This document shows, in pieces, positions 1 through 64,000 of a DNA stretch of 64,000 nucleotides. The notes below the pieces were generated by a model, which worked only from the letters and a program-made list of their open reading frames with translations, searched no databases and had not been told where the DNA came from. This DNA is from Gilvimarinus algae (GTDB lineage Bacteria; Pseudomonadota; Gammaproteobacteria; Pseudomonadales; Cellvibrionaceae). Made by a program: the position numbers and the translations under genes. The first letter of the stretch is position 1, and each line of letters opens with the position of its first letter. The stretch lies in the NCBI RefSeq assembly GCF_030518215.1, contig NZ_JAULRT010000052.1, positions 186,001 to 250,000 on the forward strand, read 5' to 3'.

Positions 1-770
1 GCGCCGAAGCGGTGGCCGATGACGAGACCCTCGACTCCATTATCGAGGCCAGTGACGCTGTTATGGTGGCGCGTGGTGATCTGGGTGTGGAAATCGGTGA
101 CGAAGAACTGATCGGTGTGCAAAAGCGCATCATCAGCCGCGCCCGCGCTCAGAACAAAGTGGTGATTACGGCGACTCAGATGATGGAGTCGATGATCAAC
201 TCACCTATGCCGACCCGCGCCGAAGTCTTTGACGTCGCCAACGCGGTGCTCGACGGCACCGATGCGGTTATGCTCTCAGCCGAAACGGCGGCCGGTAATT
301 TTCCGGTGGAGACAGTGCTGGCCATGGCGCGCGTGATTGTCGGCGCCGAAAAGCACCCTCAAGCGAGCTACGACACCTACCGGGTGGATGAAGAGTTTGG
401 CTCTATCGACCAGTCCATCGCCCTGGCCACCATGTATACCGCCAACCATGTGAAAGGCGCCAAGGCGATTATCGCCTTGACCGAGTCGGGCACGACGCCG
501 CGTCTGATGTCGCGGGTGGGGTCCTCCCTGCCGATCTTTGCCTTTTCGCGCCACATCGATACCCAGCGCCGCGTGGCTCTGTATCGCGGTGTGCAGCCCG
601 TGCCTTTTGACACTCATGCGGTGCCCTGTCAGGAAGACTACACTCGCGCCATTGATATTTTGAAAGACAAGGGCGTGCTGGTGGAAGGTGACCTGGTCAT
701 TCTGACCGCTGGCGATAGCAACCAGCTCGGCGGCACCAATACCATGAAGGTGCTACGTGTTGGCGATTAA
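1..770 (+). CDS. pyk: Pyruvate kinase, C-terminal part (5' end outside window)
   Basis: Catalyses phosphoenolpyruvate + ADP to pyruvate + ATP, the last step of glycolysis, in the cytoplasm. The frame is already open at base 3, so the N-terminal half lies upstream of the window. Visible signatures are the block [11 protein letters not shown] and the motif ATQMMESM, which in pyruvate kinases lies in the catalytic TIM barrel, followed by [23 protein letters not shown]. The C-terminal allosteric domain follows and ends in [12 protein letters not shown] strong UUCG-loop terminator lies 20 bases after the stop, so this gene ends its transcript. There is no sign of damage. The isozyme (PykA or PykF type) cannot be decided from this fragment. 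Confidence 0.95.
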
Positions 771-790
771 ACTATGATCACCATAGTTTT

Positions 791-819
791 AAAACGGCAG
801 CTTCGGCTGCCGTTTTTTT
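791..819 (+). terminator. Rho-independent terminator of pyk
   Basis: An 11-bp stem AAAACGGCAGC / GCTGCCGTTTT closed by a TTCG tetraloop and followed by a run of T. It ends the pyk transcript just before the next gene's ribosome-binding site. Confidence 0.9.
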
Positions 820-855
820 ATATGATGTGGCAACGGATTTGGACGAGAGGCTGTT

Positions 856-1680
856 ATGAGGCGTTTGGCGTTGTGTTTTCTGCTCTGGTGTGTGGCGGGT
901 TCGGTCGGGGCGAGTGAATCTCTGTTGCTGGAGCTGGACGGTGGCTGGCAGCAGGGCGGTATTGTGCGCGGCAAGGCGGTGCCCGGCAGCGAGGTGCGCT
1001 TTAACGGTAAAAACATCGCTATCGGTCCCAAAGGCGAATTTGTGGTTGGTCTTGGGCGCGATGCCGAGCCGACGGCTACATTGGCAATTCGCTATCAAGG
1101 GCAATCCTGGGAAAACGTCTACGATATCGCCCGGCGCGATTACCGGATTCAGCGCATAGAGGGCGTGCCGCAGAAAACGGTGACGCCCTCACAGGAGCAG
1201 CGTGAGCGCGCCCGCAAAGAGGCGGAGAAGGTCTGGTTGGCGCGTCAAACCGAGCGCGAGGCTACGGACTTTATGCAGGCCTTTAAATGGCCGTTAATCG
1301 GCCCCATCACAGGGGTGTATGGATCGCAGCGCGTCTATAACGGCGAGCCGCGCGCACCGCATTATGGCGTAGACATTGCCGCTCCCACGGGCACGCGGGT
1401 CGTTGCCCCGGCAGCTGGCGTGGTGACACTAGCCGAGCCCGACTTGTTCTACTCCGGTGGCACGCTGATTATCGACCATGGTCACGGACTCTCGTCCACG
1501 TTTATCCACCTGTCTAAGCTTTTTGTGGCTGTGGGTGATGAGGTCGGCCAGGGAGACGCGATTGCCGAGGTCGGCGCCACCGGACGGGCGACAGGTCCGC
1601 ATCTGGACTGGCGAATGAATTGGCTGGATGAGCGAGTGGACCCCACGGTGCTGGTAGGCCCGATGCCCAGTGCGCAATAA
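856..1680 (+). CDS. M23 family metallopeptidase, secreted (LytM-type)
   Basis: A predicted periplasmic or envelope protein of 274 aa with a cleavable signal peptide (MRRLALCFLLWCVAGSVGAS). The N-terminal half is a beta-rich domain, residues ~95-150 are charged and helical, and residues ~160-265 form the LytM/M23 fold. Visible metal-site elements are HYGVD (the HxxxD motif) and HGHG followed by FIHL. In place of the usual final HxH there is GPHLDW, so Asp stands where a zinc-binding His is expected. I recall this variant in other proteobacterial members, so it may be a subfamily trait. Family role: cutting peptidoglycan cross-links or activating amidases. The start is supported by GAGAGG upstream of the ATG. 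The gene stands alone between two terminator or promoter regions. Confidence 0.85.
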   Translation: MRRLALCFLLWCVAGSVGASESLLLELDGGWQQGGIVRGKAVPGSEVRFNGKNIAIGPKGEFVVGLGRDAEPTATLAIRYQGQSWENVYDIARRDYRIQRIEGVPQKTVTPSQEQRERARKEAEKVWLARQTEREATDFMQAFKWPLIGPITGVYGSQRVYNGEPRAPHYGVDIAAPTGTRVVAPAAGVVTLAEPDLFYSGGTLIIDHGHGLSSTFIHLSKLFVAVGDEVGQGDAIAEVGATGRATGPHLDWRMNWLDERVDPTVLVGPMPSAQ

Positions 1681-1772
1681 GCCGGCAGCACAGAGACACG
1701 GGGGCGCAGGCGGTGTAATATAGCGCCCCTTAACCGGGCTTGAGGCCCGGGCCAATCTGAGGTTACAGAGGA

Positions 1773-1970
1773 ATGATTGACAAAAAGTTGCTCAGCATAC
1801 TGGTTTGCCCCGTGAGTAAAGGCGAGCTTGAGTACGACCGCGAGGCTTCCGAGCTGGTGTGTTGGGAGAGCGGTCTGGCCTACCCAGTACGTGACGGTAT
1901 TCCCGTGATGCTGGAATCCGAAGCCCGGACGCTGAGCGATGAAGAAAAGCAGGCGCACAAACATCAATAA
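1773..1970 (+). CDS. Trm112 family protein (YcaR-like, UPF0434)
   Basis: A 65-aa protein with the typical layout KLLSILVCP ... [16 protein letters not shown] of the Trm112/YcaR family. In eukaryotes and archaea Trm112 is a zinc-binding activator of methyltransferases; the bacterial role is not settled. The N-terminal CPxC zinc knuckle reads CPVS here, so the second Cys is lost, as in many proteobacterial relatives (for example CPVT), and zinc binding is doubtful. An AGAGGA ribosome-binding site lies just before the ATG. alaS follows 56 bases later on the same strand and may be partly co-transcribed. Confidence 0.85.
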
Positions 1971-1979
1971 CTCCCGCCT

Positions 1980-2007
1980 TTGCACCTCAAGCAACCGATC
2001 GTATTAG
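1980..2007 (+). promoter_or_regulatory. Possible sigma-70 promoter for alaS
   Basis: TTGCAC and TATTAG separated by 16 bases, 20 bases upstream of the alaS ATG. Each box matches consensus at four of six positions, so this is only a candidate. Confidence 0.35.
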
Positions 2008-2026
2008 ACTGACCAACGGAAACACT

Positions 2027-4627
2027 ATGAAGAGCGCTGAAATTCGCGATGCCTTTTTAAACTACTTTGCGTCCAAGGGCCACAGCATTGTTCCTTCCAG
2101 CTCGCTGGTACCGGGCAATGACCCGACCTTGCTGTTCACCAATGCCGGCATGAACCAGTTCAAGGACGTGTTTTTGGGCGGCGAGCAGCGCGATTACAGC
2201 CGGGCGACCAGTTCGCAGCGTTGCGTCCGTGCCGGTGGTAAGCATAACGATTTGGAAAACGTCGGTTACACCGCCCGTCACCACACCTTTTTTGAAATGC
2301 TGGGCAACTTCAGCTTTGGCGATTATTTCAAGCGCGATGCCATCGCCTTTGCCTGGGAGTTTCTCACCGGCGTACTCAAGCTGCCCCCGGAGCGCCTGTG
2401 GATCACCGTCCACGTCTCGGACGACGAGGCAGCGGATATCTGGCTGAAGGAAGTCGGTGTCAGCGCCGAGCGTTTCTCCCGCCTGGACGAAGACAACTTC
2501 TGGCAGATGGGTGATACCGGCCCCTGTGGCCCCAGTTCCGAGATATTTTACGATCACGGCACCGATGTGCCCGGTGGCCCGCCCGGCAGTGAAAACGACG
2601 ATCTCGATCGTTATATCGAAATCTGGAATCTGGTGTTTATGCAGTACGAGCGCCAGAGCAGCGGCGAGTTGAAACCTTTGCCCAACCCCTCCATCGATAC
2701 CGGAATGGGGTTGGAGCGCATTGCCGCCGTCATGCAGGGCGTACATACCAACTATGAAATCGACTTATTCCAGCACCTGCTGAAAGCCGCGGCGGCGGCT
2801 ACCGGTGCTTCGGATCTTGAAAACAAGTCCCTGCGCGTGATTGCCGATCACATCCGCTCCAGCGCTTTTTTGATCAGCGACGGTGTTCTGCCTTCCAATG
2901 AAGGGCGCGGTTACGTGCTGCGCCGCATTATCCGCCGCGCCATTCGCCACGGTCATCAGTTGGGTCAGAGTCAGGCATTCTTTCACACTTTGGTGGCAGC
3001 GCTGGCCGAAGTCATGGGCGATGCTTACCCGGAGCTTAAAGAGCGCCAGAGTCAAATTGCCAAGGTGCTGCTCGCCGAAGAGGAGCAGTTTGCCAAGACC
3101 CTCGACAAAGGCATGGCGGTGCTTGAAGAGGCCCTTGGCGCACTGAGCGGCCGTCAAATTCCCGGTGAAGTTGTCTTTACCCTTTACGATACCTATGGTT
3201 TTCCGGTTGATCTCACAGCGGATATCGCTCGCGAGCGCGAGCTGACCATTGACCACTCAGGCTATGAGGCGGCGATGGAAGCCCAGCGCCAGCGCGCGCG
3301 TGCGGCCGGTAATTTTAAAGTCGATTACACCCAGGCGGCGCTGGATGTGCCCGCTACGGTTTTCAGCGGCTACACTGAGCTGAATGCGGACAGCCAGGTA
3401 CTCGCCATCTTGCGCGACGGCGCCGTTGTGACTGAGCTGTCAGAGGGCGATGACGCTGCCTTGGTGCTGGATCGCACGGCGTTTTACGCCGAATCCGGTG
3501 GTCAGGTGGGCGACAGCGGTTACCTGGAGGCTGATGGTGTGCGCTTTGAGGTGCGCGACTGTATTAAACAAGGCGCGCACTTTCTCCATATCGGCCGGGT
3601 ACTGCACGGTAAGGTGAGCCAGGGCGACCGTTTGAGTGGCCAGGTGGATGCCGGTGTGCGTGGAGCCACGGCGCTCAACCACTCTGCGACGCACTTGCTG
3701 CACGCGGCGCTGCGTCAAGTGTTGGGCGAGCATGTCACGCAGAAAGGCTCGCTGGTGGACTCCGAGCGGCTGCGGTTTGATTTTTCCCACTTTGAAGCCG
3801 TCACGGCCGAGGAGCTCAAGCGCATTGAAAGCATGGTCAACGATCAAATCTTAGCCAACACAGAAGTCACCACCGAGCTGTGTGATATGGAGACTGCCAA
3901 GGCCAGAGGCGCTATGGCGCTGTTTGGCGAAAAGTATGGCGAACAAGTCCGCGTGCTGAGCATGGGTACCGATCGTTTCTCGGTCGAGCTTTGTGGCGGC
4001 ACTCACGTCAAGCGCACTGGTGATATCGGCTTAATGCGCATTGTCAGTGAGTCGGGCATTGCGTCTGGCGTGCGCCGGATTGAGGCCATCACCGGCAGGT
4101 CGGCGCTGGCGGCGTTTGACACCGCTGAGCAGCGCCTCGGGCGCGCGGCGGCGCTGATCAAGGCGAGCCCTGACTCGCTCGTGGACAAGCTCGAGCAGTT
4201 GGTGGGCCAAAACCGCAAGCTGGAAAAGGAGCTGGCCGCTCTGAAGACCAAGTTGGCCAGCGCCGGCAGCCGCGACCTGGTGGCTGAGGCTGTAGAGGTT
4301 TCCGGTATCAAGGTGCTGGCCGTCAAGCTCGAAGGGGCCGATGCCAAGTCACTGCGCGATAGCGCCGATCAACTGAAAAACAAGCTGGGTACTGCCGTTG
4401 TGCTCTTGGCTGCCGAGGACGAGGGTAAGGTCGCTCTGGTCGCCGGGGTGACCAAAGACGCTACCGCCCGGATTAAGGCCGGCGAGCTCATGCGATACGT
4501 GGCCGAGCAGGTCGGCGGTAAGGGCGGTGGCCGGCCGGATATGGCGCAGGGTGGTGGCAGCGACGTGGCGGCTATCGACGCTGCGCTTGCCAGCGTAGTG
4601 CCTTGGGTCAAGGAAAACCTTGGATAA
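2027..4627 (+). CDS. alaS: Alanine--tRNA ligase
   Basis: Charges tRNA-Ala with alanine and edits mischarged Ser/Gly. The full-length protein of 866 aa shows all expected parts. The class II catalytic core begins [19 protein letters not shown] and includes [15 protein letters not shown] and [15 protein letters not shown]. The tRNA-recognition region follows. The editing domain has the zinc-binding HSATHLLH and CGGTH motifs, and the C-terminal DHHA1/C-Ala domain ends with the glycine-rich [15 protein letters not shown]. The order alaS-lysC-csrA-tRNA-Ser is the same as I recall in Pseudomonas. No defects are seen. Confidence 0.98.
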
Positions 4628-4682
4628 GTTTGCTTAAAGTCGGTTTGACTGTAAAAAAGTGTTTGAACAGGCAACAAACTGA

Positions 4683-4711
4683 TTAACATTTGTCTTAGTT
4701 TGGTGTTTAAT
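4683..4711 (+). promoter_or_regulatory. Sigma-70 promoter for lysC
   Basis: A -35 box TTAACA and a -10 box TTTAAT separated by 17 bases, each five of six to consensus. Transcription would start near 4718, giving a leader of about 60 nt. This also rules out any lysC start upstream of the promoter. Confidence 0.6.
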
Positions 4712-4779
4712 TGCCGCCTTTTTGCGATCATGCAGATAAATGCGTCAATTTCACGGGAAATGTGAGGAATAGGCCGGGA

Positions 4780-6015
4780 ATGAGCTTATTGGTACAGAAA
4801 TACGGTGGCACCTCTGTAGGAACCATCGAGCGCATTGAAGCGGTAGCTGAGAAAGTTGCCGGGTTTAGGGCCCAAGGACACGATATGGTCGTGGTAGTGT
4901 CCGCCATGAGCGGTGAAACCAACCGCCTGATTGCCCTGGCCAAGGACATTCAGGAAACGCCCGACCCGAGAGAGATGGATGTGCTCGTCTCCACCGGCGA
5001 GCAGGTGACCATCGCCCTGTTGTGCATGGCGCTGAAAAAGCGCGGTTGCGATGCGCGCTCTTATACTGGCTCCCAGGTGCGTATTCTCACCGATAGTGCC
5101 CACACCAAGGCCCGGATTCAGGAGATTGATGAGGCGAATATGCGCGCTGATCTCAATGCCGGCCGTGTTGTGGTGGTCGCGGGTTTCCAGGGTGTGGATG
5201 ACAGTGGCAATATCACCACGCTGGGCCGCGGTGGCTCCGATACCACCGGGGTTGCCCTGGCGGCGGCGCTCAAGGCCGATGAATGTCAGATCTACACCGA
5301 TGTGGATGGCGTATACACCACCGATCCGAGGGTGGTAGAAAAGGCCCGCCGGCTTGAGAAAATCACCTTTGAGGAAATGCTGGAAATGGCCAGCCTGGGT
5401 TCCAAGGTGTTGCAGATTCGCTCTGTGGAGTTTGCCGGCAAATACAATGTACCGCTGCGGGTGTTGTCCAGCTTTAAGGACGGCCCCGGCACTTTGATTA
5501 CCCTCGACGAGGAAGATAGCACTATGGAACAGCCCGTTGTCTCCGGGATCGCTTTTAACCGCGATGAGGCCAAGATTACTCTGGCCGGTATTCCCGACAC
5601 CCCAGGAATTGCCTCTAAAATTCTGGCACCGGTGGGTAAGGCGAATATTGAGGTGGATGTTATCGTACAGAACGTCGGCGCGGATAATACGACGGATCTG
5701 ACCTTTACCGTCAATCGCGGTGATATGAAAAAAGCTGTGGATTTGCTCGCTGGCGTTGCCCAGGAGATCGGCGCGCGCGAGGTGATCAGTGACGATGGCA
5801 TTGCCAAGGTATCTATTGTTGGCGTGGGCATGCGTTCACACGCGGGTGTGGCCTCTACCATGTTTACGGCGCTGGCCGAAGAGGGTATTAACATTCAGAT
5901 GATCACCACCTCGGAGATTAAAATCTCGGTAATCATCAGCGAGAAGTATTTAGAGTTGGCTGTGCGAACCTTGCACAGCGCATTCGGCTTGGACGCCGAA
6001 TCTGCACAGGCTTGA
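4780..6015 (+). CDS. lysC: Aspartate kinase
   Basis: Phosphorylates aspartate, the first step towards lysine, threonine, methionine and diaminopimelate. The protein is 411 aa and starts MSLLVQKYGGTSVG, the classical aspartokinase N-terminus. GRGGSDTTGVALAAAL and YTDVDGVYTTDPR mark the kinase domain (about residues 1-245), and two ACT domains follow (about 265-410). The frame is open further upstream, but the promoter at 4683-4711 and the conserved N-terminus fix the start at 4780, with GTGAGGA as a distant ribosome-binding site. This is the monofunctional, feedback-inhibited type found in Pseudomonas. I see no lysine riboswitch in the short leader. Confidence 0.95.
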   Translation: MSLLVQKYGGTSVGTIERIEAVAEKVAGFRAQGHDMVVVVSAMSGETNRLIALAKDIQETPDPREMDVLVSTGEQVTIALLCMALKKRGCDARSYTGSQVRILTDSAHTKARIQEIDEANMRADLNAGRVVVVAGFQGVDDSGNITTLGRGGSDTTGVALAAALKADECQIYTDVDGVYTTDPRVVEKARRLEKITFEEMLEMASLGSKVLQIRSVEFAGKYNVPLRVLSSFKDGPGTLITLDEEDSTMEQPVVSGIAFNRDEAKITLAGIPDTPGIASKILAPVGKANIEVDVIVQNVGADNTTDLTFTVNRGDMKKAVDLLAGVAQEIGAREVISDDGIAKVSIVGVGMRSHAGVASTMFTALAEEGINIQMITTSEIKISVIISEKYLELAVRTLHSAFGLDAESAQA

Positions 6016-6203
6016 TCACTGAGTCACTTTGCGGCTCACTGTGCGCGAGAAAACGGATGATCCGGGTTTGAAAAAATCCGTAAAATTTTATGGGGGCAAT
6101 TCCCCGTTTTGCGAAAAATGAGCAATACTGAGAGTGTCAGCACTTGAGACCTGCGACAGGCAGGCAGTTGTGATTTCGCATCAGGGGGGCGTTTAGCGGC
6201 AGT

Positions 6204-6248
6204 GGATACGGGAATCACGGCCGCGTAGCTACAGGATGGATTTAAGGA
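6204..6248 (+). promoter_or_regulatory. Cluster of GGA motifs in csrA leader (putative CsrA autoregulatory sites)
   Basis: Five GGA triplets lie at 6204, 6211, 6234, 6238 and 6246, the last inside the AAGGAG ribosome-binding site. CsrA/RsmA binds GGA in RNA loops, and E. coli csrA is known to repress its own translation, so this is a plausible autoregulatory leader. The assignment is inference from motif density and position. Confidence 0.5.
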
Positions 6249-6255
6249 GATTGTT

Positions 6256-6447
6256 ATGTTGATTTTGACTCGCCGTATTGGCGAAACCCTTATGGTTGGT
6301 GATGAAGTCACCGTGACCGTGCTCGGAGTGAAAGGCAATCAGGTACGTATTGGCGTTAATGCGCCAAAAGATATCGCCGTTCACCGTGAAGAGATTTACC
6401 AGCGCATTCAGCGTGAAAAGCAAAACCAGGAAGAAGATCTCGGTTAA
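6256..6447 (+). CDS. csrA: Carbon storage regulator CsrA/RsmA
   Basis: A 63-aa RNA-binding global post-transcriptional regulator that acts as a homodimer and blocks or stabilises target mRNAs. The sequence [18 protein letters not shown] ... [17 protein letters not shown] is nearly identical to the E. coli and Pseudomonas proteins, including the RNA-contacting L4 and R44-region residues (VHREEI). A strong AAGGAG lies 8 bases before the ATG. It is followed by a terminator, and its leader has several GGA motifs suggesting autoregulation. Confidence 0.98.
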
Positions 6448-6464
6448 CGGGATAGAGACTGGAC

Positions 6465-6493
6465 AAACGGCAACCTTGAGTTGCCGTTTTTTT
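6465..6493 (+). terminator. Rho-independent terminator of csrA
   Basis: Stem AAACGGCAAC / GTTGCCGTTT with loop CTTGA, followed by seven T, starting 18 bases after the csrA stop. Confidence 0.9.
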
Positions 6494-6555
6494 ATGCAGC
6501 TTGGTGAAGCTCTCACCAAGTGCCGCAAAAAACCGAGGGCTTAAACGCTTAAGCC

Positions 6556-6583
6556 TTTGAATTTCTGCCAAATATGGTATGAT
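6556..6583 (+). promoter_or_regulatory. Promoter of tRNA-Ser
   Basis: An extended -10 TGG-TATGAT at 6575-6583, with TTTGAA 16 bases upstream as the -35 box, followed by a GC-rich discriminator GCCGCCCC of the kind linked to stringent control of stable-RNA genes. The mature tRNA begins about 54 bases further on. Confidence 0.6.
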
Positions 6584-6636
6584 GCCGCCCCAGTTGACGA
6601 GACGCCCACGGGCCTGTCGCTGAGACACATTGCAAC

Positions 6637-6724
6637 GGAGAAGTGGCCGAGTGGCCGAAGGCGCTCCCCTGCTAAGGGAGTATACCTAACGGTATCGAGG
6701 GTTCGAATCCCTCCTTCTCCGCCA
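6637..6724 (+). tRNA. tRNA-Ser (anticodon GCT)
   Basis: An 88-nt class II tRNA with encoded CCA. The acceptor stem GGAGAAG pairs with CTTCTCC, followed by discriminator G and CCA. The anticodon stem CTCCC / GGGAG holds loop CTGCTAA with anticodon GCT, reading AGC and AGU. A long variable arm (TATACCTAACGGTATC) typical of tRNA-Ser follows, then the T-arm GAGGGTTCGAATCCCTC. Its 3' end is repeated 302 bases downstream. Confidence 0.97.
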
Positions 6725-6822
6725 TACATTGAAAGCCGCCAAGGGTTATTGCACCTCTGGCGGTTTTTTTATGCACAGAAGGTTGGCAGGAGGCGTTCGG
6801 CCGCTCTTGTGCCTCCTGCAGT
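6705..6822 (+). repeat. Direct repeat copy A: tRNA-Ser 3' end plus downstream terminator and inverted repeat
   Basis: A 118-nt unit beginning inside the T-arm of tRNA-Ser. Copy B lies 302 bases downstream and differs at only six substitutions and one single-base deletion. Similarity continues more weakly for about another 90 bases after each copy, for example the shared block CATCAAACCCGATA / TATCAAACCCGATA. Confidence 0.9.
6732..6770 (+). terminator. Terminator of tRNA-Ser (repeat copy A)
   Basis: AAAGCCGCCA pairs with TGGCGGTTT across a 17-nt loop and runs into seven T, 8 bases after the tRNA CCA. Confidence 0.85.
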
Positions 6823-7006
6823 CGCGGCATTTGTGCATCCGTGCACATCAAACCCGATAGAGGGTCGACAAAACGCCGGGAGCGTTTTGCACCGAGCGCA
6901 GCGAGCCCGAAGGCGGGTACATGGATGTGGCCGGTTACTAACGCCAGGAGCGTTTTGCATCGAGCTCAGCGAGCCCGAAGGGCTGGGCGCATGGGCGCGC
7001 CCATGT

Positions 7007-7124
7007 GAATCCCTCCTTCTCCGCCATACATCGAAAACCGCCAAGGGTATTGCACCTCTGGCGGTTTTTTTACGCACACAAGGCTGGCAGGAGGCGTTCG
7101 GCCGATCTTGTGCCTCCTGCAGTT
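7007..7124 (+). repeat. Direct repeat copy B: displaced tRNA-Ser 3' end with terminator
   Basis: Begins GAATCCCTCC and carries the last 20 nt of tRNA-Ser including GCCA. It is not a working tRNA because the 5' two thirds are absent. It continues with the same terminator hairpin and the GCAGGAGGC/GCCTCCTGC inverted repeat as copy A. Confidence 0.9.
7034..7071 (+). terminator. Terminator hairpin (repeat copy B)
   Basis: AAAACCGCCA ... TGGCGGTTTTTTT, the duplicate of the tRNA-Ser terminator. No complete gene lies directly upstream of it. Confidence 0.7.
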
Positions 7125-7270
7125 GAGCATTTTTGCATATCAAACCCGATATAGAACCGCGAAAGCGCCAGGAGCGTCTTGAGCAGAGTGTTGCGAGCTC
7201 GAAGGGCTGGGCTGGAGACGATCAAGGTTTACCGCTTCGATACACTTTTAAGCGGGTAAAATCCGATAGC

Positions 7271-7299
7271 TTGGCTCACAGGTAAAAATTTATTTTAAA
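7271..7299 (+). promoter_or_regulatory. Possible promoter of the GH5 gene
   Basis: TTGGCT and TTTAAA separated by 17 bases in an AT-rich block, about 58 bases before the chosen start codon. The boxes are moderate matches only. Confidence 0.35.
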
Positions 7300-7356
7300 T
7301 ATAAAATTAATTGCGGTACAGTGGGTGGCGTCAGAATAATAACTCAGGAGTATCCC

Positions 7357-8595
7357 GTGTCCATTTACCGTTTAACCCTTTTGACTGGCTTGCTGTTAGC
7401 TCTTTGTGCCTGCGGCTCCAGTGGTGGTGGCCCTTCAAAGTCATCCGCGCCCGGAGTTTTCAGTAGCAGTGAAGCCGTGGTGTCCTCCTCTTCCAGTGAG
7501 TCTTCCGTCTCTCAATCGAGTCTTGTTTCATCCAGCTCCAGTGCTGTCTCAATGGCGGGCATGAGCAGCGTCGAGCTGACCCGGGAGATGGGTGTGGGCT
7601 GGAATCTTGGCAACACCTTGGAGGCCTTAGGCAGCGAGACTGCCTGGGGCAACCCCATCACCACCCCAGAGCTGTTGCAGGCGGTGAAAGCGGCGGGCTT
7701 CGACACCGTTCGTATTCCTGTGGCCTGGAGTCGGTTCAGCGATGAAGCCAGCTTCTCCATTGAGCCGGCCTGGATGGAACGTGTGCATGAGGTGGTGACC
7801 TATGCGCTGGACGCAGAGCTCTACGTGATGCTGAATATTCACTGGGATGGTGGCTGGATGCAGCCCACCTACGCCGAACAGGACTATGTGCGCGGGCGAT
7901 TGGCGGTCATGTGGCAGCAGATTGCCGAGCGTTTCTCCGCTTTTGGTTCGGCGCTGCTCTTTGCCTGTACCAATGAGGTCTTGGTGGAGGGGGATTATGG
8001 AACTCCCACCGAAGAGTACTACACCGTGCAAAATGGTTTTAACCAAGTTTGTGTAGACACCATCAGAGCCACCGGAGGCAATAACACCGAGCGGTTTGTG
8101 GTGGTGCAGGGCTTTAATACCAACATCGATCACACCCTGAATTTCTTTGAGATGCCCGAGGATCCGGCTGACGATAAGCTTCTGGTAGAAGTGCACTATT
8201 ACGACCCCTACAACTTTACCCTGAACCCCGACAGCCAGGTGACGCAGTGGGGCGACAGAGCTGAAGATGCCTCACTGAGCGAACCCTGGGCCAATGAGAC
8301 CCATGTGGATGCGCAGTTTGGCAGAATGAAGTCGCGCTTCGTCGATCAGGGGGTGGGCGTTATTCTCGGCGAGTACGGGGCCATGAGCCGATTTCAGGTG
8401 CCCTGGCACGAGGCCTACCGGGTTTACTGGAACCAGTATGTGACAGCCTCGGCGGTGACTCATGGATTAGTGCCCGTCTACTGGGACGCAGGTTACACGG
8501 GTGACGGCGGCAGTGGTTTGTTTAATCGTGCTACGGGTGAGGTGGTCTACCCGGCGATTGTTGAGGCCATTACCCGCGCATTGCAAGCGCGCTAA
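7357..8595 (+). CDS. GH5 family glycoside hydrolase (endoglucanase-like) lipoprotein
   Basis: A predicted secreted beta-glycanase of 412 aa, probably anchored to the outer membrane. The chosen GTG start has CAGGAG 6 bases upstream and gives a lipoprotein signal, SIYRLTLLTGLLLALCAC, with LCAC as a plausible lipobox. A poly-serine linker (about residues 20-65) precedes the TIM-barrel domain (about 68-405). GH5 signatures are GWNLGNTLEA, VRIPVAW, TNEV with the probable acid/base Glu207, and LGEYGAM with the probable nucleophile Glu339. Poly-Ser linkers are characteristic of Cellvibrionaceae plant-cell-wall enzymes. There is no carbohydrate-binding module. The substrate (cellulose, mannan or mixed-linked glucan) cannot be told from sequence alone. 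The gene is monocistronic, ending at a long palindrome. Confidence 0.85.
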   Translation: MSIYRLTLLTGLLLALCACGSSGGGPSKSSAPGVFSSSEAVVSSSSSESSVSQSSLVSSSSSAVSMAGMSSVELTREMGVGWNLGNTLEALGSETAWGNPITTPELLQAVKAAGFDTVRIPVAWSRFSDEASFSIEPAWMERVHEVVTYALDAELYVMLNIHWDGGWMQPTYAEQDYVRGRLAVMWQQIAERFSAFGSALLFACTNEVLVEGDYGTPTEEYYTVQNGFNQVCVDTIRATGGNNTERFVVVQGFNTNIDHTLNFFEMPEDPADDKLLVEVHYYDPYNFTLNPDSQVTQWGDRAEDASLSEPWANETHVDAQFGRMKSRFVDQGVGVILGEYGAMSRFQVPWHEAYRVYWNQYVTASAVTHGLVPVYWDAGYTGDGGSGLFNRATGEVVYPAIVEAITRALQAR

Positions 8596-8606
8596 TTGGG
8601 GTGAAG

Positions 8607-8643
8607 TTTGTTGCGCAGCGTTTTCCAAACGCTGCGCAACAAA
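8607..8643. terminator. Perfect 17-bp palindrome between convergent genes (putative bidirectional terminator)
   Basis: TTTGTTGCGCAGCGTTT and its exact complement are separated by only three bases (TCC). It sits 11 bases after the GH5 stop and 15 bases before the acyltransferase stop on the other strand. It lacks a separate U-tract, so termination is inferred from position and stem strength. Confidence 0.6.
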
Positions 8644-8658
8644 GCACTGCACTGGTGT

Positions 8659-9759
8659 TTATCCGGCGCCTTGGCCCTGGCCCCCAGGAGAACGCACTCG
8701 CTTTTTCAGCCATCGCTTTAGATGCGGTGCCAAGGGCTTTTCAATAAAACGGTAAACGAAAACCGCCATTAGCAACATTCCCGCCAGGGTTCCCCAGAGC
8801 AATAACTCGTGGTCAACCTTGTCACTCATGTAGGTGAGCCAGAGATAGCCGATGTATTGGTGGAGTAAATAGAGCGGGTAGGTGAGTACACCCAGATAGA
8901 GAAATGACTTGCGTCTTAATGGATTGTTTTTCGCAAACACAATGACGCAGAAAAATGCAAAAAACAGCAGGTTAGAACCAGCCAAAACCCAAGGGTTAAA
9001 CGGTTCTGAAAACCAGCCGGCCATAATCTTGCCGAAAACCGCTGCTTGCAGAAGCACGAAAATCAACGATAGCCCAAGCAATAGACGGTAGTAGGGCAAA
9101 AAGCCATCGCGGTGGATGAGATAAAAGGTACAACCGCAGGCAAAGTAACCCCACCAGTGAGGAAAAGCGTAAATAAACATATTGCCGAAGCGATCAAACT
9201 GCTCGGCGTAAGGGGTCGATAAGGCGGCGATGGAGGCAATCAAAGTGACCAGCAGCAAATGGGCAATGTGCTTAAGCCAGCCCAACAAACACAGCAGCCA
9301 GATAACCGCGTAGAACTTCAACTCCAGCCAGAGCGTCCAATAGGCCGTATCAATGTGGTCATAGCCGAGGCCGATGTGGGCCATGGTGAGATTGGCAAAA
9401 AATTGATCCAGCGCCACAGTGATGCCCGGCTGGTTGAAGACGATAATGGCAATACTGGTCGCCACCACGCAGAACCAGTAGGCGGGCATGAGTCGCACAA
9501 CGCGGGAAATAAAAAAAGCGCCCGGCTGCCGGTCGCGCGCGCTCATCAAAATGACAAAGCCGCTGATAATAAAAAAGAAGTTGATGCCAACGTAGAGGTA
9601 GTGCCCCCAGTCGATATAGCGGTGAAATTCCAGAGGCGGTGTCATGTCGTCGCGCTTACTGACGTAGATATAGTGGAATAGCACCACCATTACGGCGGAG
9701 AGAAACCGCAACAGGTCTATTTCGTAAAAGCGAATGGAGGTTTTGTGGGTTGCTGACAC
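8659..9759 (-). CDS. Acyltransferase 3 family membrane protein (OafA/YrhL-like)
   Basis: A 366-aa polytopic inner-membrane protein with about ten hydrophobic segments. The N-terminus RFYEIDLLRFLSAVMVVLFHY contains the conserved Arg and His of the acyltransferase-3 family. The GINFFFIISGFVILMSA block and the segment SRVVRLMPAYW are also typical. The family transfers acyl (often O-acetyl) groups to extracellular sugars, lipopolysaccharide or peptidoglycan. The C-terminus is short and basic (LKRWLKKRVR). It is a single gene, convergent with the GH5 gene and followed by the shared palindrome. The substrate is unknown. Confidence 0.88.
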   Translation of the reverse strand: MSATHKTSIRFYEIDLLRFLSAVMVVLFHYIYVSKRDDMTPPLEFHRYIDWGHYLYVGINFFFIISGFVILMSARDRQPGAFFISRVVRLMPAYWFCVVATSIAIIVFNQPGITVALDQFFANLTMAHIGLGYDHIDTAYWTLWLELKFYAVIWLLCLLGWLKHIAHLLLVTLIASIAALSTPYAEQFDRFGNMFIYAFPHWWGYFACGCTFYLIHRDGFLPYYRLLLGLSLIFVLLQAAVFGKIMAGWFSEPFNPWVLAGSNLLFFAFFCVIVFAKNNPLRRKSFLYLGVLTYPLYLLHQYIGYLWLTYMSDKVDHELLLWGTLAGMLLMAVFVYRFIEKPLAPHLKRWLKKRVRSPGGQGQGAG

Positions 9760-9864
9760 GGTTTTGCCTCAAGGATGTTATTGGCCAACATTCTAGGGCG
9801 GTCCCGTCTCAGACGGCGTAATGATAGGAAAGTCTGGGTAAAGGATTACTTAACGTCTTTTACA

Positions 9865-9895
9865 CTCTAAGGCCTCGCTCTGCGAGGCCTTAGAG
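9865..9895. terminator. Perfect 14-bp hairpin after metH
   Basis: CTCTAAGGCCTCGC and its exact complement with a 3-nt loop, 11 bases past the metH stop (minus strand). There is no U-tract on either side, so it may be a terminator or an mRNA 3'-end stabiliser. Confidence 0.6.
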
Positions 9896-9905
9896 TCCTC
9901 AAGGT

Positions 9906-12900
9906 TTATTTTTCCGGCTCATAACCGAGCACCGGGCTCAGCCAGCGCTCAAGATCGGCCAGTGGCATGGCTTTGCGCTCTGCCAGTGATTGCACCTGAT
10001 CCTTCTCGACCTTGCCGATAGCGAAGTACTCCGATTCAGGGTGCGAGAAGTACCAGCCGGAGACAGCGGCTGTGGGATACATGGCGAAGTGTTCGGTGAG
10101 TGTGATGCCGATGTTTTTCTCAGCGTCCAGCAGTGTGAACAAGGTGCCTTTTTCTGTGTGATCCGGACAGGCGGGGTAGCCGGGTGCCGGGCGAATGCCC
10201 CTATAGCGTTCGCGGATCAGGTCCTCGTTATCGAGTTGTTCGCCCTGGTCGTAGCCCCAGAACTCCTTGCGCACGCGCCGGTGCATATGTTCAGCCAGCG
10301 ATTCGGCCAGCCGGTCAGCGAGAGCCTTCACCATAATGGCGTTGTAGTCGTCACCTTTGGCCTCGTATTTTTTGGCCAGCTCTTCGGCGCCGATGCCAGC
10401 GGTGACGGCAAAGCCGCCGATGTAGTCCTGCTTGCCGCTGTCGCTGGGGGCAACAAAGTCGGCCAGGGAAAAGTTGGGCTTGCGGTTGCCGGGCTTTTGC
10501 TGTTGCTGGCGCAAGTGGTGCAGGCGCGCCAGCTCTTTGCCATCTTCGCTATAAACGGCAATGTCGTCGTGATTGACGGTATTGGCGGGCCAAAAGCCAA
10601 TTACGGCGCGTGCCTGAATCAACTTTTCATCAATCAGCTTGTTGAGCATAGACTGGGCATCGTCAAACAGGCTGCGCGCCGCCTCACCAACCACCTCGTC
10701 CTCGAGAATGCGCGGGTATTTACCGGCCAGATCCCAGCTGATAAAAAACGGCGTCCAGTCGATGGTGTCAAGCAAATCCCTTAAGGGGTAATCGTTAAAC
10801 ACTTTGATGCCGGTAAAGCTCGGTGCCGGTGGGTCGTAGTTGTCCCAGTCGCCTTTAAAGCCGTGCTCAATCGCCGCCTGGTAGCTGCGCAGGGTGCCAC
10901 GAGGTTTGCGGTTGGCATTGCGTACGCGCACTGCCTCGTATTCCTCTTTGATATCCGCGACGTACTTGTCCCGCGCCGTGTCCGACAGCAGTGTCGAACA
11001 CACACCAACTGCGCGCGAGGCATCGGCAACATAGACCGCCTGATTGATGTTCAGTACCGGATCAATCTTGACCGCGGTGTGTGCCTTGGAGGTGGTGGCG
11101 CCGCCGATAAGAAGCGGCTTGTTGATGCCCTGGCGCTCCATTTCACGGGCAACACTGACCATTTCATCCAGTGACGGGGTGATCAGGCCTGACAGGCCGA
11201 TGATATCGCAGTTTTCCTCCACCGCGGTCTGCAGGATTTTTTCACCGGGCACCATTACGCCCAGGTCCACCACTTCAAAGTTGTTGCACTGCAAGACAAC
11301 ACCGACAATGTTCTTACCAATGTCGTGCACATCGCCTTTGACAGTCGCCATGAGTATTTTGCCGTTAGGCTTGGCGCCCTCGACTTTTTCTGCCTCGATG
11401 TAGGGCTGCAAATAGGCCACCGACTGTTTCATTACCCGCGCGGATTTCACCACTTGCGGCAGAAACATTTTGCCCGCACCAAACAAGTCGCCAACGACGT
11501 TCATGCCGTCCATCAGTGGTCCTTCGATCACATCCAGAGGCTTCTCTGCCTGCTGTCGGGCCTGCTCGGTGTCCTCGACAATATAGGCGGAGATACCTTT
11601 GACCAGTGAGTGCTCAATACGCTTTTTGACATCCCAGCTGCGCCACTCCAGGTCTTCTTTTTTGACCGAGTCGCTGCCGCCTTCGCGGTATTTTTCGGCA
11701 ATATCGAGCAGCGCTTCGGTGGCACCATCGCTGCGGTTAAGAATGACGTCTTCTACTTTTTGGCGCAGCTCTTGCGGTAAGTCGTCGTACACGGCCAGCT
11801 GGCTGGCGTTGACGATCCCCATACTCATGCCCGCTTTAATGGCGTGGTATAAAAAGACCGAGTGGATGGCTTCGCGCACCGGGTTGTTGCCGCGAAAGGA
11901 AAACGACACATTGGAAACGCCGCCGGATATGCCGGCGTGCGGCAGGTTCTCGCGAATCCACGCCGTGGCCTCAATAAAGTCAACGGCGTAGTTGTTGTGC
12001 TCTTCAATGCCGGTGGCCACGGCAAAGATATTGGGATCAAAAATAATGTCTTCCGGTGGAAAGCCAAGTTTGTCGACCAGCACCCGGTAAGAGCGCTCGC
12101 AGATTTCTTTTTTGCGGGCGGCGGTATCCGCCTGTCCGGTTTCGTCGAACGCCATCACCACCACGGCGGCGCCGTAGCGCATGCAAAGGCGGGCTTTTTC
12201 AATAAACTCGTCTTCGCCTTCTTTGAGGCTGATGGAATTGACCACGCCCTTGCCCTGGATGCATTTCAGTCCAGCTTCAATGACCTCCCACTTGGACGAG
12301 TCCACCATAATTGGCAAGCGCGCTATATCCGGTTCACCGGCGATCAGGTTTAAAAAGCGGGTCATGGCAGCGGTGGCATCGAGCATGCCCTCGTCCATGT
12401 TGATATCGATAATCTGGGCGCCGCCTTCGACTTGCTCCAGCGCCACCTCCAGCGCCGTGTCGTAGTCCTCTTCGACGATCAGGCGCTTAAAGCGAGCTGA
12501 GCCGGTGACATTACAGCGCTCCCCGACGTTGACGAACAGCGAGTCGCGGGTGATGTTAAAAGGCTCCAAGCCAGCGAGCCGGCAGGCGGGTTCAATCTCG
12601 GGTATGACGCGTGGTGCATGCGGGGCGACTGTCTCGGCAATGGCCTGTATGTGATCGGGGCGGGTGCCGCAGCAACCGCCAATAATATTGAGAAACCCGG
12701 AGCTGGCGAACTCATCAATAATCGCCTGCATTTCTTCGGGCTCTTGATCGTACTCGCCAAATTCGTTGGGCAGCCCCGCATTGGGGTGGGCCGAGACGTA
12801 GCAATTGGCGATGCGCGACAGCTCTTGCACATACTGGCGCAGTTCCTTCGCACCCAGGGCGCAGTTTAGGCCGATAGACAGTGGCTTGGCGTGGGCCAGC

Positions 12901-13616
12901 GAATTATAGAAAGCTTCGGTGGTTTGCCCGGAGAGGGTGCGCCCCGAGGCGTCGGTAATGGTGCCGGAGATCATAATCGGCAGTTCAAAGCCCAGCTCGC
13001 TGAAGACCTCTTGCACCGCAAATATGGCCGCCTTGGCGTTTAGGGTATCAAAGATGGTCTCGATCAAAATCAGGTCCGAGCCGCCTTCGATCAGCGCTTT
13101 GGTAGCTTCGATATAATTTTCAACCAACTGATCAAAGGTCACGTTACGCGCGCCCGGATCGTTCACATCCGGAGAGATGGAGCAGGTGCGCGAGGTCGGG
13201 CCGAGTACGCCGGTGACATAGCGGGGTTTGTCCGGTGTGGCGGCGGTGAGCTCGTCGGCGACCTCGCGGGCGATGCGTGCGCCTTGCAGGTTCAGCTCAT
13301 AGGCGAGCTCCTCCATGCCGTAATCGGCCATGGAAATGCGCGTGGAGTTAAAGGTATTGGTCTCGATAATGTCCGCGCCGGCTTCCAGATAGTCCCGGTG
13401 GATTTGCTTCATCAGCTCGGGTTGGGTGATGTTAAGCAGGTCGTTGTTGCCCTTGACGTCGCGGTGGTAGTCGGCAAAGCGCTTGCCGCGGTATTCGGCC
13501 TCACTGAGTTTGTGGCTCTGGATCATGGTGCCCATGCCGCCGTCGAGCACGACGATGCGCTCGGTGAGGGTTTGTTTTAACTGGGCAATACGTTGGTCGC
13601 GATTCAATGCGCTCAT
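9906..13616 (-). CDS. metH: Cobalamin-dependent methionine synthase
   Basis: Transfers a methyl group from 5-methyltetrahydrofolate to homocysteine via cobalamin. The protein is 1236 aa, with four modules in the usual order. The homocysteine-binding barrel starts [12 protein letters not shown] and has the zinc-ligand motif [10 protein letters not shown]. The pterin-binding barrel contains [13 protein letters not shown]. The cobalamin module contains DVHDIG, with His764 as the expected cobalt ligand. The C-terminal reactivation domain binds S-adenosylmethionine ([15 protein letters not shown]). The start at 13616 (MSALNRDQR) was chosen because the frame extends upstream only through the promoter-like palindrome. 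No cobalamin riboswitch is seen upstream. Confidence 0.97.
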
Positions 13617-13656
13617 GCGGGGAAAACCTGTTGTCTCGGGGTTGGGCGAATCAAAG

Positions 13657-13682
13657 CCCGCGATTTTACCAGTAATCGCGGG
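13657..13682 (-). promoter_or_regulatory. Palindrome over a putative extended -10 promoter of metH
   Basis: CCCGCGATT and AATCGCGGG form a perfect 9-bp inverted repeat with an 8-base centre. On the minus strand the centre and its edge read ACTGGTAAAAT, an extended -10 (TGG-TAAAAT at 13671-13663). It could be an operator, or a weak terminator of the upstream mutarotase gene because CTTTG follows. Confidence 0.45.
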
Positions 13683-13745
13683 CCGGGGCCTGCCGGATTG
13701 ACCACTAGGGCCTGTATGCACTCAGTGTGCCCGGGCTCCAGAGGG

Positions 13746-14657
13746 TTAAGCCGGGGTAATGCTCATCTCGGCGTGGCGCTCTTCGCCTGGGGCCAGGCGC
13801 CAGCTGTCGCCCAGGCAGGCGCCGCGCTCGACACATACATACCCTGTGTGATGGCCGGGGCCGATATCGGCAATCTTGCGGGCGAGCTGATCGCCGGTGT
13901 TCCAGACCACCACACTCGGGCAGTTGTCGCCTGTTACGCGCAGGCGGCGGCCGGCATCAATGGTCACGGGCAGTTGAATGTCTTCAAACACCCGGTCGAC
14001 CTCGCCCGAGAAGGTGATGGGGCCACTTTGGGTAAAATAGCGCCCGCCCCGGACTTTATCGGCGTACTCGCGTCCATCCAGTCCCTCGACCCGCACGCCG
14101 GCAATGTCGCTAACGGCGAAATAGGTGTGCATCACCCAGCTGGCGTCAAAGGTCTCCTCACTGCGGTTGTGGAGGTGCAGGCTGAGTGTCGGGGTCAGGC
14201 CCAGCGTCAGTACCAGCGTAGCGCTGAAGTCGTGCTCAAATAGCAAGTCGGCGTTGTGGGTATACTCAAAGCTGAGATGACAAAGTTGATGGTCATCCAG
14301 CCGGGCGCCGGTCAAATGCCAGTCGCGGGTGCGAGCAATGCCGTGGTTGGGGCGGCTCTTGTCGCTGGGGTGGGGGCCAAACCAGGGCAGGCACAGGGGA
14401 ATACCGCCGCGCAGGCTCGCCCCCTCGCTGAATTGGCAATTGGGGCTGACCCACAGCAGCTCCTCGCCCCCGGTGGGCTTGAAGCTCAACAGTTGGGCGC
14501 CGTTGAAGGCAATCAGCGCTTCGCACAGGGGTGTGCTGACAGCCAGCAATGGCAGTCCGCTGCCCGGGTGGTCCGCAAAGCGGCTCTGGCTGTCGGTCAG
14601 TGAGAGAAATTCGTGTTCGGCTAACAGTCTTTGCAGCGATGGGTTGTGGCGGCTCAT
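13746..14657 (-). CDS. D-hexose-6-phosphate mutarotase-like protein (YeaD family aldose epimerase)
   Basis: A predicted cytoplasmic enzyme of 303 aa in the galactose mutarotase-like superfamily, YeaD branch, which interconverts alpha and beta anomers of hexose 6-phosphates. Family features are FNGAQLLSFKPTGGEELLWVSP, GIPLCLPWFGPH, HGIARTRDW (the HG-A-R motif with the probable catalytic His) and HTYFAVSDI. The ATG at 14657 was chosen over a TTG two codons upstream. It diverges from rapA and lies 129 bases upstream of metH on the same strand. The family has also been annotated as apiosyl- or glucose-6-phosphate 1-epimerase. Confidence 0.85.
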   Translation of the reverse strand: MSRHNPSLQRLLAEHEFLSLTDSQSRFADHPGSGLPLLAVSTPLCEALIAFNGAQLLSFKPTGGEELLWVSPNCQFSEGASLRGGIPLCLPWFGPHPSDKSRPNHGIARTRDWHLTGARLDDHQLCHLSFEYTHNADLLFEHDFSATLVLTLGLTPTLSLHLHNRSEETFDASWVMHTYFAVSDIAGVRVEGLDGREYADKVRGGRYFTQSGPITFSGEVDRVFEDIQLPVTIDAGRRLRVTGDNCPSVVVWNTGDQLARKIADIGPGHHTGYVCVERGACLGDSWRLAPGEERHAEMSITPA

Positions 14658-14709
14658 AATCAATACGTCGGCTAAAAGGCGCGTATTTTAGCAAAAATGG
14701 CGCTTGCGG

Positions 14710-14738
14710 TTCAGTTTATGGCCCACTCGCAGTATGAT
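14710..14738 (+). promoter_or_regulatory. Promoter of rapA
   Basis: A -10 box TATGAT (14733-14738) with a weak -35 TTCAGT exactly 17 bases upstream. It places the transcript start near 14745 and supports the GTG start of rapA at 14770. Confidence 0.55.
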
Positions 14739-14769
14739 GCGCGCCCGGAAAGACAAGCGAGAGGTCAGT

Positions 14770-17709
14770 GTGTCGCAAGCAGCAGTTACCGTCGGTCAGC
14801 GTTACGTCAGTGATACCGAGCCCGAACTGGGGCTGGGAGTGGTGCTTCAGATAGACGGTGGGGCCGTGGATATCGGTTTCCCCGCAGCGGGGCAGAGGCG
14901 CACCTATTCTTTGAGCGAAGCGCCGCTGAGCCGGGTGCGCTACACACCGGGCGAGCGAATCAAGCATCAGGACGGCCAGGCTGTGGTGGTGGCCGAGGTG
15001 ATCGAGCAGGGCGGTTGCCTGCTCTACCAAACCCTCACCGAGGACGGTCAGGCGCGGGCTATTCCGGAGTTTGAGCTGGACAGCTTCGTGCAGTTTAGCA
15101 AGCCTCGGGAGAGGCTCTTTGCGGGTCAAATCGATAAAAGCAACCATTTCTCTCTGCGTTACCACAGTCGCGTCCTGCGCCACCGGGTAGAGGCTGAATC
15201 CACCTTTGGCCTGGGCGGTGCACGGGTGTCGCTCTTGCCTCATCAACTATACATCGCCTCGCAAGTGGCAAGTCGCTACGCCCCGCGGGTCTTGCTGGCC
15301 GATGAGGTGGGGCTCGGAAAGACCATTGAGGCGGGCCTGATACTGCACCGCCAACTGCTGACCGGGCGCAGCAAGCGCGCTCTGGTACTGGTGCCCGACT
15401 CACTACTGCACCAGTGGCTGGTGGAAATGCTGCGGCGCTTTAATCTCGCCTTTACCCTGCTCGATGAAGAGCGTTGCCTCTCGCTTGAGGGCAGAGATGT
15501 CGACGGCGAAGAACCGGAACTCTCGCCGGAGGGTGCCGAGCCGGCGGAGGGTGAGATCAACCCGTTCGAAAGTGCGCAATTGGTGCTCTGCTCGCAGAGC
15601 TTTATCGCCGGCAGCGAGCGGCGTTTGCAGCAGGCGCTGGCGGCCGATTGGGATTTGTTGTTGGTGGACGAGGCTCACCATTTGCTCTGGAGCGCCGAGG
15701 GCGCGAGTGCCGAATACCTGGCTGTTGAGCAATTGGCGCGGCGCGCGCGAGGGCTCTTGCTGCTCACGGCCACACCGGAACAATTGGGTCTTGAAAGCCA
15801 CTTTGCCCGTCTGCGCCTGCTCGATCCCGACCGCTACTACGACCTGGCCGCGTTTATCGCTGAACAGAAAAGCTATCAGCCCTTGAGTGAGCTGGTTGAG
15901 CAATTGCTTGAGCGGCGCCCCGTCAGTCCCGAGGAAATGGCAGAACTGCCAGAGAATGTGACCGGTGAGCTGGCGCAGTTTTTGGACGCGCAGAGCATTG
16001 AGCGGGCTGCCTGCCAGGCGCGCGATACTTCATTGCAGGGGGCGATTGACGATCTGATCGACATATTGCTCGACCGCCATGGCACCGGTAGAGTTCTGCT
16101 GCGCAATACCCGGCACGGGGTCGCAGGTTTCCCCGAGCGTGAGCTGCACCGGTACGAAATTCCCATCAGCGATGAGGACGCCGAGGCGCTCGCGGCTGAG
16201 CCGCTGCGTGTGCAGCTGCACCCCGAAGCTTTTTGGCAAACAAAAGGGGATTGGTGGCTTCACGACCCTCGAGTGCTCTGGCTCAGGGATCTGGTGAAAG
16301 AAAAGCGTGGCCAGAAGATTCTGGTGATCTGCGCCGACGGCGACACTGCGCAATCGCTCGAGCTCTATCTGCGCCTTCGCCATGGCGTCGCCTGTGCGGT
16401 CTTTCACGAGGGCATGAATCTGATCGCCCGCGACCGCGCGGCGGCTTATTTCGCCGACAGCGAAGAGGGCGCCCAGGTACTCATTGCCTCGGAAATCGGC
16501 AGCGAGGGGCGCAACTTCCAGTTTGCCCAAGATCTGGTGCTCTTTGACCTGCCTCTCAACCCGGATTTGTTGGAGCAGCGTATTGGCCGGCTGGATCGCA
16601 TTGGCCAGGCGGGGCGCATTCACCTTCATGTGCCCACCTACTGGGCGAGCAGGGCTAGCGCCCAGGAAAAGCTCGCGCGCTGGTACCATGAAGGGGTAAA
16701 TGCTTTCGAGCACACCTGCGCCATTGGCCATGCCGCCTACGTCGAGTTTGAAGATCGGTTGCTTGAGGCTCTAAGCGCCGATGAAGACGAGCCCATGGAC
16801 GTCTTGATCGAGCGCACCGCGGCGTATGCGCAAACGCTCAACGCCGAGCTGCAGGCCGGGCGGGATAAACTGCTGGAGCTGAACTCCTGCCGCCCCGGTA
16901 AGGCCGAGGCTATTGTTGATAAGCTGGCCACTCAGGACAACGACAGTGAGCTGCCCGAGTATTTGATGCGCGCGCTGGACAGTTTTAATGTGGACTATGA
17001 GCGGCACAGCGAAAACAGTTGGGTGCTGCACCCCGGCGAGCACATGCGCGTGGATCCCTATCCGGGGTTACCCGAGTCTGGCCTGACGGTAACCTTTGAC
17101 CGCGAGCAGGCACTGTCGCGCGATGACATGAGCTTTTTAACCTGGGAGCACCCTTTGGTGCGCGGCACTTTGGAGCTCATTGCCGATACCGAGTTTGGCA
17201 ACACAGCGGTGGCAACGCTTAAATTGCCGCCGCTTAAGCCGGGCACTCTGATGGTGGAAACGGTTTTCTGTCTCTACAGTCCGGCCCCGGCGCACCTGCA
17301 ACTGGGCCGCTACATAACGCAACCGGTTATGCGCGTGCTGCTCGATACTCAGGGCAAGGATTTTGCGGCGGTGCTCAGTCCGGATAAACTCGATAAACTC
17401 TTGCAAAAAGTGCCCCGTGCCAGCGCCCAAGAGTTGGTCCGGCACAGCCGTGAACAGCTGGTCTCTATGCTCGATGCCGCCGAAGCCAAAATTGCGCCGC
17501 TCAAGCTCGAGCAGATTGCCAGCGCGCAGCGCAATCTCGAACAGGATATCGGCCGTGAAGTGGAGCGTTTGCGCGATCTCGCTCGGGTAAACCCGAATAT
17601 TCGCGACGAGGAAATTGAGCATCTCGAGCAGCGCCTGGCGCAGAGCGTTGAGCATTTGCAGCACGCGAGCCTCAAGCTCGATGCGGTACGGGTGATTATC
17701 GCCGTGTAA
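14770..17709 (+). CDS. rapA: RNA polymerase-associated ATPase RapA (HepA)
   Basis: A Swi2/Snf2-type ATPase that binds RNA polymerase and helps recycle it. The protein is 979 aa (E. coli 968). The tandem N-terminal Tudor-like domains start GQRYVSDTEPELGLGVV, as in E. coli (GQRWISDTESELGLG). The helicase core has DEVGLGKT from residue 178 (Walker A Lys184) and DEAH at 300-303. The second RecA lobe shows SEIGSEGRNFQFA and RIGRLDRIGQ. The GTG at 14770 is preceded by GAGAGG and lies downstream of a good -10 box. ATG codons further upstream lie before or within that promoter and are rejected. Confidence 0.95.
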   Translation: MSQAAVTVGQRYVSDTEPELGLGVVLQIDGGAVDIGFPAAGQRRTYSLSEAPLSRVRYTPGERIKHQDGQAVVVAEVIEQGGCLLYQTLTEDGQARAIPEFELDSFVQFSKPRERLFAGQIDKSNHFSLRYHSRVLRHRVEAESTFGLGGARVSLLPHQLYIASQVASRYAPRVLLADEVGLGKTIEAGLILHRQLLTGRSKRALVLVPDSLLHQWLVEMLRRFNLAFTLLDEERCLSLEGRDVDGEEPELSPEGAEPAEGEINPFESAQLVLCSQSFIAGSERRLQQALAADWDLLLVDEAHHLLWSAEGASAEYLAVEQLARRARGLLLLTATPEQLGLESHFARLRLLDPDRYYDLAAFIAEQKSYQPLSELVEQLLERRPVSPEEMAELPENVTGELAQFLDAQSIERAACQARDTSLQGAIDDLIDILLDRHGTGRVLLRNTRHGVAGFPERELHRYEIPISDEDAEALAAEPLRVQLHPEAFWQTKGDWWLHDPRVLWLRDLVKEKRGQKILVICADGDTAQSLELYLRLRHGVACAVFHEGMNLIARDRAAAYFADSEEGAQVLIASEIGSEGRNFQFAQDLVLFDLPLNPDLLEQRIGRLDRIGQAGRIHLHVPTYWASRASAQEKLARWYHEGVNAFEHTCAIGHAAYVEFEDRLLEALSADEDEPMDVLIERTAAYAQTLNAELQAGRDKLLELNSCRPGKAEAIVDKLATQDNDSELPEYLMRALDSFNVDYERHSENSWVLHPGEHMRVDPYPGLPESGLTVTFDREQALSRDDMSFLTWEHPLVRGTLELIADTEFGNTAVATLKLPPLKPGTLMVETVFCLYSPAPAHLQLGRYITQPVMRVLLDTQGKDFAAVLSPDKLDKLLQKVPRASAQELVRHSREQLVSMLDAAEAKIAPLKLEQIASAQRNLEQDIGREVERLRDLARVNPNIRDEEIEHLEQRLAQSVEHLQHASLKLDAVRVIIAV

Positions 17710-17713
17710 CACT

Positions 17714-17754
17714 CACCGGTTTACGCCGCCAAAATCCGGTGGCGTAAGCCGGTG
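17714..17754. terminator. Long hairpin after rapA
   Basis: CACCGGTTTACGCCGCC pairs along all 17 positions (two as G-U) with GGTGGCGTAAGCCGGTG across a 7-nt loop, starting 5 bases after the rapA stop. It lacks a clear U-tract, so it may be a terminator or a processing/stability element. Confidence 0.55.
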
Positions 17755-17785
17755 ACCCACTGCTTTTCTTATACAGAGGAACGAC

Positions 17786-18073
17786 ATGTACATTTTCTCG
17801 GCCGATGCGACTGCCCGTAAAGACATTGACGAAGACGTTAAGCAGGGGCAGACGGTCCCGTTTATTGTCTACATCCATTTTGCCGACTTATTCGGCGCCG
17901 AGCAGCTGTGCAAGATTTATTTGATGCGCGCCGGTTTTACCGACATAAAAATCCACAACCGCAAAGCGGTTGCCGCGTCACTGCTGCAGGACGAGCGTGT
18001 GGTCGCCGCCGACAAGGCGCTGAGCGAGGCCGTCGAGGGCGGCTATCACATCCAAATGTTTGACGATTTTTAA
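17786..18073 (+). CDS. Conserved-looking small protein of unknown function
   Basis: A 95-aa soluble, acidic protein with no signal peptide, preceded by CAGAGGA at good spacing. I do not recognise the family. The sequence mixes a beta-like stretch (PFIVYIHFADL), a possible helix (AEQLCKIYLMRAG), and a further beta/helix pair ending in HIQMFDDF, which would fit a small alpha/beta domain. It lies just after rapA and could be read through from it or use its own promoter. Codon usage and composition match the neighbours, so it is probably a real gene. Confidence 0.7.
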   Translation: MYIFSADATARKDIDEDVKQGQTVPFIVYIHFADLFGAEQLCKIYLMRAGFTDIKIHNRKAVAASLLQDERVVAADKALSEAVEGGYHIQMFDDF

Positions 18074-18241
18074 AACTCCCTCACACCCGGCAGTACGGAA
18101 AGTCCAGGCTGCCGTCTTGCGCTGATCGCCCCCCCGACTTGATTTTTCCCGCTCGCACACGCTATAAACGCAGGTGCTTCGCGCTGTTTTTGCCCAGGCA
18201 GTGCCAAATTAAAATAGACACAACGACTATAAGGGATGCTT

Positions 18242-20056
18242 ATGTCGGCCTCGACGATCAAGGCCGGGCGTGTGCTGCAGGAAAAATGGGCGCTCCCCTG
18301 GTTAAGCAAAAGTAGCGATCTTTACCCCTGGATACTGGCCATCATATTGGTCAATTTTCTCCTGATTAACGGTGCGCCCCACGGCGGTGACATCGGCTAT
18401 TGGAAAAGCTGGGTGCGGCAACTACAGCTTGGCGGGTACCTGGCCTTTGAGGGAGACTACCCTCCGGTTTACATCCACTGGTTGTATCTTGTGGGTAAGA
18501 TTTATTCGGCGCTCAGCATCGCCGTTGAGCCCAACAGCTTTTTAAAATTCCTCGCTCAAGTACCGGTGCTGACTTGCCATTGCTTGTTGGCTGTGATCAC
18601 GGCCCGCTGGGCAGAGCACTGTCAGCTAAGCCGTGAACATGCCCAAAGAGCCATGGCCTTGGTGTGCTTTAACCCCGCTTTGTTGGTTGATGGCCCGCTG
18701 TGGGGCCAAGTGGACATTCTGCCGACGACCTTTGTCGTGGTGGCGCTGTTTTTCGCGCTGGTTAAACGCCGCATGGATATCGCGGTGCCGCTGTTTGTAT
18801 TGTCTCTGCTGACCAAGTTTCAGATGATCGCCTTTGCGCCTGTGTTTGGTGTGCTGGCTCTGCGGCAATTTAAGCTGTCATTGCTGGGTGCACTCTATTC
18901 GCTGGTGGTTGTTCTGCTGGCGTTTTTACCTTTTCTTGTGGTGGGCAAAGCGGTAGATGCCTTTACCAACGCTTATATTCACACGCTCGGCTCCTACCCC
19001 AAGGCCACGTTTAACGGCGCCAATCTGTGGTTTCTGCTGGCGGGCAATATGGCACCGGATGACCTCAATATCTTTACCGGTGAGGCTGGTGGTTTCTGGG
19101 TGGTAAAACACACAGGAATGCTGGCGTTTGCCCTGGTGTGCCTGCTGGTCTTTGCCACCGGAGTCTACCGCCAGTGGCGCTGCGCCGCAGGCGAAAGCCC
19201 AGTCGCCGAGCGCTCGGCAGAGGCACTTTTGTACGCACTGGTGTGTGCCTCGGCGTTTTTTGTGATCTTGCCGGCCATGCACGAGCGCTACATGATGCCT
19301 GCTGTGGTCATTGCTATGTTCTACGGCTTGTTGGTGCCCTGGGGTTTTTACCTTGCGCTGGTGCTGGCTTTGGTCTCTTCGCTCAACATGATGTTGGTAT
19401 TCGGTGTCAGCGGCCCATTTCTATGGCAGTCGCTGGCGGCCATGTCGGTGCTGATACTGCTGGTATTGATGCTGGTGGTATTTCTCGGTCAGGCGCGGGT
19501 CAGCCGCGGTTTTCACCGGCTGGTAGACTCTCTGCGCCGACCGATCGTTGCCATTGTGGTGGCGGCCCTGCTGCTCTGGGGCTTTGCCTACTATCTGCAT
19601 CAGTCGTATCGGGTGCTGTTTCCCGAGTTGCAGGAAGGGCAAAAGCTTTTGCGCCAATTTCCGATTCTCGATACTCGCCAGTCTCACGGCGTCATGCGCA
19701 TTAATAGCAGTTTCGATGGCAATATTCTCTCGGTGGCTGGTACGCGTTATCGCGAGGGTATTGGTGTGCACGCCGACTCGGTGATTGTTTTTGATCTCGA
19801 TGGCAAGGCCGCTCGCCTGAGTATCATGGCGGGGGTGGATGATGAGGTCGGTGCCGCCGAGGTGGAATTCAGCATCCGAGAGGGCGCGGACATACTCTGG
19901 CAGTCGGGCCCGGTGTTTGGTTACGAGAGAGAGCCGGTCCGTGCCGATATCGATGTGAGCGGCGTGGATGAGCTGAGTCTGGTAGTCAGCGCCCGGGGAA
20001 CGGACAGCTGGGACCATGCCGACTGGATCAATCCGGTGATTACCCTGGCCGAATAG
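18242..20056 (+). CDS. Polytopic glycosyltransferase-like protein with C-terminal NPCBM domain
   Basis: A predicted inner-membrane protein of 604 aa. Residues ~25-445 hold about ten transmembrane segments in the style of polyprenyl-phosphate-sugar-dependent (GT-C fold) transferases. Motifs are NGAPHGGDIGYWKSW, DYPPVYIHWLY, and PLWGQVD followed by LLTKFQM, close to ALG6/GT87-like and DUF2029-like mannosyltransferases. Residues ~475-604, after the last membrane span, read like an NPCBM domain: SFDGN, then YREGIGVHADSVIVFDL and AGVDDE. NPCBM modules are usually found on secreted glycosidases and bind sugar. The ATG at 18242 follows AAGGG by 6 bases; an ATG two codons upstream overlaps the ribosome-binding site. 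The sugar and acceptor are unknown. Confidence 0.75.
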   Translation: MSASTIKAGRVLQEKWALPWLSKSSDLYPWILAIILVNFLLINGAPHGGDIGYWKSWVRQLQLGGYLAFEGDYPPVYIHWLYLVGKIYSALSIAVEPNSFLKFLAQVPVLTCHCLLAVITARWAEHCQLSREHAQRAMALVCFNPALLVDGPLWGQVDILPTTFVVVALFFALVKRRMDIAVPLFVLSLLTKFQMIAFAPVFGVLALRQFKLSLLGALYSLVVVLLAFLPFLVVGKAVDAFTNAYIHTLGSYPKATFNGANLWFLLAGNMAPDDLNIFTGEAGGFWVVKHTGMLAFALVCLLVFATGVYRQWRCAAGESPVAERSAEALLYALVCASAFFVILPAMHERYMMPAVVIAMFYGLLVPWGFYLALVLALVSSLNMMLVFGVSGPFLWQSLAAMSVLILLVLMLVVFLGQARVSRGFHRLVDSLRRPIVAIVVAALLLWGFAYYLHQSYRVLFPELQEGQKLLRQFPILDTRQSHGVMRINSSFDGNILSVAGTRYREGIGVHADSVIVFDLDGKAARLSIMAGVDDEVGAAEVEFSIREGADILWQSGPVFGYEREPVRADIDVSGVDELSLVVSARGTDSWDHADWINPVITLAE

Positions 20057-20151
20057 GCGGCGGCGAAACGTCCGGCAGCGGGCGTTACCGCTTGCTATAG
20101 CGCCCCGTTAGCCTGCAAAATCTCGCCATAACAATACAGGCAGGGATTTTT

Positions 20152-20691
20152 ATGCAGATTCAAGACGCGGTTGTCGAGGCCGCCCAGCTGCCGCCACTGT
20201 TGTCAGAGCCGTGGCGGCCCATTGACCCCTCTTACCAATCCGTATTGCGCATTGTGGTGTGTCTGGTGGCTTTGCTGCCATTGGCAGCTTGTGTGGCGGT
20301 GGTGTTGTTCGAGCTCGAAGGGCTGGTACTGCCCGCAAAGCTCTTGGCGGCACTTATTCTGCTTTTGGTGGTGTTCTTGCTGTTGGTGTGGGTGCCGCGC
20401 CGTGTGGCGCATACGCAGTACCTTTTGCGTGAGCTGGATGTGCACAAGAGCACGGGCTATTGGTGGCACGCCACGGTTTCGGCGGGCCATAATCGTATTC
20501 AACACATCGAAGTCACCCAGGGCCCTCTGGAGCGAGTTTACGGATTGAGCAAACTGGTCCTCTACACCGCAGGCGGCGGTCAATCGGATATCAAGATCCC
20601 GGGCTTGCCCAGTGAGACGGCCAAGCGACTGAAGAACTACCTGACCGACCGAATCACCAGCGAGGCGGCGACCGACGATGACGGCGAGTAA
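20152..20691 (+). CDS. YdbS-like bacterial PH-domain membrane protein
   Basis: A 179-aa protein with two adjacent transmembrane helices (about residues 35-85) followed by a bacterial pleckstrin-homology (bPH2) domain, marked by AGHNRIQHIEVTQGPLERVYGLSKLVLYTAGG and IPGLP. It matches the YdbS family, which occurs as a pair with YdbT. A CAGGCAGGGA ribosome-binding region precedes the ATG. Its 3' end overlaps the next gene by 14 bases, so the two are probably translationally coupled. The function of the pair is not firmly known; in Bacillus the homologues affect resistance to antimicrobial compounds. Confidence 0.85.
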   Translation: MQIQDAVVEAAQLPPLLSEPWRPIDPSYQSVLRIVVCLVALLPLAACVAVVLFELEGLVLPAKLLAALILLLVVFLLLVWVPRRVAHTQYLLRELDVHKSTGYWWHATVSAGHNRIQHIEVTQGPLERVYGLSKLVLYTAGGGQSDIKIPGLPSETAKRLKNYLTDRITSEAATDDDGE

Positions 20692-22159
20692 CTGGCAGCG
20701 TGTCTCGCCGGTGGCGACCGTCTACTTCGCCCTGAAAGGCATTCCTCATCTGGTGAACCTCTGGCCTCTATTGATTCCGGCGTTGGCCGGCGGCGAAGCT
20801 TTTCGCAGCGTGCTACTCGTTTACGCAGTGCCTGTTCTGTTGTTGCTGGTGCTGGTGGGGACTTTTTTGCAGTATTGGTTTTTTTCCTACCGAATTGAAG
20901 ACGGGCGTCTGCAATTGCGCTCGGGGGTGCTCAACCGCAAGCGTTTGACGCTGGATTTTGAGCGCGTGCAGCAGGCGGATATCGCACATCCGTTTTACTT
21001 CCGCCCGTTTAACTTAGCCACGCTTGGGCTGGAAAGCGCGGGCTCAGCGCAACAAGAGGTGGATATACCGGGCATTTCTGTCGCCACCGCCGAGAGTCTG
21101 CGCCAGCGAGTGCTTGAGGTTCAGGCGCACAAGCAAGACGATGCAAGCGCCCAGGTGTCACCCGCCGGGGCCGATTACCGGCTGGCGTTGTCCACTGGCG
21201 ATATTGCCCGCTATGGCTTGATGCAAAACACTCTGCTGTACCTGGCGCCCCTGGCCGCTCCCTTTGGCCAGCAGTTGGGGCCGTTGCTTGAGTCCAGTGT
21301 GGCTTCGCTGGAACATTCACCAATCTACAGCCTGTTTCTCTGGCTCAGCGATCAGGTGGCGGTTTCTGTTGCTGTGGTTATGGCTGTATTTGCGGTCATC
21401 GTCGGCAGCGGGGTACTTTTCGGTCTTTCGGTGCTGTTGGCGCTGGTGCGCTACTGGGGCTATGAGTTAACCCGCGTGGGCGATCGCTTTCAGTATCGCG
21501 CTGGTTTGACCACTGTGCGCACACGTGGTTTTAGAGAACATAAGTTGCAAAAGGTGACTATTGTCCAGGGTGTTATTGCCCGGCTGCTAAGCCGGCACAC
21601 CGTACATATCAGTAAGGCCGGTGGCCTTGTGGCGCAGCAGGGAATGCCAGCGCAGCAGCGCTTTATCATTCCCGTGCTGGACTTGCTCAATCTGGTGCTG
21701 CTGCGAGGTGAGCTCAACCTCAGCCGCGCGCAGTGGCAGCCTGTACATGCGGTCTTTTGGCTGTGGCCGTTGATTCTGTGGGCCGTTTTTTTGCTAGCAA
21801 TGTGTCTGGTTGCTATGTGGTGGCTCAGTGGGTGGGTGTGGCTTTCGCTGTCGCTCTTACCCCTGTTGTATTTGATCGGTCGCAGGCGCTGGCACTGTAT
21901 GGGATATTTTGTCGATGAGCGATGGCTGGCCGTGCGTACGGGTTTTATTGGTTTTAGCGAGCAGTGGCTGCCGAGCGCAAAGATTCAGAAAATTGAAGTG
22001 AGTCAATCGCCGCTGCTTCGGTCTTTGGGGCTTGCCCACGTGCGGGTGTGGAGCGCCGATGGGGCGGTTACGGTGCCCTGTATTGCGAAAGCGCGTGCCG
22101 ACGAGCTGCGCGATCAACTCTTGGCGGATGTAGTGACCTATGAATTGCCTTGGTTGTAA
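20678..22159 (+). CDS. YdbT-like membrane protein with multiple PH domains
   Basis: A 493-aa protein with paired transmembrane segments at about residues 15-70, 220-255 and 360-395, alternating with bPH2 domains. The first domain contains RIEDGRLQLRSGVLNRKRLTLDFERVQ, the second FREHKLQKVTIVQGVIARLL, and the third WLPSAKIQKIEVSQSPLLRSLGLAHVRVW. This three-domain layout is the YdbT type, the partner of the preceding YdbS-like gene. It ends in a bidirectional terminator shared with deaD. Confidence 0.85.
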   Translation: MTASNWQRVSPVATVYFALKGIPHLVNLWPLLIPALAGGEAFRSVLLVYAVPVLLLLVLVGTFLQYWFFSYRIEDGRLQLRSGVLNRKRLTLDFERVQQADIAHPFYFRPFNLATLGLESAGSAQQEVDIPGISVATAESLRQRVLEVQAHKQDDASAQVSPAGADYRLALSTGDIARYGLMQNTLLYLAPLAAPFGQQLGPLLESSVASLEHSPIYSLFLWLSDQVAVSVAVVMAVFAVIVGSGVLFGLSVLLALVRYWGYELTRVGDRFQYRAGLTTVRTRGFREHKLQKVTIVQGVIARLLSRHTVHISKAGGLVAQQGMPAQQRFIIPVLDLLNLVLLRGELNLSRAQWQPVHAVFWLWPLILWAVFLLAMCLVAMWWLSGWVWLSLSLLPLLYLIGRRRWHCMGYFVDERWLAVRTGFIGFSEQWLPSAKIQKIEVSQSPLLRSLGLAHVRVWSADGAVTVPCIAKARADELRDQLLADVVTYELPWL

Positions 22160-22164
22160 GCAAA

Positions 22165-22191
22165 AAAAACGCCGGGAAATCCCGGCGTTTT
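22165..22191. terminator. Bidirectional terminator between ydbT-like gene and deaD
   Basis: AAAAACGCCGGG pairs with CCCGGCGTTTTT around an AAAT loop, with A-runs on one side and T-runs on the other, between two convergent genes. Confidence 0.88.
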
Positions 22192-22211
22192 TCAATTAAC
22201 GCCTGGCGGCT

Positions 22212-23921
22212 TTAGCGTGCGGCAAATTTTTTCTTTTTGGCCTTGGGTTTTTGATGCGCTTTGCTGCGCACCGGTCCCCGGTCTTCACTGAGCGATAATA
22301 CCTGTCCGCGCACATGAATACCGGCGATTTTCTGTGCCAGTGGCGCCGGCATATCGTTGGGCAGATCCAAGGTGGTAAAACTGTCAAACAGTTTTATCTG
22401 GCCGATAAACCGGCTTTTTAGTCCGGCCTCATTGGCAATGGCGCCGACGATATCACCGGGACGCGCGCCGTGATTGCGGCCCACTTCAATACGGTAGCGC
22501 TTCATGCCCTCCTCGGGCCCGCGATTGGTCCGCGGGTTGCGCTCTTTGCGCTCGCGCGGTTCAGAGGCGAACTCGGGCTTAAGGTCGGTGAGCTTGACCT
22601 GCAGCGGGCGATCTTTTTGCAGCAGATAAGCCAGGGCCATGGCAATTTGCTCTGGCTCGGCATCGTGCTCACGGCAATAATTTCCCAGCAGCTCATCAAA
22701 GAAGCTCAGGTCCTGATCGCTTTGCAATACCTCGGTGACGCCCTGCAAAAACTGATCAACCCGCGCGGCGGTGACGGCATCGCCGCTCGGCAGCTTCATC
22801 GGTTCAATACGCTGGCCGGTGGCCTTTTCGATGGCGTAGAGCAGACGTTTTTCCCGCGGTGCGACAAACAAAATGGCTTTGCCCGAGCGGCCGGCACGGC
22901 CAGTGCGGCCGATGCGGTGTACATAGGCTTCACTGTCGTAGGGGATATCGTAATTGATCACATGGCTGACACGCTCAACGTCAATGCCGCGGGCGGCGAC
23001 GTCGGTGGCAATGAGGATGTCCAGTGACTTGTTTTTCAACCGCTCGATGGTGCGCTCGCGCAGCGCTTGGTTCATGTCGCCGTTAATGGCCGCGGCACTG
23101 TAGCCGCGCGCTTCGAGTTTTTCGGCGAGCTCGACAGTGGCGGTTTTGGTACGCACAAACATAATGATACCGTCGAAAGGCTCGACTTCGAGAATACGGG
23201 TGAGAGCATCGAGCTTATTGGCGCCGCTGGCCATCCAGTAGACTTGTTCAATGTTGGCGCCTGTGCTGCTTTCGCGGGTAATCCTGATCTCTTCAGGTTC
23301 GCGCAGATAGGTGCTGGCCACGCGGCGAATTTCTTTGGGCATGGTGGCAGAGAAGAGGGCAGTCTGACGGTTTTTGGGTGTGTGTTCCAAAATCCAGGAT
23401 ACGTCGTCAATAAAGCCCATACGGAGCATCTCATCGGCTTCATCCAACACCAGGTTCGTCAGGTGAGACAAGTCCAGGCTGCCGCGGCGCAGGTGATCCA
23501 TAACGCGGCCGGGGGTGCCAACCACTACCTGAGCGCCGCGCTTGAGCTGACGCAGTTGTCCGCGCATGTCTTGGCCGCCGTAAATCGGCAGTACATGGAA
23601 GCCGGGCATTTCACTGGCGTAGCGTTGGAAGGCCTCGGCCACCTGAATAGCAAGCTCGCGGGTGGGGGCAAGCACCAGAATCTGTGTGTTCTGGCTGCGG
23701 GTATCGACTTGCGAGAGCATTGGCAGGGCAAAGGCAGCGGTTTTACCCGTGCCGGTTTGCGCCAGGCCCACAATATCTTTGCCCGCCAGCAGCGCCGGAA
23801 TAGCCTGAGCCTGGATGGGCGAAGGCGTTTCATAGCCAACTTTGGCGATGGCTTTTAATACCGGCTCTGACAGTGCAAGGTCGGTAAAGGTAATCGAATC
23901 TGACAAAATTTCTGAAGACAT
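22212..23921 (-). CDS. deaD: DEAD-box ATP-dependent RNA helicase (DeaD/CsdA type)
   Basis: Unwinds RNA in ribosome assembly, mRNA decay and translation initiation, especially in the cold. The 569-aa protein has Q motif GYETPSPIQAQAIP, motif I AQTGTGKT, motif II DEAD (VLDEADEMLRMGF), motif III SAT, and motif VI HRIGRTGRAG. The C-terminal DbpA-type RNA-binding domain (RYRIEVGRNHGARPGDIVGAI) and a basic tail rich in Lys identify the CsdA group. A long leader of about 330 nt precedes it, as is known for E. coli deaD. Confidence 0.93.
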   Translation of the reverse strand: MSSEILSDSITFTDLALSEPVLKAIAKVGYETPSPIQAQAIPALLAGKDIVGLAQTGTGKTAAFALPMLSQVDTRSQNTQILVLAPTRELAIQVAEAFQRYASEMPGFHVLPIYGGQDMRGQLRQLKRGAQVVVGTPGRVMDHLRRGSLDLSHLTNLVLDEADEMLRMGFIDDVSWILEHTPKNRQTALFSATMPKEIRRVASTYLREPEEIRITRESSTGANIEQVYWMASGANKLDALTRILEVEPFDGIIMFVRTKTATVELAEKLEARGYSAAAINGDMNQALRERTIERLKNKSLDILIATDVAARGIDVERVSHVINYDIPYDSEAYVHRIGRTGRAGRSGKAILFVAPREKRLLYAIEKATGQRIEPMKLPSGDAVTAARVDQFLQGVTEVLQSDQDLSFFDELLGNYCREHDAEPEQIAMALAYLLQKDRPLQVKLTDLKPEFASEPRERKERNPRTNRGPEEGMKRYRIEVGRNHGARPGDIVGAIANEAGLKSRFIGQIKLFDSFTTLDLPNDMPAPLAQKIAGIHVRGQVLSLSEDRGPVRSKAHQKPKAKKKKFAAR

Positions 23922-24341
23922 GGTATTTCCAATAATGGCGCCGCAGTGCGCCGGAACAAATGTGGCGGGAGCAAACGGGCTCCGCCGTGAGTCGGAGATT
24001 GACTCGGGCAGTCACCGGCCAGAGGCCGGGCAGGCTGTGCAAGCAGCCGGGTGCAACAACACACATAACCACAGGTGCAAACGCGGGTGGTTATTCGTCG
24101 AGAGGTAAGGTCGCTAAAGCAGAAGAAAACAGCTTGGGGCGATACACCTGCAAGGTATACACACTGGAGACTTTCTCCATTCAGTATGACCCCAGGTATT
24201 TGCGCGGAGAAGCCCGTCAATGACGGCTTGTGACTTGAGGTTTCACTGATGGCGCGGAGTATAAGTCATTGCTCACAGTTTGACCAGCGATTTTTTTACG
24301 GTCGTGTTACTCTCTTGCCAGTTTAGATCGAGAAGCCCTGA
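23922..24341 (-). other. Long non-coding leader of deaD and divergent promoter region
   Basis: No gene is called in this 420-base stretch. On the minus strand it is best read as the deaD 5' UTR, starting near 24251. It carries a near-palindrome at 24210-24229 close to the presumed transcript start, and several imperfect stems further along. On the plus strand it supplies the upstream region of the gene at 24342. Confidence 0.5.
24258..24286 (-). promoter_or_regulatory. Promoter of deaD
   Basis: On the minus strand, TGGTCA (-35) and TATACT (-10) are separated by exactly 17 bases. The predicted transcript starts near 24251, about 330 nt before the deaD ATG. Confidence 0.5.
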
Positions 24342-25181
24342 ATGAGCACGGATACATCACAACGTCATCTTTCCACCACCGCGCTGGCTCGCGCTATCGG
24401 TAAAGACAGCAAGGAACTGTTTATTCTGCTGGCCAATAGCCGCTGGATTGTGAAGGTGGACAATCAGTGGCACCTGACGGAAAAAGGCCGGTTTGAAGGT
24501 GGCACTTACGCCAATCACCCCAAGTACGGTGAGTATATTGTCTGGCCCGAATCCCTGCGCCATCACCCGGTGATGGGGTTATTGCCCGAGGCACCTTTAA
24601 GCGCTCGCAATCTTGCGCAAAAGTCGGGCTTGCCGGCGCGACTGGTCAATCTTTTACTGGCTGAGCGCGGCTGGATTAAACGGCATGTGCACGGCTGGCT
24701 GCTCACCGAGGCGGGCAGGGCATTGGGCGGTCAGCAGCACGAGAGTGAGACCACGGCCATTCCCTATGTGAGCTGGCCTGAGACACTGCTGGACAACCCG
24801 ACGTGGCAGCGGGGGGTGTCTGCCCTTGGCCCGGCCGCGAGTGGAACCCTCGATGGTCATATACTGAGCGATGGTCCGCTCAGATTCATCGACAATTGGC
24901 TCTATGTGGCGGGCCTGACCCACGCTATTGGCCACGAGCTTATGCTCGGTGGTGCAGCCGGGGGCCAGGTCAAGGTGGACTTTTACCTGCCCGGGCCCGG
25001 GGTGGCCATTGTCTACTGGCCGGAGCAGCCGGCGCCCGGCAAGCTTGCCGATACGCTCGAGGTGCGCGAGAAACTCAAGTCAGCGCACTGCCCGGTGATT
25101 GAACTTGAGCACGGGCATCTGGATAATCTGGACGAACATCTCGCAAAAGCGTTGATGAAATTATCCATCGCAGTCTACTAA
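24342..25181 (+). CDS. Protein with two winged-helix-like repeats and a C-terminal nuclease-like domain, function unknown
   Basis: A 279-aa protein. Two similar helix-turn-helix-like units occupy about residues 8-50 (LSTTALARAIGKDSKELFILL, then WHLTEKGRFEGG) and 86-128 (LSARNLAQKSGLPARLVNLLL, then GWLLTEAGRALGG). They resemble the KilA-C/antirepressor type of wing. Each is followed by a YVxWPE-type segment (YIVWPESL, YVSWPETL). Residues ~180-279 resemble a PD-(D/E)XK endonuclease fold: VDFYLPGPGVAIVYW, then PVIELEHGHLDNLDEHLAKAL. The usual catalytic Glu in the second strand appears as Val, so activity is doubtful. The stop is 9 bases before the HIT gene, so they are probably one operon. The name is inference from motif shape only. 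Confidence 0.7.
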   Translation: MSTDTSQRHLSTTALARAIGKDSKELFILLANSRWIVKVDNQWHLTEKGRFEGGTYANHPKYGEYIVWPESLRHHPVMGLLPEAPLSARNLAQKSGLPARLVNLLLAERGWIKRHVHGWLLTEAGRALGGQQHESETTAIPYVSWPETLLDNPTWQRGVSALGPAASGTLDGHILSDGPLRFIDNWLYVAGLTHAIGHELMLGGAAGGQVKVDFYLPGPGVAIVYWPEQPAPGKLADTLEVREKLKSAHCPVIELEHGHLDNLDEHLAKALMKLSIAVY

Positions 25182-25190
25182 GGAGCGGCT

Positions 25191-25580
25191 ATGGCCAGTG
25201 TATTCAGTAAAATTATCGCCGGTGAACTGCCGGGCCACTTCGTTTGGCAAGACGATACCGCGGTGGCCATTATGACGATTGCCCCGCTTAAAGCAGGGCA
25301 TGTATTGGTCATTCCCCGAGCCGAAGTGGATCACTGGTACGATTTGCCCCCCGAGACCATGGCGCATTTGAGTACCCTGAGCCAAAAGGTGGCCAAGGCC
25401 ATGCAGCGCGCGTTTCCCGCGACCCGGGTGGCCGTGATTATTGCCGGGTTGGAAGTGCCGCATACGCACCTGCATTTGGTTCCCATGGACGACATGGGCG
25501 AGCTGGATTTTGCCAAAGCCCGCGAGGCCAGCGCCGAAGAGCTCGCCGCCAACGCCGAGAAAATTCGCCAGCACTTATAG
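25191..25580 (+). CDS. HIT family protein
   Basis: A histidine-triad nucleotide-binding hydrolase of 129 aa. The motif HTHLHLVPM near residues 85-93 is the HIT active site, where the central His forms the nucleotidyl intermediate. The N-terminus ASVFSKIIAGELPGHFVWQDD is typical. AAGGAG lies 7 bases upstream of the ATG. Members hydrolyse adenosine phosphoramidates or dinucleoside polyphosphates; the exact substrate is not predictable. It follows the winged-helix gene by 9 bases and overlaps the end of the convergent membrane-protein gene by 6 bases. Confidence 0.9.
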   Translation: MASVFSKIIAGELPGHFVWQDDTAVAIMTIAPLKAGHVLVIPRAEVDHWYDLPPETMAHLSTLSQKVAKAMQRAFPATRVAVIIAGLEVPHTHLHLVPMDDMGELDFAKAREASAEELAANAEKIRQHL

Positions 25581-26231
25581 CGGGCGCTGGCTGTCCCGCC
25601 AAATCAGCCCATTCAGGCCGTAAAAGAGCACCATGGCCAGAGCAAAGTACCACTCCACTAGGTTGTGCAGCTCATACTTGTTGTCAGGCTGGCTGATGGT
25701 GATGGCCAGCGAGGCCAGCCCCAGCAGCCACTGCGCTATAACGCAGGCCCACTGGGTTCTCACCCAGCGCCACTGCCCGGAGCTGAGTTGCGCGCGCTGA
25801 CGCTTCAGGGCCGCCAGCGCCAGGAGTTGCCCCAAAAGTCCAAAGGCAAAGTAAAACGTAATGCCAAAACGGCGCATAAAGCGGTAGACATCGCCCTCTG
25901 AGCCGAGGAAGTTAGCGTAGAGCGCCAGTGCGAAAGCCGAGATGACGGCGAGAATAGCAAGGCTCAGGTAACGGTGCTCGGTGCCCGCCAGCTCATTCAG
26001 CCAGCGCCGGTGCAGGAGCCAGTAGCCCGCGAGCAGAGGCGTCAGTGGTAGCATCAGGCCACGAAACCAGAAAAGAGAATCACCCTCGCGAACGGCGCGG
26101 CTGATGGAGGTGCAGCCTTCCCAGAAGGGGAAACACACCGGCGCTTGCGCCTGCCACAGAGCAATGCCGTAGCCCCCACCGACGGCCAATAGAGGCACCA
26201 AAGTGTTGAGCCAGGCGAGCAGTTGGCGCAT
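25575..26231 (-). CDS. Predicted membrane protein of unknown function
   Basis: A 218-aa protein with about six transmembrane segments. After the first helix comes an extracytoplasmic loop with Cys-Phe-Pro-Phe-Trp-Glu-Gly-Cys-Thr-Ser-Ile-Ser-Arg, which recalls the loop of Frag1/DRAM-like membrane proteins, though I cannot confirm membership. The ATG at 26231 is preceded by AAGGAGG at ideal spacing, which decides the start over one 11 codons upstream. It is the last gene of a minus-strand cluster, 11 bases after the UPF0016 gene. Confidence 0.75.
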   Translation of the reverse strand: MRQLLAWLNTLVPLLAVGGGYGIALWQAQAPVCFPFWEGCTSISRAVREGDSLFWFRGLMLPLTPLLAGYWLLHRRWLNELAGTEHRYLSLAILAVISAFALALYANFLGSEGDVYRFMRRFGITFYFAFGLLGQLLALAALKRQRAQLSSGQWRWVRTQWACVIAQWLLGLASLAITISQPDNKYELHNLVEWYFALAMVLFYGLNGLIWRDSQRPL

Positions 26232-26242
26232 AGTGGCCTCCT

Positions 26243-26815
26243 TCAGTCGTGCCAACCCTGCCAAAAACTTGCCAGGGCGAAGCCCAGAAACAACACAAAC
26301 GCCAGCCGATGCACCCAGGTCATGGGGATTTTGGTCAGCAGCCAGCGCCCCGCAAACACTACCGGCACATTCGCCAGCAGCATACCCAGTGTCGTACCTA
26401 TAATGACCATTAGCGTCGCCGAGGCGTAGTGCGCCGCCAGCACCACGGTGGCCACTTGAGTTTTGTCCCCCAGTTCGGCGAGGAAAAACAGTACGCAGGT
26501 GGCGCCGAAGGCTCCGAGGCTGGCAAAGCGCCCGGGGTTATCATCCTCTTTGTCGGGGATCAGGGTCCACACCGCCACGGCCAGGAAGCTTAGACCAATC
26601 AGCCAGGGCAGCAGATTCGGGGCTATCCACTGGCCGAGCCACTGGCCGAGCCAGGCCGACAAGGCGTGGTTGACGACAGTTGCCAGCAAAATGCCGGCGC
26701 AAATGGTGACTGGGCGACCGTAGCGGCCCACCAATAGCAGCGCCAGCAACTGGGTTTTATCGCCAATCTCGGCGATAGCGACGGCGAGGGTTGAACTCAG
26801 CAATGCTTCCATCAT
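26243..26815 (-). CDS. TMEM165/GDT1 (UPF0016) family transporter
   Basis: A 190-aa inner-membrane protein with six predicted helices arranged as two homologous halves, each carrying the family signature E-x-G-D-K-T-Q (EIGDKTQ at about residues 16-22 and ELGDKTQ at about 112-118). Family members export Mn2+ (MneA in Vibrio) or exchange Ca2+/Mn2+ for protons. Seven bases separate it from the upstream gene, so they are co-transcribed. Manganese export is the likeliest role but is inferred from the family. Confidence 0.88.
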   Translation of the reverse strand: MMEALLSSTLAVAIAEIGDKTQLLALLLVGRYGRPVTICAGILLATVVNHALSAWLGQWLGQWIAPNLLPWLIGLSFLAVAVWTLIPDKEDDNPGRFASLGAFGATCVLFFLAELGDKTQVATVVLAAHYASATLMVIIGTTLGMLLANVPVVFAGRWLLTKIPMTWVHRLAFVLFLGFALASFWQGWHD

Positions 26816-26822
26816 GCGCCCG

Positions 26823-27365
26823 TCAGTAAGGCGTGTACTGGCGCTCGCCGCCGTAGGGCAGCTCCGGCAGGCTTTCGGCTATAAGCTCCAGCGCCTCGAC
26901 ATAGACTTTTTTGACGTCGGGCTTGAGCCCGGCAGCCATACGCCGCGAGAGCATGGTGACAGGAAAAAGGCACTCGTTGACGGACGCGGCGCACAGCGCC
27001 CGTGAGCGGCCGAGTTTATCCTCGTAGACTTTCCACTCCAACTCCGGCTCGGCCACGATCATGGCGTCGCCCAGCACCACGCCCAGCGCCTGCAGCGCCA
27101 AGGTGTCGCTGGCGCCAATAAGCTCGCGATCCACGATTCTCTGCAGAGTACTCAAGTCGGTCTTGTCGCCGCGAAGCGGTGTGCCCAGCTGCTCTTTGGT
27201 CAGACGGTCGACACGGGCGCGCTGGTTGGAGAGAAAACTCTCGTCCGTCCAACTTAAATCGGTGATGGTGACAGTGGCGCTCGGTTCCTGGGCCAGGGTG
27301 CTCGCCGAGCAGAACACCAGCAGGGCGATCAGTGCTTTAAACGTTGCGTTCACGGTTAACCTCAT
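26823..27365 (-). CDS. Secreted protein of unknown function (DUF3806-like)
   Basis: A 180-aa protein with a clear signal peptide (FKALIALLVFCSASTLAQ). The mature part has a short N-terminal beta stretch and a helical domain containing LGVVLGDAMIVAEPELEWKVYEDKLGRSRAL, which reminds me of DUF3806; this is from memory and unverified. Two Cys (ALCAASVNECLFP) could form a periplasmic disulfide. It overlaps the end of the upstream GltB-like gene by 29 bases and lies 7 bases before the UPF0016 gene, forming a tight operon. Confidence 0.75.
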   Translation of the reverse strand: MRLTVNATFKALIALLVFCSASTLAQEPSATVTITDLSWTDESFLSNQRARVDRLTKEQLGTPLRGDKTDLSTLQRIVDRELIGASDTLALQALGVVLGDAMIVAEPELEWKVYEDKLGRSRALCAASVNECLFPVTMLSRRMAAGLKPDVKKVYVEALELIAESLPELPYGGERQYTPY

Positions 27366-28908
27366 CTTTTACGCTTTGGGCGCCGGTGAGGGCGCGGGGC
27401 TGTTCTTCATCGTCTATCAGAGTCACAGGCTCAGGGTGAAGTTCACTCAAAGGTGCCGAGAGCCCCGAGGCCATGACCACATGCACATGATCGCGCTTGA
27501 GTTTGCGCGGTTCTGTCACACCGCAGGCATGGGCAATCAGTCCCACGCCGTAGGTCATATTGCGTTGGTAGTGGGCCACGCGGGTGGCCTTGTCGGCCGG
27601 CACCAGCCCGCGTTGCAGCTTGGGGTCGTGAGTGGTCACGCCCGTGGGGCAGGTGTTCTTGTGGCACTGCATGGCCTGAATGCAGCCGAGGGCAAACATA
27701 AAGCCGCGGGCGCTCACGGTAAAGTCCGCGCCGCACGCCAGTGCCCAGGCCACTTTTGAGGGGGTCACCAGTTTGCCCGAGGCAATCAACCGGATGCGAC
27801 CTTTTAGCCCCGCCTGAGTCAGTAAGTCGCTGACCCACGGCAGGCTTTCTTTTAACGGCAGACCGACGTAATCCATCAGCGGCTGCGGTGCGGCGCCTGT
27901 GCCACCATCGCAGCTGTCGAGAGTAATAAAATCCGGTGCCCGGTCGATGCCGCGCTGCTTGATGGCCCCCACCAGATCCACCAGCCACTGTTTGTCACCC
28001 AGAACGGCCTTGAAGCCCACGGGCTTGCCGGTAATCTCACGGATGTGCTCAATCATATCGAGCAAGTCATCCACCGAGCGAATATCCGGGTGACCGTTGG
28101 GGCTGATGGAGGCGTGGCCTTCTGCAATGCCCCGTATCTGCGCAATCTCGGCAGAGACTTTCTCACCGGGCAGGATACCGCCTTTGCCTGGTTTGGCGCC
28201 CTGGCTCAGCTTGATTTCGAACATGCGTACCTGCTCGTGAGCGGCCAGATCCCGCAGTCTGTCGTCACTCAAGTGCCCCTCGGCGTTGCGCACACCGTAT
28301 TTGGCCGTGCCTATTTGAAACACGATGTCGCAGCCGCCCTCCAAATGGTAGGGCGAGAGACCGCCCTCGCCGGTGTTAAGCCAGCAACCGGCTTTAGCGG
28401 CGCCGGCGGAGAGCGCCTGTATGGCCGGCCGTGACAGGGCGCCGTAGCTCATGCCGCTGATATTGAAAACAGCGCTGGTGGTATAGGGGGTGCGACAGTA
28501 GGGGCCTATAGTGACGTCCGAGGGCAGGGCTGCATCTTTCTCTAGGGTGGGAAAGGCCGAATTGAGAAACAGGACCGTCCCTGTGGGCGAGAGGTCGCGG
28601 GTGGAACCAAAGCCGATGTTGGCGTCGACGTTTTTGGCCGAGCGGTAGACCCAGGAGCGCTCGGCGCGGTTAAAAGGCATTTCCTCGCGATCCATGGCAA
28701 AAAAATACTGCCGAAAAAACTCACCGAGATGTTCAAATAAGTAGCGAAAGCGGCCGATCACCGGATAGTTACGGCGTATGGTGTGGGTGCTTTGGTTCAC
28801 ATCCACAATGTAGAGCACGATCACTGTGATGACAGCGGCCAATATCAGGCCGATAAAAATCATCTCAACCACGCTCAGAATACTGAGCGCCCAGGGAGTC
28901 TCTTGCAT
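27337..28908 (-). CDS. FMN-binding glutamate synthase-like protein (GltB domain 2), membrane-anchored
   Basis: A 523-aa protein. The N-terminus has a hydrophobic segment (MIFIGLILAAVITVIVLYIVDV) that probably anchors it to the inner membrane. Residues ~100-500 form the FMN-binding TIM barrel of glutamate synthase, with ISGMSYGALSRPAIQAL, LSQGAKPGKGG and TLDSCDGGTGAAP, and with CHKNTCPTG (the Cys cluster near the FMN/Fe-S site). Stand-alone members of this family lack the amidotransferase domain and their reaction is not established. It is the first gene of the four-gene minus-strand cluster. Confidence 0.85.
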   Translation of the reverse strand: MQETPWALSILSVVEMIFIGLILAAVITVIVLYIVDVNQSTHTIRRNYPVIGRFRYLFEHLGEFFRQYFFAMDREEMPFNRAERSWVYRSAKNVDANIGFGSTRDLSPTGTVLFLNSAFPTLEKDAALPSDVTIGPYCRTPYTTSAVFNISGMSYGALSRPAIQALSAGAAKAGCWLNTGEGGLSPYHLEGGCDIVFQIGTAKYGVRNAEGHLSDDRLRDLAAHEQVRMFEIKLSQGAKPGKGGILPGEKVSAEIAQIRGIAEGHASISPNGHPDIRSVDDLLDMIEHIREITGKPVGFKAVLGDKQWLVDLVGAIKQRGIDRAPDFITLDSCDGGTGAAPQPLMDYVGLPLKESLPWVSDLLTQAGLKGRIRLIASGKLVTPSKVAWALACGADFTVSARGFMFALGCIQAMQCHKNTCPTGVTTHDPKLQRGLVPADKATRVAHYQRNMTYGVGLIAHACGVTEPRKLKRDHVHVVMASGLSAPLSELHPEPVTLIDDEEQPRALTGAQSVKDEVNRERNV

Positions 28909-29004
28909 AGTAGTGCTACCGGTAGTGCAGTCTGTCTGGTCGCGCTATGATAGGGCTTTTAGGGTGCCTACGGCAAAAGCAATTACAGCGAAATGGAGGT
29001 GAAT

Positions 29005-29412
29005 ATGGGTTGGTTTACCCGATTGATGGTGTTGTTACTGGTATTGGCAGCCATTGCCGGAGGTGCGGCGCTCTACTGGGGCTATGCGCAGCAGCAGGTG
29101 TTGACGGTACGCGTGGCGACATTGGAAAAAGAGCTGGCGAGTGTGAAGAGCGAGTTGGCCAGCACCAAGAGCAAACTGCAAGCGATGGAGCAGGATTCGG
29201 TGGGCACCATGGTCAAGCGGGCCAATGAGGTCATCGTCAAGGGGTGGGACGCCATTGTCGACTCGGTAGAAAGTGAACTGTCCCGGGCGCGCGATGCTCT
29301 GCAGCATCTTGATCAATCTTCATCCAGTGACGGCGTCGCCCCTGACCCTGCCGAGGGCAACTCGTCATCGAGTAACTCAATTGAAGACCAAGAGCCGGCG
29401 ATTCAACCGTAA
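29005..29412 (+). CDS. Small membrane-anchored coiled-coil protein
   Basis: A 135-aa protein. One N-terminal transmembrane helix (WFTRLMVLLLVLAAIAGGAAL) is followed by a heptad-like stretch (VATLEKELASVKSELASTKSKLQAMEQ) that should form a coiled coil in the periplasm. The C-terminal tail is Ser-rich and acidic. GGAGGTG just upstream marks the ATG at 29005; an earlier in-frame ATG overlaps that ribosome-binding site. It is followed 17 bases later by the next gene. I do not recognise a family. Confidence 0.75.
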   Translation: MGWFTRLMVLLLVLAAIAGGAALYWGYAQQQVLTVRVATLEKELASVKSELASTKSKLQAMEQDSVGTMVKRANEVIVKGWDAIVDSVESELSRARDALQHLDQSSSSDGVAPDPAEGNSSSSNSIEDQEPAIQP

Positions 29413-29429
29413 ACAACAAGGAGCGAGAT

Positions 29430-30185
29430 GTGAAAGCATTAAAAATTGTATTGATTGTGCTGTTGGTGATTGTGCTGCTCATCGGTGGCGGTATTTTTCT
29501 GCTGGTGAAAAACCTCGATGGACTGGTCGCCAGGGTTATTGAAAGTGTCGGTACCGAGGTGCTGCAAACCGAAGTCAGCCTCGATTCGGTGAATTTTGAG
29601 TTGGACAAGGGGCGGGGAGAGTTGCACGGGTTAAGCATCGCCAATTACCCAGGCTTCGAGCAGCCGACCCTTTTTAAGCTCAATCAGATCGCGTTACAAA
29701 TTGAACCTAGCTCGGTCAACAGCCAGGTGGTAGTCATTGATGAAATTCTGGTGGATGGCGCTCACTTGACCGTTGAACACACGGGCGTGGCCAAGACGAA
29801 CATCCAGACGCTGATCGATACGGTCAAACGAGGCTCGACGCAAACCAGCGAAAGTAAAAATTCTACGCAAGAGCCGCGTTTTATGGTTGAAAAACTGAGC
29901 TTCACTGACATTTCCATGGATGTGATTTCTCCCCAACTGGAAAATCGTACGGTGACCTTGCAAGACATTCAGCGTGAGAATCTGGGCACGCGCGAGCAAG
30001 GCCTTACCGGTCCGGAACTGGTCGAGGCGGTTATTCAACCGATTATCGATAGAGCCAAAGCCGAACTGGAAGGCGAAGTCCGCGCTCGAGCGACCGAAGA
30101 GGCGTTAAAAGCCATCGATAAGAACTTGTCAGAAGAGGACAAGGAAAAGCTAAATCAGTACAAAGATCTGCTCAAGCAGCAGTAA
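29430..30185 (+). CDS. AsmA-like/DUF748-like envelope protein
   Basis: A 251-aa protein starting with GTG (AAGGAG 6 bases upstream). One N-terminal membrane helix (ALKIVLIVLLVIVLLIGGGIFLLV) is followed by a periplasmic region with the pattern VSLDSVNFELDKGRGELHGLSIANYPGFE, typical of the start of AsmA-type proteins, which bridge or regulate outer-membrane lipid homeostasis. The protein is shorter than most AsmA members and the C-terminus is helical and charged (TEEALKAIDKNLSEEDKEKLNQ). It ends in a terminator. Family placement is by pattern only. Confidence 0.72.
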   Translation: MKALKIVLIVLLVIVLLIGGGIFLLVKNLDGLVARVIESVGTEVLQTEVSLDSVNFELDKGRGELHGLSIANYPGFEQPTLFKLNQIALQIEPSSVNSQVVVIDEILVDGAHLTVEHTGVAKTNIQTLIDTVKRGSTQTSESKNSTQEPRFMVEKLSFTDISMDVISPQLENRTVTLQDIQRENLGTREQGLTGPELVEAVIQPIIDRAKAELEGEVRARATEEALKAIDKNLSEEDKEKLNQYKDLLKQQ

Positions 30186-30211
30186 GCCAAGCTCCATGGG
30201 CAAAAAGAACC

Positions 30212-30237
30212 GGGCCTGGCAACAGGCCCTTTTTTTT
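30212..30237 (+). terminator. Rho-independent terminator after the AsmA-like gene
   Basis: GGGCCTG / CAGGCCC stem with GCAA tetraloop and a run of eight T. Confidence 0.92.
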
Positions 30238-30245
30238 AGGCCTGT

Positions 30246-33149
30246 TTAGTCTTGCCACTGATACCTTAGCCCCAGTAAAAAGCGGCGTCCGTTTTCGTAA
30301 AACCCCTGGGGAATGCCGCTGGCGCTGCGGATGTAAATAATTTCGTTGTTTAAATTGATGGCCTCTAGCGACACACTCAACTCGTTGCTCAGGTACCAGT
30401 GCAGGCTGCCATCGAGCTGCGAGTAGGCGGCTGTTTTACTCTGACTGCCGGCGATAACTTCACCGTAAGAGCTCGAGCGGTAGTTGTAGGACAGACGCGC
30501 ATCCACACGGGCGTTTTCGTAATAGACCGAGGCGTTAAATTGGTCCCGCGAGTTGCCCGGTAGTTTGATGGCCGTTAGCCCCTCAGGGGAGGGAACATGA
30601 GCGTCGGTATAGGTGTAATTGGATTGAACCCCAAAGCCCCAAGCGATGTCCTGTTGCCAGCGCAGCTCAATACCACTGATGCTGGCGCCATAACTGTTGC
30701 GGTTGGTGGTGATGTTTAAGGTTCGTCCGTCGATTTGACGCGTCTCGGTGGTGGGGTAAACAAAGCTGGTGATGTCTTTATAAAATGCGGTAATCGCAAG
30801 CATTGAGGTGGGGGAAGGGTACCACTCAACGCCGATATCAGCCTGATTGGCCTGGTAGGGATTAAGCTCGGGATTGCCCGCCAAGCCCGAGCCACTGGTC
30901 GGGTCAACGATCAGCCCCGGGGCGATGTCCTCGTAGTTCGGTCGTGCCATGACCTCGGCAAGGGAGGCGCGAACAATGGTCGACTCGCCCACTTGGTAGC
31001 GCAGGTTGATACTGGGTAAAAGGTGCCGGTAGCGCCGCTGGTACTCAACCAGCTGCTCGCCCAGGTATCCGCTGGACGCCTGTTCAGTGGCCACCGCTCT
31101 GACGCCCGCGTCAATGTGTAGGGGGCCAAATTCAAAGGCACCTTGCACATAGGCGGCCAGTGAGTCTTCCTCTATGCGGTAGTAGGCACTCGGGTCATTG
31201 CGATAGGCGAGTAGGCCCGTCTGGTACGCCGGTTGTATCACCTCTTGCAACAGGCGGGCATCGGTGCGTGCGTATTGACGCACATTGCTGACCTCCGGTA
31301 CCTCGGGCAAGAGCAAGGGCGTTAACTCGTGGGAGACTGCGGCAAGGGAGGTGGATGAGAGCGACTGCCAGCGCGGATGGTTGGTGTCGATTTCACCGAG
31401 GATACGCGTGTTGACCACCCCGTGATCGCGCCGTTTGAGGCCCGCTTTGAGTCTGCTCATCCATGGGGCGGCAGGGTGGTACTCAATGTCAATTTGCCCG
31501 TAGGTTTCACTGTTTTCCATGGCCCGTATCCAATCGCGCGAGTCGGCTGAAAAGCTGCTCATGGCGCTTGCGCTTTTGGGGTCGAGGTCGAGGTAGTTTA
31601 CCTCGACTCTATCGGGGCTAAGTGCGAAGGCAAAACGGGTGTTGCCGGCAAAGCGATAGAGGTAATCATGGTCTGTGCCACCGGTGGACTCGGTATGGCC
31701 CAGCTGCCAGTGGAGCTGCCACCGTTCGTCCGTGTAATAGGTTTCCCAGTCGCTGACCCGGGTGTCGATATACCCCTGTCGATAGATGGCATCGAGCAGC
31801 GCGCCGGTGCTGTCGGCGTTGCTGAGCAGGCCGCCGGTAAGGTTGAGGTAGCCGTCCTCGCTCGTCTGAAAAACCGGGTTTGTTACGGTGGCGGGAGGCG
31901 TTTCACGCAGCTTGAGCCCACCGGGGGCAAACAAATAATTGTGATTGACGCTGGCGATATCCATTTGCGAACGGAAAATATTCAGCACACTGTTCCAGTG
32001 GTCATCGGGTGCCCATTGCAGGGTGAGATTCCCGGTGTTGTGCGAGCGATCCTGCTCCAGCAAGGCGGTGCCGCCGCCCCAAATGGCGTAGACATTCTGG
32101 GTAATCTCGCCTTTGGGTTCGGTGATGGTGTAGAGAGTGTCATTGGCGAAGGTTTCCTGGCCATCGCGCCGGCTGCGTCGATTTTGTACATTGAAACTGG
32201 CGAGTACGCCAAAGGTGTCGTCGGTGTTGCTCCAGCTTCCGAGGGCGGACGCCTGAGGGTCCCAGTGGGCAGACAGTTCGCTGTATTGCTGTTCAAGCTG
32301 CACGCTGATGAGCTGGTCGGCCACAGACAGGGGTTGACGGGTCCTGACAATAACGGTTCCGCCGATGCTGCCCTCATCAATGTCCGCTCTCGGGGTTTTG
32401 TGCACTTCTATGGATTGCACCAGTTGCGAGGCGAGGGTGGAGTAATTAAACCCGCGGCTCAGGTTGTCATTGGCCCACCAGTAGCTGGAGGCGACGTGTT
32501 GACCATTGAGCAGTGTGCGGTTGATGTCTTTATCGGTGCCGCGAATATTGACGTCGCGTCCTTCTCCCCACAGTCGGTCAACGGAGACACCAGCGACGCG
32601 CTGCAGCGAGTCGGCGACGTTGCGATCGGGGAATTTACCAATATCGTTGGAGGTGATGACATCGATCACATTGGGCGCCTGGCGCTTTTCGGTAAGGCTC
32701 AACCTCAGTGAGTTGCGGATGCCAGTCACGTAGGTTTCTTCCACGGCCATGCTGTGCGGGGTATTGGGGAGTACTGGCTCGGGGGTCAGGCTGGCGTACT
32801 GTTCTTGTTCGGGGGAGTGAATAACCAGGGCATTATTGCCGCTGAAGGTGAAGCGTAGTTCGCTGCCCGCCAGCAGCCGCATTAAAGCTTGCTCGTGGCT
32901 GAAACTGCCGTGCAGGGGTTGGGTGGTGATATCAGGCAGGATGTCGGAGCGATAGAAAATTTGCATGCCCGATTGATCGGCGTAGCGCTTGAGCGCATCG
33001 GCCAGTGGCAGTGCGGGTATGTCAAAGTGCTGGCTCTGCGCCATTTTATTGTGGGCGTGATCGTGCTCGCCAGCAACGGATGAATCGGCTATACCCAGGC
33101 ACGCCAGCAGGACGCTGAAACAGATGGCAAGCAGGCGTTGCCCGGGCAT
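30246..33149 (-). CDS. TonB-dependent outer-membrane receptor with N-terminal STN signalling domain
   Basis: A FecA-like transducer of about 967 aa. After a signal peptide (MPGQRLLAICFSVLLACLG) and a His-rich stretch (EHDHAHNK), residues ~42-105 form an STN domain (FDIPALPLADALKRYADQSGMQIFY) that would contact FecR in the periplasm. The plug contains DSLQRVAGVSVDRLWGEGRD, and the barrel ends in an aromatic residue pattern (GLRYQWQD). It diverges from an ECF sigma/FecR pair, as expected for cell-surface signalling. The start is uncertain: ATGs at 33191 and 33221 and a TTG at 33245 are in frame, and none has a clear ribosome-binding site. It is paralogous to the receptor at 35178. The ligand is unknown. 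Confidence 0.87.
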   Translation of the reverse strand: MPGQRLLAICFSVLLACLGIADSSVAGEHDHAHNKMAQSQHFDIPALPLADALKRYADQSGMQIFYRSDILPDITTQPLHGSFSHEQALMRLLAGSELRFTFSGNNALVIHSPEQEQYASLTPEPVLPNTPHSMAVEETYVTGIRNSLRLSLTEKRQAPNVIDVITSNDIGKFPDRNVADSLQRVAGVSVDRLWGEGRDVNIRGTDKDINRTLLNGQHVASSYWWANDNLSRGFNYSTLASQLVQSIEVHKTPRADIDEGSIGGTVIVRTRQPLSVADQLISVQLEQQYSELSAHWDPQASALGSWSNTDDTFGVLASFNVQNRRSRRDGQETFANDTLYTITEPKGEITQNVYAIWGGGTALLEQDRSHNTGNLTLQWAPDDHWNSVLNIFRSQMDIASVNHNYLFAPGGLKLRETPPATVTNPVFQTSEDGYLNLTGGLLSNADSTGALLDAIYRQGYIDTRVSDWETYYTDERWQLHWQLGHTESTGGTDHDYLYRFAGNTRFAFALSPDRVEVNYLDLDPKSASAMSSFSADSRDWIRAMENSETYGQIDIEYHPAAPWMSRLKAGLKRRDHGVVNTRILGEIDTNHPRWQSLSSTSLAAVSHELTPLLLPEVPEVSNVRQYARTDARLLQEVIQPAYQTGLLAYRNDPSAYYRIEEDSLAAYVQGAFEFGPLHIDAGVRAVATEQASSGYLGEQLVEYQRRYRHLLPSINLRYQVGESTIVRASLAEVMARPNYEDIAPGLIVDPTSGSGLAGNPELNPYQANQADIGVEWYPSPTSMLAITAFYKDITSFVYPTTETRQIDGRTLNITTNRNSYGASISGIELRWQQDIAWGFGVQSNYTYTDAHVPSPEGLTAIKLPGNSRDQFNASVYYENARVDARLSYNYRSSSYGEVIAGSQSKTAAYSQLDGSLHWYLSNELSVSLEAINLNNEIIYIRSASGIPQGFYENGRRFLLGLRYQWQD

Positions 33150-33330
33150 TGCACGTGGCAGAGCGCTTTGCAGAGCGTCGGAAACTGGCATTATCGAAAT
33201 CGGGTATTCGCTCGTAGGCATGGAAACATGCGCTATTTTCCGCAAAAATACAAGACATAGGGCGTAAAGCCCGGCTTGTGGTAGCTTTGACTAAGAGCGC
33301 TTGTGGGTCTGGTAAAAAAAATCGTAAAAA

Positions 33331-33360
33331 GTGTCGGGGAAAGGATCGCATTGGCGTTAT
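33331..33360 (+). promoter_or_regulatory. ECF-type promoter of the fecI-like sigma gene
   Basis: GTGTCGGGG, then 14 bases, then GCGTTAT. The same two boxes with the same spacing precede the second TonB receptor on the other strand (37891-37862). The gene start is about 50 bases downstream in both cases. Assignment to the local ECF sigma is inference. Confidence 0.6.
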
Positions 33361-33410
33361 AGGCTATGGCGTAGTGTTTTTATTGATCGTGGGCCGGAGC
33401 AAAACAAACG

Positions 33411-33986
33411 ATGGCAGTACCCAGAGTCAATCTCAGGTTGGTGGACTCCAACCGTGAAGCGGATCTGCTCAGCCTGAGTCAGCGCGAGTATGTCGAGCAG
33501 CTCTACGGTCGTTACCGTGGGGATTTGCACGGCTACATCGCTCGGCTCTTGCCGTCGGGGGCCGGTGATATTGAGAGTATTTTGCAGGAGACCTATGTGC
33601 GCTTGTTGCGTCAGGACAGCCTGGACAAACTCAGCGACAACGCCCGTGCCTATATATACACCACGGCCACTAATCTGGTTCGCGACAGCGTGCGTCGCCA
33701 CGTAAGACAAAAGGGTGATTGGCATGAGCCGCTGGATGAAACTGCGCACCCGGTGGATGAGCACTCACCGCAACACGGTGCTCAGTGGCAGCAATCGCTT
33801 GAGCGCATACGGATGGCGCTTGCCGCGTTAAAACCTGTGACACGCGATGTGTTTATTCTGAGCCGCTTTCACGAGTACAGTTACCCCGAGATTGCCGAGC
33901 GGTTATCGCTGAGTACGCGCAGTATTGAACGACATATGAGCAAGGCCTTGAGCCATTTACGCAAGACACTGGATGATCTGTTATGA
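33411..33986 (+). CDS. ECF RNA polymerase sigma factor, FecI-like
   Basis: A 191-aa sigma-70 family regulator. Region 2 covers about residues 25-90 (YGRYRGDLHGYIARLL, AYIYTTATNLVRDSVRR) and region 4 about 130-185 (LKPVTRDVFILSRFHEYSYPEIAERLSLSTRSIERHMSKAL), a clean helix-turn-helix. This is the FecI type that works with a FecR anti-sigma and an STN-bearing receptor. Its stop overlaps the start of the fecR-like gene (ATGA), so the two are translationally coupled. Its own upstream region carries the presumed target motif, consistent with autoregulation. Confidence 0.93.
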   Translation: MAVPRVNLRLVDSNREADLLSLSQREYVEQLYGRYRGDLHGYIARLLPSGAGDIESILQETYVRLLRQDSLDKLSDNARAYIYTTATNLVRDSVRRHVRQKGDWHEPLDETAHPVDEHSPQHGAQWQQSLERIRMALAALKPVTRDVFILSRFHEYSYPEIAERLSLSTRSIERHMSKALSHLRKTLDDLL

Positions 33987-34969
33987 CGCACGAGGGTGCT
34001 GACAAAAAACCCATTGCCGATACAGCGGCTGACTGGTTTGCCCGCCGCCGTGGTGCTCGGCTGTCCGCCTCCGAGGAGCGCGCCTTCGAGCAGTGGCTGG
34101 CCGCGAGTCAGGAGCACACCCTTGCCTATGCCCAGTGTGAACTGGCTTGGGAGCTGAGCGCCGCCGTGCCTGAGCCGGCGCTGTCGCGCTCGCTCACGGC
34201 GAGTGCCAGTCCTGCAAAAAGCCGCTATCGCGCACTCTCGCCCTGGCGCATGGGCGGGGCGGTGGCGGCGAGTGCGCTCCTGGTTTCGGCCCTGTTGCTC
34301 AGCCGCTCTCCCGATTTGTCAGATCATTATCAAACCGAGATTGGTGAGCAACGGGTTGTTCACTTGGAAGATGGCTCATCGGTGATGCTCAACACCAACT
34401 CGGCTCTTCAGGTTCGTTATTCGCGCACCGAGCGCCACTTGCAGCTGACCCGCGGGGAGGCATTTTTTACCGTGGCGAAAAATCTGGACAGACCCTTTGT
34501 GGTTGAGGTGTCCGGTAGCGAAGTCAGGGCTCTGGGAACGGCGTTTAATATCGAAAAAGGTGTTACCGACATTGAGGTGGCTGTCACCCGGGGTCTGGTG
34601 GAAGTGGCCGCACCGGCCCGCTTTTGGCAACCTGAGATCAGTACACGTCTCGAGCCCGGGCAAGGTGTTCACTGGCGGGCGGATGATCAACAAGCGCTCA
34701 AACCGCAAGCTGTGAACCTCGAGCGGGTCACCGCCTGGCAGGCGAGCAAACTCTATTTTGAGGGCGAGCGCCTCGCCGATGCTTTGGCCGAGTACAACCG
34801 CTACACTCGTCGTCAATTTGTGTTGGTGGATGACGATCTCGCCGATGAGCGCATCAGTGGCGTGTTCAATCTGGGGGATGACGAAGCGCTCACCTTCGCT
34901 CTGGAAAAGAGCCTGGGCGCGCGCGTGGTGGCCACCGAGAATCGGGTGTTGATACTCGCCGACCACTAA
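33983..34969 (+). CDS. FecR-like anti-sigma/sigma-regulator protein
   Basis: A 328-aa protein. The cytoplasmic N-terminal domain (DTAADWFARRRGARLSASEERAFEQWLA, DUF4880-like) binds the sigma factor. A transmembrane helix lies at about residues 90-108 (GGAVAASALLVSALLLS). The periplasmic FecR domain (VVHLEDGSSVMLNTNSALQVRY) and a C-terminal STN-like module (LADALAEYNRYTRRQFVLV) follow and are expected to contact the receptor STN domain. It overlaps the sigma gene by 4 bases and ends about 110 bases before a minus-strand terminator. Confidence 0.92.
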   Translation: MTHEGADKKPIADTAADWFARRRGARLSASEERAFEQWLAASQEHTLAYAQCELAWELSAAVPEPALSRSLTASASPAKSRYRALSPWRMGGAVAASALLVSALLLSRSPDLSDHYQTEIGEQRVVHLEDGSSVMLNTNSALQVRYSRTERHLQLTRGEAFFTVAKNLDRPFVVEVSGSEVRALGTAFNIEKGVTDIEVAVTRGLVEVAAPARFWQPEISTRLEPGQGVHWRADDQQALKPQAVNLERVTAWQASKLYFEGERLADALAEYNRYTRRQFVLVDDDLADERISGVFNLGDDEALTFALEKSLGARVVATENRVLILADH

Positions 34970-35081
34970 ACGTTTTTTCTTTTCTTGTCTTAGCTCGGCT
35001 AGCCTCGGCTGCTGAGACGGCCCCGTCTCTACGATAAACGAGTCAAGCCCCTGCTAATGCTATGGGGGGGGTGCGGCCAAT

Positions 35082-35103
35082 AAAAAAGGCGCCCGGAGGC
35101 GCC
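35082..35103 (-). terminator. Terminator of the second TonB receptor
   Basis: Read on the minus strand, GGCGCC-TCCG-GGCGCC is followed by TTTTTT. It lies about 75 bases beyond the receptor stop. Confidence 0.8.
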
Positions 35104-35177
35104 AAAACAAGAGGACGTTTCCGGCCGTGGCCGGTTAGGCTATGCAAGGCGCCTCCCTGCGCCAGGGTGTACTCCTC

Positions 35178-37805
35178 TTAAAAGTTGTAGCGGGCGCCGA
35201 GACTGTAACGTGGGCCGTTTTCGTAAAAACCCACCGGTAAGCCGTCTGAGGTGCGCTGGTAAATGATCTCGTTGGTGATGTTCACCGCCGTGGCAAACAG
35301 CGTGAAGTTGTCTGAGACCGTCCAGTTGGCGGTGGCATCCCACTGATCGTACTCATCCGTTGCCAGTTGCGAGCCAGAGGTCAGACCGCCGTAAGATTCG
35401 GAGCGCATGTTATAGGACACCCGTAGACTGACGGTGTCATTTTCATAGTACACAGAGGCGTTGAACTGATCCTTCGAATTGCCGGGCAGCTCCAGCTGAG
35501 TGCCGTCTTCGTTGGCTGGTACGTCGGCGTCCGTCCAGGTGTAGTTGGCGAGAAAACCAAAGCCCATGCCCAGGTCCTGCTGGTACTGCAGCTCTATCCC
35601 CTGAATGTCCGCTCCGTTCGGGGCGTTGTAGGGGCGGGTGACATTGATGGTCTCGCCGTCGATCTGCTCCGGTTGGGTGTCGGTAAAGACAAAGGTGGAG
35701 AGTTCCTTATTAAAATAAGTCGCCGCCAGTAGACTCAGATCGGTAAAGTACCACTCGGCACCAAACTCAAACTGATCGGCCATGATCGGATCGAGGTTGG
35801 GGTTACCCGCGGTGGCGGTACCGCTGGTGGCGTTGATCACAATGTTGGAACTCAGGTTCTGGAAGGTCGGCCGCGCCATGGCACGGGAAGCGGCGGCGCG
35901 CAACAAGAGGTTGTCCGACAGATCGTAAATCAGGTTAAGACTCGGTAGGGTGTCGGTGTAACTGCGGCTTACTGAACCGAGATCGCCGTCGATGTAAGCG
36001 TTGGAGGTTTGATCGGTTTGCACCAAACGCACACCGAGATTGCCGCGTAACTTGCCCGCCTCAAAATCGGCCTGGGCGTAGGCGGCTGAAATTTCCTCGT
36101 TGATTTTGTAGTAGGCGCGCTGATCTTCTGAGTAGGTCATGGCGCCGGCGTCGAGGATCGAGTCGATTTTCTGTTGCGCCAGATCAATGTCCAGAAACGC
36201 GTACTGGGTCAGTGAGCCCGACGTGGCCGCCTCGCCATGTAACTCGGGGCTGGGTCCCGAGGATACGTCGGCAAGCGTAATGGCGTTGAGCGCCGCTACC
36301 TGATCGGCAATGTCGGGGTTGCTGACGTTGACGCCGCCCACACTGCGGTTGTTTTCAATGGAGTGGTCGCGGAACTTGGCGCCGACTTTCAGTGCATTGA
36401 TAAAGCCCCAGTCCACGTTGAATTCCAGATCGGCCTGGGCGTAGGTTTCATCGTCTTCCATAATTCGCACCCAATCGCGCAGGTTGGCAGCGTTCAGATT
36501 GAGCGCGCTGCCGTCCAGCGGGTCTACGTCCGGAAAGCTGAATTCATTGGTGTTGGGACCAAAGTTCAACACCTCGCGGCTATAGCCCTCAAACCAATAG
36601 TTGCGATCTTTGGTGCTGCCACCTTCGGCGCTGGTCTGGCCAGCTTGCAGGTGCAAAACCCAGTCGTTACCCGCGTATTCGGCGTCAATATCAAAAACTT
36701 CGGATTCCACATAGGCGTCGCGCACAATGGGTTCGTCGGCAACGCCAATGCTGTCGGGGTTTTCAATGGTGCCGCCTACCAGAGCCCGGCGGCCATCGCT
36801 GGTGGGAATAAAGACCGGATCAGTGACCACATCGCCATTGGGAATTTTGTAGCCGCCCACCACAAACAGATAGTTTTGGTTGGAGTTGTCCATATCCATG
36901 TCGGATTTGACGTAGTTGACGGCAATGTCCCAGGCGTCGATGGGGCGAAATTGCAGGGTCAGATTAGCGGTGTCGCGCTCGCGGTCCTGATTGAAAATGG
37001 CTGAGCCGCCACCCCAGGGCACGTAGACATCGTCATAGGTTTCGCCGTTTTGATCGGTGATGGTGTACAGATCGTTGGTGGGGAAGACCTCCAGGCCATC
37101 GCGGCGCATGGTGCGCGTCTGGCTGTTAAAAGAGGCGAGAACACCAAAGGTTTCCGAATCGTTCTTCCAGCTGACCAGTCCCGATACCTGAGGGTCCCAC
37201 TCGTCGGGCAGGTCACTGTATACGCCTTCTACCGAGGCGTTGATGGTCAGTGGGTCGAGGTCCATGGGGCGGCGGGTGCGCACGTTCACCATGCCGCCAA
37301 TGCTGCCTTCATCGTGGCGCGCTTCGGGGCTTTTGTAGACCTCCAGCGAAGAGACCAACTCAGAGGCCAAAATGGAATAGTTAAAACCGCGGCTCGGATT
37401 ATCGTTGGCCCACCAGTAAGCCGAGGCCACGTTCTGGCCGTTCATCAGTGTGCGGTTCAAAGTGCTGTCGGTACCGCGGACAAAAATGTCGCGGCCTTCA
37501 CCCCAGATTCGATCCACAGATACACCGGGAATGCGCTGCAGAGAATCGGCGACGTTTTTATCCGGGAATTTACCGATGTCTTCCGAGCTGATCGCATCGA
37601 CAATGGATGTGGCATCGCGCTTCACATCCAGCGATTGGGCAAGGGCGCCGCGAATGCCGGTGACCGTGACCTCTTCAATGGCCTCAGCGCTACCTTGCGC
37701 AGCGGTATTACCCGCCAGCAACGGCAGGCCAATCGATAGTGCAAAAACAGTGTTGGCAAGCGGCTTTTTGCGCGCCTGCAGTGGCAAACCTCTGGGGTGT
37801 TTCAT
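35178..37805 (-). CDS. TonB-dependent outer-membrane receptor (no STN domain)
   Basis: An 875-aa protein with a signal peptide (KPLANTVFALSIGLPLLAGNTAAQ) and a TonB box-like start of the mature part (IEEVTVTGIRGALAQSLDVKRDA). The plug has SSEDIGKFPDKNVADSLQRIPG, and the long beta-barrel ends GLPVGFYENGPRYSLGARYNF. GAGGAGT 6 bases upstream supports the start. The plug is strikingly like that of the STN-bearing receptor at 30246 (shared GVSVDR-WGEGRD, SYWWANDN/AYWWANDN and DEGSIGG), so the two are paralogues. The upstream ECF-type motif suggests that it is the regulated uptake receptor of this locus. Confidence 0.92.
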   Translation of the reverse strand: MKHPRGLPLQARKKPLANTVFALSIGLPLLAGNTAAQGSAEAIEEVTVTGIRGALAQSLDVKRDATSIVDAISSEDIGKFPDKNVADSLQRIPGVSVDRIWGEGRDIFVRGTDSTLNRTLMNGQNVASAYWWANDNPSRGFNYSILASELVSSLEVYKSPEARHDEGSIGGMVNVRTRRPMDLDPLTINASVEGVYSDLPDEWDPQVSGLVSWKNDSETFGVLASFNSQTRTMRRDGLEVFPTNDLYTITDQNGETYDDVYVPWGGGSAIFNQDRERDTANLTLQFRPIDAWDIAVNYVKSDMDMDNSNQNYLFVVGGYKIPNGDVVTDPVFIPTSDGRRALVGGTIENPDSIGVADEPIVRDAYVESEVFDIDAEYAGNDWVLHLQAGQTSAEGGSTKDRNYWFEGYSREVLNFGPNTNEFSFPDVDPLDGSALNLNAANLRDWVRIMEDDETYAQADLEFNVDWGFINALKVGAKFRDHSIENNRSVGGVNVSNPDIADQVAALNAITLADVSSGPSPELHGEAATSGSLTQYAFLDIDLAQQKIDSILDAGAMTYSEDQRAYYKINEEISAAYAQADFEAGKLRGNLGVRLVQTDQTSNAYIDGDLGSVSRSYTDTLPSLNLIYDLSDNLLLRAAASRAMARPTFQNLSSNIVINATSGTATAGNPNLDPIMADQFEFGAEWYFTDLSLLAATYFNKELSTFVFTDTQPEQIDGETINVTRPYNAPNGADIQGIELQYQQDLGMGFGFLANYTWTDADVPANEDGTQLELPGNSKDQFNASVYYENDTVSLRVSYNMRSESYGGLTSGSQLATDEYDQWDATANWTVSDNFTLFATAVNITNEIIYQRTSDGLPVGFYENGPRYSLGARYNF

Positions 37806-37861
37806 CGTTTACTCCTCGTTATTTTGTTATGGCACGTCGGTTTGATAACCGCGTTAGGGAG

Positions 37862-37891
37862 TAAACGCCGAGGGGGCAAAAACCCCGACAC
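37862..37891 (-). promoter_or_regulatory. ECF-type promoter of the second TonB receptor
   Basis: On the minus strand, GTGTCGGGG, then 14 bases, then GCGTTTA. It matches the motif in front of the sigma gene at 33331-33360 in both boxes and spacing, while the spacer sequences differ. Confidence 0.6.
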
Positions 37892-38008
37892 ATTTTTGAT
37901 AGGGTCGGCTTCTATACCGGGGTCTAACATCTCACCGGCTTGATGCAGCTTGGCGCGGGGCGCTTTATCGGATACCCTTTTTTGAATGTTCCGCGAGTGG
38001 CTATACCT

Positions 38009-38434
38009 ATGTGGCGTTCACTGCTCATTTTTCTGGTGACTTTGCTCGCCATTGGTTGTGCGCCGGAGCCGGGCGTCGGACCCACTGCCTCGGCCGATGC
38101 CTCTGTTCGTAAGCTGCAACATGCCTATGAGCACCGGCAAAGCGATCTGCAGGTTGAAGGGCAGGGTGTGGTCTCTCGTATCCTGCCAGACGACACCAAG
38201 GGATCAAAACATCAGCGCTTTATCCTGATGCTCAGCAGTGGTCAGACCTTACTGGTGGCGCACAATATCGACCTTGCGCCTCGCCTGGAGGGACTGAGCG
38301 AAGGCGATGTGGTGGGCTTTTTCGGTGAGTACGAGTGGAACGACAAAGGTGGAGTGATTCACTGGACACATCACGATCCGGCAGGCAGGCATGTCGATGG
38401 TTGGCTGCGTTATCGTGAGCGGCGCTACCAATGA
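38009..38434 (+). CDS. DUF3465 family lipoprotein
   Basis: A 141-aa protein. The ATG at 38009 gives a lipoprotein signal, MWRSLLIFLVTLLAIGC, with AIGC as lipobox; the frame is open for 23 codons upstream but adds a poor N-terminus. The mature domain contains GVVSRILPDDTKGSKHQRFIL, LLVAHNIDLAPR and GEYEWNDKGGVIHWTHHDP, which I recognise as the DUF3465 pattern. The fold is probably a small OB-like beta barrel; the role is unknown. The ribosome-binding site is weak. It diverges from the TonB receptor. Confidence 0.8.
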   Translation: MWRSLLIFLVTLLAIGCAPEPGVGPTASADASVRKLQHAYEHRQSDLQVEGQGVVSRILPDDTKGSKHQRFILMLSSGQTLLVAHNIDLAPRLEGLSEGDVVGFFGEYEWNDKGGVIHWTHHDPAGRHVDGWLRYRERRYQ

Positions 38435-38452
38435 TCTGATTCGAGTTTGTCC

Positions 38453-39532
38453 CTAACTCGATAGAAACACCAGTGGCAAATTGGCGCCTGCGATTCCGGT
38501 GCTGGCCATTATCACCGACAGAGCGACCAACACAGCGATGACCAAAAAATACAGTGCTGTGCAGACACTCATGCCGTAGGTGTTCATGGGTCTTTGGCGT
38601 TTGTACTCCTGCGACCCATTGGCCAGAAGATCCACGGCGCCGAGGATGCCAAAAAATACCAGCAAATGCAGACCAAAAGCGAAGGCGGCGGCCACCAGCG
38701 TCGCACTCAGGAAGAGCATCATCTTATGCCCGAGCTTGCCGGGTTTGCTGTAGGCGATGGCTTTGATCGCCTGGCCACCATCGAGTGGCACAATAGGCAG
38801 CAGGTTGAAAATATTGAGCAGTAAGCTGATGGCGGTAAAAATTGCCAGTGTTTGGTGCTCTGTCATCAGCCAGGCGAGCCAACCTGCGACGGCGCCCAGG
38901 CTGCCAACCACCGGGCCTGCCATGGAAATCTTGTAGTCCTGCCAGCGAGTCTTGGCCTGCTCGCTCACCGCAACCCCACCAAGAAACGGAATCAAGTAAA
39001 TACCTTTAACTTTCATCCCGCACTGGCGCATGGCCAATACATGGCCAAACTCGTGAATAAACAGGGCGGCGATGATGCAGATTGCAACCTCCAGATTAAA
39101 CAGCCACGCCCAGCCCGCCAGGGCTGTGCCGGCCAATGCTGCCTTGAGTGCGCCCGCGCTTTTGATCAACTTGAAAGCGAGGCCGATGAGCGCAATGCTG
39201 TGGCCCTTCGCCTTGTTGGCGATCCGGGTGTCGGTGGGATCGCGCTCCTGGGGGGAACGGCTTAACCCGGCGCTGATGGTATAGCCTCCCTGATAAAGGG
39301 TATCGGTGTCGCTGGCGAGCCGAAAATTGCAGCGCTTGGCATTGCCGTCGAGCGAGTAGTGCAGGGTCACCGAGCCCTGAGCGGGCAGGGTAAACGCATG
39401 CACGCCCTGCCAGTTGTGATGGTAGTTAAGCGAGACCACCTTGCCGTTGAGGCGCAATTGCTCCAGGCCGCTGTCATCGCGCAGCAGTTGTAGGCGCTGC
39501 CCCTCAAAGGTGAGGTCAAGGAGCGTGTTCAT
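38453..39532 (-). CDS. M50 family (site-2 protease-like) membrane metallopeptidase
   Basis: A 359-aa protein. A soluble N-terminal region (about residues 1-115) precedes a membrane domain with the zinc motif HEFGH (in AALFIHEFGHVLAMRQCG) and a second catalytic block, LLPIVPLDGGQAI, where the conserved Asp is the third zinc ligand. About five or six transmembrane segments are visible. Such proteases cut substrates within the membrane. It overlaps the end of batD by 17 bases on the same strand, so it may be the last gene of the MoxR/Bat operon. The natural substrate is unknown. Confidence 0.85.
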   Translation of the reverse strand: MNTLLDLTFEGQRLQLLRDDSGLEQLRLNGKVVSLNYHHNWQGVHAFTLPAQGSVTLHYSLDGNAKRCNFRLASDTDTLYQGGYTISAGLSRSPQERDPTDTRIANKAKGHSIALIGLAFKLIKSAGALKAALAGTALAGWAWLFNLEVAICIIAALFIHEFGHVLAMRQCGMKVKGIYLIPFLGGVAVSEQAKTRWQDYKISMAGPVVGSLGAVAGWLAWLMTEHQTLAIFTAISLLLNIFNLLPIVPLDGGQAIKAIAYSKPGKLGHKMMLFLSATLVAAAFAFGLHLLVFFGILGAVDLLANGSQEYKRQRPMNTYGMSVCTALYFLVIAVLVALSVIMASTGIAGANLPLVFLSS

Positions 39533-41216
39533 GGTGGCCGGTTTCCGGGTAAAGGGGCGCAGGCCCGGCTTGTTTGGCGTCGCGTTTGTTCACTCTCAAA
39601 GCCTGAATCATTGGCAACAGCTGGCCGGGATCAAAGGCGCTATTTTTACCGCCGTAGATGGCCGTGTCCAGCGCTTGTAATTGCTCGTTCACGGCCGCTG
39701 AATCTGCCAGGCGCGCCAATTCATCCAGCGAGCGCACTGGTCGTTGCCAGTGGCGACTTGCCCAGTGGAGCAATTGCTGGCGTAGCTTTGGAAGGTTCTT
39801 GTCGGCCGCCGCTCTTTTCACGGCTTTCCATTCGCCCTGATCGCTGCTTTTTTTCTCCTGTTTTCGGGGGGAGCTCCGCTTGGGAGAAAAAAAGTAGAGC
39901 CCGGCAAACACCAATAAGAGTAAGGCTGTGACGCTCTGGCTGATGATCAGCCAAAGTGGGATGTAGGGCGTTGCCAAAATGCTCCCTGTGCCCGCCAGCG
40001 AACCGGGTTGCTCTGGCTCGGTAGCCGTGGGCACTGAGCGGGCATTGGCAGGCATAGTGGCTTTGACGGTCAAACCGGGCAGGCGTGCGGTTTCATAGTC
40101 GCCGGTGGCGGTGTTAAACCAGCGCAGGGTGATCGGTGGCAGTTCGGAGGTGCCTGCGGCATTGGGCACCATTGCCAGGGTTTCTGTGCGCGTGCTGACG
40201 ATGCCCTTGTTACTGCGCTGCTCGTTGGTCTGCGCTTTGTCTTTGTAAGAGCTGAAACCGGGCAGCTCGGCAAACTCAATGGGCGGCAGCTGCGTTGGCA
40301 AAAGGCCATCGGCTTCAATGGTGACGCGGCGGGTCACCGGCTCGCCGGCGACCAGAGACTCAGGGTCGTGACTAAAGTGCTGTGTCAATTTGACATTGCG
40401 AGCCGGCAACCAGGTATCGCCGCCATGGTTCTCGGGTATGGGCTTGACCTCAATGCTCAAACTGTCGCTTCTGCCGCGGCGCACGGGGCCATTGCCAAAG
40501 CTGAGTAACGAGCGGTTGTTGGTGCGCAGCTGCACCGCATACTCCAGCGGTGGCAGGGTCAAAGTGCCGCTTTTTTGCGGGTAGAGGGCAAAGGTTACCT
40601 CGTAGACTAGGTGTTGGGTGCCGTTGATCTCGGTGATGTATTCGTCTTCGCTCACCGCCTCTATAAAAGCGCCATCAAGATCAAAGTTGCCGAGCTCCTT
40701 GCCGCTCCAATTGTATTTTGAAAACAGTTTGGCGGTGATCAGCACCTGCTCTTGCACATAGACAGAATCCCTGGATGCACTCAGCGACAAAAACAGCTCG
40801 GCGTCTGCGTCAGCGGGAGATGAGGGCGGGTCAGTGACCTCGATGGTCACCGGCTCTGACATGGCCCCGTCCGTTTGAAAAGAAGGAATCGTCAGCTGAC
40901 CTCGGCGCTTGGGCGAGAGCACCAAATCCCAGATCAAGTAAGACTCGGTTTCCCAGTTCACTGTGTAGGATTCGGTGCGGCGGGAAATATTGAGAATTTC
41001 AAAATCGCCCTGAAGCACTGAAAAGTCTGGGTCGGTCGCGTTTTGACGGCCATTTTTGAGCTTCACGGAAAGGTTGAGCTGATCGTTGATGCTCAGGCGC
41101 TCGCGGCCGGGCTCGGCGGTCAGTGTCGCGGCGCCAGCAATACTCGCCGCCAAAAGCCAACCAAGGGCGAGAAGAAGCGCGAGAGTGTGCGGGAGATATC
41201 GTGTTTGTCTAGCCAT
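39516..41216 (-). CDS. batD: BatD-like protein
   Basis: A 566-aa protein with a signal peptide (LPHTLALLLALGWLLAASIAGA). A large periplasmic region built of immunoglobulin-like beta domains (LTAEPGRERLSINDQLNLSVKL onward) is followed by a transmembrane helix near residue 430 (IPLWLIISQSVTALLLLVFAGLYFF) and a cytoplasmic helical tail. This is the BatD ('oxygen tolerance') family layout. It lies in the MoxR-DUF58-DUF4381-BatA-BatB cluster, 5 bases after batB. The complex is thought to help fold or activate envelope proteins under stress, but its biochemistry is not defined. Confidence 0.88.
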   Translation of the reverse strand: MARQTRYLPHTLALLLALGWLLAASIAGAATLTAEPGRERLSINDQLNLSVKLKNGRQNATDPDFSVLQGDFEILNISRRTESYTVNWETESYLIWDLVLSPKRRGQLTIPSFQTDGAMSEPVTIEVTDPPSSPADADAELFLSLSASRDSVYVQEQVLITAKLFSKYNWSGKELGNFDLDGAFIEAVSEDEYITEINGTQHLVYEVTFALYPQKSGTLTLPPLEYAVQLRTNNRSLLSFGNGPVRRGRSDSLSIEVKPIPENHGGDTWLPARNVKLTQHFSHDPESLVAGEPVTRRVTIEADGLLPTQLPPIEFAELPGFSSYKDKAQTNEQRSNKGIVSTRTETLAMVPNAAGTSELPPITLRWFNTATGDYETARLPGLTVKATMPANARSVPTATEPEQPGSLAGTGSILATPYIPLWLIISQSVTALLLLVFAGLYFFSPKRSSPRKQEKKSSDQGEWKAVKRAAADKNLPKLRQQLLHWASRHWQRPVRSLDELARLADSAAVNEQLQALDTAIYGGKNSAFDPGQLLPMIQALRVNKRDAKQAGPAPLYPETGHHEHAP

Positions 41217-41221
41217 GGGTA

Positions 41222-43120
41222 TTACCAGCGTTGTTCGCTATTGCCGATGTCGTCTAACTGCTGCAGGCGCGAGTTCATGCGCTCCTGGCGTTTTAACTGA
41301 TATTCGTACTGAAATTTGTTGCGCAACAGGCCCGAGGGGTCGTCGGGAATCTGCCGCAGCCACTGCTCCTGTGCTTGTTGCTTTTCTTGCTCCTCAGCGC
41401 TGAGCGGCTGTGCTTGAGCCTGAGCCTGTTCGTCAGTCTCGCCTTGTGAGCTGGCCGATGAAGCACTGGTCTCGGCGTTCTCCTGCGGCTCGGGTTCGCG
41501 CTGATCCTGGTCGCCGCCAGCAGAGCTTGACTGACTTGAAGATTGGCCCTGGCCCTGTTGTGGCTCCGGGTTTTGCGGCGCGGTTTGTTGCTGCCCGCTC
41601 TGGCCATCGGCTGATGAGCTCTGCTGCTGATCCTGAAGCTCTTCCTCGCTGGAGGGCGAGCTCTGTTGGTCCTGTTGATCTTGCTGTTGTTGCTGGTTTT
41701 TCTCGCCCTGTTGATCCTGCTGGTCTTGCGAGTGTTGTTGATTGTTCTGTTGCTGCTCTTTCAGTTGTTCCAGCTGCGCTTTGTTGGCAGCGGCGTCGGC
41801 CATCTGCGGGTCGAGTTCCAGCGCACGATCGTAGGCGGCTATGGCGTCATCCAGATTGCCGGTGTGGGCGAGGGCGTTGCCGCGATTGTAGTGGGCATCG
41901 GCGGTATCCAGCTTGGCAAACTGCTCCGCAGCGGTTTGGTAGTCGCCAGCGCGATAGGCCGCCGTAGCTCTCCAGGCCGGGTCTTCAAACAGCTCGGCGG
42001 CTTCAGTAGGCCGGTTTTGCTCCATGGCGCGGGCGCCGCGCTGGTCGGGGGTCAGCAGCCAGCTTGGCAGGCTTTGCGCCTGCACCGGCGGGGGCATAAA
42101 TCCCACCATGGGCACGAGTACAAGCGCCAGCAGAACGCCGCGGCGAAAGGCGTAGAGCAGCGCAGGCAAGAGTAAAATCGCGAGCCAGGGGCCGCGGTCG
42201 ACCCACACATCCATACGGTTGTCGGCCAGAGTGTGCTCAGAGCCCAGGCGCGACACAGGTCGCATCAGGTGGTCGATGTCCCGCGTATCAAAGGTGCTGG
42301 TGATGTAGCGCCCACCACTGCCTTGCGCCAGCTGCTGCAGGGTGGCGCTGCCAAGCTCAGTGGTGATGACGTTTTGCTGCGCATCGCGTAAGAAGCCGCC
42401 GCTGCCTGAGCGAATGGGCACGGGCTGATCGCTGCCAATCCCGAGGATAGAGAGGCGGTAGGGTGAGCTGTCCAGCAGCTTCCGCACCCTGGTGACCGCG
42501 TTGTCGGTGACGCCATCGGTGACCAGCAAAATCCGCCCATTGGCGAAACCGGCGTCGCTAAGCATGGTGATGGCCCGCTCGATGCCGGCTTCGGTGCGGC
42601 TGCCGGGTACGGGCATAACCCCCGGCGACAGCACGGGCAGCAGGGCGTTAATGGTGTCGGTGTCGGCGGTCAGGGGTGTCACCACATGGGCATCGTCGCC
42701 GTAGACCACGAGGGCCGTGTCGCCCTCATCGCGTCGCTTTAACAGCTCGGCAATTTTCAATCGCGCCCGCACCATGCGGCTGGGTTTGACGTCGTCGCTG
42801 ATCATGGAAGGGGACAGGTCCAGTACAATCACCATGGCATCTGTCTGGCGGTGTACCTGGCTCGGCGCGCGCTCCCAGGTGGGCCCGGCGAGGGCCAACA
42901 CCGTCAGAATCCAGCAGGTAAAGAGGGCGACAACACCGGCTCGTGAGCGCCTGGCGGCGGTCTTATCGGCCAGTGGCGCCAGTAACTCCGGCGCAATCAG
43001 TGAGCTCCAGCCACTTGAACGCTTATGGGAAAACCACAAAGCCAGGGCAATGAGCGCCAGGGGAAGCAGTGTAATCAGGGCCCAGGGGCGCAGCAGGTGG
43101 AAGTCGGTAAAAAATGTCAT
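41222..43120 (-). CDS. batB: BatB/BatC fusion: VWA domain membrane protein with TPR and Gln/Ser-rich tail
   Basis: A 632-aa protein. Two N-terminal membrane helices flank a short basic loop. A von Willebrand A domain (about residues 88-275) follows with a MIDAS start, DLSPSM, and a third/fourth membrane segment lies near 305-350. The cytoplasmic or periplasmic remainder carries TPR-like repeats (AHYNRGNALAHTGNLDDAIAAYDRALELDPQ) and a low-complexity tail rich in Gln, Ser and Glu (about residues 448-590). In other genomes BatB and BatC are separate; here they are fused. It overlaps the upstream batA by 4 bases and precedes batD by 5 bases. Confidence 0.88.
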   Translation of the reverse strand: MTFFTDFHLLRPWALITLLPLALIALALWFSHKRSSGWSSLIAPELLAPLADKTAARRSRAGVVALFTCWILTVLALAGPTWERAPSQVHRQTDAMVIVLDLSPSMISDDVKPSRMVRARLKIAELLKRRDEGDTALVVYGDDAHVVTPLTADTDTINALLPVLSPGVMPVPGSRTEAGIERAITMLSDAGFANGRILLVTDGVTDNAVTRVRKLLDSSPYRLSILGIGSDQPVPIRSGSGGFLRDAQQNVITTELGSATLQQLAQGSGGRYITSTFDTRDIDHLMRPVSRLGSEHTLADNRMDVWVDRGPWLAILLLPALLYAFRRGVLLALVLVPMVGFMPPPVQAQSLPSWLLTPDQRGARAMEQNRPTEAAELFEDPAWRATAAYRAGDYQTAAEQFAKLDTADAHYNRGNALAHTGNLDDAIAAYDRALELDPQMADAAANKAQLEQLKEQQQNNQQHSQDQQDQQGEKNQQQQQDQQDQQSSPSSEEELQDQQQSSSADGQSGQQQTAPQNPEPQQGQGQSSSQSSSAGGDQDQREPEPQENAETSASSASSQGETDEQAQAQAQPLSAEEQEKQQAQEQWLRQIPDDPSGLLRNKFQYEYQLKRQERMNSRLQQLDDIGNSEQRW

Positions 43121-44133
43121 ACAGACCTCCTGCTAGCGGGGCGGCCAAGCCGGATGCGGCTCGCGGCCAACAGGGTACAAAGCAACAGGGCCAGGCCCAG
43201 CGGCCAATAGAAAAGGCGATTGAGCGGGCGTATGGTCCTGTCCTCCAGCTCTACCGGTTCCAGAGCGTCCAGCTGCTTGTGCACCGCCACCAACTCTTCT
43301 GTGGACTCCGCGCGGAAAAAAGCGCCGCCGGTGATCTCGGCGATCTGCGCCAGTGTTTCAGTGTCCAGGTCCGCCGAGGCGCTCTGGCGATTAAAACCGT
43401 TGATGATCTCGGTGGAGCCAAAGCCAATGGTGTAAACCTTAACCCCCATGTCGCGCGCGATTCTGGCCGCTTCCAGAGGGTCGGTATTGCCGGCGGTATT
43501 GGCGCCGTCGCTCAAAAGAATAATGCGGCGGCTAGTCTCGGGTCGCTCGCGCAGCCGCTTGATGGCCAGGCCCAGGGCGTCGCCGATGGCCGTGGCGCGA
43601 CCGGCAAAACCGATTTGCGCCTCTTGCAAAAGTTGGTTGACGGTTTCGGTATCGTGCGTCAGGGGTGCCTGCAGATAGGCCTGGTCGGCAAACAGAATCA
43701 GCCCGAGCCGGTCGCCTTCACGGCGTTGGACAAAATCGCCGACCACGGCTTTGACGGCATCCAGCCGGTTGATGGGCGCTGTATTTTGAAACTGCATGGC
43801 CAAAATCCCCTCCGGCAGCATGTCCTCGCGGCGCATACTCACCGAGATATCCACTGCCAGCATCATATCGCGGCCGCTGTAGGGTAAGGATTCGGGCTCA
43901 CCCACCCAGCGCGGGTCGGCCCCCGCGGTAACCGTCAGCGCCCACATTGCCCAGAGCGCCAGGGTTTGCGCAGCTCGCCGTGGGCCGCTCTTGCCCGTTT
44001 GACCGAGTTGTGACGCCGATTCAAAAAAAGGCACCTGTACTGCTTGCTGCCGCTGCGGCTGAGGTTTGACCCAGCGCATCAGCAGCGGCAGTGGCAGAAG
44101 CACCAAGAGCCAAGGCAGACCGAACTCAAACAC
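43117..44133 (-). CDS. batA: BatA-like VWA domain membrane protein
   Basis: A 338-aa protein with an N-terminal membrane helix (FEFGLPWLLVLLPLPLLMRW), a second hydrophobic segment near residue 60, a VWA domain with MIDAS motif DISVSM (about residues 88-280) and a C-terminal membrane helix. The GTG start at 44133 has GGAGG 6 bases upstream and gives the usual family N-terminus; longer in-frame starts are rejected. It overlaps the DUF4381 gene by 8 bases and batB by 4, showing tight translational coupling. Confidence 0.9.
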   Translation of the reverse strand: MFEFGLPWLLVLLPLPLLMRWVKPQPQRQQAVQVPFFESASQLGQTGKSGPRRAAQTLALWAMWALTVTAGADPRWVGEPESLPYSGRDMMLAVDISVSMRREDMLPEGILAMQFQNTAPINRLDAVKAVVGDFVQRREGDRLGLILFADQAYLQAPLTHDTETVNQLLQEAQIGFAGRATAIGDALGLAIKRLRERPETSRRIILLSDGANTAGNTDPLEAARIARDMGVKVYTIGFGSTEIINGFNRQSASADLDTETLAQIAEITGGAFFRAESTEELVAVHKQLDALEPVELEDRTIRPLNRLFYWPLGLALLLCTLLAASRIRLGRPASRRSV

Positions 44134-44638
44134 GGCTTGCCTCCTGTCCAGCGGTCTGGTTGATGGCGGGCGCTGTGCGGCGGTGCTGCCCAAGCCAGCG
44201 TTGGGTCAGCTCCAGCAGTGCCTGGCGCTCAATGTCGGGGCGGGGGCGGTAGCTGTTCATACCGAGTGCGCTCCCCGGGCCTTGAGAGAAGGCCTGGCCG
44301 CCGTCGAGGCTGGCGTCGAGAAAACGCAGCCAGCGCTCGCCGTAGAGGGTCGCACAGTCGGCCCCGTAGGCGTGAATCGCCGTGCGTTTGAGCAAATCGT
44401 TAATGGCGCGCGCCAGCGCTTTGTTGTCTTCGATGCTCGCCAGTGTGCCCAACTCGCTCTTTGCCAGGGCCCGGTAGCGGTTGCGCTGACGCCGCCGCAG
44501 CCACAAGTAGAGCAGGGCGGCCAAGCTCAACATGAGCAGAGCAATCAACAGCCACCACAGAGGTGCCATGGGCCACCAGCCGATGGCTTCGGGGGTGTGG
44601 ATGTCGCGCAGATTGGCCAGCGGGTTGGACGGGTTCAT
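44126..44638 (-). CDS. DUF4381 domain protein of the MoxR/Bat cluster
   Basis: A 170-aa protein with one N-terminal transmembrane helix (APLWWLLIALLMLSLAALLYLWL), preceded by the family pattern LANLRDIHTPEAIGWWPMAP, and a cytoplasmic helical domain. DUF4381 proteins sit between the DUF58 and BatA genes in most proteobacterial MoxR clusters, as here. It overlaps both neighbours by a few bases. The function is unknown, but presumably it is a partner in the same membrane complex. Confidence 0.88.
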   Translation of the reverse strand: MNPSNPLANLRDIHTPEAIGWWPMAPLWWLLIALLMLSLAALLYLWLRRRQRNRYRALAKSELGTLASIEDNKALARAINDLLKRTAIHAYGADCATLYGERWLRFLDASLDGGQAFSQGPGSALGMNSYRPRPDIERQALLELTQRWLGQHRRTAPAINQTAGQEASRV

Positions 44639-45588
44639 TGCCGTCCTCCGCGGCGGGCGCCGCCAAAGCGTTGGCGCAGCAGCTGGGTGTGGCTATCTGC
44701 AGTGGACAGGGCGAGCCGCTCAAGCCCCAGGCGCTGAGCGCGCGCTTGCAGCTGTGCCAGATGCTCTGCGGCGCGGGCCTCATAGGCCCGCTGGAACTGG
44801 GTATCCTGCGCCGGCAGCTGCACGCGAGAGGCGCCGTCGGTAATGGTGAGCGGCCCGTGGGCGCGCAGTTGCTGCTCCAGTGGGTCACTCAGGTGAATCA
44901 GGGTAATGTCCAGATGGCGCTGCAGATGAAACAGCTGCTTTTCCGCCTCGTCGTCCAGGTCGTGCAGGTCGCTAATGATAAAAACGGCGGCGCCCGGGGT
45001 GGCAATGCGCCGCAAGTCTTTGCAAATTTGCGCCAGGGAAAGGCCGCCAGTACTGGCAATGGGAGATTGCAGTGCGTGATTGTAGCTTTCCAGGAATTGC
45101 AGCAGTTGCAGGACGCTGTGCTTACTGCGTTTGGGGCGGGCGTCGCGAAAATCGCTGTCACCGAACACCAGCGTGCCCACTCGGTCGCCACTGTGCAGGG
45201 CGGCCCAGCCAAGCAGCGCGCCAATGTGGCAGGCCAGGGTGGACTTAAAGCAGTTCACGCTGCCGAAGAACATGGGCGACCTCTGGTCGCAGACGATGTA
45301 AACCGGCCGCTCGCGCTCCTCGCTGTAGAGTTTGGTGTGGGGCGTTTGGGTGCGCGCGGTGACCCGCCAGTCGATGGAGCGAATGTCGTCACCGGCCTGG
45401 TAGAGCCGCACCTCTTCGAAGTCCACACCGCGGCCGCGAAAGCGGGTTCGAAAGCGCCCGCTCTGAACGCTCTGCGCCGGTCTCGGGGAAAAGAGCTTAA
45501 GGTCCCGCGCGGCAAAGCGCTCGCGCAGCAGCTCGGACATGGCGCAGTAAGGGCCGCGTGCGGCGGTATCGGCTCGGGTACTACTCAT
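44635..45588 (-). CDS. DUF58 domain protein of the MoxR/Bat cluster
   Basis: A 317-aa soluble protein. The DUF58 signature GRGVDFEEVRLYQAGDDIRSIDWRVTART lies at about residues 52-80, followed by a VWA-like fold (VYIVCDQRSPMFFGS ... AAVFIISDLHDLDD). DUF58 proteins are the usual partners of MoxR ATPases. Its ATG overlaps the moxR stop by one base (TGATG arrangement), and its end overlaps the DUF4381 gene by 4 bases. Confidence 0.9.
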   Translation of the reverse strand: MSSTRADTAARGPYCAMSELLRERFAARDLKLFSPRPAQSVQSGRFRTRFRGRGVDFEEVRLYQAGDDIRSIDWRVTARTQTPHTKLYSEERERPVYIVCDQRSPMFFGSVNCFKSTLACHIGALLGWAALHSGDRVGTLVFGDSDFRDARPKRSKHSVLQLLQFLESYNHALQSPIASTGGLSLAQICKDLRRIATPGAAVFIISDLHDLDDEAEKQLFHLQRHLDITLIHLSDPLEQQLRAHGPLTITDGASRVQLPAQDTQFQRAYEARAAEHLAQLQARAQRLGLERLALSTADSHTQLLRQRFGGARRGGRQ

Positions 45589-46547
45589 CAGGCAATGGGC
45601 ACGGATTTCAGCAGCAAGTCGATGACCTGGTCGCGGGTGTGGCCCGCGGCCTCGGCTTCAAAGCTCAGGATCAGGCGGTGGCGCAGACAATCGTGTACCA
45701 CAGCGGCGACGTCGTCGGGGCTGACAAAGTCCTTGCCGGCGAGCCAGGCGTGGGCGCGGGCGCAGCGCTCAAGGGCAATGGTGCCGCGGGGGCTGGCGCC
45801 GTATTCCAGCAGGCCGGCCAGCTCTTGGCTATAGCTGGCCGGGCGGCGGGTGGCGTTGATCAGCTGCACGATGTACTCTTCCACCGCCTCACTCATGTGC
45901 AGGGCCAGGATTTCCTGCCGCGCCTGCATAATGGCGTCTTGGCTCAGTGGGCTGGGAGCCGAAGGCGCCTGATGGCTGGCCTCGGCGCGCACCAGCGCGA
46001 GAATTTTGCGCTCGGCGGCCACGTCCGGGTAGTCCACATTCACATGCATTAAAAAGCGGTCTAACTGGGCCTCGGGTAAGGGGTAGGTGCCCTCTTGTTC
46101 AATGGGGTTTTGCGTGGCCATCACCATAAACAGTGGCGGCAGGGGGTAGGTTTTGTTGCCGACACTGACTTGTCGCTCGGCCATGGCCTCTAGCAGTGCC
46201 GATTGCACCTTGGCAGGTGCGCGGTTGATTTCATCGGCCAGTACCAAATTGTGAAAAATCGGGCCCGCCTGAAATTCAAAAGTACCCTGCTCGGGGCGAA
46301 AAATATCCGTGCCGGTCACATCGGCCGGTAGCAGGTCGGGGGTAAACTGGATTCGGTTGTAGTCTCCCTCAATCGCGTCGGCCAGGGTTTTAATCGCTTT
46401 GGTTTTTGCCAGGCCGGGTGCACCCTCGACCAGCAGGTGGCCGTCGGCCAGCAGGGCGATTAACAGTCTCTGGACGAGATGTTCTTGACCAATGATCTGA
46501 CTGCTGAGCCAGTCAGTAAGCGTAGAGAGGTGCTGCTGTGGCTGCAT
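45588..46547 (-). CDS. MoxR family AAA+ ATPase
   Basis: A 319-aa chaperone-like ATPase and first gene of the Bat cluster. Signatures are Walker A VEGAPGLAKTK, Walker B LVLADEINRAPAKVQSALLEAM, and sensor 1 MATQNPIEQEGTYPLPEAQLDRF. MoxR proteins help mature metal-containing or secreted complexes together with VWA proteins. The ATG at 46547 (MQPQQHLS) is preceded by AAAGG 7 bases upstream. The reading frame extends further but without a better start. It is divergent from the glutamate dehydrogenase gene. Confidence 0.92.
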   Translation of the reverse strand: MQPQQHLSTLTDWLSSQIIGQEHLVQRLLIALLADGHLLVEGAPGLAKTKAIKTLADAIEGDYNRIQFTPDLLPADVTGTDIFRPEQGTFEFQAGPIFHNLVLADEINRAPAKVQSALLEAMAERQVSVGNKTYPLPPLFMVMATQNPIEQEGTYPLPEAQLDRFLMHVNVDYPDVAAERKILALVRAEASHQAPSAPSPLSQDAIMQARQEILALHMSEAVEEYIVQLINATRRPASYSQELAGLLEYGASPRGTIALERCARAHAWLAGKDFVSPDDVAAVVHDCLRHRLILSFEAEAAGHTRDQVIDLLLKSVPIA

Positions 46548-46717
46548 TGCAATAACCTTTGCTGATGTTGTGTCCGGTTTTAGGCGCAATATGACAATGG
46601 CATGTGGTGCCAGTTCCGCAAATTTCAACGTCTTGCGGGAAAATCATCTAGGCTTAGGACACCACTGCCGGTGGTGTGAGAAGGTTTTACACGCATTTAT
46701 CTACGGAGTCGATCTCT

Positions 46718-49700
46718 ATGGAACACGCTGACAACTGGGCATTTGATGTGGAGGCCGTTGCCAAACGGGTCAGTGAGCCTTTGCCCGCTCGCGAGCAGGC
46801 AGGTTGTGCAGAATTTGTACGGTTGTTTTTTCACCATTATCCCACGGGTGATATGAAAGGTCGCGCGCGCTGCGATATCGATGCCTCCCTGCACTGGTTG
46901 TGGAAGATGCTGAATGCTGGGGGCGATCTGCCCCGGGTCGAGGTGTTTAACCCCGAGGCGGAAAAGCTCTGGCAGCTGCCCCATACGCTTGTGGTTGTTC
47001 ACCAAAAGGACATGCCTTTTCTGGTGGACTCGGTGCGCATGGAGCTGACCGCGCGCAACATCCCCATCCACAGTATTAAAAGTACGCCTTTTTGCGCAGA
47101 GCGGGTCGGCGGAGAGCTAGTCGGTGTTGCCAGCGCGCAGACTCGCGAGGCGCCAGCCGAGGCGCTTATCTACCTGGAGGTGGGCCGGATCAGCGATCCG
47201 CTGCTGCTGCGTGAACTCACCGCGTCCATTGAGCAGGTGCTCGCCGATGTCAGCAAAGTAGTCGAGAATTTTGCGCCTTTGAAATCGCAGGTTCTGGCTG
47301 TCGCCGACGCGCTCGATCCGGTAAAAGAGGATAACCGCTTACAAGATGTCAGCCAGACACAAGCGTTTCTGCGCTGGCTCGCCGATGACCATTTTACCTT
47401 CCTGGCCTACGCCGAGTTTGATTTGCAAGAGCGTGACGGGCGCCAGGTATTGGTGGAAAACCGAAGTGCCCGGCTTGGACTGTTTGACGACGCCAGTAAA
47501 ACCAAAACCAAGACTTTGGATGATGCCCATCCGGGGGTTGCCCGCTTTTATCTCTCGCCCAGTGCCATTGCTTTTTCTAAGTCGCCGCAGCGATCGCGGG
47601 TCCATCGCAACGCCTATCCGGACTATGTGGTGATAAAACGCTATGACAGTGACGGCAAAGTCTGTGGAGAGGCGCGCTTTCTCGGGCTCTATACATCGAG
47701 TGTCTACAGTATTTCTCCCAATCGTATTCCGCTGCTGCAGGATAAAGTCCGACAGATTTACGAGCGTATTGGCTTGAATGTCTGGAGTCACGAAGGCAAG
47801 GCGCTCGAGCAAGTGATTGAAACCTTTCCCCGCGATGAACTCTTCCAGTCGAGCGCGGCCGAGCTGTATGACACTCTGCAGGGTGTGCTATCGATCAGCG
47901 AGCGCTACCAGGTGAGACTCTTTGTGCACCGTGATCGCTTTGGCAAATTTGTCAGTTGCCTGGTGTATGTGCCGCGCGATTTATTCTCTACTCGGGTTCG
48001 GCTCAAAATTCAAAAACACATTGCCGCCACCGTGGGAGCCTGTGATGAAGAGTTTAATACTTTTTTTTCCGAGTCGGTGCTGGCCCGGGTGCATCTGGTC
48101 TTTCGCATTCCCAAGGGCAAGGTGCTCGATGTTGATGAACAGCAGCTGGAGCGGGAAGTAGCCGATTTGGCGCGCTCCTGGGAGGACAAGCTGTTCGAGC
48201 ATCTCAAGAACGAAGGCGATGAAGAGCGGGCGCGGGGGTTGCTTAAACGTTACGCCGATGCCTTTAGTCAGGCCTATCAGGAGGCCTATCGGGCGCCGGC
48301 GGCCAGCCGCGATATCGCCATCATTGAACGTATGGGTATCGACGATCAGCTGGCGATGGACATAGTGCCGAGCGATGTAGACGGCTTGGTACGACTGAAA
48401 CTTTTCTACCGACGCGAACCCCTGGCTCTGTCGGATGTCATTCCGGTGCTGGAGAATTTCGGTTTGCGGGTGGTATCCGAGCACCCCTACCCACTGCGTC
48501 TGAGTGACAACGGGGTGATCTGGCTGCACGATTTTTCTCTCGCCCCGCAGCTATCGGTTGAGGTGGATATCAACGCATCGGCGGATAAGCTCAAGACGGC
48601 CTTCTGGTCGGTGTGGCAGGGCAAGGCGGAGAACGACGCGTTCAACAAGTTGGTGCTGGCGGCATCGCTCGACTGGCAACGAGTCAATATGTTGCGTGTG
48701 TACGCCGCCTATATGCGCCAGACGCTGTTTCACTACGCTCATGACTACATCGCTCAAGCTCTCGTGAATCAAGTGTCTTTGGCCGGCAAACTGTGCGAGT
48801 ACTTTCGGATCAAATTCGATCCGGAGGAAACGGCTGATACGCAACAGGCACTGGAGGCTCTTGCCAGTGAAATCAGCGAGGCTCTCGAGTCTGTGCCGGA
48901 TCTCAGCGAAGATCGCATCGTGCGTCACTATTTGGCTCTGATGCAAGCCACGGTGCGCTGCAATTTTTATCAGTCGCGTGGGCGGGATTATCTCGCGCTA
49001 AAACTCAGACCGCGCGAGTTGGCCGATGTGCCCGAACCCAAGCCGCTTTACGAAATTTTTGTCTACTCGGCGAGGTTTGAAGGCGTTCACCTGCGCGGGA
49101 GCAAGGTGGCGCGCGGGGGGCTGCGCTGGTCCGATCGGCTGCAGGACTATCGCACCGAGGTGCTGGGCCTGGTAAAAGCTCAGCAGGTGAAAAACGCGGT
49201 GATTGTTCCCAGCGGCGCCAAAGGTGGTTTTGTTTGCAAGGCCGCAGCTGGCCTTGATCGCGATGCCCGGCAAGAAGAAGGCGTTGCCTGCTATCGGCAG
49301 TTTATCAGTGCGCTACTGGATTTGACCGACAATCTCGTTGATGGCGAGGTGGTCGCACCAGAGCAGTTGGTACGTCACGATGATGACGATCCCTATTTGG
49401 TCGTGGCAGCCGACAAGGGCACGGCGAGCTTTTCCGATATCGCCAATGACATTGCCCAGCAGGCGGATTTCTGGTTGGGCGACGCTTTCGCTTCAGGTGG
49501 GAGTCAGGGCTATGACCACAAGGCCATGGGGATCACCGCCAAGGGGGGCTGGGTCTGTGTCCAGCGCCACTTTAAAGAGCGCGGCGTGGATATTCAAAGC
49601 GAGTCTATTAGCGTGCTCGGCATTGGTGATATGGGCGGAGATGTGTTTGGCAATGGCATGTTGTTGTCCCGCGCTATCAAGCTGACAGCGGCCTTTAACC

Positions 49701-51541
49701 ACATGCATATTTTTATCGATCCGAACCCCGACCCAGAGGTGGGTTTTGCCGAGCGCGAGCGTCTGTTTAATCTACCGCGCAGTCAGTGGACCGATTACCA
49801 GAGCGATCTTATCAGCGACGGTGGCGGTATTTTTGAGCGTTCGGCAAAATCCATCAAAATTACTGCTCCCATGAAAGACCGGTTTGGACTCACTGAGGAC
49901 AAGTTGACTCCCACGCAATTGATTCATCAGCTGCTGCGGGCGCCGGTGGATTTGATTTGGAATGGTGGAATTGGCACCTATGTCAAATCCGCCGATGAGT
50001 CTCACGCTCAGGTGGGCGACAAAGCCAACGACGGCCTGCGGGTTGACGGGCGCGACTTGCGCTGCAAGGTGTTTGGCGAAGGCGGTAATCTCGGCATGAC
50101 ACAGCGGGGGCGGGTGGAGTTCTGTCGCGCCGGCGGCGCTTGTAACACCGATTTTATCGACAATTCTGCCGGTGTCGATTGCTCGGATCATGAGGTCAAT
50201 ATCAAAATTGCTCTCGCTGAGCTGGTGAAAGCCGGGCAACTCGGCGAAGACGAGCGCAATCAGCTGCTCAAGGAAATGACCGAGGAAGTCGCCACCGATG
50301 TCTTGCAAAACAACTATCGCCAGGCGCAGGCCATTAGCCTGATGCAAAGTGATGCGGTGAGCCGCAGCGCTGAGTTGCGACGTTTTATCACCTCCCTGGA
50401 GTCCCAAGGGCGGCTCAATCGTTCGCTAGAATTTCTACCTGGCGACGAGGATCTGGCTGAGCGTCACGCCGCTGGCGAAGGCTTAACCCGTCCGGAGCTG
50501 GCGGTGCTTATGGCCTATGCCAAAGTGGGTCTGAAGGAGGATCTCGCCACAGAGGTTATCAGCCAAGACCCGAGCATCGCTCCTTTGTGTGAGCGCGCGT
50601 TCCCAGCGACGCTTCAATCGCGCTATCGCGAGACACTACACCGCCACCAGTTACGCGAAGAGATCATCGCTACGCAGCTGACCAACGAAATCGTCAACTA
50701 TCTCGGGGCCACTTTTGTCCAGCGCATGCAGGATGCCACAGGCGTCAGTGCCGCTGCAGTTGCCAGAGCCTACTTGGTCGCCAGGCGCACGAGTGAGCTG
50801 GACACTCTGTGGCGCAAAGTGGAAACGCTCGACTTTGAAGTGGATGCGAATGTCCAGCAACGCTTGATGAAACAATTGATGCGGCGCATGCGGCGCAACA
50901 CTCGCTGGTTTTTGCGCAACCGCCGCGGCGAAATGAACATTGGCCAGCAGTGTGACGTGTTTCAACCCCGATTGGCTAGGGTCCATGATTTGATACTCGA
51001 GCGGCTCGATGACAGTGCCCGTGAGAACTGGCAAAAACGTATTGACGCCTTTGTGAACGACGGGGTGCCCGAGTCTTTGGCAACGGCGATAGTCTCCCCT
51101 GGCTATCTCTACTCGGGCCTTGGTATTGTGGATGTTGTTCACTCAAGTGGGGCATCGGAGGAGCAGGTTGCAGAGCTCTACATGGCGCTGGTCTCGCGTT
51201 TGCGACTGGATGGCTTTGCGCAGCAATTATCGGAGGCGCGGGTCGAAACTTATTGGCAGGCGATGGCCCGCGAGGCCTACATGGATGATCTCGAATCACA
51301 AGTGCGCAGTATAACCGCCACCTTGGTGTCGGCGCTTGGCGAGCAGGGTGTGGAATCCGTGGTATCGCAATGGGCCGAACGTCATGCTCTGATGCTCGGG
51401 CGTTGGAACACTATGGTGACCCACGCCCAATCTGCGGCGTCTACTGACTACGCCATGTTCGCGGTGGCGCTGCGGGAACTGCTGGATCTGTCGCAGGTCT
51501 CCCGACATAGGGAAGTTGAACAGCAAGAGGTTTCCAAATGA
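46718..51541 (+). CDS. NAD-specific glutamate dehydrogenase, large (GDH-180) type
   Basis: Oxidatively deaminates glutamate to 2-oxoglutarate using NAD+. The 1607-aa protein fits the giant ~180-kDa class known from Streptomyces, Pseudomonas (GdhB) and Caulobacter. The long N-terminal region carries ACT-like regulatory segments. The catalytic part begins around residue 790 with the conserved RGGLRWSDR block, then KNAVIVPSGAKGGFV with the active-site Lys, ADKGTASFSDIAN, and a Rossmann-like region SVLGIGDMGGDVFGNG. A long helical C-terminal domain follows. The ATG at 46718 follows GGAG by about 9 bases. The stop overlaps the next gene by 4 bases (ATGA), linking glutamate breakdown to a succinate-semialdehyde dehydrogenase. 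Confidence 0.93.
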   Translation: MEHADNWAFDVEAVAKRVSEPLPAREQAGCAEFVRLFFHHYPTGDMKGRARCDIDASLHWLWKMLNAGGDLPRVEVFNPEAEKLWQLPHTLVVVHQKDMPFLVDSVRMELTARNIPIHSIKSTPFCAERVGGELVGVASAQTREAPAEALIYLEVGRISDPLLLRELTASIEQVLADVSKVVENFAPLKSQVLAVADALDPVKEDNRLQDVSQTQAFLRWLADDHFTFLAYAEFDLQERDGRQVLVENRSARLGLFDDASKTKTKTLDDAHPGVARFYLSPSAIAFSKSPQRSRVHRNAYPDYVVIKRYDSDGKVCGEARFLGLYTSSVYSISPNRIPLLQDKVRQIYERIGLNVWSHEGKALEQVIETFPRDELFQSSAAELYDTLQGVLSISERYQVRLFVHRDRFGKFVSCLVYVPRDLFSTRVRLKIQKHIAATVGACDEEFNTFFSESVLARVHLVFRIPKGKVLDVDEQQLEREVADLARSWEDKLFEHLKNEGDEERARGLLKRYADAFSQAYQEAYRAPAASRDIAIIERMGIDDQLAMDIVPSDVDGLVRLKLFYRREPLALSDVIPVLENFGLRVVSEHPYPLRLSDNGVIWLHDFSLAPQLSVEVDINASADKLKTAFWSVWQGKAENDAFNKLVLAASLDWQRVNMLRVYAAYMRQTLFHYAHDYIAQALVNQVSLAGKLCEYFRIKFDPEETADTQQALEALASEISEALESVPDLSEDRIVRHYLALMQATVRCNFYQSRGRDYLALKLRPRELADVPEPKPLYEIFVYSARFEGVHLRGSKVARGGLRWSDRLQDYRTEVLGLVKAQQVKNAVIVPSGAKGGFVCKAAAGLDRDARQEEGVACYRQFISALLDLTDNLVDGEVVAPEQLVRHDDDDPYLVVAADKGTASFSDIANDIAQQADFWLGDAFASGGSQGYDHKAMGITAKGGWVCVQRHFKERGVDIQSESISVLGIGDMGGDVFGNGMLLSRAIKLTAAFNHMHIFIDPNPDPEVGFAERERLFNLPRSQWTDYQSDLISDGGGIFERSAKSIKITAPMKDRFGLTEDKLTPTQLIHQLLRAPVDLIWNGGIGTYVKSADESHAQVGDKANDGLRVDGRDLRCKVFGEGGNLGMTQRGRVEFCRAGGACNTDFIDNSAGVDCSDHEVNIKIALAELVKAGQLGEDERNQLLKEMTEEVATDVLQNNYRQAQAISLMQSDAVSRSAELRRFITSLESQGRLNRSLEFLPGDEDLAERHAAGEGLTRPELAVLMAYAKVGLKEDLATEVISQDPSIAPLCERAFPATLQSRYRETLHRHQLREEIIATQLTNEIVNYLGATFVQRMQDATGVSAAAVARAYLVARRTSELDTLWRKVETLDFEVDANVQQRLMKQLMRRMRRNTRWFLRNRRGEMNIGQQCDVFQPRLARVHDLILERLDDSARENWQKRIDAFVNDGVPESLATAIVSPGYLYSGLGIVDVVHSSGASEEQVAELYMALVSRLRLDGFAQQLSEARVETYWQAMAREAYMDDLESQVRSITATLVSALGEQGVESVVSQWAERHALMLGRWNTMVTHAQSAASTDYAMFAVALRELLDLSQVSRHREVEQQEVSK

Positions 51542-52998
51542 GTATTGAACTGAAAGATGCAAATCTGTTTCGCCAGCGCTGTTACCTCGATGGCGAGTGG
51601 GTTGAATCAAGTGCAGGTAAGACGATTGATGTGCTCAACCCGGCCGATGAGCGATTGATTGGTCAGGTTCCCGAGCTTGAGCGTGAGCAAGTGATTCACG
51701 CGCTTGAGCGGGCACAGGCGGGCTTTGAGGCTTGGCGCAAAGCTGGCATTATAGAGCGCTCGGCGTGCCTGCGCCGCTGGTACGAGTTAATGCAAGAGCA
51801 CAAAGAGGACCTCGCCCGGATTATGACGGCGGAGCAGGGCAAACCCATCGCCGAGTCGCGGGGCGAAATCGATTACGCATCGTCTTATATCGAGTGGTTT
51901 GCCGAAGAGGCCAAGCGCGGTTATGGCGAGCTGATCCCGCCAGCCAAGCCACAGCAGCGTATTCTCGTGACTCCCGAGCCTGTGGGAGTAGCGGTGGCGA
52001 TTACACCTTGGAATTTTCCGGCGGCGATGATTACCCGCAAGGCCGCCGCTGCCTTGGCGGCGGGTTGTTCCATGGTGGTAAAGCCCTCGGGCCTGACGCC
52101 TTTCAGCGCCCTCGCTATGGCCGAGTTGGCCGATAGGGCCGGCTTCCCCAAAGGGGTATTTTCGGTGGTGACCGGCGCCTCGTCGATGATTGGCGAGGTG
52201 TTCACAGGCTCCACCATCGTCAAGAAGCTCAGCTTTACCGGCTCGACGGCAGTGGGTCGCAAGTTAATGGAGCTTAGTGCGCCGCGCTTACACACCTTGT
52301 CCCTGGAGTTGGGCGGCAACGCGCCGTTTCTGGTTTTTGATGACGCCGATTTGGATCTGGCGGTTAAGGGCGCCGTTGCTGCCAAGTTTCGCAACACCGG
52401 GCAAACGTGTATTTGCCCCAACCGCTTTTTGGTACAGGACTCGGTGCACGAAGCATTTGTTGGAAAATTAAAAGAGGCCTTGGCCGAGCTCAAGGTAGGC
52501 GATGGCTTCGATGAGCAGGTACAGCAGACCTCGCTGATCAATCAAAAGGCAGTGGAAAAGGTTCAGCGTCACTACGATGACGCCCTCGCCAAGGGCGCCA
52601 AGAGTGTACTCGGTGAGCGGCCCGGCGCCCTCGCGCGCAATCGCGTGGCGCCGATCATTCTCACCGGCGTGACAACCGATATGCAGCTCTGGCAAGAAGA
52701 GACCTTCGGCCCGCTGGCGCCAGTGATGGCGTTTGGCTCAGAGGAGGAGGGTATCGCCCTGGCCAACGACACGCCCTTTGGCCTGGCAGCTTACTTTTAC
52801 TCGCGCGGTGTCGATCGCTGCTGGCGCGTGGGAGAGGCGCTCAAGTCCGGCATGGTGGGCGTCAACGAAGGTGGTATTTCCAATGCGATGGCGCCTTTCG
52901 GCGGTGTGGATCAGTCCGGCTTTGGCCGTGAGGGTGCCCGCCAGGGCCTGGCGGAGTACCAGCAGCTGAAGTACCTGTGCTATGGCCGCGCCGAATAA
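51538..52998 (+). CDS. gabD: NAD(P)-dependent succinate-semialdehyde dehydrogenase
   Basis: Oxidises succinate semialdehyde, from GABA or related amino-acid breakdown, to succinate. The 486-aa protein has all aldehyde dehydrogenase signatures: WNFPAAM, FTGSTAVGR (cofactor site), LELGGNAPFLVFDDADLD with the general-base Glu, and the catalytic Cys in FRNTGQTCICPNR. The latter segments are very close to GabD of E. coli. It overlaps the glutamate dehydrogenase gene by 4 bases and its last codons overlap the DUF2835 gene by 17 bases. A glutarate-semialdehyde role (DavD-like) is a possible alternative. Confidence 0.9.
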   Translation: MSIELKDANLFRQRCYLDGEWVESSAGKTIDVLNPADERLIGQVPELEREQVIHALERAQAGFEAWRKAGIIERSACLRRWYELMQEHKEDLARIMTAEQGKPIAESRGEIDYASSYIEWFAEEAKRGYGELIPPAKPQQRILVTPEPVGVAVAITPWNFPAAMITRKAAAALAAGCSMVVKPSGLTPFSALAMAELADRAGFPKGVFSVVTGASSMIGEVFTGSTIVKKLSFTGSTAVGRKLMELSAPRLHTLSLELGGNAPFLVFDDADLDLAVKGAVAAKFRNTGQTCICPNRFLVQDSVHEAFVGKLKEALAELKVGDGFDEQVQQTSLINQKAVEKVQRHYDDALAKGAKSVLGERPGALARNRVAPIILTGVTTDMQLWQEETFGPLAPVMAFGSEEEGIALANDTPFGLAAYFYSRGVDRCWRVGEALKSGMVGVNEGGISNAMAPFGGVDQSGFGREGARQGLAEYQQLKYLCYGRAE

Positions 52999-53215
52999 TG
53001 CCGTCATTTTGAATCTGACCATTAGCGCGGAAAAGCTCGAGCGCTGGTATGAGGGCAGTGCCAGAGAGGTACTGGCTTATTCGGTGGATGGCAGAAAGAT
53101 TCGTTTTCCGGTGTCGATTCTCAGGCCCTTTGTCACCCACAGTGGTATACGTGGCCGTTTTCAGATTGTTTTCGATGGAGACAACCGCTTTAAAAGCATT
53201 CACAGAATCGACTAA
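52982..53215 (+). CDS. DUF2835 family protein
   Basis: A small 77-aa protein with the DUF2835 pattern: NLTISAEKLERWYEGSAREVLAYSVDGRKIRFP, then LRPFVTHSGIRGRFQIVFD. Probably a compact beta-rich domain; the function is unknown. It overlaps the 3' end of gabD by 17 bases and is followed 51 bases later by pyrD, so it likely shares the gdh-gabD transcript. Confidence 0.88.
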   Translation: MAAPNNAVILNLTISAEKLERWYEGSAREVLAYSVDGRKIRFPVSILRPFVTHSGIRGRFQIVFDGDNRFKSIHRID

Positions 53216-53266
53216 GCCGGCTTTTTTAAGTATCCTTGCGGCCATTTCACGCCAGAGAGATGCCCC

Positions 53267-54304
53267 ATGTACACCACCGCGCGCAAGCTGCTGTTCAAGC
53301 TCGATCCCGAAACGTCTCACGAGTTGAGCCTCGACTGCCTGGGCGCAGCAGAGCGCTTGGGCATTCTCTCGCTCATGAGCAAGAAAGTCCCGGAAAACCC
53401 AGTAGAGATCATGGGGCTGCGTTTTCCCAACCCGGTAGGGCTGGCGGCGGGATTAGACAAGAACGGCGATTATTATAACGCCCTGGGCCGGCTCGGCTTT
53501 GGCTTTGTGGAAATCGGCACCATCACGCCCTTGCCACAACCTGGCAACCCCAAGCCGCGACTGTTTCGCCTGCCAGAGCAGGGCGCGATCATCAACCGGA
53601 TGGGCTTTAACAATAAAGGCGTTGAGCACCTGTTGGCGCAGGTGAAAAATCGCCGCTATAAAGGTGTGCTCGGAATCAATATCGGCAAAAATGCCAAGAC
53701 GCCTGTGGAGAATGCCCTGAGTGATTACCGGATTTGTCTGCGTAGGGTCTATGCCCACGCTGACTATATTACGGTAAACGTGTCATCGCCCAATACACCG
53801 GGTCTGCGCAACCTGCAGTTTGGCGAGAGCCTGAAAGCACTGCTCGGGGGAATCAAGCGCGAGCAGCGTAAACTCGCCGATGAGCAGGAGCGTTACGTGC
53901 CCATAGCGGTAAAAATTGCGCCGGATATGAGTGAGGCAGAGATTATCTCCGTGGCAGAGACGCTGCTTGATCTTGAGCTTGACGGAGTCATCGCTACCAA
54001 TACCACCATTGGCCGTGAGGGTGTGGAGTCGGACCCTCAGCACGGTGAGGCGGGCGGCCTGAGCGGTGTACCGGTGCGCGATAAAAGTACCCAGGTGATT
54101 AAAACCCTAGCCTCGGTGTTGCAAGGGCGGCTGCCGATTATAGGAGTGGGCGGCATTGATAGCGGTGAGGCGGCCGCCGAAAAAATCGCCGCTGGCGCTA
54201 GCCTGGTGCAGGTGTATTCTGGGTTTATTTATCGGGGGCCGGCCCTGATCAACGAATGCGCCGCGGCCATTGCCCGTCAACAGGGGCAGAGCGAGGGGGC
54301 ATAA
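53267..54304 (+). CDS. pyrD: Dihydroorotate dehydrogenase (quinone), class 2
   Basis: The fourth step of pyrimidine synthesis, passing electrons to quinone at the inner membrane. The 345-aa protein has the amphipathic N-terminal helices of class 2 enzymes ([17 protein letters not shown]). The FMN barrel shows [39 protein letters not shown] with the catalytic Ser, and [31 protein letters not shown]. An AGAGAGA ribosome-binding region precedes the ATG. The order pyrD-rmf-rlmL is the same as I recall in Pseudomonas. Confidence 0.97.
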
Positions 54305-54325
54305 AAAAGCCCGCTTGCGCGGGCT
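54303..54325 (-). terminator. Terminator of rmf (between pyrD and rmf)
   Basis: Read on the minus strand, AGCCCGC-GCAA-GCGGGCT is followed by TTTTTTA. It overlaps the last bases of pyrD, and its stem may also slow transcription from the pyrD side. Confidence 0.82.
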
Positions 54326-54386
54326 GGATCTGCGAGTAGCAGATCGTGCGGTGGTAAATCCTAACGAATTGTCAAAGTCTGTTGTG

Positions 54387-54611
54387 CTATTGACGCATAC
54401 CTCCGTGAGCTAAATTGCTGAGCTTTTGCACCTGTGCCATCCGATTGAGACCGTCCCACTGATCGGTGCGCGCTTCGCGCCAGCCACTCATCCATTGCTG
54501 TCGGGCCTGGCCAGACTCATGGGGGCAGAGACTTCTGGATCGCCCGTCAATACCGGCCTGGTAGCCTTTACCGAATGCTCGTTCAATATGATCACGTTTT
54601 TGGCGTTTCAT
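54387..54611 (-). CDS. rmf: Ribosome modulation factor
   Basis: Binds 70S ribosomes in stationary phase and pairs them into inactive 100S dimers. The 74-aa protein starts MKRQKRDHIERAFGKGYQAGI, almost identical to E. coli Rmf (MKRQKRDRLERAHQRGYQAG), and continues GRSRSLCPHESGQARQQWMSGWREAR. It is about 20 residues longer than the E. coli protein; the extra C-terminal tail (WDGLNRMAQVQKLSNLAHGGMRQ) is unusual in length. The ATG is supported by homology rather than by spacing. It is transcribed away from rlmL. Confidence 0.95.
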   Translation of the reverse strand: MKRQKRDHIERAFGKGYQAGIDGRSRSLCPHESGQARQQWMSGWREARTDQWDGLNRMAQVQKLSNLAHGGMRQ

Positions 54612-55058
54612 GCTTAGCAATACCTCTGTTTGTCGTTAAGATGACAGCCGGGGTTTGCAAGACCAAACCTATGAGGGCCGTCGATGTCGTCGCTGAGATT
54701 GCGTAAAGCCAAATGCCTCCCTGTTGATGGGTTAGCGATTCAGAGTCTGGCCAATTTCGGACACAAGCGTACCGCGATGCCGAGTAGGTACGAAGGCATC
54801 TGGCGGCCTAAGGGCCGGACACTGTGATTGGATTACCCGCTGCGATGGCCGGACCTTGGCCGGCGCGCTGACTATTTTCAGCAGCGGGAGAGTCAGTACA
54901 CCAAAATGTAATGGCTGTGTGAACGAATTTATTCTTATAGGGAATTGGCCTGATAGATCACTAAGGACTTAAAAGTGAACGAAACGCGATCATCCGCTCG
55001 CAAACGCGCGCAGTGCCTGGGATCTGGGCCTTAGATAAAAAACCGAAGCAGAGAGACT
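54612..55058. other. Intergenic region between rmf and rlmL
   Basis: No gene I can support in this 447-base stretch, which carries the divergent control regions. A short possible leader peptide frame (GTG at 54975 to TAG at 55034, 19 codons, AAGGA upstream) lies just before rlmL, and a small inverted repeat GGTTTG/CAAACC is at 54652-54669. No convincing promoter boxes were found. Confidence 0.5.
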
Positions 55059-57299
55059 ATGTCAGAGACAACGTCAGAGACAACACAATTTTTTGCCACC
55101 TGCCCCAAGGGCCTCGAAGGCCTGCTTCTGAGTGAGCTTGAGGCTCTGGGAGGGCTTGGCTGCCGCGAAACCGTGGCAGGGGTCTATTTCAGCGGGGATT
55201 TGGCCATGGCCTACCGCGCCTGTCTCTGGTCGCGTCTTGCCAATAAAGTGCTGCTGCCTGTCGCCAGCGGCGCCGTGCGCGACGCTGACGAGCTTTATCA
55301 GCTGGTGAGAGGGGTCGATTGGTCTGGGCATCTGGCACCTGAGGGAACGCTCTTGGTGGATTTCAGTGGCCAGAGTCCCGGCATCCGCAATACGCAGTTT
55401 GGCGCCGTCAAGGTCAAGGACGCTATCGTGGATCATTTGCGCGAGCGGTTTGGCACGCGTCCGTCGGTGTCGAAAACATCGCCGGACTTGAGAGTAAACG
55501 CTCGTCTGAGCCGTGGTAAAGCGGTGATCAGTCTCGATTTGTGTGGTGAGAGCCTGCACAGACGTGGCTATCGTAAGCAGCAAGGGGAAGCGCCGCTCAA
55601 AGAGAATCTGGCGGCCGCGATTTTGCTGCGTGCGGGGTGGTGCAGTGGTGCTACAGAGACGGCCCTGATCGATCCGATGTGTGGCTCGGGTACCTTCTTG
55701 ATCGAGGCGGCCCTGATGGCGGCCGATATTGCGCCCGGTCTAATGCGCCCAACCTTTGCCTTTGAGAAATGGCTGGCCCATCGCAGCGATCTGTGGGAGG
55801 CACTCCAAAAAGAAGCTCGCGAGCGCAAGGCACGCGGTCTGGAGCAAGCGTCCCTGCCTGAGATTCGCGGCTATGATGCCAACCTCAAAGTCATCCGGGC
55901 GGCGGAAGAGAATATTGAGCGCGCGGGACTGGACGATTGGCTCAGGGTCAGTCGCAAAGAGCTGCGCGAGTTCAAGCGCCCGACCCATTCGAATCTGGAC
56001 ACTGGCCTGGTGGTCACTAACCCTCCCTATGGTGAGCGGCTGGGCGAGATCGAAGCGATGAAAATTCTTTACGCGCACCTCGGCGAACGGCTGCGGGAAG
56101 AGTTTAGCGGCTGGCGCGCGGCGGTGTTTACCGGCAACCCTGAGCTTGGCAAACAGATGGGACTGCGGGCCGGGAAAAAATACAAGTTGTTTAACGGCGC
56201 CATTGCCAGCGAGCTCTTGCTGTTCGAAGTGCAGCCGGAGAAGTTTGTTCAGGCTCGCCCGCAAAGCTCGAGCCCTGGGGATGAGCCCGCCGAGCGCCCG
56301 ACCAAAGTTCTGAGTGACGGGGCACAAATGCTGGTAAACCGTTTGCAGAAAAATGCCAAGAAGCTCAAGCCTTTTCTCAAACGCACCCATGCCAACTGCT
56401 ATCGGCTCTACGATGCGGACATGCCGGAGTACGCCTGTGCTGTGGACGTGTACCACGGTAAGCTGCCTGGCTCTGATCAGCGGCGCACAATGGTGCACGT
56501 GCAGGAATACCAACCGCCGCGTTCGGTGGATGAGAATAGGGCGGCTGAGCGCTTTGCCGAGATTGAAGCGGCTGTGCCGGTTGCATTGATGGTGGATGAG
56601 ACCGAGGTCAGTTACAAACAGCGCCGGCGCAATCGCGGCAGCAGTCAGTACGAAAAACTTGATGGCGCTCGCGATGAGATGCTCGAGGTGCACGAAGGCC
56701 AGGCGCGTTTGCTGGTGAATCTCTGGCAGTATCTGGATACCGGCTTGTTTCTCGATCACCGGCCACTGCGCTTGCAGATAGCTCAACTGGCCAAGGGCAA
56801 GCGTTTTCTAAACCTGTTTTGCTACACCGCCGCTGCCAGCGTGCAAGCGGCTGTGGGAGGCTCGAGGTTTACCTTGAGTGTGGATATGTCGCAGACCTAC
56901 CTCAATTGGGCAAGGCGCAATCTGGCGCTGAACGGTTTGTCTGAATCGCGCAATCGCCTTGAGCAGGCCGACTGCATGCAGTGGCTCGCCAAGGCGGATC
57001 AAAAGTTTGATTTGATTTTGCTCGACCCGCCGAGCTTTTCCAACTCCAAGCGGATGGACGATGTTCTGGATGTTCAGCGCGACCATGTGTTTTTAATCGA
57101 TAGCGCCATGCGCTTGCTCGAGAGCGAGGGCGTCCTGTTTTTCTCCAACAACCTGCGCAGTTTCAAACTCGATGAGCAGGCGCTGACCTCCTACGAGATC
57201 CGCAACATTACCCAGAGCACTATTGATGAGGATTTTTCCCGCAACGGCAAGATACATCACTGCTGGGAAATTCGTCACAGGGCTGGTAAGGGCGGATGA
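55059..57299 (+). CDS. rlmL: Bifunctional 23S rRNA methyltransferase RlmL/RlmK
   Basis: Makes m2G2445 (RlmL part) and m7G2069 (RlmK part) in 23S rRNA. The 746-aa fusion has an N-terminal ferredoxin-like/THUMP region (FATCPKGLEGLLLSELEAL), a first methyltransferase domain (DPMCGSGTFLIEAALMA, VVTNPPYGERLGEI), and a second domain (about residues 480-746) with KRFLNLFCYTAAASVQA and LILLDPPSFSNSKR. Length and order match the gammaproteobacterial enzyme. AGAGAGA precedes the ATG. Its stop overlaps the next gene by 4 bases. Confidence 0.96.
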   Translation: MSETTSETTQFFATCPKGLEGLLLSELEALGGLGCRETVAGVYFSGDLAMAYRACLWSRLANKVLLPVASGAVRDADELYQLVRGVDWSGHLAPEGTLLVDFSGQSPGIRNTQFGAVKVKDAIVDHLRERFGTRPSVSKTSPDLRVNARLSRGKAVISLDLCGESLHRRGYRKQQGEAPLKENLAAAILLRAGWCSGATETALIDPMCGSGTFLIEAALMAADIAPGLMRPTFAFEKWLAHRSDLWEALQKEARERKARGLEQASLPEIRGYDANLKVIRAAEENIERAGLDDWLRVSRKELREFKRPTHSNLDTGLVVTNPPYGERLGEIEAMKILYAHLGERLREEFSGWRAAVFTGNPELGKQMGLRAGKKYKLFNGAIASELLLFEVQPEKFVQARPQSSSPGDEPAERPTKVLSDGAQMLVNRLQKNAKKLKPFLKRTHANCYRLYDADMPEYACAVDVYHGKLPGSDQRRTMVHVQEYQPPRSVDENRAAERFAEIEAAVPVALMVDETEVSYKQRRRNRGSSQYEKLDGARDEMLEVHEGQARLLVNLWQYLDTGLFLDHRPLRLQIAQLAKGKRFLNLFCYTAAASVQAAVGGSRFTLSVDMSQTYLNWARRNLALNGLSESRNRLEQADCMQWLAKADQKFDLILLDPPSFSNSKRMDDVLDVQRDHVFLIDSAMRLLESEGVLFFSNNLRSFKLDEQALTSYEIRNITQSTIDEDFSRNGKIHHCWEIRHRAGKGG

Positions 57300-57565
57300 T
57301 CAAGCGGCTGCTTAACGTTCTTTGGAAACGCAACCCGGTAACCCGGGTGGTTTACGCACGGGCCGAAAAAGAATTAAAACTGATTGCACTGAGTTTGATA
57401 CTGGTATTGCTGTGCGCTTTGCCCTTGATGATCAATATGACCTTTTCGCTGATTGAGCCAACACCGCCGGCTCTGGTGTATTTGTTTGCCGGCGGGGCCG
57501 TGTTGGCGCATCTGGGTTTTTTGGTGGGTTTGAGCCTGCTGATCTACAAGAACTTGTTTCGCTGA
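57296..57565 (+). CDS. Small membrane protein of unknown function
   Basis: An 89-aa protein with a basic N-terminus (MIKRLLNVLWKRNPVTR) and two transmembrane helices (IALSLILVLLCALPLMINM; VYLFAGGAVLAHLGFLVGLSLLIY). It overlaps rlmL by 4 bases (ATGA), so it is translationally coupled. I do not recognise a family. It converges on the ABC transporter gene. Confidence 0.75.
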   Translation: MIKRLLNVLWKRNPVTRVVYARAEKELKLIALSLILVLLCALPLMINMTFSLIEPTPPALVYLFAGGAVLAHLGFLVGLSLLIYKNLFR

Positions 57566-57584
57566 ATGGCCGCTTCAAGGTTAG

Positions 57585-59414
57585 TTACTCCTCGCCCAAA
57601 AAACCACCCGATTGATGCGCCCAGAGTTGGGCGTAGAGTCCGCCGCTGGCTATGAGCTCACTGTGACTGCCTTGCTCGACGATGCGACCGGCGTCCATGA
57701 CCACCAACCGGTCCAGCGCGGCGATGGTGGACAGGCGGTGTGCAATCGCAATCACGGTTTTGTTGGTCATGAGTGCGGAGAGATTGTGTTGAATCACTGC
57801 TTCGACTTCCGAGTCCAGCGCCGAGGTGGCTTCATCCATAATCAGAATGGGTGCGTCTTTGAGCAGCACCCGGGCGATGGCAATGCGCTGGCGCTGGCCA
57901 CCTGAGAGCTTAACGCCGCGCTCGCCCACGTGCGCGTCGTAACCGGTGCGCCCCTTACTGTCTTGCAGCGTCAGAATAAAGTCGTGCGCTTGTGCCTGCT
58001 TGGCTGCCGCCACCATTTGCGCCTCGGTGGCATTTGGCCGACCGTAGAGTAAGTTATCGCGTATGGAGCGATGCAGCAACGAGGTGTCCTGGGTGATCAT
58101 GCCGATGTTCTGGCGCAGGCTTTGTTGCGTTACCGAATTGACCGCTTGCCCGTCGATGTTCAGAGAGCCCTGCTGTATATCGTAAAATCGCAGCAACAGA
58201 TTTACCAGAGTTGACTTGCCGGCGCCTGAGCGTCCCACAACGCCAATTTTTTCGCCGGGCTTGACGTTCAGGGTGAAGTCTCTGATGACGTCTTCGTTAT
58301 TGCCGTAGTGAAAACTCACGTGTTCAAAATCAATGCGGCCCTGGCTGACTTGCAGGGCGGCGGCCCCCTCGGCGTCGGTTACCGTCAGCGGCTTGGACAG
58401 GGTGCGTGCGCCGTCGTGCGCGGTGCCGATATTTTCAAAAAGCGCCGAGATTTCCCACATGATCCATTGGGACATGCCGTTGATCCGCAGCACCATGGCC
58501 AGGGCGGCGGCTATGGCGCCGGTGCTGATGGCGGCCTGTGACCATAGCACGATGCCGAGCACGCCCAGAGAAAAGATCAGCACTGAATTCAGCGTCCAGA
58601 CGCAGGTGCTGAGCACGGTTACCAAACGCATTTGCGGGTGCACGGTTTGCAAAAAATCATCCATAGCCTCGCGGGCATAGGCGGATTCGCGTCCGGCGTG
58701 CGAGAACAACTTGACTGTGTGAATGTTGGTATAGGTATCGACAATCCGGCCGGTCATCTCCGCTCGGGCGTCGGCCTGGCGAGTGGATATTTGCCGCAAC
58801 CTCGGCAAAAAATAACTCAGCAGCGCCACATAACCGGCCAACCATAACACCATGGGAATGGCAAGGCGCCAGTCCAGCGCCGCCATAAGCAACACCATAC
58901 TGCCAAAATACACACAGATGTATACGGCAACGTCCAACAGTTTCATGACGGTCTCGCGCACGGCGAGAGAGGTTTGCATCAGCCTTGTGGCCAAACGGCC
59001 GGAAAATTCATCCTGAAAAAAATTCACACTCTGTTGCAACAAATAGCGATGGGCCTTCCAGCGAATGGCCATGGGGAAGTTGCCGAGCATGGTTTGATGG
59101 ATAAGCAAGGCGTGCACAAGAATGATCAGCGGTAAACCAATCAGTAGCGTTACCCCGATGATCGCTAGTGGGGTGCCGTAATCCTGCCAGAGCGTTTCCG
59201 GGGTGGTGCTGTTGAGCCAATCCACAAGACTGCCGAGCGCGCCAAACAGCGACACCTCAATCAATGCAATCGTCGCCGAAATGGCGGCCATAGCCAGCAG
59301 GTAGCGCTTGGCACCGCGGGTATAGTGCCAACAAAAGGCAAAGAGCGTCGCCGGCGGCGGACCGACGGGGGCCTCGGGAAAGGGTTTGAGGAGCCGTTCG
59401 AAAAATGAAAACAT
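57585..59414 (-). CDS. ABC exporter, fused permease and ATPase
   Basis: A 609-aa half-transporter. The N-terminal membrane domain (about residues 30-330) has six helices. The ATPase domain carries Walker A GRSGAGKST, Q-loop QNIGMITQDTSL, signature LSGGQRQRIAIARVLL, Walker B PILIMDEATSALD and the H-loop His in IAIAHRLST. This is the MsbA/multidrug-exporter arrangement and should work as a homodimer. The substrate is unknown. It is a single gene with no accessory membrane-fusion gene nearby. Confidence 0.93.
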   Translation of the reverse strand: MFSFFERLLKPFPEAPVGPPPATLFAFCWHYTRGAKRYLLAMAAISATIALIEVSLFGALGSLVDWLNSTTPETLWQDYGTPLAIIGVTLLIGLPLIILVHALLIHQTMLGNFPMAIRWKAHRYLLQQSVNFFQDEFSGRLATRLMQTSLAVRETVMKLLDVAVYICVYFGSMVLLMAALDWRLAIPMVLWLAGYVALLSYFLPRLRQISTRQADARAEMTGRIVDTYTNIHTVKLFSHAGRESAYAREAMDDFLQTVHPQMRLVTVLSTCVWTLNSVLIFSLGVLGIVLWSQAAISTGAIAAALAMVLRINGMSQWIMWEISALFENIGTAHDGARTLSKPLTVTDAEGAAALQVSQGRIDFEHVSFHYGNNEDVIRDFTLNVKPGEKIGVVGRSGAGKSTLVNLLLRFYDIQQGSLNIDGQAVNSVTQQSLRQNIGMITQDTSLLHRSIRDNLLYGRPNATEAQMVAAAKQAQAHDFILTLQDSKGRTGYDAHVGERGVKLSGGQRQRIAIARVLLKDAPILIMDEATSALDSEVEAVIQHNLSALMTNKTVIAIAHRLSTIAALDRLVVMDAGRIVEQGSHSELIASGGLYAQLWAHQSGGFLGEE

Positions 59415-59493
59415 AGGGCTTTAACTTCCTGGCGGGGCCGGATATGCTGGCGGGCGATTGTAACAAATGCACATGTGAAGTTGTGTTATACCC

Positions 59494-59883
59494 ATGAGAA
59501 AAGGTTTACTGGTTTACGCGGCAGGCAGTTTAGGGGCTTTGGTCAGCTCATTGGCGCTGTGGCTTGCCGGGCGTTATGGCTTGGTTCAGGTGCTCGATGT
59601 CAGCCTTGCGCCCGGCTTGTCGGCTGCCTGGCTCTATCCGCGGCTGGTGTGGGGCGGTCTCTGGGGCTTTTTGTTTTTGCTCCCCGTGTTTGGTAGCCGC
59701 TGGGTCTGGAAAGCCCTGGTGCTGGCATGGGTTCCAACCCTGGTACAGTTGTTTGTCATTTACCCCTATACCACCGGCTACGGGGTGGCCGGTCTGGAAT
59801 TGGGAATGCTCACCCCTGTGGTTGTCTACGGCATCTATGTTATATGGGCGCAGGTGACGGCGTTAACGTTGCGGCTTGCGTAA
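59494..59883 (+). CDS. Small polytopic membrane protein of unknown function
   Basis: A 129-aa protein with about four transmembrane helices (VYAAGSLGALVSSLALWLAG; LVWGGLWGFLFLLPVF; ALVLAWVPTLVQLFVIY; GMLTPVVVYGIYVIWAQVTAL). I do not recognise the family. No strong ribosome-binding site is seen before the ATG, though the frame and hydrophobic pattern look real. A hairpin separates it from the next gene. Confidence 0.7.
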   Translation: MRKGLLVYAAGSLGALVSSLALWLAGRYGLVQVLDVSLAPGLSAAWLYPRLVWGGLWGFLFLLPVFGSRWVWKALVLAWVPTLVQLFVIYPYTTGYGVAGLELGMLTPVVVYGIYVIWAQVTALTLRLA

Positions 59884-59888
59884 ATTCA

Positions 59889-59910
59889 AGCAGCCTGGGG
59901 CTGCTCTTTT
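59889..59910 (+). terminator. Weak hairpin terminator
   Basis: AGCAGCC / GGCTGCT stem with TGG loop, followed by CTTTT, 6 bases after the upstream stop. The U-tract is short, so partial read-through into the next gene is likely. Confidence 0.55.
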
Positions 59911-59921
59911 GGGAGAATAGA

Positions 59922-60467
59922 ATGAAAGGTGTAACTCGAATTCTGTGTCGGTCTCTGGCCACCTTAGTTATGTTGGTGCTGACCTCAGCGGCGCTCGCCG
60001 ATGTGACGCTGAATGAAAAAGCGCTGGATAACTGGCTGGCCACTACCAAGGATTTTATGCCGATGCAGGAAGTGTTTGAATCCATCAGTAAGGATTCGGC
60101 CATTGCCAGCCAGTACACCGAAGAGGAGTTCAAGGCCCTGAGCTTGGAGAAGCAGGACGAGTTGCTTGATGACATGCTCAAAGAACAAAACGCCTACGAC
60201 AAAGTTTACAAGGTTCTCAACCAGCACGACTGGGGCAGCGCCGGCGATTACATGCGGGTAAGTTCACGCCTGGGTATGGCCATAGGGGCCCATATGCGCG
60301 ATTTGATGATGCAGAGCTTGCCTCCCGAGCAACAACAGATGATGCGGGAAATGGCCGGTGAAGTGGACGCTGAACCGGAAGATGTGGCACTGGTTTCCCA
60401 GCATTGGGAGAAAATCTCGTCGTTTATGGCCGAGAATATGGACACCAGCGATATGCCCATGCCCTGA
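59922..60467 (+). CDS. Secreted protein of unknown function
   Basis: A 181-aa protein with a signal peptide (KGVTRILCRSLATLVMLVLTSAALA). The mature part is mostly helical and acidic (LNEKALDNWLATTKDFMPMQEVFES; EEEFKALSLEKQDELLDDMLKEQNAYDKVY) and ends in a Met-rich stretch (QQQMMREMAGE, DTSDMPMP). I do not recognise a family. GGGAG 6 bases before the ATG decides the start. A strong terminator follows. Confidence 0.75.
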   Translation: MKGVTRILCRSLATLVMLVLTSAALADVTLNEKALDNWLATTKDFMPMQEVFESISKDSAIASQYTEEEFKALSLEKQDELLDDMLKEQNAYDKVYKVLNQHDWGSAGDYMRVSSRLGMAIGAHMRDLMMQSLPPEQQQMMREMAGEVDAEPEDVALVSQHWEKISSFMAENMDTSDMPMP

Positions 60468-60500
60468 GAAACTTAGCGATTTGCAAAATTAAAAACTACT

Positions 60501-60528
60501 AAAAAAGGCGCTCGATGAGCGCCTTTTT
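60501..60528. terminator. Bidirectional terminator between the secreted-protein gene and the pirin gene
   Basis: GGCGCTC / GAGCGCC stem with GAT loop, flanked by A6 on the left and T5 on the right, between convergent genes. Confidence 0.88.
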
Positions 60529-60535
60529 CGTGGGG

Positions 60536-61390
60536 CTAACCTGCCAGCTGGCCGGCACGGTAGTCGTTAATGGCCTGCTCGATCTCCTCGGCGGTGTTCA
60601 TGACAAAGGGGCCGTATTGGGCAATGGGCTCGCCAATAGGTTTGCCGCCAATAACGAGTAAACGCACTGCTTCGTCTCCAGCAGAGAGTGTCAGCTGGTC
60701 GCCACTGCTTAGGAGCCCGGCCTGACTGACTTGCAACTGGCGCAGATCCTCGCCCACCAGCAGGTTGTCGCCCTCGTAGAGGTACACGAACACCTGGTGC
60801 TGCTCGGGTAGGCTCAATTCAACTCGCCTTTTCGCGGGCAGCTCGATATCCCAGTACAGTGGCTCTGTACTCAGGCCGGCGATCGCGCCGCGGGTTGTTG
60901 TCTGCGCGTGCGCCAGCTCCCCGGCAATCACCTTGACGCTGCCGCCATCGGCCAGAGACACCACGGGAATCTCCGCCGCGGCTATGTCCCGATAGGCCGC
61001 AGGCTTCATCTTTTCGGCCGCCGGTAAGTTGATCCACAGCTGAAAGCCGCGCATTCTGCCTTCAATTTGCTGCGGCATTTCCGAGTGAATAATGCCTCTT
61101 CCAGCCGTCATCCACTGCACGTCTCCTGCGCGCAGATCGCCTCTGTTGCCCATATGATCTTCGTGCAACATGTGGCCGTCGAGCATATAAGTGACTGTCT
61201 CAAATCCCCTGTGCGGATGCGAGGGGAAACCCGCCAGATAGTCAGAGGCGTTATCAGAGTTAAACTCGTCCAGCATCAGTACCGGATCAAAGCGCGCCGA
61301 CTGTGACTGGCCCAGGCTGCGCTTGATTTTGACGCCGGCGCCATCGCTGGTGGAGACGGCCGGAATAATGTGTCGTAATTGTCGGGACAT
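60536..61390 (-). CDS. Pirin family protein
   Basis: A 284-aa bicupin. The N-terminal cupin carries the metal-binding pattern FPSHPHRGFETVTYML followed by GDVQWMTAGRGIIHSE; the C-terminal cupin is more diverged. Bacterial pirins include quercetin dioxygenases and regulators of metabolism. It is the second gene of an operon with an azoreductase (51 bases apart), both on the minus strand and divergent from a LysR regulator, suggesting a response to quinones or phenolic compounds. That role is inferred. Confidence 0.9.
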   Translation of the reverse strand: MSRQLRHIIPAVSTSDGAGVKIKRSLGQSQSARFDPVLMLDEFNSDNASDYLAGFPSHPHRGFETVTYMLDGHMLHEDHMGNRGDLRAGDVQWMTAGRGIIHSEMPQQIEGRMRGFQLWINLPAAEKMKPAAYRDIAAAEIPVVSLADGGSVKVIAGELAHAQTTTRGAIAGLSTEPLYWDIELPAKRRVELSLPEQHQVFVYLYEGDNLLVGEDLRQLQVSQAGLLSSGDQLTLSAGDEAVRLLVIGGKPIGEPIAQYGPFVMNTAEEIEQAINDYRAGQLAG

Positions 61391-61441
61391 AATGTGCCTC
61401 CTGTAAAAGTAAGGGCGTAGGCCTGCGCTCGCCTTGCGTGC

Positions 61442-62047
61442 CTAGGCCGCAACCGCTTCGTCGATAGACTGCCGGGCCTGCTCCAGCGCTTTGGCTTTGC
61501 CGTCATCACCCATTGCCAGCCCTTCGGCGTAGATAAATCGGGTATCGCTCAAGCCAATAAAGCTCAAGAACGTTTGCATATAGCCGGTCTGTGAGTCCGC
61601 CTGAGTGCCGGCGTAGAGGCCGCCGCGCGCCGCGATGATGTACACCGGGATGTTCGGCAGAAGCCCCTGAGGACCCTCGGCAGTGTAGCGAAAGGTCACG
61701 CCCGAGCGTGCAATGTGGTCGAAATAGGCCTTCAGTGTCGAAGGTATACCAAAGTTGTACATAGGCAGACCAATGGTTACCAGGTCCGCCGCCTTGATCT
61801 CACGAATCAGCTCGTCTGAGTAATCGACGATTTTCTGCTCGGCACTGCTGCGTTTTTCCGCCGGCGTCAAAAAGGCGTTAAAGCGCTCGCCGTCCAGGTG
61901 GGGCACCGGGTTGGCGGCCAGATCCCGGACAATCACTTCGCCATCGGGATTTTCCGCCTTCCAGCGTTCTACGAACTGATTACTCAAAACGGTGGACTGA
62001 CCATTCTCGCCATTGAGGCTGCTCTTGATTTGCAACAGGGTTGTCAT
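61442..62047 (-). CDS. azoR: FMN-dependent NADH-azoreductase
   Basis: A 201-aa flavodoxin-fold enzyme that reduces quinones and azo compounds with NADH. Visible are LLQIKSSLNGENGQSTVL (FMN-phosphate loop region), GLPMYNFGIPSTLKAYFDHI, a typical AzoR motif, and a third flavin-contacting segment near AARGG. The ATG at 62047 (MTTLLQIKSS) matches the family start and has GGAG about 10 bases upstream; an ATG five codons earlier overlaps that site. It diverges from the LysR gene, whose operator lies between them, and forms an operon with the pirin gene. Confidence 0.9.
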   Translation of the reverse strand: MTTLLQIKSSLNGENGQSTVLSNQFVERWKAENPDGEVIVRDLAANPVPHLDGERFNAFLTPAEKRSSAEQKIVDYSDELIREIKAADLVTIGLPMYNFGIPSTLKAYFDHIARSGVTFRYTAEGPQGLLPNIPVYIIAARGGLYAGTQADSQTGYMQTFLSFIGLSDTRFIYAEGLAMGDDGKAKALEQARQSIDEAVAA

Positions 62048-62133
62048 TGTGGGTTTCTCCATCAGTGAATGTCGATGGGTCTATTTAAATATTTGCTGAG
62101 TAGATGATAAATGGGGTAATTTACGGCCAAATC

Positions 62134-62148
62134 ATCGAAATATTCGAT
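62134..62148 (+). promoter_or_regulatory. LysR-type operator (T-N11-A palindrome)
   Basis: ATCGAA-ATA-TTCGAT is a perfect 6-bp inverted repeat with a 3-base centre. It contains T (62135), 11 bases, then A (62147), the LysR consensus. It lies 20 bases before the LysR ATG and about 90 bases upstream of the azoR start. Confidence 0.7.
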
Positions 62149-62167
62149 TTGAAGGGGAGGGCACCGA

Positions 62168-63061
62168 ATGTCCAGGGAAATGAAGGTGACGCTCGAGCAG
62201 TGGCGCGCTCTGGTGGCCGTGATTGAGCATGGCGGTTACGCCCGGGCCGCCGAGCATCTGGGAAAGAGTCAGTCGACGGTGTCCTATGCCATCAGCCAGC
62301 TGGAGCAGGCGCTCAATGTGGCGGTGTTCAAGATTGAAGGCCGCCGAGCCCTGGCCACCCCAACCGGCGAAAGCCTGTACCGGCGCGCTAAGCACCTCTT
62401 GGCGGAGGCGGAGTCGCTTGAGGGCTGTGCCGAGCGAATGGGGCAGAAAATTGAGCCGGTGGTGCGACTGGCCGCAGATCTATTGGTACCCGGTGGGGTT
62501 GTGCTGGATTGCCTGGAGCGCTTTGCCGAGCACTTTCCGGCCACCCGGGTGGATGTGCTCGAGTCGGTGTTGAGCGGGACTGAGGACGCACTGGTACAAA
62601 AGCAGGTGGACCTGGCCATAACGGCCCGTATGCCTCCGGGGTTTATGGGTGATTACCTGGGGGATGTGTCGCTGATTGGGGTCGCCGCACCCGGGCATCC
62701 GCTGCATCAAATGGGGCGCAGTATCTCCCAGGAGGATCTGCGCCATCACCGCCAACTGATTGTGCGCGACTCGGGTATCCACCGGCGCTACAGTGCCGGT
62801 TGGCAAGAGGCCGAACAGCGCTGGACACTGGCCCATATCACCACTTCACTGGCCGCCGTGCGTCGCGGTCTCGGTTACGCCTGGTTGCCCGGCGGCTATC
62901 TGCAAGACGACTTGCAAAACGGCACCTTAAAACGGCTACCCGTGGTTCAGGGTGGCGAGCGCAAGGTGGCGCTCTACCTGGTGTTTTCCGAGCCGGACAT
63001 CGCGGGTCCGGCGACCAAAACTCTGGCGGGCATTGTGAAAACTCGCCTGGAGTCACTCTGA
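62168..63061 (+). CDS. LysR family transcriptional regulator
   Basis: A 297-aa protein. The N-terminal winged helix-turn-helix (ALVAVIEHGGYARAAEHLGKSQSTVSYAISQLE) is followed by a linker helix and a periplasmic-binding-protein-like effector domain (about residues 95-295). GGGGAGG lies 7 bases before the ATG. It is divergent from azoR-pirin and has a T-N11-A operator directly upstream, so it probably controls that operon and its own expression. The inducer is unknown; quinones or electrophiles are plausible from the target genes. Confidence 0.92.
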   Translation: MSREMKVTLEQWRALVAVIEHGGYARAAEHLGKSQSTVSYAISQLEQALNVAVFKIEGRRALATPTGESLYRRAKHLLAEAESLEGCAERMGQKIEPVVRLAADLLVPGGVVLDCLERFAEHFPATRVDVLESVLSGTEDALVQKQVDLAITARMPPGFMGDYLGDVSLIGVAAPGHPLHQMGRSISQEDLRHHRQLIVRDSGIHRRYSAGWQEAEQRWTLAHITTSLAAVRRGLGYAWLPGGYLQDDLQNGTLKRLPVVQGGERKVALYLVFSEPDIAGPATKTLAGIVKTRLESL

Positions 63062-63153
63062 CGGCTCTCTCCGGCTACGCGTCTTTTTAATCTTGAGCTT
63101 TTGCGGTGTTGTTTCTGTGGTGCTTTTCGCGCCACTTCTGGTGTGGTGTAAGG

Positions 63154-63519
63154 CTAGAGCGTTTTACTCATCGCCAAGTGCAGTATGCCCAAAATCCACA
63201 CCAGAGCCAGTAGCGCTGCGCCCCAGCGCTTGACTCGGCTGGTGGCTTTCATGGCGATAATCCCGCAGACGATATACGCAATCACCAGCAGAATTTTAAC
63301 GCTCAGCCAGTTTACCGGCCAGAGCGGGTAGCCGACGACAATGACCAAGCCAATACCGGTAGCGAGAAGGCAGGTATCGATGATGTGCGGTGCAATTTTA
63401 AAGAATTTTGCCTGGGTAAACCGGGCTCCGGCTTCGCGGGCGATAAAGCGCAAGAAGAACAGCCCGATGGAAAGGACCACAAGTAGCAAATGGGAATGTT
63501 TCAGGGCCATATAGCTCAT
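63154..63519 (-). CDS. SirB2 family membrane protein
   Basis: A protein of about 121 aa with four transmembrane helices. The pattern ALKHSHLLLVVLSIGLFFLRF, then KIAPHIIDTCLLATGIGLVI and WLSVKILLVIAYIVCG, matches the SirB2 family, whose function is unknown despite its old name as an invasion-gene regulator. The His residues at the N-terminus and in PHIID are conserved features of the family. The start at 63519 is uncertain; a start 15 codons upstream would add a charged extension. Confidence 0.82.
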   Translation of the reverse strand: MSYMALKHSHLLLVVLSIGLFFLRFIAREAGARFTQAKFFKIAPHIIDTCLLATGIGLVIVVGYPLWPVNWLSVKILLVIAYIVCGIIAMKATSRVKRWGAALLALVWILGILHLAMSKTL

Positions 63520-63882
63520 AGGTGTAGCAGCCTCACGAGTTGAGTTTGTTTTTTTATTGGGCAATCAGTCGACCAACGAGATTTCTTCAGCACTCGGCCC
63601 AGGCCTTCAAAGCGCTCTCAGCACCATTGTCAGTCTATGGTTAGCGGTCAAATCCCCCGGCGCAGGTGAGCGACAGTCTGTCAGCGAGTCGCTGAATGCG
63701 GTTGATTTCCTTCACGGTTGGGGTTGAAGGGCCTCTGCACCTTTGCTGCCAAACCGACCAACCACCGGGCGGGATATTCAGCCTTGGCGCTTAGAGTACC
63801 ATGAACGGGCAAACGCGAGTATCGGTGTTGGGCCATGCGGGTAGAAGGATCACGATCGTTTCTCGCAGGTGCAACCAAAGGG

Positions 63883-63891
63883 TGGGATAAT
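63883..63891 (+). promoter_or_regulatory. Extended -10 promoter of the partial last gene
   Basis: TGG-GATAAT, an extended -10 without a good -35 box. It predicts a transcript start near 63898 and a leader of about 90 nt. Confidence 0.4.
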
Positions 63892-63910
63892 GCGTCTCTA
63901 TGCAAGAGGA

Positions 63911-63934
63911 GGGTCGAGCCTTTCGGGCTGACCC
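63911..63934 (+). promoter_or_regulatory. Leader hairpin upstream of the last gene
   Basis: GGGTC-G-AGCC pairs with GGCT-GACCC (one bulged G) around loop TTTCG, in the predicted 5' leader of the gene at 63990. It is not followed by a U-tract, so a terminator is unlikely. Confidence 0.35.
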
Positions 63935-63989
63935 GTTAAAACGTTGCCACGAGCCCCCGAAACTGTCGTGAGCGCCCAAAGGAGTCCCC

Positions 63990-64000
63990 ATGAAAAAGTT
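63990..64000 (+). CDS. Start of a gene running out of the window
   Basis: AGGAG is followed 5 bases later by ATGAAAAAGTT (Met-Lys-Lys, then a truncated codon). The basic start could be that of a signal peptide, but too little is visible to say more. Confidence 0.5.

Follow-up and report, generated by a model that had tools for sequence, protein, structure and literature searches.

Predicted promoter sites shared by a FecI-like sigma gene and an STN-less TonB receptor gene in Gilvimarinus algae

In a 64,000-nucleotide stretch of Gilvimarinus algae DNA (the window) we found the same promoter-like motif in front of a gene for a FecI-like ECF sigma factor and of a gene for a TonB-dependent receptor that lacks the STN signalling domain (T2), with none at the neighbouring STN-bearing receptor. 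The locus very likely encodes a FecI/FecR/TonB-transducer module for cell-surface signalling in which the roles are divided: one receptor would be the sensor and the other an induced importer. At the level of the sequence, the two promoter-like sites are evident together with their conservation, spacing, clade specificity and confinement to the locus.

Genes and promoter-like sites of the locus

The sigma gene (33411..33986, plus strand) encodes 191 aa with the Pfam domains Sigma70_r2 and Sigma70_r4_2. The product lies above the cut-off of NCBIfam sigma70-ECF and reaches 78.5 bits with the general ECF model (cut-off 42.9), while it obtains 65 bits with the FecI equivalog model, far under the cut-off of 260. 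The adjoining ORF on the same strand (33983..34969), which has its first 4 nt in common with the end of the sigma gene, encodes a FecR-like anti-sigma/sigma regulator of 328 aa (Pfam FecR, 76 bits, and DUF4880, 40 bits, both above cut-off).

The two receptors are encoded on the minus strand. They are paralogues with 47% identity across 836 aa, and both exceed the TIGR01782 (TonB-Xanth-Caul) cut-off of 310 bits, with 563 and 665 bits. For the STN-bearing receptor (30246..33245), assigned by Pfam and alignment, the ORF start was probably called too early; judging from the signal peptide, the true start is probably 33191 or 33149. The STN domain covers residues 94-142 (32820..32966, minus strand) at a Pfam E value of 2e-5, with 24.7 bits being under the gathering score of 28.4. 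Among the 15 aligned STN receptors, window counted and assigned by Pfam plus alignment, 11 have an STN match at E ≤ 0.001 (best 8.9e-11). In T2 (35178..37805, 875 aa) Pfam detected no STN even at E 0.1. Its plug begins at residue 62 and a TonB-box-like stretch directly follows the signal peptide, such that no space for an STN domain is left. Terminator-like hairpins, matched by consensus only, lie just 3' of both receptor stop codons, at 35088..35103 with a T run (T2) and at 30212..30229 (STN receptor), both on the minus strand; such hairpins were found at 20 per 10 kb versus 10.2 expected.

A sequence-only reading of the DNA had reported GTGTCGGGG-N14-GCGTT in front of the sigma gene and of T2. 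Both sites were present as claimed, at 33331-33358 (plus strand) and 37891-37864 (minus strand). Allowing spacers of N12 to N16, these were the only two matches of GTGTCGGGG and GCGTT in the window, and 100 shuffles yielded none. The boxes end 50 nt (sigma) and 56 nt (T2) 5' of the start codons, in agreement with the proposed distances of about 50 and 57 bases. Sites from relatives sharpened the motif to TGTCGGG-N16-CGTTTA. Of the box letters originally given, the leading G and the fourth G were not conserved in relatives. In these terms, the predicted ECF promoter of sigma-fecR spans 33332..33360 on the plus strand (TGTCGG 33332-33337, N17, CGTTAT 33355-33360), and that of T2 spans 37862..37890 on the minus strand (TGTCGG 37890-37885, N17, CGTTTA 37867-37862). 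With a matrix built from 27 sites of relatives and zero window sequence, the T2 site ranked first in the window (24.6) and the sigma site second (18.2), followed by a third place at 9.2.

Conservation of the motif and size of the regulon

The motif was searched at orthologous loci, where its absence would have spoken against a promoter. A pattern scan with spacers of N16-18 and up to 360 nt upstream located it at 14 of 16 close sigma homologues versus 1 of 41 distant FecI-like loci; the boundary between close and distant was set after the scores were seen, and five loci without a tblastn hit as well as two duplicates were left out. Orthologous genes of both kinds, sigma and STN-less receptor, kept the spacing of 17 nt from TGTCGG to CGT, and the motif persists among sigma genes of merely 37-53% protein identity.

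A leave-group-out scan, window counted, gave a sigma site at 16 of 17 genes and showed 10 of 11 T2 genes to have one of their own; these counts are partly circular since the matrix sites were chosen by exact pattern. The eleventh T2 gene (L113) has a TGGCGG site within an over-called ORF start. We then consider ten further loci, for which the matrix was frozen before retrieval; nine of them belong to one genus (g4) already represented in the matrix. At a score of 11 or more, all ten sigma genes and all ten T2 genes carried the site, compared with none of nine STN receptors. At four of these loci the longest called ORF includes the T2 site, so that the T2 start was inferred; at one locus the T2 site reads TGGCGG, a variant. 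Weaker cases are L110, with a sigma site score of only 8.8, and L111, with a weak match at the sigma gene (2.9) and an N16 site upstream of the preceding gene. Over 24 loci (915,696 positions) 63 places scored 12 or more, six of which lay outside sigma, receptor and halogenase promoters and antisense sites. A distant genome holds a separately derived receptor pair with the same promoter pattern. Overall, the data support that the predicted promoter tracks the sigma clade.

These results bear on the idea that the motif arose by chance or is a repeat remaining from the receptor gene duplication, for which the paralogy of the receptors might speak. The second site, however, stands in front of the sigma gene, not of the receptor paralogue, and the two spacers are unlike each other. 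Chance is contradicted by the empty shuffles and by conservation at such divergent sigma genes, and the close-versus-distant, leave-group-out and further-locus results already run against either version, which we regard as having a negligible probability.

In the own genome, 22 distinct pattern hits were scored: the two sites, four other TGTCGG-N17-CGTT matches, one N18 variant and 15 other TGKCGG-N17-CGTWW matches. Only the two sites lie outside mechanically called ORFs; one N17 match elsewhere in the genome (L088) scores 17.6 inside an ORF. Forward pattern counts were not above a backward-pattern control (6 vs 19; 18 vs 20), providing therefore no sign of a large regulon. An N18 near-match some 0.95 kb ahead of a further TonB receptor (L001) was rejected; it starts inside the end of the upstream ORF and scores -5.

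Could another factor read the motif, either a different ECF sigma (e.g. of ECF42 type) or a separate transcription factor controlling the sigma and receptor genes jointly? Five other stretches of the genome match this sigma at E ≤ 0.001, and two promoters mapped for Sinorhizobium meliloti RpoE10 (ECF42) read TGTCGG-N17-CGTC in the available text of PMC6180224. They share the -35 box and the 17-nt spacing to CGT with the sites described here, which marks these boxes as being of ECF type. The -10 side, however, is CGTC there and CGTTAT or CGTTTA in the window, which does not agree with an ECF42-type promoter. RpoE10 moreover falls in a different ECF group; it has a regulatory C-terminus of its own and, as far as that text goes, no identifiable anti-sigma nearby. 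The motif follows the present sigma clade and is located at the sigma gene itself. A separate transcription factor is disfavoured by the lack of a palindrome: only 4 of the 29 positions of the consensus agree with its reverse complement, and the sequence is therefore not operator-like. We consider reading by another factor to be quite improbable.

Control of the sensor receptor

The claim that the sensor is without the motif was borne out in the window, where the best score in the upstream region was -11 (rank 410) on the relatives' matrix and -11 to -12 across the scans, i.e. no site, and at most orthologous loci, with the motif absent from 12 of 15 STN receptors, window counted, and from all nine in the further set. 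It failed as a universal statement: three STN receptors carry the motif (L113, L118 and L120), one of which (L118) has no T2 in its stretch. A sensor outside the regulon is thus usual rather than universal, and its exclusion appears from the sequences to be a rule in the window's lineage and not in the whole clade. The sequence-only reading had put the sensor forward as constitutive; a sigma-70 consensus scan between the divergent genes found no sensor promoter.

These data are also what an ordinary cell-surface signalling system has to be weighed against. Induction would there extend to both receptors, with a promoter of another or a degenerate kind at the STN receptor, which would also carry most of the import. 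Published systems have the transducer gene among the sigma targets (PMC11637429, in the part available), and the three STN receptors with the motif would fit. Set against this are the negative score upstream of the window's STN receptor versus 18-25 at the two sites, and the absence of the motif from most STN receptors. Such a system appears unlikely for the locus, and the split between sensor and importer remains our preferred reading.

In sister lineages an extra site is aimed antisense into the 3' end of the sensor gene, at 6 of 9 tandem loci, in which the importer gene directly follows the sensor gene, versus 0 of 15 others. Tentatively, the sensor/importer split may have arisen at least twice by receptor duplication, with one copy lacking the STN domain, and in the tandem lineages the sigma factor may drive antisense transcription from the sensor 3' end. 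If this were true, induction would lead to more importer and sigma factor but less sensor, so that negative feedback would be built in where FecA-type systems have positive feedback on the receptor.

Comparison with known systems and proposed circuit

With Escherichia coli FecI/FecR/FecA the locus shares a FecI-like sigma factor, FecR and an STN-bearing TonB receptor in adjacent genes. There, according to the accessible part of PMC9249621, the sigma factor transcribes fecA, the sensor, and fecIR is Fur-controlled and not autoregulated; here, sites occur at the sigma gene and the second, STN-less receptor, with none at the sensor and no good Fur box. The best Fur-box candidate at the sigma and receptor promoters agreed with the E. 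coli consensus at 11 of 19 positions, a count without background and hence weak evidence, and iron regulation of the known kind did not become apparent. Transcription of the transducer receptor gene by the sigma factor, a hallmark of cell-surface signalling, is not predicted for the window, so that we file the locus as a variant and not as a canonical system.

The Serratia HasI/HasS/HasR heme system likewise has a sigma factor, a regulator and a TonB receptor and differs from Fec in gene control; hasI is described as not autoregulated in the same partial source (PMC9249621). Pseudomonas aeruginosa PUMA3 (VreA/VreR/VreI) also sets sensing apart from transport: in the portion available of PMC2729926, VreA has an STN-like domain without a barrel, and the authors call self-induction unusual for an ECF sigma factor. 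Unlike VreA, the sensor described here retains the full barrel, and it is the paralogous STN-less partner that has a promoter site. Ralstonia PrhA (PrhA/PrhR/PrhI) apparently signals without the need of transport, its targets being hrp genes, and the available text of PMC1790865 makes no mention of an STN-less twin. Stenotrophomonas maltophilia HemI/HemR/HemAD, FecIRA-like, was tested and found not autoregulated; unlike the locus described here, it forms a single operon with a truncated transducer (PMC12772443, available sections). The literature covered, to which the main ECF re-classification did not belong, gave no account of a FecI-like sigma factor governing a sensor split off from an STN-less partner, nor of the motif; the accessible part of PMC11647585 holds nothing on either.

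We infer that this sigma factor binds the sites, that FecR controls it, that the receptors divide sensing and import and that a ligand exists. At the outer membrane, the STN-bearing receptor would bind the ligand and, through its STN domain, signal to the periplasmic part of FecR, whereby the sigma factor would be freed. RNA polymerase with this sigma factor would recognise TGTCGGG-N16-CGTTTA and transcribe sigma-fecR, i.e. positive feedback, as well as the STN-less twin, an import channel whose amount would go up on induction. The original proposal that the sigma factor drives itself and the STN-less receptor is supported as a promoter prediction by sites conserved at the orthologous sigma and T2 genes. 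The sensor gene would not be part of the regulon in this genome, and signal detection would therefore not scale with uptake capacity.

Flanking genes were considered as clues to a ligand or substrate. A Trp halogenase occurs in L114 and L120, a methyladenine glycosylase is found in L107 and L109, a GH18 chitinase adjoins T2 in Teredinibacter (L119), and GH88 and KduI are near L115. The flanking genes examined are not common to the loci; this route was rejected, and we therefore propose no ligand.

As many relatives show this arrangement, one twin is probably just the nutrient sensor, with the other produced to take the nutrient up. For this clade of FecI-like sigma factors, found in Cellvibrionaceae and relatives, TGTCGGG-N16-CGTTTA would provide a sequence-defined, predicted promoter and thereby make regulons predictable. 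The conserved antisense site in tandem loci makes the idea of negative feedback testable, e.g. in Cellvibrio and Teredinibacter. More generally, the locus may represent a recurrent circuit in which paralogous TonB receptors share out sensing and import, and feedback acts on the sigma factor, not on the sensor.

Predicted promoters and genomic setting

The FecI-like sigma gene (33411-33986) overlaps a FecR gene (33983-34969) by 4 nt. A TonB receptor with an STN domain (the presumed sensor, 30246-33245) is encoded divergently from the sigma gene, and a receptor without this domain (35178-37805) convergently. The two receptors are 47% identical across 836 residues, and in both a TonB-box-like stretch was recognized by eye, which in the STN-less receptor lies directly after the signal peptide.

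The sequence-only reading had assigned a shared ECF-type promoter to the sigma gene (33331-33360, plus strand) and to the STN-less receptor gene (37891-37862, minus strand). Both positions proved exact, and the sites were the sole two matches to GTGTCGGGG-N12..16-GCGTT in the window, with 0 in 100 shuffles. A matrix based on 27 sites from relatives and no window sequence (consensus TGTCGGG-n-TTT-N9-TT-n-CGTTTA) gave its highest score in the window to the receptor site (24.6) and the next highest to the sigma site (18.2); the third place scored 9.2, and the top score in six simulated windows was 14.2. Upstream of the STN receptor, which had been said to lack the motif, the best matrix score was indeed -11 (rank 410).

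The pattern TGTCGG-N17-CGTT occurred 6 times in the 4.2 Mb genome versus 19 times for a backward control, and the looser TGKCGG-N17-CGTWW 18 versus 20 times. Among 22 distinct hits that were scored, including an N18 variant that straddles an ORF end, only the two at the window locus lay outside mechanically called ORFs, so that the regulon appears to be local, as had been proposed. One intragenic match in sense direction (G000:C16:781931-781957, minus strand) scored 17.6; it lies in an ORF whose start resembles that of SufB and is probably a chance match.

The same sigma gene is present in Cellvibrio mixtus J3-8 of the same family (contig NZ_KN266211.1). It was not found in 7 of 7 congeneric genomes at E<=1e-15. 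Since two of these congeners (G007 and G003, loci L141 and L143) still have the AsmA-like and M50 peptidase genes that flank the module, with different genes enclosed between them, the module (30246-37805) occupies a variable slot.

Conservation of the sites among relatives

Sigma homologues were gathered from overlapping sets of 58, 390, 369 and 144 genomes and from a named collection that includes, among others, Exilibacterium, Cellvibrio, Pseudomaricurvus, Teredinibacter and uncultured bins. The larger sets were sampled, and in the 390- and 369-genome searches scoring stopped after 8 or 9 candidates in each genome. The expected motif at orthologous sigma genes was recovered: TGTCGG-N16..18-CGT was present at most 360 nt upstream in 14 of 16 close homologues (at least 37% identity) versus 1 of 41 distant FecI-like genes (Fisher p = 2e-10, for a cut drawn post hoc with scores already known, and after dropping 5 loci without tblastn hit and 2 duplicates). 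The spacing between the boxes was 17 nt in all 14 sites. Locus L120 has a TGGCGG variant at its sigma gene (score 18.6), and L111 has only a weak site there plus an N16 site before the preceding gene.

A leave-group-out scan, window included, found the sigma site at 16/17 sigma genes (lowest 8.8, in L110), the STN-less receptor site in 10/11 and an STN receptor site in 3/15 (L113, L118 and L120), counts that are partly circular because the matrix sites were picked by exact pattern. At the eleventh STN-less receptor, that of L113, a TGGCGG site at 6460 lies within the called ORF and upstream of a likelier start; this receptor follows immediately behind an STN receptor with a site. L118 has no STN-less receptor within the stretch.

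Ten previously unused loci were then scanned with a site set fixed beforehand (29 sites, window included). At scores of at least 11 the sigma site was present in 10/10, the STN-less receptor site in 10/10 and an STN receptor site in 0/9 (L173 has no STN receptor within its stretch). Nine of these loci come from genus g4, for which three loci were already in use, and one from the Cellvibrio genus, so that the result is replicated within lineages and not between them. The prediction for orthologous receptor genes thus held in both scans. The mechanical ORF list missed the sigma genes of L173 and L182, which were placed from the 144-genome search. The longest called ORF contains the receptor site in L168, L172, L176 and L182, so that the receptor start had to be inferred there; the L182 site is a TGGCGG variant, and that of L177 overlaps an opposite-strand ORF. 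Over 24 loci (915,696 positions) 63 places scored at least 12: 30 known sites, 20 sigma or receptor sites of the new loci, 7 antisense sites and 6 others.

Antisense sites and receptor pairs

In tandem loci the gene directly behind the sensor gene encodes an STN-less receptor or, in L114, a tryptophan halogenase. In six of nine such loci an opposite-strand site points into the sensor 3' end (L070 9493-9521, L115 6744-6772, L116 6751-6779, L119 6560-6588, L120 6720-6748, L114 6701-6729) and forms a divergent pair with the promoter of the gene behind. These sites score 14.1-27.6, and their boxes start 26-78 nt past the sensor stop codon; the search covered about -60 to +285 nt relative to this codon. 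In L168 a site (13817-13845) lies 353 nt past the stop, beyond this range; L113 and L110 have none. No antisense score above 4.7 was obtained in 15 non-tandem loci, window included (Fisher p = 6e-4, a post hoc comparison of already known sites in which three of the six positive loci are close relatives). The matrix training set contained zero antisense sites. A weaker antisense match (13.0-13.9) lies about 0.5 kb into one of the sensor genes of L069. The antisense sites suggest that some relatives, not the window itself, may also damp the sensor via antisense transcription.

Genes of the tryptophan halogenase type adjoin the module in L114 (4902-6554) and L120 (2364-3917), and one halogenase gene of L114 has its own sigma-type promoter. 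In Teredinibacter sp. ISS155 (L119) the STN-less receptor gene is immediately followed by one for a GH18 chitinase with CBM5/12 (1866-3386), which may hint that the ligand in this strain derives from chitin. In L069 (8248-17829, genome G013) one complete sigma-FecR-STN receptor module is followed by another; both sigma genes have a site of their own, and the 20-kb stretch lacks an STN-less receptor.

L110 (G132), from another family, has a sigma gene of the window clade with a divergent STN receptor beside it and an STN-less receptor behind (receptors at 10852-13437 and 13649-15943). Sites are present at the sigma gene and the STN-less receptor (10753 and 13530) and absent at the STN receptor. 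The latter gave no Pfam STN call at E<=0.001; its N-terminal part does, however, line up with the STN region in the other receptors. The two L110 receptors share 56% identity, against only 18% and 24% with those of the window. In a tree of 33 receptors, midpoint-rooted and with long outgroup branches, the two are sister to each other (100/100); the remaining ten STN-less receptors cluster in a group of their own (98/96). The sensor/STN-less pair of L110 is thus a possible independent recurrence: either the pair originated a second time, or gene conversion made both receptors alike. The sensor's terminal branch is longer than its partner's in 10/11 loci, by 1.4-11 times (0.59 versus 0.13 in the window; reversed in L110), which suggests faster evolution of the sensor than of the STN-less partner.

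Promoter type and proposed signalling scheme

Two promoters of the S. meliloti ECF42 sigma factor RpoE10 are described with TGTCGG-N17-CGTC (PMC6180224). As given there, they have the same -35 box and spacing, which are therefore not unique to the window's sigma clade, whereas their -10 side reads CGTC instead of CGTTTA. This likeness supports ECF-type promoters at the window sites. The promoter assignment of both is well supported.

In cell-surface signalling as described in PMC11637429 the sigma targets include the transducer receptor gene, whereas in the window the predicted sites lie at the sigma gene and at the non-signalling twin. On autoregulation the accounts differ: fecIR and hasI are described as not autoregulated (PMC9249621), a test of HemI is reported as negative (PMC12772443), and the PUMA3 paper calls self-induction unusual for ECF sigma factors (PMC2729926), contrary to the HemI paper, which states autoregulation for many of them (PMC12772443). 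The simplest reading of the window is a chain in which the STN receptor would sense, FecR would relay the signal to the sigma factor, and the sigma factor would amplify its own expression and supply the STN-less receptor as importer, such that sensing and import would be split between the two receptors.
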